From Acidobacteriota bacterium (GTDB lineage Bacteria > Acidobacteriota > Aminicenantia > S016-38), in NCBI GenBank assembly GCA_015486055.1, contig WFSJ01000049.1:1-38562 (forward strand): a stretch of 38,562 nt of DNA, in the 5' to 3' direction. The notes beneath the pieces are model-generated. The model did no database searches. It was not told the DNA's origin and saw nothing but the letters and a program-made list of their open reading frames with translations. Numbering within the stretch: position 1 is the stretch's first letter; every line of letters begins with the position of its first letter. The position numbers and the translations under genes are program-made. This document shows positions 1-38,562 of this stretch, piece by piece.

Positions 1-84
1 CAAGAAAAGACTTCTGAGTTTTGCTTGAGGTTTCGTATTCGTCAGAAGAAAGAAAGGGAAAATTGGGAAAGATTACTGATTTAA
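1..84 (+). CDS. possible C-terminal tail of an upstream gene (partial)
   Basis: Frame 1 is open from the first base to a TAA at 82-84, encoding about 27 mostly charged residues that end in ERLLI. The other two forward frames close within the first 27 bases. This could be the end of a gene that begins left of the window, but the stretch is too short to assign a family and could be open by chance. A short inverted repeat (TTAAGT at 81-86 and ACTTAA at 92-97) follows directly, with no T-tract. Confidence 0.25.
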   Translation, partial: QEKTSEFCLRFRIRQKKERENWERLLI

Positions 85-127
85 GTCTGACACTTAAAAT
101 TCTTAGTGATTTAACTAAACTTTAGGG

Positions 128-155
128 TTGACAAAATGAACTTTTTGTATATAAT
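128..155 (+). promoter_or_regulatory. consensus sigma-70 promoter of the tetR-efflux operon
   Basis: TTGACA at 128-133 and TATAAT at 150-155 are separated by 16 bp. Both hexamers match the sigma-70 consensus perfectly. The predicted transcription start is around 161-163, inside the palindrome at 157-172, and the tetR start codon lies about 45 bases further on. This is the best promoter in the window. Confidence 0.85.
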
Positions 156-156
156 A

Positions 157-172
157 TATACTCATGAGTATA
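157..172. promoter_or_regulatory. perfect 16-bp palindrome, probable TetR operator
   Basis: The bases TATACTCATGAGTATA read identically on both strands. The site begins two bases after the -10 hexamer and covers the predicted transcription start. A symmetric site in this position, just upstream of a tetR gene, is the usual layout for autorepression by a TetR dimer. Which protein binds is an inference. Confidence 0.75.
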
Positions 173-206
173 ATTCTCAGAATAGTAAGTATAGAAGGAG
201 GATAAA

Positions 207-818
207 ATGGCAAAGAGCTGGAAGGACCTTGCAAAAGAGGCCCAGGAGAAATCAATTGTTCTTGCGGCAACAAGGCTTTTTGGAAGAAAAGGGTTTTCTG
301 CTACTAAGATGGAAGAAATTGCAGAGGAGGCTGGAATATCTAAGGCAACTCTTTACAAGCTATTTCCCTCAAAGGAGGACCTCTTTATCAATGTTGTGGA
401 AAGCCTTCATGAGGAATTTCATATTAAGACGAACGTCCTTAAAGAGGATAAGTTTCCTCTGTTGTTTGAATCTTTCCTTGAGAGAATTTTTTCCTTTCTT
501 GAAGAGAAAAAAGGGCTCATAAGAATTCTATTCTTCGATGCCCCTGCTCTTGGCGAAAGGAGAAAAAGGCTTTTTTCCAGCATAAGGGAACATAGAGAAA
601 TATATTTGGGACTCTTGAAAAGAATCCTTCGGGCAGGAGAAAAGCAAGGAATTATAGAGGACGATATAGAGTTTCTTTCTTTGACTTTGCTTTCTTTACT
701 GAAGGGTGTTTTTCAGGAGAGTCTGTTCATAGAGGAAGATAGAACATCAGAATTCTTTGAGTATGCTAAGGAAAAGGCTAAGAAAATTATCACATTAAAG
801 GAGGTAAAAAATGACTAA
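207..818 (+). CDS. TetR/AcrR-family transcriptional regulator of the efflux operon
   Basis: This 203-residue protein has the typical TetR size and layout. The N-terminal DNA-binding domain covers about residues 12-60, with the helix-turn-helix region EEIAEEAGISKATLYKLF near residues 32-49. The all-helical C-terminal part would form the ligand pocket and dimer interface. The ATG is preceded by a strong Shine-Dalgarno (AGAAGGAGG). The gene is first in a unit with tolC, adaptor and RND pump genes, and its 3' end overlaps tolC by 8 bp. The family normally represses until a toxic ligand binds. With the palindrome at 157-172, it probably represses its own promoter and thereby the pump. The ligand cannot be read from the sequence. 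Confidence 0.92.
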   Translation: MAKSWKDLAKEAQEKSIVLAATRLFGRKGFSATKMEEIAEEAGISKATLYKLFPSKEDLFINVVESLHEEFHIKTNVLKEDKFPLLFESFLERIFSFLEEKKGLIRILFFDAPALGERRKRLFSSIREHREIYLGLLKRILRAGEKQGIIEDDIEFLSLTLLSLLKGVFQESLFIEEDRTSEFFEYAKEKAKKIITLKEVKND

Positions 819-2118
819 GAAGATAGGAGTGCTCCTTCTCATGGCTTTCTTCCTTTCCGCCCAAGTTGAACTGGATATAAATAGAGCTGTGAGCTATGCC
901 CTTTCCCATTCTCCAGCCTATCTTCAGGCTGAAAAATCCCTTGAGTCTTCAAAGGCGAAGGCAAGACAGTCTGCTTCTCTTTTTCTGCCGAAAATCAACT
1001 TTCAAGGGCAGGACATTCTGAAGAAGAAAGTATTCACAATTGAAATGCCCCCATTTTTCCCCGGAGATAAACCAAGGAGGGTAAAGATGGACTTTACGAG
1101 AAAATACCAATTCGGGCTTAATATTACACAGCCAATATTTTCCAGTGGTAAGCTCATCAGCAGTTATTCCTTATCTCAGCTAAAGGCAAAGGCAGATGAG
1201 GAAGATTTTCGTCAGAAAAGACTGGATCTTGCTTATCGGGTTAAAGAGGCATTTTATTCTGTCCTTCTCGCAGAAAAGGCTTTTAAAATCCAGAAAGAAA
1301 GCTCAGAACTTGCATTTAAACATTATAAACAGGCTGAGGCACTTTACAAAGTGGGTTCCACCACAAAATTTGAGCTCCTTCAGGCAAGGGTTAACTACGA
1401 GAACACGAAACCCGGGCTTATAAAGTCCGAAAATGCTCTGAAAATTGCAAAGCTTTCCCTCAAATCACTCATAGGAATGGAGGAGGATTTTAGGCTCAAA
1501 GGAGAATTCAAGTTTACCCCCCTTAAAAAGAGTATAGGGGAACTTGAGAGTTATATGCTTTCCCATTCTCCATCTCTTATTGGGATGAAATATAGAAGAG
1601 AAGCAGCCCTCAAGGGAGTAAAGCTTGCAAAAGCTCAACTTGGACCAGACATAGCCCTTTCCTTTGACTACAATTTCAGGTCGGACAAATTCAATTTTAG
1701 AGCCAATAACTGGGAGGATTACTATACAATAGCCATTGTATTTTCCATGCCCCTATTTTCAGGGTTCAGCAGGGTAGAGCAAATACGCTCAGCATCCAAT
1801 TTCTATTCCTCTATTGGATATGGTGAGCAGGCCCTAAGGCAGAATTTACTCTTGAGGCTCCGTTCAGCTTACAGAAAAGCAAAAGAAGCTCAGGCAAGCT
1901 ACTTTTCAGCTCGGGACACTGTGGAGGAGGCAAGAGAAGGGGTAAGGCTTGCTGAAGTAAGCTATAAAGAATCCTTGGTGACTTTCCTTGAGGTTGAGCA
2001 AGCTCGTCTGTCCCTTAAGATGGCAGAGATGAATTTATGCAATGCATTGTATCAATATAATATCTCTCTTGCAGAGATAGAGAGCCTTACAGGCTGTGAG
2101 TTTGGAGGTGAAAAATGA
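811..2118 (+). CDS. TolC-family outer-membrane efflux channel
   Basis: This 435-residue protein starts with a short signal peptide (hydrophobic stretch about residues 6-17). Two internally similar halves follow, rich in long amphipathic helices, as in the OEP/TolC family. The repeated HSPAYLQAEKSLESSKAKARQ-like and HSPSLIGMKYRREAALKGV segments mark the start of each half. TolC trimers form a beta-barrel in the outer membrane and an alpha-helical tunnel in the periplasm, the exit duct for the RND pump. The start is set by AAAGGAGGT at 797-805, which lies inside the end of tetR. The next gene overlaps by 4 bp (ATGA), which implies translational coupling. Its presence is direct evidence for an outer membrane. 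Confidence 0.93.
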   Translation: MTKKIGVLLLMAFFLSAQVELDINRAVSYALSHSPAYLQAEKSLESSKAKARQSASLFLPKINFQGQDILKKKVFTIEMPPFFPGDKPRRVKMDFTRKYQFGLNITQPIFSSGKLISSYSLSQLKAKADEEDFRQKRLDLAYRVKEAFYSVLLAEKAFKIQKESSELAFKHYKQAEALYKVGSTTKFELLQARVNYENTKPGLIKSENALKIAKLSLKSLIGMEEDFRLKGEFKFTPLKKSIGELESYMLSHSPSLIGMKYRREAALKGVKLAKAQLGPDIALSFDYNFRSDKFNFRANNWEDYYTIAIVFSMPLFSGFSRVEQIRSASNFYSSIGYGEQALRQNLLLRLRSAYRKAKEAQASYFSARDTVEEAREGVRLAEVSYKESLVTFLEVEQARLSLKMAEMNLCNALYQYNISLAEIESLTGCEFGGEK

Positions 2119-3191
2119 AAAGAAAGATTTTGCTCCTTTCATTAATAATTACAATGTTGTGCCTTCCCTCTTGCGGAAGCTCAACCAAAGAAAATAAGAA
2201 GTTTCAGGAAGTAAGATTCAAAGTAAAGACTACTGCTGTTCGTGAGGCAGTAATTAAAAAGACATTGAGTTATTATGGGACAGTAGAAGCTTTCAGGAAG
2301 GAAAATATAATACCTAAAATCACAGGAAAAATAAGAAGGATATATGTTGATGAGGGGGAAAAAGTAAAAGAGGGACAACTTCTCGTTGAGCTTGATTCTG
2401 AACAGTCTGAAATCCAGCTCAAACAGGCAAAAGCAGCTCTTGGTGCCGCAGTATCAAGTCTTGAGGATGCCAGAAAAAACTATGAAAGGGGGGAAAGCCT
2501 TCTAAAGGAAGAGGCAATTTCAGAGCAGCAATTTGAGAAACTTCAGCTTGCTTACAAAACGGCAAAAGCACAGAAAGATCAGGCAAAAGCTACTGTGGAG
2601 CTTGCAGAGTTCATGATAGCGTCTTCAAAGCTTCATGCTCCATTTTCGGGCGTAATCACTTCTAAGCTCAAGAACGAGGGAGATTTTATAAACCCTGTAA
2701 TGGGAGGATTCAGTGGTGGGAGCGGCATTCTTGTGCTGATGGATTTTTCAAGGGTAAAAGTATATGTTGATGTTCCATCCGGGAAGATAAATCTTCTGAG
2801 AAAGGGGATGCAATCATATGTGGTTCAGGGACAGAGAAGGGTTAATGGGAAGATATTTTCCATTTCTCAGGTTGCTGACCCAGCCTCAAAGACCTTCAAG
2901 GTCGGGATCCTTGCCGAAAATGAAGACTTCTCCTTGAAGCCTGGCACAGATGCCGATGTGAAAATTGTCTATCTTAAGAAAAAAGCGATGGCAATTCCAA
3001 AATCAGCGCTTATAGAAGGAAGATATGTTTTTGCAGTTAAAAACGGCATTGCTTCAAAAATATCTATAGAAACAGGGGTTGAGGGGGATAGAATGGTTGA
3101 GGTGCTCAGGGGTTTGAGGCTTGGAGAAAGGATAGTGGTCGGTAATCTATTTGGTCTTTATGATGGCGCAAAAGTGGAGGAGGCAAAATGA
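2115..3191 (+). CDS. RND efflux periplasmic adaptor (membrane fusion lipoprotein)
   Basis: This 358-residue protein is a HlyD/AcrA-type adaptor. The N-terminus is a lipoprotein signal with lipobox LPSC and acceptor Cys20, so the protein is probably lipid-anchored in the periplasm. A split biotinyl-lipoyl domain (IRRIYVDEGEKVKEGQLLVELD, then LHAPFSGVIT) flanks a helical hairpin at about residues 95-155. Beta-barrel and membrane-proximal domains follow. It would bridge the inner-membrane pump and TolC. It overlaps tolC and the pump gene by 4 bp each, and a GGAGGTG Shine-Dalgarno precedes the ATG. Confidence 0.93.
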   Translation: MKRKILLLSLIITMLCLPSCGSSTKENKKFQEVRFKVKTTAVREAVIKKTLSYYGTVEAFRKENIIPKITGKIRRIYVDEGEKVKEGQLLVELDSEQSEIQLKQAKAALGAAVSSLEDARKNYERGESLLKEEAISEQQFEKLQLAYKTAKAQKDQAKATVELAEFMIASSKLHAPFSGVITSKLKNEGDFINPVMGGFSGGSGILVLMDFSRVKVYVDVPSGKINLLRKGMQSYVVQGQRRVNGKIFSISQVADPASKTFKVGILAENEDFSLKPGTDADVKIVYLKKKAMAIPKSALIEGRYVFAVKNGIASKISIETGVEGDRMVEVLRGLRLGERIVVGNLFGLYDGAKVEEAK

Positions 3192-6100
3192 GTCTTCCCA
3201 GATTTTCAGTGAGAAGAAAGGTTACCATCACTATGTTAATACTCATAGTAGTGGTAATGGGAATTATTTCGTATTTTCACATTGGTCTGGATCTCATGCC
3301 CAACATAGAATATCCTCAGCTTACAGTTATAACAAATTATTCTGGAGCTTCTCCTAAGGATGTGGAACAGTTAGTAAGCAAACCCATAGAGGCAGTAGTA
3401 TCTTCTGTAAGCAGAGTGAAGAAAGTGAAATCAATCTCTCAGGAAGGGCTTTCCATAGTTACGATTGAGTTAGAATGGGGAACCGATCTTGATGCAGCAG
3501 CTCAGGATGTAAGGGATAGGATCGCAAGGTCCAGGAAGTATATCCCACAGGAGGCAGATGATCCAATAGTGTATAAATTCAATTTATCGGATTTTCCCGT
3601 CCTATATTATGGAGTAAAAGGCAAAGGCTTGAGCCAGTCTGACCTTAAAAAGCTCCTTGACGATGAGGTAGTGGAGAGGCTTTCAAGGCTCGATGGAGTG
3701 GCAACGGTTCAGGTTCTTTCTCCAACCCAAAGAGAAGTTATTGTAGAACCTGACCTTGGAAAGCTTGCTTCATATAAAGTCGGAATTGACAGAATAATCC
3801 AGGCTCTCAGGGCAGAGAATGTAAATCAGCCCGCAGGTTATGTAATAGCTTCAAGAAAGGAAAAAGATATAAGAATTAAGGGACAGTTTGACAGTCTTGG
3901 CCAGATTAAAAACATAATTGTCGGTGTTACCAAGCAGGATAAGCTTATTCACCTTGATGATGTGGCAGGAGTTTCCTTTGCGGATTACAAGGAAAGGGCA
4001 ACTGCAGATGTAAATGGTGAACCAGGGGTTGTTATGATTGTAAATAAAAACTCCAGTGCAAATACAGTGATAGTTGTGAGAAGGGTAAAGAAGGAACTTG
4101 AGAAAATCAAAAAGGAAATCCCTTCGGGTATTGAATTCCGTCCTGTATTTGACCAAGAGCATCCAATCACCCTCATGGCAAACAGAACCATTTCAAATAT
4201 AATAGTTGGTGGAATCCTTGCCATAATAATTCTTTTTATGTTTCTGGGTAACTGGAGGCCAACGCTTGTGATTTCTCTTTCTATTCCCCTTTCAATTATT
4301 GCAACATTCATCGCCTTTTATGCGGTTGGATACACATTGAATATGTTGACGCTGGCAGGTCTTGCCCTGGGTGTAGGTATGCTTGTTGACAATTCTGTTG
4401 TTGTTATAGAGAACACATACCGACATTTTAAAGAGCTCGGAAAACATCCAGATACAGCCTCTGCAGTCGGAACTGAAGAAGTTGCCATGGCAATAACGGC
4501 CTCCACCCTTACAACCATTGCTGTGTTTTTTCCAATGATGTTCGCTTCAGGTATTACAGGCCAGCTTTCAAAGTCCCTTGCCCTTTCCATATCCTTTGCG
4601 CTTTTAGCCTCACTTTTTGTTGCCCTTACAATAACGCCTATGCTTACATCTGTTTTATATAGAAGAGGTAAATCTGAAAGAAAAGAAGGAGAAATTGCCA
4701 GATTTTTCAAAAAGTTAGCCTCACCATTTAGCTCGGGAAAGATGAGAAGACGTTATGAGATACTCCTGAGAAAGGCTATGAGGATAAGAGGTCTTATCCT
4801 GCTCGGGATTTTTCTGCTTTTCATTATTTCCTTCGGTGTTGTGAAAATCGTTGGCACAGAATTTATGCCTAAAATGGATAGAGCTTCAATTGTGATGAAG
4901 ATAAAGGCGCCTGTTGGCACCCCTCTTGAGGTTACAAACGAGCTTGTTAGGAAGGACGCAAAGATTCTTGCTTCTTTTCCCGAAACTATTTCTGTTCTAA
5001 CAAATGTGGGCACGACTAGCGAGAGTGCAGCGGGTATGGCTGCCTCAGAGTTTTCCCCTGCCGGGGCAAATGAAGGAGTTCTCTGGGCTAAAATAAAGCA
5101 TAAGGAGGACAGGAAGAGATCCAGCACAGAGATTATGGAGAGCCTCAGGTCAGAGCTCCCAAATTACAGAGGGGTTGAGAATCAAATAATTGATGTTGGA
5201 AACATGATGATGGGCGGAAGCACATATCCTGTAGAGATAGAAATATATGGCAAAGAGCTTGACTCAATTCATACTCTTGCCAAGAGAGTAGAAGAGGTTC
5301 TTAAAACAGTGAAGGGAATGAGAGATATAAATATGACTTATCAGGCTGGAAAGCCTGAGACAATGCTCATTCCAAAAAGAGATGTCATTTCAAAGATGGG
5401 ACTTTCAACTGCTTATATAGGTTCACTAATAAACTCTGCAACCTCAGGGGAACTTGCCACAAGGATAAATCTCAAGGGTGACAATTATGATGTGAGGGTT
5501 CAGCTTCCTGAGACGGAAAGAAGGAATCTAAATGATCTTCTTAAGTTTCCCATAATGACACCGCTCGGAGGTAGAGCCTTTGTTTCAGATTTAGTAAATA
5601 TAGAGGATGGAACAGGACCTGTGAGAATTTATAGGGAAGGAAAGGAAAGGGTAATAACAGTGAGAACGAATATAGTTGGTGTAAGCCTCGGGCAAGCAGT
5701 TTCAGAAGCGAAGAGGAAACTTGAACCTATTATAGGAAGCTTACCCTCAGGATATTCCATAGAGTTTGGTGGACAGTATAAGGATATGGTTGATTCCATA
5801 AAAATTATGATTCAGGTATTCCTTCTTGCAGCCCTTCTTGTTTATATGGTAATGGCAGCAGAGTTTGAGCATCTTGCTCATCCATTCGTTATTATGTTTA
5901 CAATTCCACTCGCGATAATAGGCGTTTTTCTTGGGCTTTTAATAGCTGGAAAACCCCTTTCGCTTCCTGTGCTAATGGGAACGGTCATGCTCGGAGGGAT
6001 CGCAGTAAACAACGGTATAGTCATGATAGATTATATAAACCGTCTTATTAAAAAAGGGAGGAGACCATTTGATGCAGTTGTAGAAGGCGCGGGAACAAGG

Positions 6101-6295
6101 CTGAGACCAGTTCTTATAACAGCCCTTACTACAATTTTTGGAACTCTTCCCATGGCCATTTCGACTAGCACAGGTTCAGAATTCCGTTCTCCTCTTGGTA
6201 TAGCTATTGTTGGAGGACTTACTGTTGCTACTTTACTCACGCTGTTCATAATCCCGATAGTTTATTCATATGTGAATAAGATAAGGCCTGAATGA
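3188..6295 (+). CDS. RND-family efflux pump, inner-membrane permease
   Basis: At 1035 residues this is a full-length HAE/AcrB-like proton-driven exporter. It has an N-terminal membrane helix, two large periplasmic domains and two six-helix bundles. The TM4 segment LALGVGMLVDNSVVVIEN carries Asp401, corresponding to the first proton-relay Asp of AcrB; the second position is Asn402, so the usual Asp pair is D-N here, as in many non-proteobacterial members. The family signature GTEFMPKMDRASI starts the second half. It would pump drugs, metals or lipophilic compounds through the adaptor and TolC. The substrate cannot be assigned. The ATG follows GGAGGAGG and overlaps the adaptor stop (ATGA). Confidence 0.94.
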   Translation: MSLPRFSVRRKVTITMLILIVVVMGIISYFHIGLDLMPNIEYPQLTVITNYSGASPKDVEQLVSKPIEAVVSSVSRVKKVKSISQEGLSIVTIELEWGTDLDAAAQDVRDRIARSRKYIPQEADDPIVYKFNLSDFPVLYYGVKGKGLSQSDLKKLLDDEVVERLSRLDGVATVQVLSPTQREVIVEPDLGKLASYKVGIDRIIQALRAENVNQPAGYVIASRKEKDIRIKGQFDSLGQIKNIIVGVTKQDKLIHLDDVAGVSFADYKERATADVNGEPGVVMIVNKNSSANTVIVVRRVKKELEKIKKEIPSGIEFRPVFDQEHPITLMANRTISNIIVGGILAIIILFMFLGNWRPTLVISLSIPLSIIATFIAFYAVGYTLNMLTLAGLALGVGMLVDNSVVVIENTYRHFKELGKHPDTASAVGTEEVAMAITASTLTTIAVFFPMMFASGITGQLSKSLALSISFALLASLFVALTITPMLTSVLYRRGKSERKEGEIARFFKKLASPFSSGKMRRRYEILLRKAMRIRGLILLGIFLLFIISFGVVKIVGTEFMPKMDRASIVMKIKAPVGTPLEVTNELVRKDAKILASFPETISVLTNVGTTSESAAGMAASEFSPAGANEGVLWAKIKHKEDRKRSSTEIMESLRSELPNYRGVENQIIDVGNMMMGGSTYPVEIEIYGKELDSIHTLAKRVEEVLKTVKGMRDINMTYQAGKPETMLIPKRDVISKMGLSTAYIGSLINSATSGELATRINLKGDNYDVRVQLPETERRNLNDLLKFPIMTPLGGRAFVSDLVNIEDGTGPVRIYREGKERVITVRTNIVGVSLGQAVSEAKRKLEPIIGSLPSGYSIEFGGQYKDMVDSIKIMIQVFLLAALLVYMVMAAEFEHLAHPFVIMFTIPLAIIGVFLGLLIAGKPLSLPVLMGTVMLGGIAVNNGIVMIDYINRLIKKGRRPFDAVVEGAGTRLRPVLITALTTIFGTLPMAISTSTGSEFRSPLGIAIVGGLTVATLLTLFIIPIVYSYVNKIRPE

Positions 6296-6301
6296 TATAA
6301 T
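6296..6301 (+). promoter_or_regulatory. candidate -10 element, possibly leaderless start of the DUF4382-like gene
   Basis: A perfect TATAAT begins directly after the pump stop codon and ends 6 nt before the ATG at 6308. No convincing -35 is visible, and the intervening GAGTGG is at best a weak ribosome site. If used, the mRNA would start at or next to the ATG. Confidence 0.45.
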
Positions 6302-6307
6302 GAGTGG

Positions 6308-6796
6308 ATGAGAAAATTTGTTTTCCTTATAATTCCTATTTTGTTATTGACCCTTTCCTCTTGTGTATTGCATTTAGGGCAAGGAACAGTTGAAGTGTGG
6401 ATTGACCACGTACCCACCTCCATACCTGTTAGCTCGGCAGTTGTTTATGTTAGTTCTGTAAAACTTCATTTCCTTGGCCATGGGGATATTAATGTTCCTG
6501 TGGAAACTGTTAATGTGGACCTTAAAGCCTCCCAGCAGCCTCAACTTATTGCTTCCTTTGATGCAAATTCAGGGTCCTATAATGGGTTGAAAGTTGGATT
6601 TTCGACCGGGAAAGCAGTTTACAAGGAGACTGAATATGATATCCAAATTGAGAACCCGGATGTTGAATTCAATACAGATTTTCAGGTTGAAAAAAACGGG
6701 AAGAGAAAGATTGTTCTGACAATAGAAGGGAACTCACTTGTTATGGAGGCAGGACCAACATTTACCTTTACACCGAAGGTTTCTATTTCTGTCTAA
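6308..6796 (+). CDS. DUF4382-like lipoprotein
   Basis: This 162-residue exported protein has a lipobox-type signal (LSSC, Cys19) and one beta-rich domain. The pattern GTVEVWIDHVPTS...VYVSSVKLHF, followed by VNVDLKASQQPQLIASFDA and SGSYNGLKVGFS, matches the DUF4382 layout (G-x-V-x-V-x-I-x-D-x-P, then an L-L-x-G-x-Y block). Function is unknown in the family; members are periplasmic or surface lipoproteins. It lies 12 bp after the RND pump. It could be read through from the efflux operon or expressed from the TATAAT at 6296. No direct link to efflux is shown. Confidence 0.7.
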   Translation: MRKFVFLIIPILLLTLSSCVLHLGQGTVEVWIDHVPTSIPVSSAVVYVSSVKLHFLGHGDINVPVETVNVDLKASQQPQLIASFDANSGSYNGLKVGFSTGKAVYKETEYDIQIENPDVEFNTDFQVEKNGKRKIVLTIEGNSLVMEAGPTFTFTPKVSISV

Positions 6797-6810
6797 TAAC
6801 CTCTTTGTTT

Positions 6811-6816
6811 TATAAT
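6811..6816 (+). promoter_or_regulatory. candidate -10 element before dnaJ (leaderless?)
   Basis: A perfect TATAAT ends 7 nt before the dnaJ ATG. The 27-bp gap holds no Shine-Dalgarno and only a poor -35. The spacing would put the transcription start at or one base before the ATG, which would give a leaderless mRNA. No HAIR inverted repeat (CTTGAGT-N7-ACTCAAG) is visible here. Confidence 0.5.
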
Positions 6817-6823
6817 ATTTTAG

Positions 6824-7909
6824 ATGGCTAAGGATTATTATGATATTCTCGGTGTGAGTAGAGATGCTACGCAGGAAGATATAAAGAAAGCGTACAGGAA
6901 ACTCGCAAGAAAGTACCATCCCGATCTAAATCCAGGTGATAAAGAAGCCGAGGAAAAATTCAAGGAGATACAGGAAGCCTATGAAGTTCTCTCAGACAAA
7001 GCAAAGAGAGAGCAATACGATAAATTCGGTAGTGTTGGGGAGTTTACATCTCAGGGTCCTGCTGGTGGAGGTTTTGAAGGGTTTGACTTTTCAGATTTTG
7101 GCAATTTTTCCTTCGGGGATATTTTCTCTGAAATATTTTCTGGGGGAAGGACAAGAAGGGAAGAAGCCCAAAGGGGAGAAGATCTCACCTATTCTATAAC
7201 TATCCCCTTTGAAGATGCTGCTAAGGGTACAGTTGTTACGATAAGGATAAAGAGAATGGAAAGGTGCCCGAGGTGCAATGGTAAAGGTTATGAAGCAGGT
7301 TCAAAACCTACCGTATGTCCAAATTGCGGCGGGACTGGGAGAATCTATCTCCAGAGGGGATATTTAAAATTTTCCTCAGTTTGCCCTGTGTGTCATGGGA
7401 CCGGGTATCTTCCGGGAAAGAGCTGTAAACAATGTGGAGGAGAGGGGAGAATAAAGATAGAGGATACAATAAAGGTAAGGATACCCCCTGGAGTGAGAAA
7501 CGGTGGAAGGCTCAGAATAGGCGGGAAGGGGAATGTAGGTATAAAGGGAGGACCCCCAGGCGATCTTTATATAATGATAAGTGTTCTTCCCCATCCCTAT
7601 TTCAGGAGGGAAGGGGATGATGTATACATAACTGTCCCTGTTAAATATTCAGAAGCGGCTCTTGGTGCAACCATTGAGGTTCCCACCCTTGATGGGAAAG
7701 CCAAGGTCAAAATACCTCCTGGCACTAACAGTGGGAAAAAACTCAGGCTGAGGGGCAAGGGTATCTTTAAGTCGGGAGGAAGAAGAGGCAATATGTATGT
7801 TGAGATAAAAATAGTTCCTCCTGATGTAAGGGACATTAAGGTAAGGGAGCTTCTCAGAGAGCTGTCCAAATACGAAGGGGGAAGCCCGAGGGATGGATTG
7901 TTTAAATGA
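6824..7909 (+). CDS. dnaJ: DnaJ (Hsp40) co-chaperone
   Basis: This is a type I DnaJ of 361 residues. The J domain covers about 1-68, with the HPD motif at residues 32-34 that triggers DnaK ATP hydrolysis. A Gly/Phe-rich linker with repeated [13 protein letters not shown] elements follows. The zinc-binding domain has four CxxCxGxG repeats ([32 protein letters not shown]). Two beta-sandwich substrate domains complete the protein. It hands unfolded clients to DnaK. dnaK and grpE are not in the window. It heads an overlapping gene series and shares an ATGA with the hspR-like regulator, a pairing known from heat-shock operons. Confidence 0.95.
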
Positions 7910-8304
7910 AGAAGGAATCTGAGAAATACTATGTGATTTCAACAGTGTCCAAAATGTATAATATCCATCCTCAAACCTTAAGACTCTATGAAAAGGAAGG
8001 ACTCTTGAAACCCACCCGTTCTGAGGGGAATACCAGACTTTACACAGAGGAGGATGTTAAAAGGTTGGAATTTATACTCATGCTTACAAGAGAAATGGGG
8101 GTTAATCTTGCAGGAGTGGAGATAATACTTAATATGAGGGAAAAGATGGAGAGGATTCAGAAACAAGTTGATGACTTATTAAATTACCTGGGGGATGTTT
8201 TTGGAGGGGGGGACGAAGAATTTGAAAGCAGAAGAAGAGCAATAATAAAGCTTTCAGAGCTTAAAATAGTTAAGAGAAGTGAAAAGAATGAAGAAAAAAG
8301 ATGA
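7906..8304 (+). CDS. hspR: HspR-like MerR-family heat-shock regulator
   Basis: This 132-residue MerR-type protein has a winged helix at about residues 9-75. The segment [20 protein letters not shown] and the later [14 protein letters not shown] are close to the signature of HspR (Y-V-I-S...HPQTLR-x-YE...GVNLAG). A coiled-coil dimerisation helix follows. HspR represses chaperone genes at HAIR operators with DnaK as co-repressor in actinobacteria and some other phyla. No HAIR site could be found in the window, so the operator here may differ or lie elsewhere. The gene overlaps dnaJ by 4 bp and the sigma gene by 26 bp. Confidence 0.85.
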
Positions 8305-9115
8305 TGCAAACTTCCTGAAGAAATTTCTCAAGCATGAAACGCTTACCCCTAAGGAAGAGAAGGAAATATATGAAAGATTAAAAAAAGGGGATAAATCCGC
8401 AATAAAAAGGCTCATTGAGGGCAATTTAAGGTTTGTAGTAAAGTATGCTTCAAAATTCAGGGGCTACGGGATACCCTTTGAGGATCTTGTGGAAGAAGGA
8501 ATTGTCGGTCTTATTGAGGCGGCGAAAAGATTTGACCCTAATAAAAATGTCAAATTCCTTTCCTATGCAGGCTGGTGGGTTAGAGAAGCTATACTTGATG
8601 CTATCCATAAGGGGACAAGGGCTGTGGATATTCCCAAGAGGATGATAGATACATATTTTAAGGTCCTCAAAAAGGAAAGGGAACTCAGACGAATGCAGGG
8701 GAAAACACCATCTAAAGAGCAACTTGCTAAGGAATTGGGCATGGATGAAGAAAAGATTGCTATGTTAATGCTCATAAAGAAAAGCGATGTAAGCCTGTCA
8801 TCTTCTCCTGAAGGTAACAATGAAAATGTTACATTTGAATCAGTAATTCCCGATGAGGGAGAGGATATGGTTGAAATAATCTTCAGGAAAAGATTGAGGA
8901 AGAAGATAATTGATATTCTTAACACTTTGACAGAAAGGGAAGCGAGAATTATAAGATTGAGATACGGGCTCGATGATGGAAAGCCCAAAACCCTTGAGAA
9001 GGTAGGGAAAATGGTTGGGCTTTCAAAGGAAAGGGTAAGACAGATAGAGAAAAGAGCGCTGAGAAGGCTGAGAAGAAACCAAACAATAAGAAATATAAAG
9101 GGGAGCTTGAATTGA
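8279..9115 (+). CDS. RpoD-like (group 2/3) RNA polymerase sigma factor
   Basis: The protein has 278 residues from a GTG at 8279, or 275 from an in-frame ATG at 8288; neither has a strong Shine-Dalgarno. It lacks region 1.1. Region 1.2 to 2 runs from FLKKFL to FLSYAGWWVREAI (about residues 13-107), including the -10-recognition helix. Region 3 follows (TPSKEQLAKELGMDEEKI). Region 4 carries LTEREARIIRLRYGLDDG and the -35-binding helix GLSKERVRQIEKRALRRLR. This fits a sigma-70 family alternative factor. Co-location with dnaJ and hspR suggests a stress or heat-shock role, which is inference. Its target promoters cannot be read here. Confidence 0.9.
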   Translation: MKRMKKKDDANFLKKFLKHETLTPKEEKEIYERLKKGDKSAIKRLIEGNLRFVVKYASKFRGYGIPFEDLVEEGIVGLIEAAKRFDPNKNVKFLSYAGWWVREAILDAIHKGTRAVDIPKRMIDTYFKVLKKERELRRMQGKTPSKEQLAKELGMDEEKIAMLMLIKKSDVSLSSSPEGNNENVTFESVIPDEGEDMVEIIFRKRLRKKIIDILNTLTEREARIIRLRYGLDDGKPKTLEKVGKMVGLSKERVRQIEKRALRRLRRNQTIRNIKGSLN

Positions 9116-9798
9116 CCTGGAAGATTATTGAGAAAGACGGGAAGCTCATTGCCGTAAAGGACAGCGGTAAATTTCCTGAGGAGAACCATTTTCTTGAAAG
9201 GGCAGGGATTCCTAATGCCTTTAGAACAAGGGATTTTGGTAATTTCAGGGTAGATTCAAAACATCCTTCGCTTCTCAAGGCAAAGAACTCTGTTTTGAAA
9301 TACTCTGAAGAATATCCTGCCGTTGATGGAGGCCTCCTGATAATGGGTCCAAGTGGAACAGGTAAAACTCATCTTGCAGTTGCCCTGTGCAGAAAACTTA
9401 TGCTCGAGAAGAGAGCTGATTGTTTCTTTTTGGACTTTAGAGAATCCCTGAGGGAATATTCTTATCTTCAAACCCAGGAGAAGAGGGAAGAATTTCTCGG
9501 TTTTCTTTCAATAGTTGAGCTTTTGATTATAGATGATTTTGCATCCAGAAATTTAACCGAATGGGAAGACGACTTCGTATTCAGGCTTATAAATAGAAGG
9601 TATGGTGACGGGCTCCCTCTTGTCCTCACGACGGTTTTTAAAGGGGAGGAACTTGAGAAGAAAATAGGCGTGAGAATGCGTTCAAGACTTTATGAAATGT
9701 GCAGAGAAATTAACATAGAAGCACTTGATTACAGATCAAAGGTAAGAAGAGCTTCATTTAGAGCAGAAAAGGGAGGAAAAGATGAAGGAAAAGATTGA
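9112..9798 (+). CDS. DnaC/IstB-like AAA+ ATPase
   Basis: This 228-residue P-loop ATPase has Walker A GPSGTGKT (residues 79-86) and Walker B LLIIDDF (137-143), followed by the R-L-I-N-R-R-Y and L-T-T pattern typical of DnaC/IstB helicase loaders. No transposase lies nearby, so a chromosomal helicase-loader-like role is more likely than an IS21 helper. The N-terminus is short and lacks a zinc motif. The start is TTG at 9112, with GGGGAG at 9100-9105, overlapping the sigma stop as TTGA. Its place between a sigma factor and moxR is unusual for a replication gene. Confidence 0.78.
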   Translation: MTWKIIEKDGKLIAVKDSGKFPEENHFLERAGIPNAFRTRDFGNFRVDSKHPSLLKAKNSVLKYSEEYPAVDGGLLIMGPSGTGKTHLAVALCRKLMLEKRADCFFLDFRESLREYSYLQTQEKREEFLGFLSIVELLIIDDFASRNLTEWEDDFVFRLINRRYGDGLPLVLTTVFKGEELEKKIGVRMRSRLYEMCREINIEALDYRSKVRRASFRAEKGGKDEGKD

Positions 9799-10768
9799 AA
9801 AACTTGAGGAGGAAATTTCTGTCCAGCGGGAAAAGATAGAAAGAGCAAAAAAAGAGATTGGTAATGTAATAGTGGGGAATGGTCTTCTCATAGAGAAAAT
9901 TTTAGCCTGTATACTTTCAGGGGGGCATGTCCTTCTTGAAGGCGTTCCTGGCCTTGCGAAAACCCTCATAGGAAAGACCATGGCATCTTCAATGTCCCTT
10001 TCCTTTTCAAGGATTCAGTTTACCCCTGACCTTCTTCCTGCAGATATAACGGGAACAGTTATATTTGATCCTAAGGGAATGAACTTTGTTGTTAAAAAGG
10101 GTCCAGTATTCACGAATTTTCTCCTTGCTGATGAAATTAACAGAGCTCCTGCTAAGGTCCAGAGTGCTCTTTTAGAGGCGATGCAGGAACTTCAGGTTAC
10201 AATTGGCAACCAGACATTCCCAATGGAAAAGCCCTTTTTTGTAGTAGCCACCCAGAATCCTATAGAACAGGAAGGTACATATCCACTTCCTGAAGCCCAG
10301 ATAGATAGATTCATGGCGAAGCTCCTTGTTGTGTATCCCGAGAAGGAGGAAGAAATAGAGATACTCAAGAGGATGGGAGGTAAAGAGGAACCAAAGGCCA
10401 AATCAGTCCTGCAGAGGATAGACCTTTTAAGATCTCAGGTTTTGATGAGAGATATACACATTGATCATAGACTTCTCAAGTACATAACCGATATAGTTGA
10501 TTCAACAAGAAGACCTGATAAATACGGTCTGAAAATGAAAGAGTACATAATGTATGGAGCCTCCCCCAGGGGTTCTCTCTTCCTTTCCTTAGCCTCCAAG
10601 GCGGCGGCTTTCCTCGATGGAAGAGGATATGTAATTCCAGAGGATGTGAAATGGATGGCAAGGGATGTGCTTCGCCACAGAATAATCCTTTCTTACGAAG
10701 CCGAAGCAGAGGAAGTTACCCAGGATGAGCTCATTGCAAGCATAATCTCTTCAATCAGAATTCCATGA
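9782..10768 (+). CDS. MoxR-family AAA+ ATPase
   Basis: This 328-residue AAA+ chaperone has Walker A GVPGLAKT (residues 54-61), Walker B LLADEINRAPAK (Asp117-Glu118), the sensor region VVATQNPIEQEGTYPLPEAQIDRF and a C-terminal lid domain. A short charged coiled coil precedes the ATPase. MoxR proteins remodel or activate VWA-domain partners and are encoded next to DUF58 and BatA/BatB genes, exactly as here. The start follows AGGGAGG and overlaps the DnaC-like gene by 17 bp. It overlaps the DUF58 gene by 4 bp. Confidence 0.94.
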   Translation: MKEKIEKLEEEISVQREKIERAKKEIGNVIVGNGLLIEKILACILSGGHVLLEGVPGLAKTLIGKTMASSMSLSFSRIQFTPDLLPADITGTVIFDPKGMNFVVKKGPVFTNFLLADEINRAPAKVQSALLEAMQELQVTIGNQTFPMEKPFFVVATQNPIEQEGTYPLPEAQIDRFMAKLLVVYPEKEEEIEILKRMGGKEEPKAKSVLQRIDLLRSQVLMRDIHIDHRLLKYITDIVDSTRRPDKYGLKMKEYIMYGASPRGSLFLSLASKAAAFLDGRGYVIPEDVKWMARDVLRHRIILSYEAEAEEVTQDELIASIISSIRIP

Positions 10769-11622
10769 ATCTTCCTGATTATATACTTGAGGCGATAAAG
10801 AGAATAGAAATTATCTCAAGGAAGAAGGTCAGTGAAATATTTGGAGGAGAGTATAGAAGTGTTTTTAAAGGGAGAGGCATAGAGGTAGAGGAAGTAAGGG
10901 AATATGAACCCGGGGACGACACAAGAACGATAGATTGGAAAACGTCTGCAAGGAGAGGAAGCCTTTATGTTAAAAAATTTAGGGAGGAGAGAGAGCTTTC
11001 CCTTTATCTTGTGATTGACTCTTCCCTTTCTCTTGATTTCGGAATTCCAATGAGGAAGAGGGAGAAAGCCGCCGAGGCTGCAGCCCTTCTTTCTCTTGCT
11101 GCCCTTGTGAACAATGATAAGGTTGGGCTTTTGACCTTCGGTGAAAAGAAGGGGAAATTTGTGCCCCCAGGAAAAGGAAGAGGACATTTTCTCAGGATTA
11201 TAAGAGAAGTTCTTGTTGAAAGAGACTACGGAAAAGAAACGAGGATCGGGGAAGCCCTTAGCTGGGTTTATAGGGTTGCAAAGAAGCGCGGGGTTGTAAT
11301 TGTAATATCAGATTTTTACACAGAAAGCAGCTTTCTTAAGGAGTTAAAGCTTGTTAGTAGGAAACATGATTTTATAGGTATATGGGTGAGAGAAAGGGCA
11401 GAGGCCAGGCTTGATCGTATTTCTCCTTTTTATGGGGAGGATCTTGAGTCGGGTGTCTATTCCCATTTATGGCCAAGGCCTTCGGTTTTGAAGGAGCTCT
11501 TTATGAAATATGAGTCCGGAATAAGGACTATATTCAAAAGAGCAGGAGCTGGCCTTATAGAAATTTTCACAGACCAACCCGCGTATATACCCATAGAGAA
11601 ATATTTCAGGAGAAAAGCATGA
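10765..11622 (+). CDS. DUF58 protein with VWA-like fold (MoxR partner)
   Basis: This 285-residue soluble protein carries the DUF58 signature GRGIEVEEVREYEPGDD...RTIDWKTSARRG at about residues 36-64. A VWA-like domain follows, with LVIDSSLSLDFG (Asp85) in the metal-site position and VIVISDFYTE further on. DUF58 proteins accompany MoxR ATPases throughout bacteria and are thought to be clients or adaptors in envelope stress or assembly. Both ends share ATGA overlaps with neighbours. No signal peptide or membrane helix is seen. Confidence 0.92.
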   Translation: MNLPDYILEAIKRIEIISRKKVSEIFGGEYRSVFKGRGIEVEEVREYEPGDDTRTIDWKTSARRGSLYVKKFREERELSLYLVIDSSLSLDFGIPMRKREKAAEAAALLSLAALVNNDKVGLLTFGEKKGKFVPPGKGRGHFLRIIREVLVERDYGKETRIGEALSWVYRVAKKRGVVIVISDFYTESSFLKELKLVSRKHDFIGIWVRERAEARLDRISPFYGEDLESGVYSHLWPRPSVLKELFMKYESGIRTIFKRAGAGLIEIFTDQPAYIPIEKYFRRKA

Positions 11623-12338
11623 GGAAATTGTTTATCTTATTGCCAGTTTTCCTCATGGCTGCTACGGTAGAGCCTACAAGGATAGCAGTTGGAGATCCTA
11701 TTATAGTGAGGACATCAGAGAATATTTCCTTTTCAAAACCATTTAGCCTACTCAGTCTGAGCAAAAGCGAAGGGATTTATCAGTATGCCATTACCCTATA
11801 TGAACCAGGTAAATATGAATTGAACTTAGAGAATAAGAAATATTCAATAGAGGTTATATCTCTTTTAAAAGGTGGAGATGAACTAAAGGAAATAGTTCCT
11901 CCTCTTTCGATAAAGGGAAATCCTTTCTGGATAGCAAAAAGGCTCCTTGGGTTCCTTTCCCTTTTGTTGATTGCATTCTTAGTTTACAAGATAATAAAAA
12001 GCAACAGAAGAACTGTTGTAATTTCTCCTGAAGAAGAGCTTGAGAAATACCTCATAGAATCAAGGAATGCTTTCTCAGAAGGGGATATGGACAGCTTTTA
12101 TTCAATTTTGAGCTTTTCCCTGCGAAATTATATACAAAGGAAATTTTCCATACCAGCCCTTTCCCTTACATCCTCTGAATTAAAAGAGAAAGGAGAGGAG
12201 AAAATCGCCTCTGTGTTAAAAAGGGCTGATCTTGTTAGATTTGCAGGCGAAGCCATAAACATGGAGAATTCCAGAAAAGATCTGAGCTGGGCATTTAATT
12301 ATTTAGAGGAGAGAAAAATTGAAATTTCAAAGGCCTGA
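11619..12338 (+). CDS. single-pass membrane protein of the Bat cluster (DUF4381/BatD-like)
   Basis: This 239-residue protein has a signal peptide (about 1-15), a small beta-rich extracytoplasmic domain (about 20-85), one membrane helix (about 108-125, LLGFLSLLLIAFLVYKIIK) and a cytoplasmic helical domain. The tail motif SPEEELEKYLIESRNAF...FYSILSFSLRNYIQRKF resembles the cytoplasmic end of DUF4381 and BatD proteins. It occupies the slot between DUF58 and batA where DUF4381 genes often sit. The precise role is unknown; it probably tethers or scaffolds the complex. It overlaps batA by 20 bp. Confidence 0.65.
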   Translation: MRKLFILLPVFLMAATVEPTRIAVGDPIIVRTSENISFSKPFSLLSLSKSEGIYQYAITLYEPGKYELNLENKKYSIEVISLLKGGDELKEIVPPLSIKGNPFWIAKRLLGFLSLLLIAFLVYKIIKSNRRTVVISPEEELEKYLIESRNAFSEGDMDSFYSILSFSLRNYIQRKFSIPALSLTSSELKEKGEEKIASVLKRADLVRFAGEAINMENSRKDLSWAFNYLEERKIEISKA

Positions 12339-13290
12339 GTTTTTAATTCTTTTTATTGTTCTTGCTATTTTTTATCTTTATGTAAGGAGAAAAAAGAAAA
12401 TCTCAATAGGATTGGGCGCTGTAAAGTTCTATGAGCTCTCAACCCCGAAATTCAGGAAATATTTACTTGCGGCCCCTGAAGTTCTTCTCTATTTAATCCT
12501 TGTATTTTCAATTATTTCCTCATCCGGGTTTTCACTCTCTTCAAGATACAGGGAAGTTTATCTACCCGGAATAGATGTAATGATTATTTTTGACATTTCC
12601 AGATCCATGGCAGCAGAGGATTTTGCTCCAAGAAATAGGTTTGAGATAGCAAGGACAGTTGTTGAGGAATTTATTAAAAAAAGGGAGGTTGACAGAATAG
12701 GGCTTGCAGCCTTTGCAGGTGCTCCTCTTTTAATATGTCCCCTTACTCTTGATAAAAATTTCCTTATAAGTTCCCTTAATGCACTTAAGATAGGAGAAAT
12801 AGAGGATGGAACAGCCATAGGCTTGGCAATAGCAGAGGGGGTATCAGACCTTCAATCGAGCAAAACATCAAAGGTTATGATACTTTTGACCGATGGCATG
12901 AACAACAGAGGGGAGATCTCTCCAATTGATGCTGCAAAAATGGCAGAAGAGGCTGGGATTAAGATTTATACAATAGGGGTTGGAAAAAAGGGGAAAGCGA
13001 AAATTCCAATAGAAGCAGGAATTGGAATGACATATATAGAAAAGGAGGTGAGCATAGATGAAAAAACCCTGGAGAGGGTAGCTGAAATAACAGGAGGAAG
13101 ATATTTCAGAGCTGAAAACCCTCAGGCTCTAAAGACTATATTTAAGGAGATAGATTCCTTGGAAAAAGGAGAGATAAGGGTGAAAACAGAGGCGAGATTC
13201 CGGCCAATTTACAATGAGCTTGATCTTTTAATAGCTATATTATTCCTTTTATGGCTATTTCTGAGAGCAATTCCGGTGGAGATTCCCTGA
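12319..13290 (+). CDS. batA: BatA-like VWA-domain membrane protein
   Basis: This 323-residue protein has N-terminal membrane helices (about 8-20 and 50-70), a VWA domain and a C-terminal helix (about 300-318). The MIDAS motif DISRS is at residues 92-96, and ILLTDGMNNRG carries a further metal-site Asp. The VWA domain is predicted on the far side of the inner membrane. BatA works with BatB, BatD and MoxR in aerotolerance or envelope integrity in Bacteroides and Leptospira relatives; the mechanism is unsettled. The start is TTG at 12319, preceded by AGAGGAGAG. It shares one base with batB. Confidence 0.9.
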   Translation: MKFQRPEFLILFIVLAIFYLYVRRKKKISIGLGAVKFYELSTPKFRKYLLAAPEVLLYLILVFSIISSSGFSLSSRYREVYLPGIDVMIIFDISRSMAAEDFAPRNRFEIARTVVEEFIKKREVDRIGLAAFAGAPLLICPLTLDKNFLISSLNALKIGEIEDGTAIGLAIAEGVSDLQSSKTSKVMILLTDGMNNRGEISPIDAAKMAEEAGIKIYTIGVGKKGKAKIPIEAGIGMTYIEKEVSIDEKTLERVAEITGGRYFRAENPQALKTIFKEIDSLEKGEIRVKTEARFRPIYNELDLLIAILFLLWLFLRAIPVEIP

Positions 13291-14240
13291 TGGGCTTTGA
13301 GAGACTGAATTTATGGTGGTTTTTTCTCCTATTGCTGGGGGTTTATTTCATTCATCTTTTCCTGTGGCTCAAAAAAAGGAAGAAAATTTTTAGTGCTAAG
13401 AATCTTAAGATCCTTGAGAGGAAAGGAGCTATTTTGTTAGGGGAAATTTCAGTCCTTTTAGGGATAATCTTTCTTTCCATCGCTCTTTTTTCGCCAACTT
13501 GGGGGGAGGGGAAGAAGAAAATAGAAGCTTCAGGGAGTGACATGGTATTCATTCTTGATCTTTCAAACAGCATGCTGTGTGAGGATTCTCCCCCATCAAG
13601 GTTAAAGGCTGCCAAATCGCTCATAAGTCAACTTGTGATAAGAGGTAAAGGCGATAGATTTGCAATTATAGGTTTTGCAGGGGAAGCGAGGATATTTTCC
13701 CCTCTTACTTCTTCAAAGGATGGTTTTCTCAAGATTCTGGATTTTTTAGGGCCAGAAGTTGTAAAACAGGGAACAAATATAGGCGTAGGTTTAAAGAAAG
13801 GCTTAGGACTCCTTTCGGGATCTGTCAAAAGGGGTAAGGTAATTATCATTTTAACCGATGGAGAATTTAACACAGGGAGATGGGGCGAGGAGGCTGTGGC
13901 TCTTGGTAAAGAGGGAATAAGAACATTTATTGTCGGCATTGGAACTAAAGAAGGCGGGGGAATAAAGATGTCGGATGGAACTTTTAAGAGAGATAATCTT
14001 GGAAGAGAAGTCTTAACTGCCTTGAGGCCGGAGACGCTTGAGAAACTTTCCTCTGACCTTAAAGCAGATCTCCTTATCCTTGAATCTTTATCCCCGATTG
14101 AAGTGGTAAAGAGGATAGAGAGCAGAGCAGAGAAAGTTTCAAGGTTTCATTACATAACATATTCGGTCCCAAGGTATTACATTTTTACATTTCTTTTTTT
14201 TCTATCAATTCTGGGTTTTATATACTGGAGGAGAAGATGA
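13290..14240 (+). CDS. batB: BatB-like VWA-domain membrane protein
   Basis: The protein has 316 residues when started at ATG 13290 (MGFERLNLWW), which follows GGTGGAG and forms TGATG with the batA stop. The longer frame upstream adds 13 polar residues ahead of the first membrane helix and is less likely. Membrane helices lie near the N-terminus (two) and the C-terminus (one). The VWA MIDAS motif DLSNS is at residues 90-94, with ILTDGEFNTG downstream. It is the partner paralogue of BatA and overlaps the TPR gene by 4 bp. Confidence 0.9.
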   Translation: MGFERLNLWWFFLLLLGVYFIHLFLWLKKRKKIFSAKNLKILERKGAILLGEISVLLGIIFLSIALFSPTWGEGKKKIEASGSDMVFILDLSNSMLCEDSPPSRLKAAKSLISQLVIRGKGDRFAIIGFAGEARIFSPLTSSKDGFLKILDFLGPEVVKQGTNIGVGLKKGLGLLSGSVKRGKVIIILTDGEFNTGRWGEEAVALGKEGIRTFIVGIGTKEGGGIKMSDGTFKRDNLGREVLTALRPETLEKLSSDLKADLLILESLSPIEVVKRIESRAEKVSRFHYITYSVPRYYIFTFLFFLSILGFIYWRRR

Positions 14241-14764
14241 AGAAGCTCATATTCTTAGTTCCTTTTCTTCTTTTCTTTCACTGGTTTGATCCCAGTTCGA
14301 TGCTTGTTGAAAGAGGAAACTCGCTTTTTAAGGCTGACAATTATAGGGGAGCTCTTAATTACTATCTTAAAGCTTTGAAGAGGAGAGATAGGCCTGAGAT
14401 TCACTTCAACATAGGCTGTGCTCTTTATATGATGGGTAACTATAACGAATCTGAAAAGGAATTTGAGAAGTATCTCAGGTTTAACCAGGACTATAGAGCT
14501 GTTTTCAATATAGGCAATATTTATTTCAGGGAGGGGAACTACAGAGATGCGATAGAAAAGTATAAAAATGCCCTTAGACTTAACCCTTATTTTTACCCAG
14601 CAAAGGTAAATATAGAAATAGCCCTTTCCAAATTGAGGGTGGAGAAAAGCCCTTCCTCTAAAGCAATTCCAGATGTTATAATGGAATTCCTTAAGAAAAA
14701 GGAGAAGGAGGTTTTTAAGAAGAAGTGGAGAGCTCAGGGAAAATCAGGGCAAAAGGACTGGTAA
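14237..14764 (+). CDS. exported TPR protein of the Bat cluster (BatC-like)
   Basis: This 175-residue protein has a signal peptide (about 1-17) and about three tetratricopeptide repeats (residues 25-135). The repeats are visible as ALNYYLKALKRRDRPEIHFN, ALYMMGNYNESEKEFEKYLR and YFREGNYRDAIEKYKNALRL. A basic, lysine-rich tail follows. TPR proteins (BatC/BatE) are standard members of Bat operons and probably scaffold the VWA proteins on the periplasmic side. Its 3' end overlaps batD by 40 bp if the GTG start of that gene is right. Confidence 0.82.
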   Translation: MKKLIFLVPFLLFFHWFDPSSMLVERGNSLFKADNYRGALNYYLKALKRRDRPEIHFNIGCALYMMGNYNESEKEFEKYLRFNQDYRAVFNIGNIYFREGNYRDAIEKYKNALRLNPYFYPAKVNIEIALSKLRVEKSPSSKAIPDVIMEFLKKKEKEVFKKKWRAQGKSGQKDW

Positions 14765-15831
14765 TTTTATTGCCATTTCTCCTTTTTTCAAAGCCAGTCC
14801 TTTACAATACTGTGGATAGAAAGAAGGTATTCACAGGAGAACAGATACTTTTTATCTCCTGGGCAGCATGCATCCAAAGGCCTGAAAGGATTGAATGGAA
14901 GAGACTCCCATCCTTCAATGGTTTCTGGATGGAGGATGTTAGGATAAAAAAGAGGGTTGATTTTATCAATATAGGCAAAAAGGGGTGCTGGGCATATCCT
15001 ATAAAATCTCTTGCTATATTTCCCCAAAGTTCAGGAAAAGTAAAAATAGGGGGTGGAGAAGTTAAGATTTTTCTTAAAGGGAAAGCCTATGTTCTCAAAG
15101 GGAATGAAATTGAGGTGAGAGTCAAACCCCTGCCAGAGAGAGCCGATTGGGTTGGGACCCTGCAGCTCAATTTGAAAATTGAACCTGACAGGGGAAATAT
15201 GGAAATCATTGCACAGGGCCAGGGAAACATTGATCTTCTCCCCAAACCGAAGGTAAAATCCCTTAAGGGAGAGCTCATTTTTGCAGGTTCTTCCTCACAG
15301 AAAAATTTTGAGAATGGGAAACTAAAAGGTAAGAAGATATTTATTTATGCGGTGAGAGGGAATAAAGCAAGAGGAGAGGGTTTTTTCTACAGGGTCTTTA
15401 ACCCTGAAAAGAAGAAGATGATGTTGATTTCCACACCTTCCTTTTCATTTTTCCCCAGTGAGGAGAGAAAAGAATGGGAGATATTCGGTTTCAGAAGAGG
15501 TGTTAAGGAATATAAACCATTTTTATCCTCGTTTGTTTTCTGGGGTGTATTTTCCCTCTGTTTGCTCCTTATGGGTGCTTCTCTCGTTTATCGTCTCAGG
15601 GAAAAATTCCATGGCTCAATTGATCCTTTAAAAGAAATAGAAATACTTGAGAAGGGAATTAAAAATCTTCCAAAGGATGAGTTTTATTCAAGATTAGAGG
15701 CGCTATTCAGCAAAGAAGGGAAATTCAACCAGAGGATAGAACATCTTAGATTCTCCCCTCATCTTGATTCAATTTCCGAGAGGATTAAGATTCTTAATGA
15801 GGCGAGGAAATTCCTTAAGGGGGAAGAATGA
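14725..15831 (+). CDS. batD: BatD-like membrane protein
   Basis: This 368-residue protein starts at GTG 14725; the Shine-Dalgarno AAGGAGG lies rather far upstream (about 12 nt), so an internal start nearer the hydrophobic stretch LVILLPFLLFSKP is possible. It has a signal sequence, several beta-sandwich domains (about 30-265), one membrane helix (about 275-292) and a cytoplasmic helical tail. The segment VDRKKVFTGEQILFISW matches the N-terminal Bat family pattern (V-x-x-G-E-x-I-x-L-x-x). BatD proteins are large oxygen-tolerance factors; this one is shorter than Bacteroidetes members (about 500-600). It overlaps the next gene by 4 bp. Confidence 0.78.
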   Translation: MESSGKIRAKGLVILLPFLLFSKPVLYNTVDRKKVFTGEQILFISWAACIQRPERIEWKRLPSFNGFWMEDVRIKKRVDFINIGKKGCWAYPIKSLAIFPQSSGKVKIGGGEVKIFLKGKAYVLKGNEIEVRVKPLPERADWVGTLQLNLKIEPDRGNMEIIAQGQGNIDLLPKPKVKSLKGELIFAGSSSQKNFENGKLKGKKIFIYAVRGNKARGEGFFYRVFNPEKKKMMLISTPSFSFFPSEERKEWEIFGFRRGVKEYKPFLSSFVFWGVFSLCLLLMGASLVYRLREKFHGSIDPLKEIEILEKGIKNLPKDEFYSRLEALFSKEGKFNQRIEHLRFSPHLDSISERIKILNEARKFLKGEE

Positions 15832-16469
15832 GAATTTTATTCTTGCTTTTGTTTCTTCTAAGCCCAAAGCAGGAAGGTCTCCTTAATGCTTACTATAAAA
15901 CTCACTCGGCAAATGCAGCTTACAACCTCGGAGTTTTGAAATACAGAGAAGGCCAGCTTGCAGATTCTATATACTGGTGGAGAATTGCTTCCCTTAAAAA
16001 CATACAGGATTATCAAGCAGACTCAAACATAAGAATCGCAAAGAGAAAACTTGGTTTGAGCCAAGAACTCGTAAAATTTAATCCAAGGGGGAAATTATTT
16101 AATCCTGATTTATTTTCCTTTCTCTTTCTTGTTTTCTTTATGCTTCTTTCTTTATACATTTCCTATTGTCTTTTTAGGTCCTTTAGGATCTCTCCCCTTA
16201 TTTCTTTATCACTTCTTTTTCTATCCTTAGCATTTTCCCTGATTTCTTTCAATCAGTGGAGAGCGTATAGAAATCCGAATGTTTGTGTTGTTATGGAAAA
16301 TTCTCAGCTTTACTCAGAGCCAAGGGAAGGACTCTCTGTAGGCGAGGTTCACTCAGGAGCTGAATTTGAATCCAGAAGGGTCCTTGGGGAATGGGTGGAG
16401 ATTGAAATGCCGTGGGGAGGGATAGCATGGTTGAAAAGGGAAAATCTGAGAATTATAAGGGATATTTAG
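15828..16469 (+). CDS. BatE-like TPR and SH3-domain membrane protein
   Basis: This 213-residue protein has a signal or anchor helix, a TPR-like pair (NAAYNLGVLKYREGQLADSI), two membrane helices (about 90-112 and 118-138) and a C-terminal bacterial SH3-like domain (VCVVMENSQLYSEPREGLSV...GEWVEIEM). TPR plus SH3 is the BatE layout. It is the last classical Bat gene here. Its end contains the Shine-Dalgarno and start of the next gene, which overlaps by 43 bp. Confidence 0.75.
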   Translation: MRILFLLLFLLSPKQEGLLNAYYKTHSANAAYNLGVLKYREGQLADSIYWWRIASLKNIQDYQADSNIRIAKRKLGLSQELVKFNPRGKLFNPDLFSFLFLVFFMLLSLYISYCLFRSFRISPLISLSLLFLSLAFSLISFNQWRAYRNPNVCVVMENSQLYSEPREGLSVGEVHSGAEFESRRVLGEWVEIEMPWGGIAWLKRENLRIIRDI

Positions 16470-17704
16470 CGTATTTATATCCAGTTCTTCTCTTTTTTCT
16501 TTTTCTCAACCTTTATATACTTACCCTTTCCGCCAATTATAATTTTGATGGGGTTGTTTTTTCTCTTTTCTTAAAGGGAGCTATTATAAAGGGCAATCCG
16601 TTTCTTCACCTTCATTACCAACATCTTATTTTTCAGCCTTTGAGTTTCGCACTTTACAGGATGTTTTCTTTAAAAATTGATCCTCTAATTTTTCTTCAAA
16701 TATTGGACTCCGTTATGGGTGCAGGCTCTGCTTCAATTTTTTACCTTTTGTCCTACAGGATTTCAAAGGATAAACTGATGAGCTTTTTTCTATCCCTTTC
16801 CCTTGGCTTTTGCTTCTCCACTTGGTTTTTCTCAACAGACGCAGAAGTGCATATTTTTTCCATATTCTTCGTCCTTTTTTCCTTGCTTTTCTTGGAGGAA
16901 GAAAGATACACCCTTTCTGCGATCTTTGCTTCTGTGGCCGTCCTTTTTCATATAACAAATATTATTTTCTTGGGAGCCTTATGGCTATATAAAGGAAGGA
17001 AAATTTTTTATTATTCCTTGCCTATCTTATCTATTTACTTGTTTGTTCCCTTTATAAGAGGGAAACAGTTCCTTGCGTGGCTCTTTTCTCACTTTGAGAA
17101 TTCTCCTCACAGCTGGTTTTCCCTTCCCGGAGTGAAAGACTTGCTTTCAGACTTTCTCTCCTTTGCAAAGACCCTGACCCCCTTTTTCCTCTTTTCAGTC
17201 CCTCTATTTTTCATTTCCTTAGCTCTAATCTACAAATTTAGGCTTAAGTTATTCTGGTATTGGCTATCCTTTGTGTTTTTATTTTTCCTTTTCTGGCAAC
17301 CGGGGAATTTCGAATTCAAAGCGGTAATTGTTCCAGCCATTCTTATTGTCTTCGCTTATGTGAAAAGAAAAGAACTAAGCGTGATAATTTCAATTCTTCT
17401 TTTTGTTTTCAACTTCTCTTTTTTTCTCAGGAGGGCAAGACCTGAAAATAATTCTGCAATGAAACTTTCTATGGAAATCGCCTCAGTGACAGAACCTGAT
17501 GCCTATATATACATAGATGAAGAGAGTAAGAAGCTTATAATTCAGAAAGCATATCTCCCATATTTCTTTTCAAGAAGAGCTTCATTCTGGAGGGGAGAAC
17601 CATCTTCCTGTAGCATTCCTTCTTATCTTTTATCTCAGAGGTTACTTCCCATAAAAGGCATGACCCTGAGCGGGGGGGCATTACTTTATAACATTTGTCA
17701 ATAG
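16427..17704 (+). CDS. polytopic membrane protein, GT-C glycosyltransferase-like
   Basis: The protein has 425 residues from ATG 16427, chosen because GGGGAGG lies 6 nt upstream; an upstream GTG at 16412 has no such site. About ten membrane helices are rich in Phe and Leu. The first outer loop contains YNFDGVVF and the next STDAEVH, acidic loop residues of the kind seen in GT-C and PMT-type transferases that use polyprenyl-phosphate sugars. A soluble C-terminal part of about 90 residues follows. The family is not firmly recognised. It is tightly coupled to the Bat genes, which may mean it glycosylates or lipidates an envelope target; this is speculative. Confidence 0.55.
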   Translation: MVEKGKSENYKGYLAYLYPVLLFFLFLNLYILTLSANYNFDGVVFSLFLKGAIIKGNPFLHLHYQHLIFQPLSFALYRMFSLKIDPLIFLQILDSVMGAGSASIFYLLSYRISKDKLMSFFLSLSLGFCFSTWFFSTDAEVHIFSIFFVLFSLLFLEEERYTLSAIFASVAVLFHITNIIFLGALWLYKGRKIFYYSLPILSIYLFVPFIRGKQFLAWLFSHFENSPHSWFSLPGVKDLLSDFLSFAKTLTPFFLFSVPLFFISLALIYKFRLKLFWYWLSFVFLFFLFWQPGNFEFKAVIVPAILIVFAYVKRKELSVIISILLFVFNFSFFLRRARPENNSAMKLSMEIASVTEPDAYIYIDEESKKLIIQKAYLPYFFSRRASFWRGEPSSCSIPSYLLSQRLLPIKGMTLSGGALLYNICQ

Positions 17705-17724
17705 ACTTCATTAGAAGTTAAAAT
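17695..17724 (+). promoter_or_regulatory. candidate promoter of the Ldh2-type dehydrogenase gene
   Basis: TTGTCA (17695-17700) and TAAAAT (17719-17724) are 18 bp apart, overlapping the end of the upstream gene. The start codon follows at 17752 with a strong AAAGGAGGG site. The match is good but not perfect. Confidence 0.5.
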
Positions 17725-17751
17725 CATATATGTGAAAAAAAGGAGGGAAAA

Positions 17752-18834
17752 ATGGAAGAATGGATTTCAGTAAAAGTAAGTGATCTCTTTGATACTGTAG
17801 TAAGTGTTTTTAAAGCCTTAGGGATTCCCAGTGAAGAGGGAAAAATAATTGCAGATGTTTTGATAACTGCTGACAGAAGGGGAATAGACTCTCACGGTGT
17901 TGCAAGGCTTAAAAGATATGTTGATGGCATAAGAAACGGCATAATGAAACCTGAAACAGCGATAACCATAGTGAAAGAGACTCCTGTTTCTCTCGTTGTT
18001 GATGGGGGAGGAGGAATGGGACAGGTAGTTGCCTACAGGACGATGGAGAAATGTATCCAGAAAGCGAAGGAAGATTATATATGCTTCGCTTCCATCAGGA
18101 ACTCGAATCACTATGGGATAGCAGGTTATTACTCAATGATGGCTTTGAAAGAGAACTTAATTGGAATATCAATGACAAACTCTGCGCCTCTTGTAGTTCC
18201 AACTTTTGGAAGGGACGCTGTGCTGGGCACAAATCCTATATCTGTAGCAGTACCTTCAAGGGAAGAACATCCCTTTGTGCTTGACATGGCAACCTCCACT
18301 GTTCCAAGGGGGAAACTTGAAGTTTACAACAGATTGGGAAAGAAAATTCCATTAATGTGGGCGACTGACGAGAAGGGAACTCCCACAGATAATCCTGCAG
18401 AGGTTCTTCAGAATCTTCTCGAGAGAAAAGGTGGAGGACTTCTTCCACTTGGGGGAGGAGAAGAGCTTACAGGTGGTCACAAGGGATACGGTCTCAGTTT
18501 TCTCGTTGATATATTCACAGGAGTATTTTCATCAGGAGCATGGGGAACTGATATTTATGGCAAAAAAAATGCACCCTCCCAGGTTTCCCATTTCCTCGGA
18601 GCAATTTCTCCGGATGCTTTTGTTGGTCTTGATGAAATTTCCAGTAATATGGACAGTATAATAAGAATGCTCAAGAATGCCCCCAAAGCTGAGGGTAAAG
18701 ATAGGATATATATCCACGGTGAGAAGGAATTTGAGAAGGAAAATGAAAGGAAGGAAGAAGTTCCCCTCTATTGGAAGGTTTACGATAATATAAAGGAAAT
18801 CTGTCAGGAATTTGAGGTTAAATTCAGGCTTTAA
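17752..18834 (+). CDS. Ldh2/malate-type NAD(P)-dependent dehydrogenase
   Basis: This 360-residue protein belongs to the MDH/LDH2 family (malate, L-lactate, ureidoglycolate and related 2-hydroxyacid dehydrogenases), not the classical Rossmann LDH family. The signature ADRRGIDSHGVARLKRY includes His48 of the DSHG motif. RNSNHYGIAGYYSMMAL and TNSAPLVVPTFGRDAVLGTNP are further family blocks, and GGHKGYGLSFLVDIFTG lies near residue 240. It would interconvert a 2-hydroxyacid and 2-oxoacid with NAD(P)H; the exact substrate cannot be told. It stands alone, with its own promoter, and its last 11 bp overlap the convergent gene. Confidence 0.9.
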   Translation: MEEWISVKVSDLFDTVVSVFKALGIPSEEGKIIADVLITADRRGIDSHGVARLKRYVDGIRNGIMKPETAITIVKETPVSLVVDGGGGMGQVVAYRTMEKCIQKAKEDYICFASIRNSNHYGIAGYYSMMALKENLIGISMTNSAPLVVPTFGRDAVLGTNPISVAVPSREEHPFVLDMATSTVPRGKLEVYNRLGKKIPLMWATDEKGTPTDNPAEVLQNLLERKGGGLLPLGGGEELTGGHKGYGLSFLVDIFTGVFSSGAWGTDIYGKKNAPSQVSHFLGAISPDAFVGLDEISSNMDSIIRMLKNAPKAEGKDRIYIHGEKEFEKENERKEEVPLYWKVYDNIKEICQEFEVKFRL

Positions 18835-20068
18835 AACTTTCCACTGCCCTTGTTCCGCTTTCCATTGAAGCTTCTGTGCTGAGGTATTCCCAGCTCCCTG
18901 ATCTCCCTGCAATGTATACTTGTCTCTTTTTGAAAAAGGATGAGAGTCCGTCTTTTATTAATTCAGCCTCTCTTGTAGGAATAGGGTAAGCATGTGGAAT
19001 AAAAATTTTCTGGTACAGAACCATCTTCCCCTTGATTATTCCCTCGGAATTGAGCATATCGAGAGCTTCTGTAAGCTCAGCTTCTTTTCTTTCACTTCCG
19101 CTGAATTCAAGATAGAGAGAATGGAATCCCTCAGGGGCCATTTTTTCGGAAAAGTTAGAGTAAAAGCCAAGCCTGAAGAAAGGAAATTTTTCCTCTGGGA
19201 AATATATCCAGTGGCATTCTGGAATCTTCCCCTCAAATCCTATATTAAAGACGGTAACTGAATTGGCAATTAGAAGAGCTGATGCGAGTTTAATGACATC
19301 ATCTTTTTCCCTTATGAGCTTCGTAAATTCCACAAGAGGAATTGTAGAGAATAAAACATCGTATTGAAATCTTCCCTTGTTTGTATTCACCTTTTTCTCA
19401 TCAGTCTCTATTATATTTATTTCTACCCCCTCAATTATTTCTACTCCCTCTGAGTATTTCTTGAAGAAGGAGTAAGCACCCCCGTTTTCTGGATAGTAAA
19501 AGCTCGGGTTGTATCCAAGACCTTCTACTGTATTTCCCCTTGCACCCCGAATGACTTCCTCAACAGATGGTTTTGGGATCGCCCATTTCGCCCATTCCGA
19601 TGTTATCTTTTCAAGGTCAATTCCCCAGAATTTCCTGTTGTATGGGAAGAAAAAATATCTGCACATTGCTTCTCCAAAGGTTCCAAGGAGCCATTCCCGG
19701 AAGTTTTTTGCTCTTTTTTTCTCCCCATGAGCTACATTTAGAAAATCTCTGAGGCATTCCATTTTCACTCTTTGGGAAAGCGGATAGAAATTTGCTTGAA
19801 ATGGATATGGCACCATCTTCCCCATTATGTAAACAAAAGATTTTCTCCTGAGTTTCAGGGAATTTTCGCCCATTAATCTCTCAAATAGAATGCGATTTTC
19901 CTTTTTTTTGAAGTGAAAAAGATGACCTCCAGTGTCAAAGGTGAAACCATTAAGCTTATAAGAGCGAAGGAATCCCCCTGCCTTTTCCTTCTCAAGTATA
20001 GTTCCTTCGCCCATCTTTTTAGCTATGGTGACCCCTGTTATTCCGCCTCCAAGTATTAACACCTTCAA
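18824..20068 (-). CDS. FAD-dependent amine-oxidase/UDP-galactopyranose mutase-like flavoprotein
   Basis: This 414-residue protein starts with the dinucleotide-binding motif VLILGGGITG and has the segment DTGGHLFHFKK, followed by MVPYPFQANFYPLSQRV and FFPYNRKFWGIDLEKI. This combination is found in UGM-like and protoporphyrinogen-oxidase-like flavoproteins encoded in glycan clusters. The C-terminal FAD block is IAGRSGSWEYLSTEASMESG. The start is TTG, overlapping the WecA-like stop as TTGA. With GT2 and polyprenyl sugar transferase genes upstream, a sugar-ring or glycan-modifying role (perhaps galactofuranose) is likely but not proven. Confidence 0.72.
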   Translation of the reverse strand: MKVLILGGGITGVTIAKKMGEGTILEKEKAGGFLRSYKLNGFTFDTGGHLFHFKKKENRILFERLMGENSLKLRRKSFVYIMGKMVPYPFQANFYPLSQRVKMECLRDFLNVAHGEKKRAKNFREWLLGTFGEAMCRYFFFPYNRKFWGIDLEKITSEWAKWAIPKPSVEEVIRGARGNTVEGLGYNPSFYYPENGGAYSFFKKYSEGVEIIEGVEINIIETDEKKVNTNKGRFQYDVLFSTIPLVEFTKLIREKDDVIKLASALLIANSVTVFNIGFEGKIPECHWIYFPEEKFPFFRLGFYSNFSEKMAPEGFHSLYLEFSGSERKEAELTEALDMLNSEGIIKGKMVLYQKIFIPHAYPIPTREAELIKDGLSSFFKKRQVYIAGRSGSWEYLSTEASMESGTRAVESFKA

Positions 20069-21051
20069 GTTTTAACCCTCGATAGAAAGATTGCAAATAT
20101 TATGGAGAAAATTATTATACCCAACGAAAAGTATATCGTTGTTCTTGCTCCAAGTCTTACCAGAATAATTGCGCTTAAACATAGAGAGAGATGAATGGCA
20201 AATGCTGTTCCCAAGGCTTTTTCCCTTGAACCGAGGATTTTTGCCAGCCTGTAAGGAAAGTGGTCAGGACTTCCTTTAAATAGAGAAAGCCCCTTAAAAA
20301 ACCTCACTGCCGATACAAAAATTACCTCAAATATTGGGACCCATAATATAAAAAATGGGGAAAGAAAACCTACGGGATTAATGAGTGTGTAATCAACAAG
20401 AACAGCCATTGAGCCTAAGGAAAAGCCGAGGAAAAGGGAGCCTGTGTCTCCAAGGTATATCTTTGCAGGTGGAAGATTAAAGACCAGAAATCCGAGGATT
20501 GCACCTGCAAGCGAAAGCCCTACCACTCCAGTTGTGTGAGAGTGAAAAAATATCGCTATGACTGCAAAGGAAAGGGAAGAAAATGCGGCCACAGTTCCCG
20601 CAAGGCCATCCATGATGTCTATAAGATTGAAAGCATTGGTCATGAAAAGTATCCAGAGAAAGGTCAGAAGTATTGATGCCCACATAGGGAGAAATGCTAA
20701 TTTTATCCTTATCCCGCCTCTTACAAGAACCCATGTTGCTAATGTTTCCCCTATCAGTTTTGACCCTGGGCTTAATGTTATAAGGTCGTCCACAAAGCCG
20801 GTGAAAAGTATTATAGTAGATGCAAAAAGGAGTGCAAGAATTTCTTTATTAAGGTTATAAAGGAGAGAGAGGGAAAGGATAAATGAGAGAAAAATTGAGG
20901 CTCCACCGAGATATGGTATGGGCTTTTTCTGGAGCTTGAGTTTTCCATCAGGTCTATCCACCATGTTGTACTGCTCGGCTATTTTCATAGCTAAAGGGGT
21001 AAAATAGAGAGAGAAAAGGAAGGATAATATGGGAAGAAGAAACCTTGTCAA
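20065..21051 (-). CDS. WecA/MraY-like polyprenyl-phosphate sugar-1-phosphate transferase
   Basis: This 328-residue protein has about ten membrane helices. Family motifs are VDRPDGKLKLQKKPIPYLGG (31-50), FVDD (86-89, metal-binding Asp pair), NAFNLIDIMDGLAG (139-152, catalytic Asp) and YLGDTGSLFLG (199-209). DHFPYRL (263-269) stands where WecA has its His-rich HIHH loop. It would link a sugar-1-phosphate from a UDP-sugar to undecaprenyl phosphate, the first step of glycan assembly; the substrate (often GlcNAc) is inferred. The start is TTG with GGGAGG just upstream on the minus strand, overlapping GT2 as TTGA. Confidence 0.9.
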   Translation of the reverse strand: MTRFLLPILSFLFSLYFTPLAMKIAEQYNMVDRPDGKLKLQKKPIPYLGGASIFLSFILSLSLLYNLNKEILALLFASTIILFTGFVDDLITLSPGSKLIGETLATWVLVRGGIRIKLAFLPMWASILLTFLWILFMTNAFNLIDIMDGLAGTVAAFSSLSFAVIAIFFHSHTTGVVGLSLAGAILGFLVFNLPPAKIYLGDTGSLFLGFSLGSMAVLVDYTLINPVGFLSPFFILWVPIFEVIFVSAVRFFKGLSLFKGSPDHFPYRLAKILGSREKALGTAFAIHLSLCLSAIILVRLGARTTIYFSLGIIIFSIIFAIFLSRVKT

Positions 21052-21917
21052 ATTACCTCCCTTATCTTATGATATAAAAATTTTAGCGAGGAAGGAGTGA
21101 GAGACAAGACTGCGAGGAGTAATACACTTCTTGCAAGTATAAATGGCAATTTCAGAATAAATCCTATTATACTTTCATTCTTCGCTATTGTTAACCAATA
21201 ATTTCTTACAACAATTGCTTTCATCTGTGGTGACAGCTTGAGAAATGGAAATTTTGCTCCTCTTTTTATGCCTCCCCTCCTGTGATAACCGATTGCATCT
21301 TCCCTAAACCATGCTTTCCATCCTTTTTTTCTCAGTCTCCACCCAAGGTCAAAATCCTCAAAGAAAACAAAATACCTTGAGTCAAAATACCCGTGTTTAT
21401 CCTTAATGGATTCCAGAGCTTTTCTTCTGTAAAGGACTGCAGCTCCGCAAGCAGAAAAGACATTTCCACTTTTGTAGCCCACGGTGCTTTTTTTTCCGTA
21501 TCCCCTCTCCTTTGGCCTATCGGCCAAGGTCCTGAACTGTCCAGTTGTATCTAAGGTTTTTTTGTCGAATCTGAGAATCTTTCCTGTAGCAGTGCCTAAA
21601 CTTTCCTCCTTTTCCATTTTTTCTATTAATTTTTTGAAATATCCCTTGGTAAAGTATGTATCAGGATTGAGAATTGCCACGAATTCGCCTTTACTAAGCT
21701 TTATTCCTAAGTTTGCCCCTTCTGCATATCCGAGGTTTTTTCCCACTCTTATTACGATAGTGTCAGGAAAGGAGCAAGCTATTTCAAAGGAATGGTAATC
21801 CGTTGAATTGTCCACTATTATTGTTTCCGGAGCCTCATTTATTACAGTGGGTATCACTTTCCTTAGGTCTTCCCCAGAATTATAATTTATAATTACAATT
21901 GATAACTTATTATTCAT
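21048..21917 (-). CDS. family 2 glycosyltransferase (rhamnosyltransferase-like)
   Basis: This 289-residue protein has a GT-A fold. The start IVIINYNSGEDLRKV, the nucleotide-sugar block KNLGYAEGANLGIKLSKGEF and the metal-binding region ILNPDTYF are typical of WbbL-type GT2 enzymes. FFEDFDLGWRLRKKGWK is the acceptor/catalytic block (E-D-x-D). A hydrophobic C-terminal segment suggests membrane association. It is first in a three-gene minus-strand operon with TTGA overlaps. No Shine-Dalgarno is seen; a TATAAT (21931-21926, minus) ends 8 nt before the ATG. Confidence 0.9.
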   Translation of the reverse strand: MNNKLSIVIINYNSGEDLRKVIPTVINEAPETIIVDNSTDYHSFEIACSFPDTIVIRVGKNLGYAEGANLGIKLSKGEFVAILNPDTYFTKGYFKKLIEKMEKEESLGTATGKILRFDKKTLDTTGQFRTLADRPKERGYGKKSTVGYKSGNVFSACGAAVLYRRKALESIKDKHGYFDSRYFVFFEDFDLGWRLRKKGWKAWFREDAIGYHRRGGIKRGAKFPFLKLSPQMKAIVVRNYWLTIAKNESIIGFILKLPFILARSVLLLAVLSLTPSSLKFLYHKIREVI

Positions 21918-21925
21918 TCGTTATA

Positions 21926-21931
21926 ATTATA
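21926..21931 (-). promoter_or_regulatory. candidate -10 element of the minus-strand glycan operon
   Basis: Read on the minus strand this is TATAAT, ending 8 nt before the GT2 ATG at 21917. The -35 is weak. No ribosome-binding site intervenes, so the transcript may be leaderless. The plus-strand promoter of the next gene lies back to back with it. Confidence 0.45.
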
Positions 21932-21942
21932 CAAAAATAGAA

Positions 21943-21971
21943 TTGACAGAAGAGGAAAATTTAACTATATA
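21943..21971 (+). promoter_or_regulatory. promoter of the Ig/PKD-barrel protein gene
   Basis: TTGACA (21943-21948) and TATATA (21966-21971) are 17 bp apart. Transcription would begin near 21978, downstream of the first in-frame ATG (21977), which supports the start at 21989. The -35 hexamer is a perfect match. Confidence 0.7.
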
Positions 21972-21988
21972 TATAAATGGAGGTGAAT

Positions 21989-23407
21989 ATGAGAAAAAAT
22001 TTACTTATCCTGGTTTTGATTGTTGCCTTTGTTTTTCCTCTCAGTGCGGCCACCAAGATTACAAGGCTTGGAGCACATGCTTTCTACAAAAGCAAAAATC
22101 TTACCCCTGATGACCTCTACAAGATTGCCATTGATTACGCCGGAGACGTTAAGATCGGATTTGAAGAGGCGGGTTATGGTGATCTTGTTCTACCATTTCT
22201 TGAACAGCTAAAGAGCGCAAAGGTTGAAGAAACTGAAATCCAGCCCGGGGACACCATCACATGGATGATGTTCAGGAAGCATAAGAGGGTGCAGGTTGTT
22301 AAGGATGCGGTATGGGCAGGCAGAAAACCCATTAAGGCTTACAAAGTTACGATTTTCCACGACCTTAAGGCTTATGAGATTATCGTGCCAAAGAAATGCG
22401 GTAATATTTCTCTTAAATCAGTGACAGAGCTTCCCGCTCCTGCCTGTTACCTTACAGTTTCCCCTGAGAGGATTGAGATTGGAAACCCAGTTACCTTCAA
22501 TCTCTGTAATTCCCAGAACTGGGTAAAAGGATGCGTTAAGGTGTTCCTCAATGGTAGTCAGGTTACAAAAATTCCTGTAACACCTGACAAGTGTGGCAAG
22601 GCAACCTTTACAGCAAAAGAACCTGGGAATTACAAATTTGAGGCAGTAGTCTTCGATTCCCATGGATTTGCATCTTCAAATTCCTGCGTTGCCAATGTTG
22701 AATACTGGAAGAACCTGCCTCCTGTCTGTGACCTTAAAGTTTCTCCAACGGAAGTCCTGACAGGGGAAGAAATTACTCTGGATGCTTCCGGATCTTCTGA
22801 CCCCGAAGGGAAACTCATAGGTGTCAAATTCACAATTAAGGGCAATGGAAATGTTGTTGAGGAAAAGACATTAACCGAACCACCTTATGTTTACAAGATA
22901 AAACCCAGAAAGGCAGGTTCCTTTAATGTTGTGGTTATAGCTGAAGATGACCATCATGTTACTTCTGCAGCTTGTGCAGGGAGCTATAAGGTTCTCAAGA
23001 GAGGATTCTTTATGGTAGAATCTGGAATCCTTTACTATAATGAGCCTCGCTGGTTTGTGCCATTGAGAGTCGGTTATCAATATAAGCTCAACCATACCTG
23101 GAGAGTAGGAACTCTTGTGGGACCTGCACTTATGGCTTCCAGTAGTGTGGACAATGACAACTATGGAACGCCTATTACAGCTGACCTTCTCTTTTCTTAT
23201 TATCCTTCAAGATTCTATATCGGTGCAGGAGCAGGAGCATGGATTGTTAAAAACGACAATATGGGTGATTTCCTTCTCAAAACCGGTTATGAGATTTTCT
23301 CGAGTGATAAGTCAGCTGCATCAACCTTTATTGAAGCCAGACTTCCATTCACGAGCAATATCTCCAATAGATACAGACTTATGTTTGGGGTGAATTTCAG
23401 CTTCTAA
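21989..23407 (+). CDS. exported protein with two Ig/PKD-like domains and a C-terminal beta-barrel
   Basis: The protein has 472 residues from ATG 21989, which is preceded by GGAGGTG; the earlier ATG at 21977 would sit at the transcription start. A signal peptide (MRKNLLILVLIVAFVFPLSA) leads to an N-terminal domain of about 130 residues with no recognised family. Two Ig/PKD-like domains follow (about 155-240 and 245-335); the second has the block LDASGSSDPEGKLIGVKFTI. Each carries a pair of Cys near its ends. The last 130 residues alternate as in a small outer-membrane barrel and end in GVNFSF, a typical C-terminal Phe signal for barrel assembly. Location is probably the outer membrane, with a binding or structural role. 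Function is unknown. Confidence 0.75.
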   Translation: MRKNLLILVLIVAFVFPLSAATKITRLGAHAFYKSKNLTPDDLYKIAIDYAGDVKIGFEEAGYGDLVLPFLEQLKSAKVEETEIQPGDTITWMMFRKHKRVQVVKDAVWAGRKPIKAYKVTIFHDLKAYEIIVPKKCGNISLKSVTELPAPACYLTVSPERIEIGNPVTFNLCNSQNWVKGCVKVFLNGSQVTKIPVTPDKCGKATFTAKEPGNYKFEAVVFDSHGFASSNSCVANVEYWKNLPPVCDLKVSPTEVLTGEEITLDASGSSDPEGKLIGVKFTIKGNGNVVEEKTLTEPPYVYKIKPRKAGSFNVVVIAEDDHHVTSAACAGSYKVLKRGFFMVESGILYYNEPRWFVPLRVGYQYKLNHTWRVGTLVGPALMASSSVDNDNYGTPITADLLFSYYPSRFYIGAGAGAWIVKNDNMGDFLLKTGYEIFSSDKSAASTFIEARLPFTSNISNRYRLMFGVNFSF

Positions 23408-23417
23408 TAAAAATTTA

Positions 23418-23438
23418 AAGGGGGGTTAATCCCCCCTT
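23418..23438 (+). terminator. GC-rich hairpin between the barrel gene and nuoA
   Basis: Arms AAGGGGGG (23418-23425) and CCCCCCTT (23431-23438) pair perfectly around TTAAT. Only a CTCC run follows, not a T-tract, so it is a poor intrinsic terminator. It lies 4 nt before the nuoA ribosome-binding region and could instead attenuate or stabilise the nuo mRNA. Confidence 0.55.
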
Positions 23439-23453
23439 CTCCAGGGAGACAAA

Positions 23454-23801
23454 ATGGAGTTATTGTTTTCTTTCGTCTTTGTTCTATTGATTTCCTTTTC
23501 TATGTTTTTTTCTGGTAAAGTGTTTGGTCCAAGGAAAGATAATGCCTCAAAAAAAGAGCCCTTTGAATGCGGTGTTGAACCACTCCAAAAGGAGGTCCCC
23601 AAGAATTATTCCGTCCATTATTTTAAGATAGCAATTTTATTTTTGATCTTTGATATAGAACTTGCCTTTCTTATTCCATGGGCTCTGGCATTCAGGAAAA
23701 ATCCCTTCCTGTTTTTTGTTGTGATGGTGATTTTTCAGGCATTTGTCCTCCTTGCCCTTTTTTATGCATGGAAAAAGGGCGATCTTAAGTGGGGAATATG
23801 A
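23454..23801 (+). CDS. nuoA: NADH-quinone oxidoreductase subunit A
   Basis: This 115-residue membrane subunit has three helices (about 3-20, 55-75 and 82-105). The conserved loop EPFECGVEPL carries Cys39, and FDIELAFLIPWA is in the second helix with conserved acidic residues. It sits at the membrane base of the complex I quinone site. Size matches the family (about 115-150). A GGGAG site precedes the ATG. It overlaps nuoB by 4 bp and opens a nine-gene run. Confidence 0.95.
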   Translation: MELLFSFVFVLLISFSMFFSGKVFGPRKDNASKKEPFECGVEPLQKEVPKNYSVHYFKIAILFLIFDIELAFLIPWALAFRKNPFLFFVVMVIFQAFVLLALFYAWKKGDLKWGI

Positions 23802-24268
23802 AAGAAGGCAATTTTCTTACAACGACTGTTGAATCTCTTCTTGGATGGGCAAGGAAATATTCCTTATTTCAATATCCATTTGTTACTGCATGTTGCGGCA
23901 TGGAATACATGGCAGCAGCAGCATCCCATTTTGATATTGACAGGTTCGGTGCAGGGCTTACCCGTTTCACCCCGAGACAGGCAGATGTTCTTTTTGTGGT
24001 TGGCACAATTTCTCACAAGCTTGCTCCTGTCCTTAGAAAAGTTTATGACCAGATGACAGAACCCAAATGGGTCGTTGCCTTTGGAACCTGCACCATAACA
24101 GGTGGGATTTATGATAATTATGCGGCTGTTCAGGGTATAGATGCGATAATACCTGTTGATATATACATACCCGGATGTCCGCCGAGACCTGAGACTATTC
24201 TTGACGGTCTTATGAAGCTTCAGAAGAAAATACAGAGGGAAAAGCAGAAATGGTCCTTGATGAAATAA
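23798..24268 (+). CDS. nuoB: NADH-quinone oxidoreductase subunit B
   Basis: The protein has 156 residues from ATG 23798, chosen for its ATGA overlap with nuoA; a GTG three codons upstream is also possible. The four ligands of cluster N2 are Cys32, Cys33, Cys98 and Cys127, with the same spacing as in Escherichia coli NuoB. N2 is the last iron-sulfur cluster before quinone. The protein lacks the long N-terminal extension of some homologues. It overlaps nuoC by 19 bp. Confidence 0.96.
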   Translation: MKEGNFLTTTVESLLGWARKYSLFQYPFVTACCGMEYMAAAASHFDIDRFGAGLTRFTPRQADVLFVVGTISHKLAPVLRKVYDQMTEPKWVVAFGTCTITGGIYDNYAAVQGIDAIIPVDIYIPGCPPRPETILDGLMKLQKKIQREKQKWSLMK

Positions 24269-24714
24269 GGGAGAAGTATGACCTGAAGAAACTGGCTACA
24301 GCAGACGGGATCCCAACTTATTACTGTCCTGCAGATTTTGTAGCAAAACTTTCAAAGGAGCTGAAAGAAGATTTCAAAGTTCTCCTTGATATAACCGCTG
24401 TTGATTATATGGGAAGGAAGGAAAAGAGATTTGAGATAGTATATCTTTTCCTTTCCATCACTCAAAAAATAAGGTTGAGGATAAAGCTTGAAATAGAGGA
24501 AGGACAAAAAGTTCCAACAATTTCGCATCTTTGGGGAAATGCAAACTGGCTTGAAAGGGAAATATACGACATGTTTGGTATAGAATTTAAAGGGCATCCT
24601 GACCTTAGAAGAATTCTTCTTTACCCCGAATTTAAAGGACATCCTTTGAGGAAGGATTATCCAATTAAGAAATCCCAACCGAGGATAAAATTTCTCAGAC
24701 CCGAGAGGAAATGA
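24250..24714 (+). CDS. nuoC: NADH-quinone oxidoreductase subunit C
   Basis: This 154-residue peripheral subunit shows the 30-kDa family signature LEREIYDMFGIEFKGHPDLR, followed by ILLYPEFKGHPLRKDYPI. It is separate from NuoD, unlike the fused NuoCD of enterobacteria. AGAGGGA lies upstream of the ATG. It overlaps nuoB by 19 bp and nuoD by 4 bp. Confidence 0.95.
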   Translation: MVLDEIREKYDLKKLATADGIPTYYCPADFVAKLSKELKEDFKVLLDITAVDYMGRKEKRFEIVYLFLSITQKIRLRIKLEIEEGQKVPTISHLWGNANWLEREIYDMFGIEFKGHPDLRRILLYPEFKGHPLRKDYPIKKSQPRIKFLRPERK

Positions 24715-26012
24715 TGGAGAGAATGCTTCTTAATATAGGTCCCTCTCATCCTGCTATGCATGGCACAATTCAGATCAAAGTAGAGTTAGATGGAGAAAGA
24801 GTAATTAAGGCGGATGTTGAGATAGGATATCTCCACAGGGGATTCGAAAAGACTGCGGAGAACAGAACATACATACAGATTGTTCCATATACAGACAGAC
24901 TGAATTATGTTTCACCTCTTCTGAATAACTTGGCTTATGCAATGGCGATAGAAAAGCTTCTTGGAATAGATGTTCCCCCAAGAGCAAAATGGCTGAGGAT
25001 GATATTCGCAGAGATATCAAGGATAACGGACCACCTTACATGCATTGCTCCTATTGGGATGGAACTTGGAGCCTTCACCGTTTTTCTCTATATGATAAAG
25101 GCCAGAGAATTCCTGTGGGATGTTCTCGATGCAACTACAGGAGCGAGGCTCACCACTTCCTATATAAGAATAGGCGGGGTAAAGGCAGATGTCCCTGAAA
25201 ATTTTGGGGAGCTTTTGAAAAAAGCTATTGAAGAAGTAAAGAAGGCTGTAAAAGATGTTGGCGGACTTCTTTCAAAGAATCCAATTTTTCTCAAAAGGAC
25301 AAGGGATATTGCAATCGTATCCCAGAGTGATGCCCTCAATTATGGGTTCACAGGTCCTGTTCTCAGATCCACAGGATATTATTATGATGTTAGAAAGGCA
25401 TTTCCCTATCTTTATTATGACGATGTTGATTTTGATGTTCCCCTCGGGGAAAATGGGGACAATTACGATAGATACATGGTAAGGATGAGGGAAATAGAAC
25501 AGAGTATAAGGATAATAGAACAGGCATTCAAGAAAATAGAAAAGGGACCTGTAAGGGAAAAAGAAGGGCTAATAGAAGCATATGAGGCGATAAAAGCTTC
25601 TCAGAGAGGGGAATATCTGGAGGGAAAGCTTAAACTCGGACCTAATCTTGAAGGGATGGAGAAAGAGACATACGAAAGCATAATGGCAAATGTTCCTGAG
25701 TATGTTCCTCCACCCAAGGAGGATCTTTACAGAACAATAGAAGGAATGATAAGGCACTTCAAGCTCATAATGAGCGGCCATGGAATAAGACCTCCCAAAG
25801 GGGAAGTTTACATTCCTATTGAGGGGGGAAACGGAGAACTTGGATTTTACATCGTGAGTGATGGAACTGATAAGCCTTACAGGGTGCACCTCAGGGCCCC
25901 TGTTTTTTCAATAATGTCAGCCCTTGGAAAGATGATAGAGGGTTACTATGTTGCAGATGTTATACCTACTTTTGCCTCAATTAATATGATTGGCGGGGAG
26001 CTTGACAGATGA
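24711..26012 (+). CDS. nuoD: NADH-quinone oxidoreductase subunit D
   Basis: This 433-residue 49-kDa-type subunit lines the quinone cavity with NuoB. Signatures include IGPSHPAMHGT near the N-terminus, GYLHRGFEKTAENRTY, ITDHLTCIAPIGMELGAFT and FPYLYYDDVDFDVPLGENGD. The C-terminal block is RVHLRAPVFSIMSALGKMIE, ending in GELDR as usual. It is somewhat longer than many bacterial homologues (about 370-410), the extra lying in a charged insert near residues 255-340. It overlaps both neighbours by 4 bp. Confidence 0.95.
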   Translation: MMERMLLNIGPSHPAMHGTIQIKVELDGERVIKADVEIGYLHRGFEKTAENRTYIQIVPYTDRLNYVSPLLNNLAYAMAIEKLLGIDVPPRAKWLRMIFAEISRITDHLTCIAPIGMELGAFTVFLYMIKAREFLWDVLDATTGARLTTSYIRIGGVKADVPENFGELLKKAIEEVKKAVKDVGGLLSKNPIFLKRTRDIAIVSQSDALNYGFTGPVLRSTGYYYDVRKAFPYLYYDDVDFDVPLGENGDNYDRYMVRMREIEQSIRIIEQAFKKIEKGPVREKEGLIEAYEAIKASQRGEYLEGKLKLGPNLEGMEKETYESIMANVPEYVPPPKEDLYRTIEGMIRHFKLIMSGHGIRPPKGEVYIPIEGGNGELGFYIVSDGTDKPYRVHLRAPVFSIMSALGKMIEGYYVADVIPTFASINMIGGELDR

Positions 26013-26479
26013 AGGAAATAAGTAAGGAAGCAAGGGAAAAAATAAAGAATCTCTTTTCCCGCTATCCGGATAAACGTTCATCTCTCCTTGAAGTTTTGCA
26101 CATACTTCAGGATGATTGGGGATATATAGAGGAAGAGGATGAAGAGAAAATTGCAGAGCTTCTTGATATGAATCCTGTTAATGTTCACGAGGTTGTAACT
26201 TTCTACACAATGTATTACAGAAGACCCGTTGGGAGATATGTGATAAAAGTTTGCAGGAATTTAACATGCACACTTATGGGTGGGGAAACGATAATAAATT
26301 ATCTAAGGAAAAAGCTGAAGGTAGAATTAGGGAATACCAGCTCTGATGGAAAATTTACTCTTGAGGCTGTTGAATGCCTTGGAGCCTGCGAATTAGCACC
26401 TGTTATGGAAATAAACGGAGAGTTTTACGGTCATCTTACTCCTGAAAAAATAGATAAAGTCATAGAGGAACTTAAGTGA
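26009..26479 (+). CDS. nuoE: NADH-quinone oxidoreductase subunit E
   Basis: This 156-residue thioredoxin-fold subunit binds the [2Fe-2S] cluster N1a through Cys82, Cys87, Cys123 and Cys127 (VCRNLTC and ECLGACELAP). The helical N-terminal domain has the usual VHEVVTFYTMY segment. With NuoF and NuoG it forms the NADH dehydrogenase module. Its stop overlaps the nuoF GTG start. Confidence 0.96.
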   Translation: MKEISKEAREKIKNLFSRYPDKRSSLLEVLHILQDDWGYIEEEDEEKIAELLDMNPVNVHEVVTFYTMYYRRPVGRYVIKVCRNLTCTLMGGETIINYLRKKLKVELGNTSSDGKFTLEAVECLGACELAPVMEINGEFYGHLTPEKIDKVIEELK

Positions 26480-27732
26480 GTCTTGTCATAACTCCATGGT
26501 TCGGGGCGGTAAAAATAGGTGATTACATAAAAAGGAGAGGTTATGAAGGCGCCAAAAAAGCCCTTTCAATAAAGCCAGAAGATGTTATAGAGGAAGTGAA
26601 AAAATCCAATCTAAGGGGAAGAGGCGGTGCTGGTTTTCCCACAGGCCTAAAATGGAGCTTTGTCCCAAGGGAAACTGATAAACCAAAATATCTCTGTGTA
26701 AATGCTGACGAAGGAGAGCCAGGGACATTTAAAGATAGATATATAATTGAAAATGCTCCCCATCTTATTATAGAAGGAGCAGTAATAGCTTCATGGGCAG
26801 TTGGAATTCACAGGGCATATGTTTACATAAGGGGAGAATATTTAAAATTTGCTCTTATTCTTGAGAAGGCGATTGAAGAAGCCTATCAGAGAGGATTTCT
26901 TGGGAAAAACATTTTTGGAAAGGATTTTAGCTTGGATATATACATTCACAGGGGAGCTGGAGCATATGTATGCGGGGAGGAAACTGCTTTGATTGAATCT
27001 CTTGAAGGAAAGAGAGGAAATCCAAGGGTAAGGCCTCCTTTTCCTGCAACAAATGGGCTTTACGATTGCCCTACAGTTGTAAACAATGTCGAGACAATAG
27101 CCTGCCTTCCGTATATATTAAGGGAGGGAGGTGAGAACTTTGCCTCCCTCGGCGTGGAGAAAAACGGTGGAACGAAGCTTTTTGCGGTAAGTGGTCATGT
27201 TAAGGATCCAGGAGTTTACGAATTACCAATGGGGAGCAGCCTGCGGGAGCTAATTTATAACTATGCAGGTGGTGTCAGGGGAAACAGAAGGCTTAAGGCT
27301 GTGATCCCAGGAGGAAGTTCCTCATCCATACTGATGGCAGATGAAATAGATGTGAGTCTTGATTATGATTCAATGATAAAAGCAGGGACAATGCTTGGCT
27401 CTGGAGCCGTTATTGTTCTTGATGAAACAGCATGCATGGCAGAAGTTTTAAGGGTTATAACAAGGTTTTACGCTCACGAGAGCTGTGGCCAGTGCACTCC
27501 CTGTAGGCAGGGAACTTCATGGATGGCAAAAATTGCAGAGAGGATAGCAATAGGAAAGGGGAAGAAGGGAGATATTGACCTTCTCCTTGATATTGCCCAT
27601 TCAATTATGGGTAAGACAATTTGTCCCCTTGGGGATGCAGCAGCAATGCCAGTTATAGCAATTTGCGATAAATTTCGGTCAGAGCTTGAAGAACAGATAA
27701 GGGAAAGAAGATGTCCAATAGAAAGAGAATAA
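26476..27732 (+). CDS. nuoF: NADH-quinone oxidoreductase subunit F
   Basis: This 418-residue subunit binds NADH, FMN and cluster N3. Visible are the glycine-rich NADH site GRGGAGFPTGLKW, the FMN region NADEGEPGTFKDRY, VCGEETALIESLEGKRGNPR, and the cluster ligands Cys337, Cys340, Cys343 and Cys383 (SCGQCTPC and ICPLGD). It starts with GTG at 26476, forming GTGA with the nuoE stop. Full length. It overlaps nuoG by 22 bp. Confidence 0.96.
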   Translation: MSLVITPWFGAVKIGDYIKRRGYEGAKKALSIKPEDVIEEVKKSNLRGRGGAGFPTGLKWSFVPRETDKPKYLCVNADEGEPGTFKDRYIIENAPHLIIEGAVIASWAVGIHRAYVYIRGEYLKFALILEKAIEEAYQRGFLGKNIFGKDFSLDIYIHRGAGAYVCGEETALIESLEGKRGNPRVRPPFPATNGLYDCPTVVNNVETIACLPYILREGGENFASLGVEKNGGTKLFAVSGHVKDPGVYELPMGSSLRELIYNYAGGVRGNRRLKAVIPGGSSSSILMADEIDVSLDYDSMIKAGTMLGSGAVIVLDETACMAEVLRVITRFYAHESCGQCTPCRQGTSWMAKIAERIAIGKGKKGDIDLLLDIAHSIMGKTICPLGDAAAMPVIAICDKFRSELEEQIRERRCPIERE

Positions 27733-29162
27733 AGATTACGATAGATGGGAAAGAAATTGAAACTTATGAGGGGACCCTTATAATAAAAGCTGCTGAGGAT
27801 GCAGGAATATACATACCAAGGCTTTGCTATCATGAAGCATTGAAACCTGATGGAAACTGCAGAATGTGTTTTGTTGAAATTGAAGGTTTGAGGAAACCTG
27901 TCCCTTCGTGTTTAACGCCGGCAAAGGAAGGGATGGTTATAAGGACCGACACAGATGCTCTCAAGAAGCACAGAAGCTCTATACTTGAAATGATACTCAC
28001 TACCCATCCGATGGACTGTCCAATCTGTGATCAGGCAGGGGAGTGTGCACTTCAGGATTATTATTTTCAATACGATCTTAAGGAAAGCCGCTGGAGGGAG
28101 AAGAAAGAGAAAAAGCCAAAGAGAGTTCACTGGGGGAAGAATTTAATATACGATGCTGCCCGGTGCATAATTTGTAAAAGATGCGTAAGGTTTCTTGATG
28201 AGATTACTGGAACTCAGGAGCTTGGCGTGTTTGAGAGAGGCATCCATAGCTATATAGGGCTTTTTGATGGAAATAGAATAGAGAATGATTACTCAGGGAA
28301 CCTTGTTGATATTTGTCCTGTTGGTGCAATTACAGACCTTGATTTTAGATTTAAGTCAAGGGTCTGGTTCCTTAATAGAACGCCTTCAATCTGTCCGTTC
28401 TGCGCGAGGGGATGCAATATAGAAATTCACACTAATACGAAGAACCCGTTTTCCTCCCAGAGAGTTTACAGAATAAAACCGAGGAAGAATCTTGAAGTGA
28501 ACAAATGGTGGATATGCGATGAGGGCAGGTATTCATATGAGTTTATTGACAGTGATAGAATAGAATATCCAATGGCCAGGGGAAAGAAAACAAGCTGGGA
28601 TTCTGTAAGACAGGAGATACTCAAGATTGTAGGGAAAGATGTAAGGTTGTATGTTTCGGCATGGATGAGCAATGAGGAACTTACATACTGGATGCAGATA
28701 GCAAAAACCTTTGATTGGAAACTTTCCCTTGTTGGGAAACCCCGTGGAAAGGGAGATGAAATCCTTAAGCTTCCTGATAAGAACCCTAATAGAAAGGGAG
28801 CTGAAATTCTGGGAATCAGAGAAGAAATTGGGCATGAAGAAGTGGCAGTAGTTTTTCACTTTCTGCCTGTGAGCTTGGAAAGGCATAAAATAAAGATAGG
28901 AATTTTTACAAATAAATTTGAGGGTATGGACAAATTTGACATTATTATTCCTGCAGCGGTTTTTGCTGAGAAAGAAGGGAGCTGGACAAATTTCCAGGGC
29001 AAGGTTCAAAATTTCCAGAAGGCTTTAGAACCCATAGGAGAAGCAAAAAGTGAGGGAGAAATAGGAGAATTTTTAGCCAATACCTTAGGACTTGACCTAC
29101 AATGGGAAATTGGAAAGTACAGGGAAGAATTTGAGAAGGAGCTCAGGAAATGGAATGGGTAA
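27711..29162 (+). CDS. nuoG: NADH-quinone oxidoreductase subunit G, short form
   Basis: This 483-residue subunit has every cluster ligand: [2Fe-2S] N1b at Cys39, Cys50, Cys53, Cys67; N5 at His99, Cys103, Cys106, Cys112; N4 at Cys152, Cys155, Cys158, Cys202; and the optional N7 at Cys228, Cys231, Cys235, Cys269. The molybdopterin-oxidoreductase-like region that follows is only about 210 residues, against 400-650 in most homologues. Its end still has the family block IIIPAAVFAEKEGSWTNFQG. This suggests a large internal loss rather than a broken 3' end. It overlaps nuoH by 13 bp. Confidence 0.94.
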   Translation: MSNRKRIKITIDGKEIETYEGTLIIKAAEDAGIYIPRLCYHEALKPDGNCRMCFVEIEGLRKPVPSCLTPAKEGMVIRTDTDALKKHRSSILEMILTTHPMDCPICDQAGECALQDYYFQYDLKESRWREKKEKKPKRVHWGKNLIYDAARCIICKRCVRFLDEITGTQELGVFERGIHSYIGLFDGNRIENDYSGNLVDICPVGAITDLDFRFKSRVWFLNRTPSICPFCARGCNIEIHTNTKNPFSSQRVYRIKPRKNLEVNKWWICDEGRYSYEFIDSDRIEYPMARGKKTSWDSVRQEILKIVGKDVRLYVSAWMSNEELTYWMQIAKTFDWKLSLVGKPRGKGDEILKLPDKNPNRKGAEILGIREEIGHEEVAVVFHFLPVSLERHKIKIGIFTNKFEGMDKFDIIIPAAVFAEKEGSWTNFQGKVQNFQKALEPIGEAKSEGEIGEFLANTLGLDLQWEIGKYREEFEKELRKWNG

Positions 29163-30232
29163 TTGCAGTTGCGGTTAAGGTGATAGTCATCTTCACTTGG
29201 GCTCTTCTTACAGTTCTGTACATAACCCTTCTTGAGAGAAAGGAATCGGCAGTCATTCAGGATAGGATAGGTGCAAACAGGGCATCTATTCTGGGACTCA
29301 GGCTGAATGGCTTTTTCCAACCTTATGCAGATGCTCTGAAGATGTTTTTCAAGGAAGATTATACTCCTCCCTTTGTAGACAAGCCTTTTTATTATTTAGC
29401 CCCGCTTGTTTCAATCGTATTTGCCCTTATTCCAGTTGGAGCAGTTCCTGTTGCAGATTCAATAGGCCTTTTTGGAAGGAAATTTCCCTTATCTGTGATA
29501 GGCTCAAATGTGGGGGTTGTTCTTATACTTTCCCTTCTTTCTCTTGCTGTATACGGCGTTATCTTCGGAGGTTATGGTTCAAGGAACAAATATGGTGTTC
29601 TCGGAGGGATGAGAGGAACTGCACAGGCTATTTCCTATGAGGTTGCAATTGGCCTCTCCTTGGTGGGCGTTCTCATGGTGTTTCCTTCCCTTGACCTTAA
29701 CGAAATAGTTCATCTTCAGAACAGATACATTCTCGGTGGATGGGTACCTCTGTGGGGAATATTCCTTCAGCCTCTTGCAGCGGTTTTATTCCTTATAGCA
29801 GGTATGGCTGAAAATAAAAGGGTCCCCTTTGACATTCCTGAAGGCGAGTCAGAAATCATAGGATATTTCCTTGAATACAGCGGAATGAAATTCGGGATGT
29901 TCTTTGTGGCAGATTTTGTAGAGATTCTCCTTCTTGCTGCCCTATTCACAACATTTTTCCTCGGGGGCTACAATCTTCCCTGGCTTTTTACGGAGGGTTT
30001 TCACTTCCCATGGGGAGGAAGTCTTGCCATGTCTCCTATAATTGTTCGGATAGTCCAGTTTGTAACCTTTAATATAAAACTCTGGATTATGATCTGGTTT
30101 CTCCTTCTTGTAAGATGGACATATCCAAGATACCGCTTTGACCAGTTAATGGACCTCGGCTGGAAATCTTTAGTTCCCCTTTCGATATTCAACATTCTAA
30201 TAACAGCGGCAGTGATGGTGGTGATAAGATGA
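29150..30232 (+). CDS. nuoH: NADH-quinone oxidoreductase subunit H
   Basis: This 360-residue membrane subunit has eight to nine helices. Typical blocks are LLERKESAVIQDRIGANRAS, GFFQPYADALKMFFKEDYTP and RVPFDIPEGESEIIGYFLEY. It joins the quinone site to the proton-pumping membrane arm. Full length. It overlaps nuoI by 4 bp. Confidence 0.96.
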   Translation: MEWVIAVAVKVIVIFTWALLTVLYITLLERKESAVIQDRIGANRASILGLRLNGFFQPYADALKMFFKEDYTPPFVDKPFYYLAPLVSIVFALIPVGAVPVADSIGLFGRKFPLSVIGSNVGVVLILSLLSLAVYGVIFGGYGSRNKYGVLGGMRGTAQAISYEVAIGLSLVGVLMVFPSLDLNEIVHLQNRYILGGWVPLWGIFLQPLAAVLFLIAGMAENKRVPFDIPEGESEIIGYFLEYSGMKFGMFFVADFVEILLLAALFTTFFLGGYNLPWLFTEGFHFPWGGSLAMSPIIVRIVQFVTFNIKLWIMIWFLLLVRWTYPRYRFDQLMDLGWKSLVPLSIFNILITAAVMVVIR

Positions 30233-30693
30233 GGCTTTTTATAGAAGCAGTTAAGGGGCTTGGGGTAACAATGAAGCATTTCTTTCTCAATATGTTCTAT
30301 CACATCTTGAGATTTTTTCACCTGAGCCATAAAAAAGGGGAAACAGTTACGACTCAATACCCCGAGGAGAAGAGGGAAACATTTACAAGGGTTAGGCTGC
30401 GCCACAGGCTTCTTTCCAGGGATGACGGAAGACTTCGCTGTGTCGCGTGTTATATGTGTGCGACTGCCTGTCCTGCGCAATGTATATACATTGAGGCAGA
30501 AGAGGATCCCAGGAATCCTCTTGAAAAGAAGCCAAAGCAGTTTATAATAAACCTTGGAAGATGTGCCTACTGCGGGTTCTGCGTTGAGGCTTGCCCTGAA
30601 GATGCCCTTAGAATGGATGTGCATGTCCCCGAAATTTCTGAATATAAGAAGGAAGACTTGCTTTATGATATAGACAAGTTGACCCATTGGTGA
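30229..30693 (+). CDS. nuoI: NADH-quinone oxidoreductase subunit I
   Basis: This 154-residue ferredoxin-like subunit holds clusters N6a and N6b through Cys71, Cys74, Cys77, Cys81 and Cys112, Cys115, Cys118, Cys122. Each second motif has the CP end (CATACP and CVEACP). An amphipathic N-terminal helix would lie on the membrane. It is the last nuo gene in the run. nuoJ, K, L, M and N are not found downstream. Confidence 0.96.
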   Translation: MRLFIEAVKGLGVTMKHFFLNMFYHILRFFHLSHKKGETVTTQYPEEKRETFTRVRLRHRLLSRDDGRLRCVACYMCATACPAQCIYIEAEEDPRNPLEKKPKQFIINLGRCAYCGFCVEACPEDALRMDVHVPEISEYKKEDLLYDIDKLTHW

Positions 30694-30700
30694 ATTGGGG

Positions 30701-31402
30701 ATGAAAGGCAGGATTCTTATAGTAGATGATGATCAGAATCTTATAGACTCTCTTAGAAGAGAATTGAAAGAGGAGATGGAGCTCTACCACATAGATTTTG
30801 CAAAGAATGGGAGAGAAGCTCTCGAGAAGATAAATAAGGATGGTGCGGATCTTCTTATTACCGACATAAGAATGCCTGAGATGGATGGGATTTCCCTATT
30901 AGTGGAACTTATGAATAGTAAGAAATGGATGCATGTTATAGTGGCTTCAGGAGAAAATACAATGAGGATGATGAACCTCAAAAGCATGGAGGAACTCAAG
31001 GATTTTGGAATAGTGAAATACATATACAAACCTTTCCTACCCAGCAGCTTCAAAAAATTATTAAGGGAAACAATGGAGAAGATAGAACAGAGCGATACAA
31101 TAAGAGGGATAACACTCCCTTCTATCCTCCAGATGGTTGAGATGGATGGAGTTACAGGCGTAATAACGGTTCAGAAAGGGAAAATGGAGGGCAGGCTTTT
31201 TTTTCGGTGGGGCGGATTGGTTGATGCCCAGACTGAAAACCTCAATGGAGAAAAAGCGGCTCTTGACATCCTTTCGTGGAAGGATGTAAAAGTCTCCATT
31301 GAGCACATCCATCACAACAGGAAGAAAACGATAAAATTGGGTCTTGTTTCTCTGATTCTCAAAGCATCCAAAGAGATTGATGAGAAGAGAAAAATTTCCT
31401 AA
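30701..31402 (+). CDS. response regulator with C-terminal PATAN/DUF4388 domain
   Basis: The protein has 233 residues from ATG 30701, with GGTGA as ribosome site; a TTG two codons upstream is less likely. The receiver domain (about 1-118) has the acidic pocket Asp9-Asp10-Asp11, phosphoacceptor Asp55 in LLITDIRMPEMDG and Lys110 in YIYKPF. The C-terminal PATAN (DUF4388) domain runs from GITLPSILQMVEMDGVTGVI to the end. PATAN domains are thought to mediate protein contacts in signalling, not DNA binding. No partner kinase is encoded in the window. It lies 7 bp after nuoI and 2 bp before the flippase gene, so it is probably co-transcribed with both. Confidence 0.88.
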   Translation: MKGRILIVDDDQNLIDSLRRELKEEMELYHIDFAKNGREALEKINKDGADLLITDIRMPEMDGISLLVELMNSKKWMHVIVASGENTMRMMNLKSMEELKDFGIVKYIYKPFLPSSFKKLLRETMEKIEQSDTIRGITLPSILQMVEMDGVTGVITVQKGKMEGRLFFRWGGLVDAQTENLNGEKAALDILSWKDVKVSIEHIHHNRKKTIKLGLVSLILKASKEIDEKRKIS

Positions 31403-31404
31403 AT

Positions 31405-32652
31405 ATGGCTGAGAAGCATGATAAGAGGAGGATAGCTGAAAATTTCTTTTCCCTTTCCCTTATAGAAGGAGCAAGATATCTACTTCCTTTTCTTACTGTT
31501 CCATTCTTATTAAGGGTTCTTGGCGCTGAAAAATATGGATTGGTATTATTCGCTCAGGGTATAATTCAGTATTTTGGGGTACTTGTTGAATATGGCTTTG
31601 GGATATCTGCAACCCATGAAATATCTGTCAATAGGGAAAGCCCTGAAAGAATAAGCGGGATTTATTTTTCGGTCATCATCGCAAAAATATTATTGATGAT
31701 TTTTGGCTTTGTTATCCTTGTTTTTTTGATATTTTCTATAAAAAAACTTAGAGCTGAGTGGCTACTTTATATCCTTACCTTTAGCACGATTTTTGGCAAT
31801 GTTTTTACCTCTATATGGTTCTTCCAGGGGCTTGAAAAAATGAAATATATAACAATTATAAGTATAGTAAATAGAGTTCTATTTGCCCTTTCAATTTTTG
31901 CATTTATAAGGAAGCCTTCTCATTATATTTATGTTCCTGTAGTAAATTCCATTGCAAGCTTTGTCGCCGGAATTCTTGCCCTTTATCTGGCCTTTAAAAT
32001 TTTCCCCCTAAAGTTTAGGTTTCATTTTCCCACACTCATATATATGTTCAAAAAAAGCTTTTTCTTCTTTCTTTCAAGGCTTTCCATCAGCTTTTATACG
32101 GTTACCAATAGTGTTTTGATAGGCTCTATTTTTTCCATGGAATATGTGGCGTATTATGGAGTTGCAGAAAAGACGGTTAGGTTTTTCCGCAGGCCTGTAG
32201 ATTTATTAAATAGAGCAGTTTATCCTTATGCTTCCTATAAAAGATCCTCCGAGTTTATAAAGAAAATCCTCAAATATACATTTATATCTGGAGTTATTTT
32301 TATGCTTTTTATTGATGCGTTTGGGAAACCGATTATTATGTTGATTGGTGGAGCACAATTTGTCCCCGCAGTAAAACTTCTCAGGATACTTTCACTTATA
32401 GTTCCTATAGTTAGCATTCATGTCCTTCTGGGAACTTCTGTTCTCGTCGCCTTTGGAAAGGAAAAATATTTCAATTTAAGCGTTATCTTTGGCTCTTTGT
32501 TCTATGTAGTAACTATTGTGAGTTTTATAGCTTTAAATGTATTGACGGTTCCCATGATTGCTTTTGTGAGAGTTTTAGCTGACGGTTTCATTCTTGTTTA
32601 TAGATTTTATTGTGTGAGAAAATTTAATCTTCTTGGAGGAACTTATGCCTAA
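31405..32652 (+). CDS. Wzx-type polysaccharide flippase (MOP superfamily)
   Basis: This 415-residue protein has about twelve membrane helices. The N-terminal segments PFLTVPFLLRVLGAEKYGLV and YFGVLVEYGFGISATHEIS are typical of O-antigen/teichoic lipid-linked oligosaccharide flippases. It would move a polyprenyl-linked repeat across the inner membrane. No Shine-Dalgarno is clear; translation may be coupled to the upstream gene, which ends 2 bp earlier. It overlaps the next gene by 8 bp. Confidence 0.9.
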   Translation: MAEKHDKRRIAENFFSLSLIEGARYLLPFLTVPFLLRVLGAEKYGLVLFAQGIIQYFGVLVEYGFGISATHEISVNRESPERISGIYFSVIIAKILLMIFGFVILVFLIFSIKKLRAEWLLYILTFSTIFGNVFTSIWFFQGLEKMKYITIISIVNRVLFALSIFAFIRKPSHYIYVPVVNSIASFVAGILALYLAFKIFPLKFRFHFPTLIYMFKKSFFFFLSRLSISFYTVTNSVLIGSIFSMEYVAYYGVAEKTVRFFRRPVDLLNRAVYPYASYKRSSEFIKKILKYTFISGVIFMLFIDAFGKPIIMLIGGAQFVPAVKLLRILSLIVPIVSIHVLLGTSVLVAFGKEKYFNLSVIFGSLFYVVTIVSFIALNVLTVPMIAFVRVLADGFILVYRFYCVRKFNLLGGTYA

Positions 32653-33994
32653 GGTATATGCAATAATTCTTGCCGGCGGAACAGGAGAAAGGCTCGGATT
32701 TCCGACTCCAAAGCAATTTATTAAAGTTGCAGGAAAGACAATAATTGAGCACACTATTGAGGCATTTGAGAAACATCTGAAGGTAGACAGCATAATTATT
32801 GTCGTAAACCCCTCTTATAGAAGTTTGATGGAGGAAATACTCTTGAAAAATAACTATAAGAAGGTAAAAAAAATTCTCAATGGGGGAGAGACGAGAAAGG
32901 AAAGCTCATATATCGGGGTGAACTCCATTTCAGACGAGGATGCCGTTGTTCTAATTCATGATGCAGTAAGGCCTTTTGTCACCGAAAGAATAATTAATGA
33001 GTCCATAGAAGCTGCGGCAAAATACGGGGCAGTGGATGTTGCGATCCCATCTGTTGATACAATAATAAAGGTTGATGATTCAATGTTTATAGAGGAAATT
33101 CCCAGAAGGAAATATATGATGAAGGGGCAAACCCCTCAGAGCTTCAGGGTAAATTTAATAAAGAAAGCGCACCAAATTTCCATGGATGATAAAGAAGTAA
33201 CTGATGATTGTGGGCTTGTGCTCAAGCATGGACTCTCAAAGATATATGTTGTAAGAGGTGAGGAAAGGAATATAAAGCTTACCTATCCCGAGGATACATT
33301 CCTTATTGATAGACTTTTTCAGCTCAGGACCCATGCGATCCCCGGGGTTTCACTTAAGGAGCTAAAGGGGAAGGTTATAGTGATTTTTGGGGCAAGCCGG
33401 GGAATAGGGAAATCAGTATTGAATCTGTCAGAAAACAAAGGCGCAAGAGCTTACGGCTTTTCAAGAGGAAATAATGTTGATGTAAGGGATATTGATGTTA
33501 TAGAAAAAAGCCTGGAAGGAGTTCAGGAAAGAGAAGGAAGAATTGACTTCGTTGTAAACACAGCAGGAATCCTTGGGATTGGAAAATTGGAGGACAGGGC
33601 TATAGAAGACATTTACAGGGAAATAAGCATAAATTACATAGGGCCAATAAATGTAGTAAAGGCCGCTATTCCTTATCTTAAAGAAACAAAAGGCAGTATT
33701 GCGCTTTTTACCTCAAGTTCCTATACAAGAGGAAGAGCACTTTATACAGTTTATTCCTCCACAAAAGCTGCAATAGTTAATCTTATACAGGGCCTTGCAG
33801 AGGAACTTAATGAAAGCGGCATAAGAATAAATGCAATAAATCCCCAGAGGACAGCCACCCCAATGAGGTTTAAGGCCTTCGGTAAAGAACCTCCAGAAAC
33901 CCTTTTGAGGCCCGAGAAGGTGGCTGATGCAACTCTGAAAACCCTTCTTTCGGGACTTACAGGCCAGGTTATAGATGTAAGGAAAAATGGCTAA
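32645..33994 (+). CDS. bifunctional cytidylyltransferase-SDR reductase, Bcs1/Acs1-like CDP-ribitol synthase
   Basis: The protein has 449 residues from ATG 32645, set by GGAGGA 4 nt upstream (a TTG at 32633 is less likely). The N-terminal half (1-230) is an IspD/TarI-type cytidylyltransferase with [20 protein letters not shown] and a [12 protein letters not shown] block. The C-terminal half (about 240-449) is a short-chain reductase with nucleotide motif GASRGIG (249-255) and active-site Tyr370-Ser-Ser-Thr-Lys374. This two-domain order is that of Haemophilus Bcs1/Acs1, which reduce ribulose 5-phosphate and activate the product as CDP-ribitol. The following CDP-alditol transferases support this role. 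A pure MEP-pathway IspD would not carry the reductase. Confidence 0.85.
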
Positions 33995-35234
33995 GATAAG
34001 GAGACCTAATCGGATACTTCTCATATTAAAAATCTTGATAAGGGTTATGCTCGTTTACTTTCCAGGCTGGATTTTTTTATATCCTCTTTCACTTTTAATT
34101 CCGAAGAAAAAAAATCTTGTTTTGTTTATTGGAAGAGATAATGGAAGATTTATTGATAATGTGAAATATTTATTTATTCATGCGATAAAAAATAATGAAA
34201 GGGCTCAAATTTTCTTCATAACAGAGGAACCCAGAACCTATGATCTTCTTGCGAGGAATAAAATTCCAGTGATTTTTCATCCTACAATCAAATCTTTCTT
34301 TTATATGTTAAGGGCAAATCTCCTGGTTGTAGATAACAGATTGTGGATGAGGAAATTTAAATTTTATCTTCTTTATCGGACGAAAAAAGTGCAGTTATGG
34401 CATGGAGTTGGCTTTAAAAAGATAGAAACAGCAAATCCCAACTTTAATAGGAACCTATTTTATAGGATTATAAATATGTTGAGAGGAAGACTTCCGAGAT
34501 ATTCTCTTCTCGTATCAACTTCTGAATTTTATACGGAAAATGTTTTTAGAAATACTGTAAAGGCAGAGAGAATAGAAGAGTTTGGGTATCCAAGAAATGA
34601 CATATTATTCAGGAATCCTGATGGATTGGATTATATAGAAGCGGATACGGAAGTTATCACAAGGGTGAAGAAGTTAAAGAAGGAGGGTTTTAAAGTAATT
34701 ATATATACTCCGACCTTTAGGGATTTTACAGAGAGTGAGCCTATCAAAGATGGATTTATAAATATAGAAAAGCTTGATGATTTTTCAGCAAAGAACCGAA
34801 TAGTTTTTGTAATGAAGTTTCACCCTGAATTTAAGGTTCTTGTTAATCATGAAGAACTCCCACACATTTTATTCTATAAAACAGCAAAAGATATATATCC
34901 ATTCTTGCCTCTTACAGATTTACTCATAACTGATTATTCGTCCATTTATATGGATTATCTTTTGCTTGATAAACCAGTAGTCTTTTTTCCCTATGACTTT
35001 GATGAATATATAACAGTGGATAGAGAAATTCAGTTTGATTACGAATGGATAACCCCAGGACCCAAATGTTACACTCAAGAGGAGCTCCAGGATGTCATAA
35101 AAAAGACTTTGTTCGGGGGCCAGGATAAATGGGGAAATAGGAGAAAAGAAATATTGAACATTGCCTTTAAGTATAAAGACGGAAAAGCCTCGGAAAGGAT
35201 ATGGAATTATATAAAGGAGAAACTACTGGGTTGA
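33987..35234 (+). CDS. CDP-alditol phosphotransferase, TagB/TagF/TarL-like (first copy)
   Basis: This 415-residue protein has a short membrane-associating N-terminus and a GT-B-like teichoic-acid transferase fold. Motifs are QLWHGVGFK (His139) and [20 protein letters not shown] (Asp316), matching the catalytic and substrate-binding blocks of TagF-like enzymes. It would transfer ribitol-phosphate (or glycerol-phosphate) from the CDP-alditol made by the upstream gene to a lipid-linked acceptor. It overlaps the upstream gene by 8 bp. It is a clear tandem paralogue of the next gene. Confidence 0.88.
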
Positions 35235-36478
35235 AAAAAATTGTTCCAGAGTTGTTTAACCTTTTTTTCCAGTATATTCCTTCATGGTTATTTATCGTGC
35301 CCCTTTCCCTCCTTATTCCCTCTAAAAAAGGCTTTGTTCTTTTTATAGGAAGATTACACAAAGAATGGGGGGAAGAATTTTCTGGAAATGTAAAGTATCT
35401 TTTTATCCATGCCTTAAAAAGCGGCTATAAGAAGATTGTCTTTCTCACTTCTAATAGAGATACATGGGAAACACTGAAAAAGGAAAAAATCCCTGTTTTA
35501 TTTTACCCTTCTCTGTCATCCATCTGGGCCCTGATAAGGACAGAGCTTATCATTGTAGATGGTTCAGAGTGGATCGGGGAATACAGACAGTTTTTTCTAT
35601 TCCCTTCAAGAAAAATTCAGCTCTGGCACGGAGTGGGATTTAAATTCATAGAATTGTGTGAATATAGGGGAAAAAGTTCTCTTATGTTTTTTCTTCGGAG
35701 AGTTTTTAAGGCTGTAAAACAAAGTTCTCCCAGATATGACCTTGTAGTTTCAACATCTGCTTTTTATACCGAAAATGTTTTTTCCAAATGCTTTAGATGG
35801 AGGTACATAAAGGAACCGGGATATTCCCGATGCGATATATTCTTCCGCAAGCCCGATGATTTAGACCTTATAGGTAGCGATCGGGAAATTATTAACAATT
35901 CAAGGAGTTGGAAAAATAGAGGATGGAAAATCATAATTTATGCTCCAACCTTTAGAGAAGGAAAGATGAACTCATCCTTCAAGGATATCTTTGATCTCAG
36001 GAAGCTGGACGATTTTTGTGAGGCTCATAAAATAAAATTTGTTTTAAAGGGACACCCTGAACAAAAACTCGGTTCCGTGGATTCGTGCAGAAACCTATGG
36101 GTATATGAAGAAAGCAAAGATGTCTACCCACTTCTTCCCCTTACAGACCTTCTTATAACAGATTACTCCTCCATATATATGGATTATCTTCTTCTTGAAA
36201 AGCCTGTAGTCTTTTTCCCTTATGACTATGACTCTTACATAAAAAACGACAGGGAACTCCAGTTTGATTATGACTGGATAACTCCCGGGCCAAAATATCA
36301 CATGCAGGAAGAGCTTGAAGTCGGGATAATTGAAATGCTTATCGAAGGAAAGGATGAATACTCTGAAAGGAGGAAGGAAATTTTAAATCTTGCTTTTAAG
36401 TACAAAGATGGCAACTCATCCCAAAGGATATGGAATTACATTAAAGAAAAATACCTCTCCGAACCCCAAGGAAAATAA
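35201..36478 (+). CDS. CDP-alditol phosphotransferase, TagB/TagF/TarL-like (second copy)
   Basis: This 425-residue protein matches its neighbour along its whole length: the same N-terminal PLSLLIP block, QLWHGVGFK (His143), [32 protein letters not shown] (Asp321) and the C-terminal FKYKDG...RIWNYIKEK. The ATG at 35201 overlaps the first copy by 34 bp; a TTG at 35231, overlapping as TTGA, would remove ten residues and is a fair alternative. In teichoic-acid pathways paired transferases act as primase and polymerase, which may apply here. It is the last gene of the plus-strand series. Confidence 0.88.
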
Positions 36479-36570
36479 TTAGCCTATTTAAGACTGAATT
36501 TTACGGTAAGCACAAATTTTACAGGTTTTGGCTTCCCGTTAATAAGATGATGAATGCTAAGTTTTTGTAG

Positions 36571-36599
36571 GTCTTCCGCTTGGAGGCGGAGGAGGAGGG
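36571..36599. other. intergenic hairpin and G-rich run between convergent genes
   Basis: In the 144-bp gap, CTTCCGC (36573-36579) can pair with GCGGAGG (36586-36592) with one G-T wobble. The run GGAGGCGGAGGAGGAGGG (36582-36599) is a repeated GGA tract. No clean T-tract follows on either strand, so terminator function for the two convergent genes is only possible. No gene is seen in the gap. Confidence 0.4.
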
Positions 36600-36622
36600 A
36601 AAGAATATCGATCTGAGGATTT

Positions 36623-37705
36623 TTACCTGAAGGCAGCAGGGTCGTATTTCTTCATAAGGGCAATCAGCTTCTTTATCTGAAGAGCTTCCACTGTGCCCAT
36701 TGCGCCTTTTACGGTTTTTGCCTCAAAGAGGGAGTTCAGGATTGCTTCTTCCGCTGCCTCCGCTGCCGCAATAAAGAGGGGGGTCATCTTTCTGTTTGAC
36801 ACCTCATCTGTATTTCCAACCTTTTTTCCATCAATGATTCTGTATGCTGTAGAAAACGCAATAACATAATCTCCGCTTCCGTTGGAGGAGGAAGCCCCTG
36901 TCCTTATCATTCCAGAGACAGCTCTTTTTGCCAGCCTGTAAAGATTCCTCGAGCTTAATGGGGCATCCGTCGCAACAACCATCATGCACGAGCCCTTCCT
37001 TGCACTTAGCGGTCTTTTCTTTAAATATTTCCATGCAGGGAAACCTGCAACTGTCAGTCTTCCCCCGAAATTTGTCTGAACGAGTACTCCTATTTTATAT
37101 CCCCCGTATTTTTCAGGAAGAAGCCTTGAAGCTGTTCCTATACCTCCTTTCCATCCAAGAGCAATAGTCCCTGTTCCTGCACCTACTGCTCCCTCTTTTA
37201 CCCTGCCCGATTTCGCTTTGGATATTGCCTCAATTACATCTTTTGGCCGAACTTCAAGAGCTCTTATATCGTTTAGATAGCCGTCATTTGTTTCGCCCAC
37301 AACAGGATTTGTGGAACGAGCATCCGGGTTCTGCTTCAGGGTATAGATAATCAATCCCTTTGCCGCATCCCAGACGGATAGGGTATTTGTGAGAACAATT
37401 GGAGTCTCTATCTCACCGAGTTCCTTTACCTGACTTATTCCTGTTAACTTACCGAAACCGTTAAACACATAAATTGCTCCTGGAACCTTCTCCCTGAATA
37501 TGTTTTTAGTGTGGGGAAGGATAACGGTCACTCCTGTTCTTATTGTTTTGCCTTTAATTATGGTTTTCTGCCCGACAAGAACTCCGTTAATGTCTGTTAT
37601 GGCATTGAACTTTCCAGCAGGGTAAATTCCTATTTTTATCCCATAATCCCTGACCCCTGAAAAGACAAGGAGAGAAAATGTGAGGAGAAAAACGAGCCTT
37701 CTCAT
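36623..37705 (-). CDS. exported peptidase of family S58 (DmpA/P1 aminopeptidase-like)
   Basis: This 360-residue protein has a signal peptide (about 1-17). The DmpA-family blocks ITDINGVLVGQKTI, RTGVTVILPH, VGETNDGYLND and GAVGAGTGTIALGWKGGIG are present. The nucleophile is Ser239 in RKGSCMMVVATDAPL, where the precursor of this N-terminal-nucleophile hydrolase family cleaves itself between Gly238 and Ser239. Members act as aminopeptidases, some on D-amino-acid or beta-peptides. The protein is probably periplasmic. Its ATG has no Shine-Dalgarno and lies 6 nt after a -10-like element. Confidence 0.9.
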   Translation of the reverse strand: MRRLVFLLTFSLLVFSGVRDYGIKIGIYPAGKFNAITDINGVLVGQKTIIKGKTIRTGVTVILPHTKNIFREKVPGAIYVFNGFGKLTGISQVKELGEIETPIVLTNTLSVWDAAKGLIIYTLKQNPDARSTNPVVGETNDGYLNDIRALEVRPKDVIEAISKAKSGRVKEGAVGAGTGTIALGWKGGIGTASRLLPEKYGGYKIGVLVQTNFGGRLTVAGFPAWKYLKKRPLSARKGSCMMVVATDAPLSSRNLYRLAKRAVSGMIRTGASSSNGSGDYVIAFSTAYRIIDGKKVGNTDEVSNRKMTPLFIAAAEAAEEAILNSLFEAKTVKGAMGTVEALQIKKLIALMKKYDPAAFR

Positions 37706-37711
37706 GCCTTT

Positions 37712-37740
37712 AATTTAGCACAATAGCATTTAAGGGTCAA
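37712..37740 (-). promoter_or_regulatory. promoter of the S58 peptidase gene, probably leaderless
   Basis: On the minus strand TTGACC (37740-37735) and TAAATT (37717-37712) are 17 bp apart, and the ATG follows after 6 nt. This spacing predicts transcription starting at or next to the start codon. Confidence 0.6.
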
Positions 37741-37741
37741 T

Positions 37742-37770
37742 TTGGTTTTAAGCTAAATTCAAGTTAAAAT
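37742..37770 (+). promoter_or_regulatory. candidate promoter of the cyclophilin gene
   Basis: TTGGTT (37742-37747) and TAAAAT (37765-37770) are 17 bp apart. The -35 is only a partial match. The site lies back to back with the peptidase promoter, two bases apart. The mRNA leader would be about 45 nt. Confidence 0.4.
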
Positions 37771-37822
37771 TTTCCCTGAGACTATGAGAAAGAGAGATTA
37801 GAAATTTGAAAAGGAGTGAAAA

Positions 37823-38383
37823 ATGAAAAAACTGCTAATTTTACTTGCGGCTTTGGGGCTTGTTTTCTCGCTTTCAGCAAAGAACCCTGTTGCCACAATT
37901 GAAATGAAGGACGGCGGCAAAATTCTCATTGAGCTTTTTCCTGACAGGGCTCCGAATACAGTGGCAAACTTTATCTACCTTGCAAACAAAGGGTTCTACG
38001 ATAACCTTATCTTCCACAGGGTAATACCTGGATTCGTGATTCAGGGTGGGGACCCATTGGGAACAGGTGAAGGGGGCCCCGGATACTTTATTAAAGGGGA
38101 GTTTAATGATATTCCCTTTGATAAAGGAACAGTAGGGATTGCAAGATCTGCTTCCCCTGACAGCGGAGGGAGCCAGTTCTTTATTACCCTTGGGAGATTT
38201 CCCCATCTTGATGGGAAATACTGCGCCTTTGGAAAGGTTATTCATGGAATGGAGCTTGCGGAAAGGATATCCAAAGTAGAAAGGGACAAAATAGATAAGC
38301 CCTTAGTTCCTCAGGTTATAAAGAAAATAAGAGTTGAAACCTTTGGAAAGAAATATCCCAAACCGGAGAAAATAAAGAAATAA
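37823..38383 (+). CDS. exported cyclophilin-type peptidyl-prolyl isomerase
   Basis: This 186-residue protein has a signal peptide (about 1-19, ending FSLSA) and one cyclophilin domain. The catalytic segment LIFHRVIPGFVIQGGDP contains Arg66, Phe71 and Gln74, and SGGSQFFITLGRFPHLDGKY completes the proline-binding pocket. It speeds prolyl cis-trans isomerisation during folding in the periplasm, like PpiA. An AAGGAGTG site precedes the ATG. It is monocistronic and divergent from the S58 peptidase gene. Confidence 0.94.
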   Translation: MKKLLILLAALGLVFSLSAKNPVATIEMKDGGKILIELFPDRAPNTVANFIYLANKGFYDNLIFHRVIPGFVIQGGDPLGTGEGGPGYFIKGEFNDIPFDKGTVGIARSASPDSGGSQFFITLGRFPHLDGKYCAFGKVIHGMELAERISKVERDKIDKPLVPQVIKKIRVETFGKKYPKPEKIKK

Positions 38384-38410
38384 GGGCTGAGCCTTCCTTA
38401 AGGGAATGCT

Positions 38411-38562
38411 TTATCTGTAGCCCATTTTCTTTTCTATCTTTTTGATCTCGGCCTCTACCTGTTCCTTGTATTTCTTCTTCCACTGGTAAAGGTTATGAAG
38501 CCCGACTCCGTATTTCTCAGCCACAGATTTTTTGGAAAGGGGTTCAAACTCAGCTTCCACAA
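38411..38562 (-). CDS. C-terminal part of a helix-turn-helix protein (partial)
   Basis: The minus strand is open from the right edge to a TAA at 38413-38411, giving about 50 residues. The segment LSKKSVAEKYGVGLHNLYQW looks like a transposase- or regulator-type helix-turn-helix, followed by a Lys/Glu-rich helix ending in KKMGYR. The start and most of the protein lie outside the window. It could be a small DNA-binding protein; no transposase catalytic part is visible. Confidence 0.5.
   Translation of the reverse strand, partial: VEAEFEPLSKKSVAEKYGVGLHNLYQWKKKYKEQVEAEIKKIEKKMGYR

Follow-up and report, generated by a model that had tools for sequence, protein, structure and literature searches.

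We have analyzed a stretch of 38,562 nucleotides from an Acidobacteriota bacterium (contig WFSJ01000049.1, positions 1 to 38,562; hereafter the window), whose genome (G000) has 1.86 Mb and is 98.9% complete. Open reading frames and Pfam matches delimit in it a cassette of four plus-strand genes, each overlapping the next (Table 1). The original prediction had described a flippase, a fused cytidylyltransferase-reductase and two TagF-like transferases as one overlapping unit; coordinates and Pfam agree with it, and the unit recurs in another species of the genus (G299, locus L079), where the gene order is kept with one TagF-like gene. The gaps between nuoI and the response regulator, and between the regulator and the flippase, are of 2 bases or less, so that the cassette is probably part of the nuo/response regulator transcription unit. 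The complex I operon ends here at nuoI, with the regulator-DUF4388 gene next, and nuoJ-N were not found downstream of nuoI either in the window or in the loci of the relatives that we read.

Table 1. Genes of the cassette and of the conserved region preceding it, in window coordinates.
Feature	Position	Strand	Basis
nuoA-I (complex I) operon, conserved flank anchoring the ispD slot	23454..30693	+	Pfam complex I subunits
Response regulator-DUF4388 protein, immediately upstream of the cassette	30695..31402	+	PF00072 + PF14332, synteny
MOP-superfamily polysaccharide flippase (Wzx/RfbX-like)	31405..32652	+	PF01943, E=6e-46
IspD-SDR fusion, predicted bifunctional CDP-ribitol synthase	32645..33994	+	PF01128 + PF00106
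TagF-like polyol-phosphate transferase 1	33987..35234	+	PF04464, E=5.2e-62
TagF-like polyol-phosphate transferase 2	35201..36478	+	PF04464, E=9.5e-52

The outer membrane genes expected in the window are present, namely an efflux gene (OEP, 811-2118) and an AcrB-type RND pump (3188-6295). Also as expected, there was no ABC capsule exporter among the cassette and flanking window genes scanned, and the same genes included no Kdo-linker genes. Inside the cassette (31405-36478) we found no glycosyltransferase, polymerase or ligase, and none of the primer genes TagO, TagA and TagB. The flippase and the first TagF-like gene are AT-rich (GC of 0.34 and 0.33, with neighbours at 0.40-0.44), and the fusion, at 0.405, is similar to the neighbours; base composition does not settle the origin of the cassette either way. 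In another part of the window (9782-14764) there is a MoxR-DUF58-VWA-VWA-TPR set with a layout like that of the Bacteroides aerotolerance genes.

The fusion matches PF01128 (IspD, 2.2e-52) and PF00106 (adh_short, 2.8e-31). Its likely start is the ATG at 32645, with a GGAGG upstream at 32635-32639, which displaced the TTG at 32633 and gives a product of 449 aa. Numbered from the TTG, the IspD/TarI-like domain covers approximately residues 5-230 and the SDR residues 244-453, with a variable linker of 13 residues in between. This N-terminal IspD-type cytidylyltransferase followed by a C-terminal SDR, both with their catalytic sets intact, is the architecture of Bcs1/Acs1. Comparison of 32 fusions bore out the claim of intact motifs in both halves: the residues of the CTP/alditol site were invariant, as were GxxxGIG, S361/S362, Y374 and K378 of the SDR, and the SDR half was as highly conserved as the IspD half. 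The fusion passed the cut-offs of TIGR00453 (ispD, equivalog-domain; 196.7 bits, cut-off 181.3) and of the NCBIfam model for D-ribitol-5-phosphate cytidylyltransferase, NF001183 (192.7 bits, cut-off 166), and failed that of the IspD equivalog NF001186 (185.4 bits, cut-off 253). The standalone IspDs of the sister genus likewise fail NF001186, and NF001183 was absent from their matches at E<=1e-38. The closest solved relatives of the fusion are TarI enzymes, and it carries the TarI-type signature, HDAVRPF plus Gly165 before QTPQ. This glycine appeared in all 38 fusions, in 4/4 TarI and in 4 of 60 standalone homologues; the substrate-site signature of the MEP enzymes, a residue other than Gly before QTPQ, is therefore absent from the fusion. 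Arg or Lys at position 164 was considered as a mark of MEP use and dropped, since it is also found in dedicated fusions, e.g., that of Proteus. The AlphaFold2 model (pLDDT 91.7) had human ISPD (4cvh) as its best fold match in the PDB, over both domains, and S. aureus TarI, including the complex with CDP-ribitol, came next. The scores of the family models, the signature residues, the tree and the fold all point in the direction of the CDP-ribitol originally proposed, and its synthesis is a well supported best prediction for the fusion. CDP-ribitol would be a natural product given the two PF04464 enzymes that adjoin the fusion, and PF04464 genes are found beside fusions in other lineages too. 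The nearest named relatives of the genome are Candidatus Aminicenantes MAGs (L079, with 75% identity in the fusion, L092 and L095), and the nearest named cultured diderm among the loci returned was Proteus (L105), with a fusion 44% identical.

The flippase is well above the cut-off of PF01943 (Polysacc_synt; 157.5 bits, cut-off 28.2) and has an orthologue, 65% identical, at the same place in G299. TacF, also a MOP flippase, handles pneumococcal teichoic acid (PMC13385700). The two TagF-like genes are the only PF04464 genes of the genome. The translation of the first has the WHG and HPE histidine motifs, and its best solved relative is TarL (8va1, E=1.4e-20); the second is 51% identical to the first and has no separate orthologue in G299. 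Both fall short of the equivalog cut-offs of TarF (107 and 82 bits, cut-off 550) and TarL (80 and 77 bits, cut-off 1000), and also of that of TarB. With scores so far under the TarF and TarL cut-offs, they may act as a polymerase or as decorating transferases.

We compared the position of the cassette with the same region in related genomes. Four sister-genus genomes (G034, G232, G004 and G297) have a standalone ispD directly after nuoI and the response regulator, and in G000 and G299 that slot holds the flippase, the fusion and the TagF-like genes after nuoI and the regulator. The nuo orthologues are in the same order in the four sister-genus genomes and partly so in G299. The cassette occupies the ancestral ispD position in this genus, and its recurrence in G299 indicates that the cassette is not due to chance. 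As these genomes are assemblies of many contigs, the junction between the cassette and the complex I operon could be an artefact of assembly or binning. However, the same junction is found in G299, on a different contig and with 65-83% protein identity, so that such an artefact is extremely improbable and can be taken as largely refuted.

The genome has Dxr, IspG and IspF, all above equivalog cut-offs, with dxr and ispG located in a uppS-cdsA-dxr-rseP-ispG cluster. A search of the genome contigs found no second IspD, the fusion being the sole homologue; one weak match, in contig C55, was judged by its sequence to be the N-terminal part of GlmU. We extended the search to 71 genomes at least 90% complete, 69 of them with IspF, from the same class, which the nearest named relatives identify as Aminicenantia. 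Five carry the fusion (G000, G299, G240, G360 and G361) and none of these has a standalone IspD, which was detected in 61 of the 64 IspF-positive non-carriers and missed in the other 3, although the genomes are fragmented assemblies where absence of IspD is not proof. Counted by genome, the difference (5/5 vs. 3/64) gave a Fisher p=5e-6, and p=0.005 when the carriers were taken as two lineages against the 64. Apparent second IspDs in G240 and G361 turned out to be contig-end copies (99.5% and 91%) of the starts of their own fusions. In the rest of the class the standalone IspDs are matched at E<=1e-41. Of 21 fusion carriers outside the class that have IspF, 14 possess a standalone IspD as well and seven look fusion-only, though the completeness of their genomes is unestablished. 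A close relative (G304) of one apparently fusion-only genome (G305) has a standalone IspD. Fusions also occur in six genomes in which IspF was not detected.

In the phylogenetic tree, the fusion of the window joined fusions of other phyla (six entries, support 99/91 and 95/94). An origin in place from the ispD of its own family is disfavoured by this tree, even if a clade of the two was not rejected (AU p=0.147), and horizontal replacement of ispD is favoured, though not proven. The fusions of a second Aminicenantia lineage (f6) group with a standalone IspD of G365 with support 99/99. This IspD (L176, a 234-aa ORF in contig C68) is the sole full-length one of that IspF-positive genome and shares 66% identity with the IspD half of the fusion in G240. 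The best tree nests standalone IspDs among the fusions, and a single fusion clade was not rejected (AU p=0.23); change between the fusion and standalone forms may have gone in either direction. The same tree places eight standalone IspDs of Gastranaerophilales type amid the fusions; these have Cys or Ile replacing the fusion Gly before QTPQ, which suggests switching between both forms. One Gastranaerophilales genome (G309, locus L084) encodes five PF01128 proteins of full length, including one fusion. A clade of IspD-SDR fusions was found at 17 loci of environmental Chlamydiae (Parachlamydiales, Rhabdochlamydia and Simkaniaceae MAGs), mostly beside a separate IspD, and CDP-ribitol in chlamydiae would be unexpected. 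Two archaeal MAG contigs (L100 and L102, Methanomassiliicoccales and Euryarchaeota) carry fusions 45-46% identical to that of the window. The MEP pathway is generally missing from archaea, and these two fusions, if not contamination, would favour a role in CDP-ribitol synthesis.

From the domains, their intact motifs and the synteny we infer the following pathway. The SDR half would reduce ribulose 5-phosphate with NADPH to ribitol 5-phosphate, a route that was proposed after Bcs1 of Haemophilus influenzae type b (PMC10299916), and the IspD/TarI half would convert this and CTP into CDP-ribitol. The TagF-like pair would transfer ribitol phosphate to a lipid-linked acceptor, and the flippase would move the product across the inner membrane. 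A surface role based on a CDP-alditol, ribitol most likely, is in our opinion very probable. The cytidylyltransferase half might additionally convert MEP into CDP-methylerythritol for isoprenoids, a role that is suggested by the retention of Dxr, IspG and IspF in a genome with no IspD homologue besides the fusion. Here the balance is near even: the MEP role is favoured by the slot, by the lack of a standalone IspD in two lineages and by the grouping of f6 with G365, and the TarI-type site, the MEP-inactive mouse ISPD and the separate IspD of most carriers outside the class speak against it. We would put the MEP role by itself at an even chance, and its coexistence with the surface role only marginally below. 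Our most far-reaching proposal, for which the chances appear slightly short of even, is that ispD was replaced by a CDP-ribitol-type fusion of dual substrate range, with a single site serving both the isoprenoid/undecaprenyl carrier and the ribitol polymer, and that f6 is in the same state. We found no report of a dual MEP/ribitol IspD in the literature searched. Activity in the MEP pathway, which the original prediction had set against its own reading, has then to be taken seriously, most probably in addition to CDP-ribitol synthesis.

The fusion could instead make CDP-ribitol only, and the MEP step would then fall to an IspD that the assemblies lack or that has diverged beyond recognition. 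The TarI-type signature would fit such a specialization, as would the separate IspD kept by most fusion carriers of other phyla. Mouse ISPD, a CDP-ribitol enzyme, has no MEP activity (PMC4873967), and both the three IspF-positive non-carriers without detected IspD and the pair G305/G304 illustrate that absences may mislead. However, neither species of the genus has a standalone IspD in genomes that are 99% and 97% complete, the ispD slot is assembled and filled by the cassette, and a diverged copy should have been apparent considering how strongly the standalone IspDs of the class are matched. We regard this explanation as rather unlikely, but worth keeping in mind. The opposite alternative, a plain MEP-pathway IspD with an unrelated SDR in a cassette unconnected with ribitol, would account for a sole IspD standing in the ispD slot and passing the TIGR00453 cut-off. 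It fits badly with the gene overlaps with the transferases and flippase, with a Gly signature common to TarI and with an SDR half that is equally conserved and has intact catalytic residues. Besides, 14 IspF-positive genomes have the fusion together with a separate IspD and six fusion genomes have no detected IspF. All this makes a plain IspD very improbable.

The nature of the alditol has to be considered as well. The product could be another CDP-alditol (e.g., CDP-glucitol, -mannitol or -arabinitol), or a ketose phosphate could be cytidylylated before reduction. In Campylobacter a PF01128 cytidylyltransferase and a reductase make CDP-6-D-glucitol with cytidylylation coming first (PMC10918830), and the low TarF/TarL scores of the TagF-like pair would leave room for a different polyol. 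Still, the Campylobacter reductase belongs to PF01370 and not to PF00106, the fold and signature specifically fit TarI and ISPD, and the characterized Haemophilus IspD-SDR fusions are CDP-ribitol synthases, as cited in (PMC4873967) and (PMC10918830). We consider a different product improbable, and CDP-ribitol the preferred one.

What is unexpected in this cassette is its position in the ispD slot and the exclusivity of the fusion as IspD homologue. Where isoprenoids are made solely through the MEP pathway IspD is essential, and it is a target for antibacterials and herbicides; the CDP-ribitol enzymes are regarded as a separate, MEP-inactive branch. This lineage makes the boundary between both specificities testable, with one conserved candidate position, the Gly before QTPQ. 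If a single enzyme covers the two reactions, the synthesis of a surface polymer and of its carrier lipid would share one step.

Among known systems, TarI (S. aureus, B. subtilis and S. pneumoniae) shares with the fusion HD(A/S)VRPF and GQTPQ, the fold and the position as closest solved relative. TarI is a single-domain enzyme, and its reductase partner TarJ is a separate protein. Human ISPD (CRPPA) is alike as a CDP-ribitol maker matching the model over both domains, whereas mouse ISPD takes ribitol 5-phosphate supplied by other enzymes (PMC4873967). Bcs1/Acs1 of H. influenzae types b and a, likened by description, have the same type of cytidylyltransferase-reductase fusion with polyol-phosphate transferase genes in the locus (PMC10299916; PMC4873967). 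Theirs, however, is a capsule locus of group 2 with an ABC transporter, whereas the fusion of the window lies with a flippase in the ispD slot of the complex I operon, in a genome with no further IspD homologue.

Ribitol phosphate on diderm surfaces is known from the H. influenzae type b capsule (PMC10299916), a ribitol-phosphate O-antigen was predicted in H. parainfluenzae (PMC3989065), and Proteus O53 is "ribitol teichoic acid-like" in work cited there. The suggestion that a diderm ribitol polymer might be a little-described variant is accordingly weak, with Haemophilus and Proteus already published (PMC3989065, PMC10299916), and the cassette is an ordinary new member in this respect. It resembles these O-antigens in that a surface glycan of a diderm is predicted to bear ribitol phosphate, and the Proteus locus combines fusion, PF01943 flippase, GT2 and EpsG-type genes. 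Those clusters are complete, unlike the present cassette without glycosyltransferases and polymerase, and Proteus keeps a separate ispD. With the MEP IspD, finally, the fusion shares the chromosomal slot, the domain family and the TIGR00453 match, but it differs from it in the TarI-type substrate-site signature and in the C-terminal SDR.
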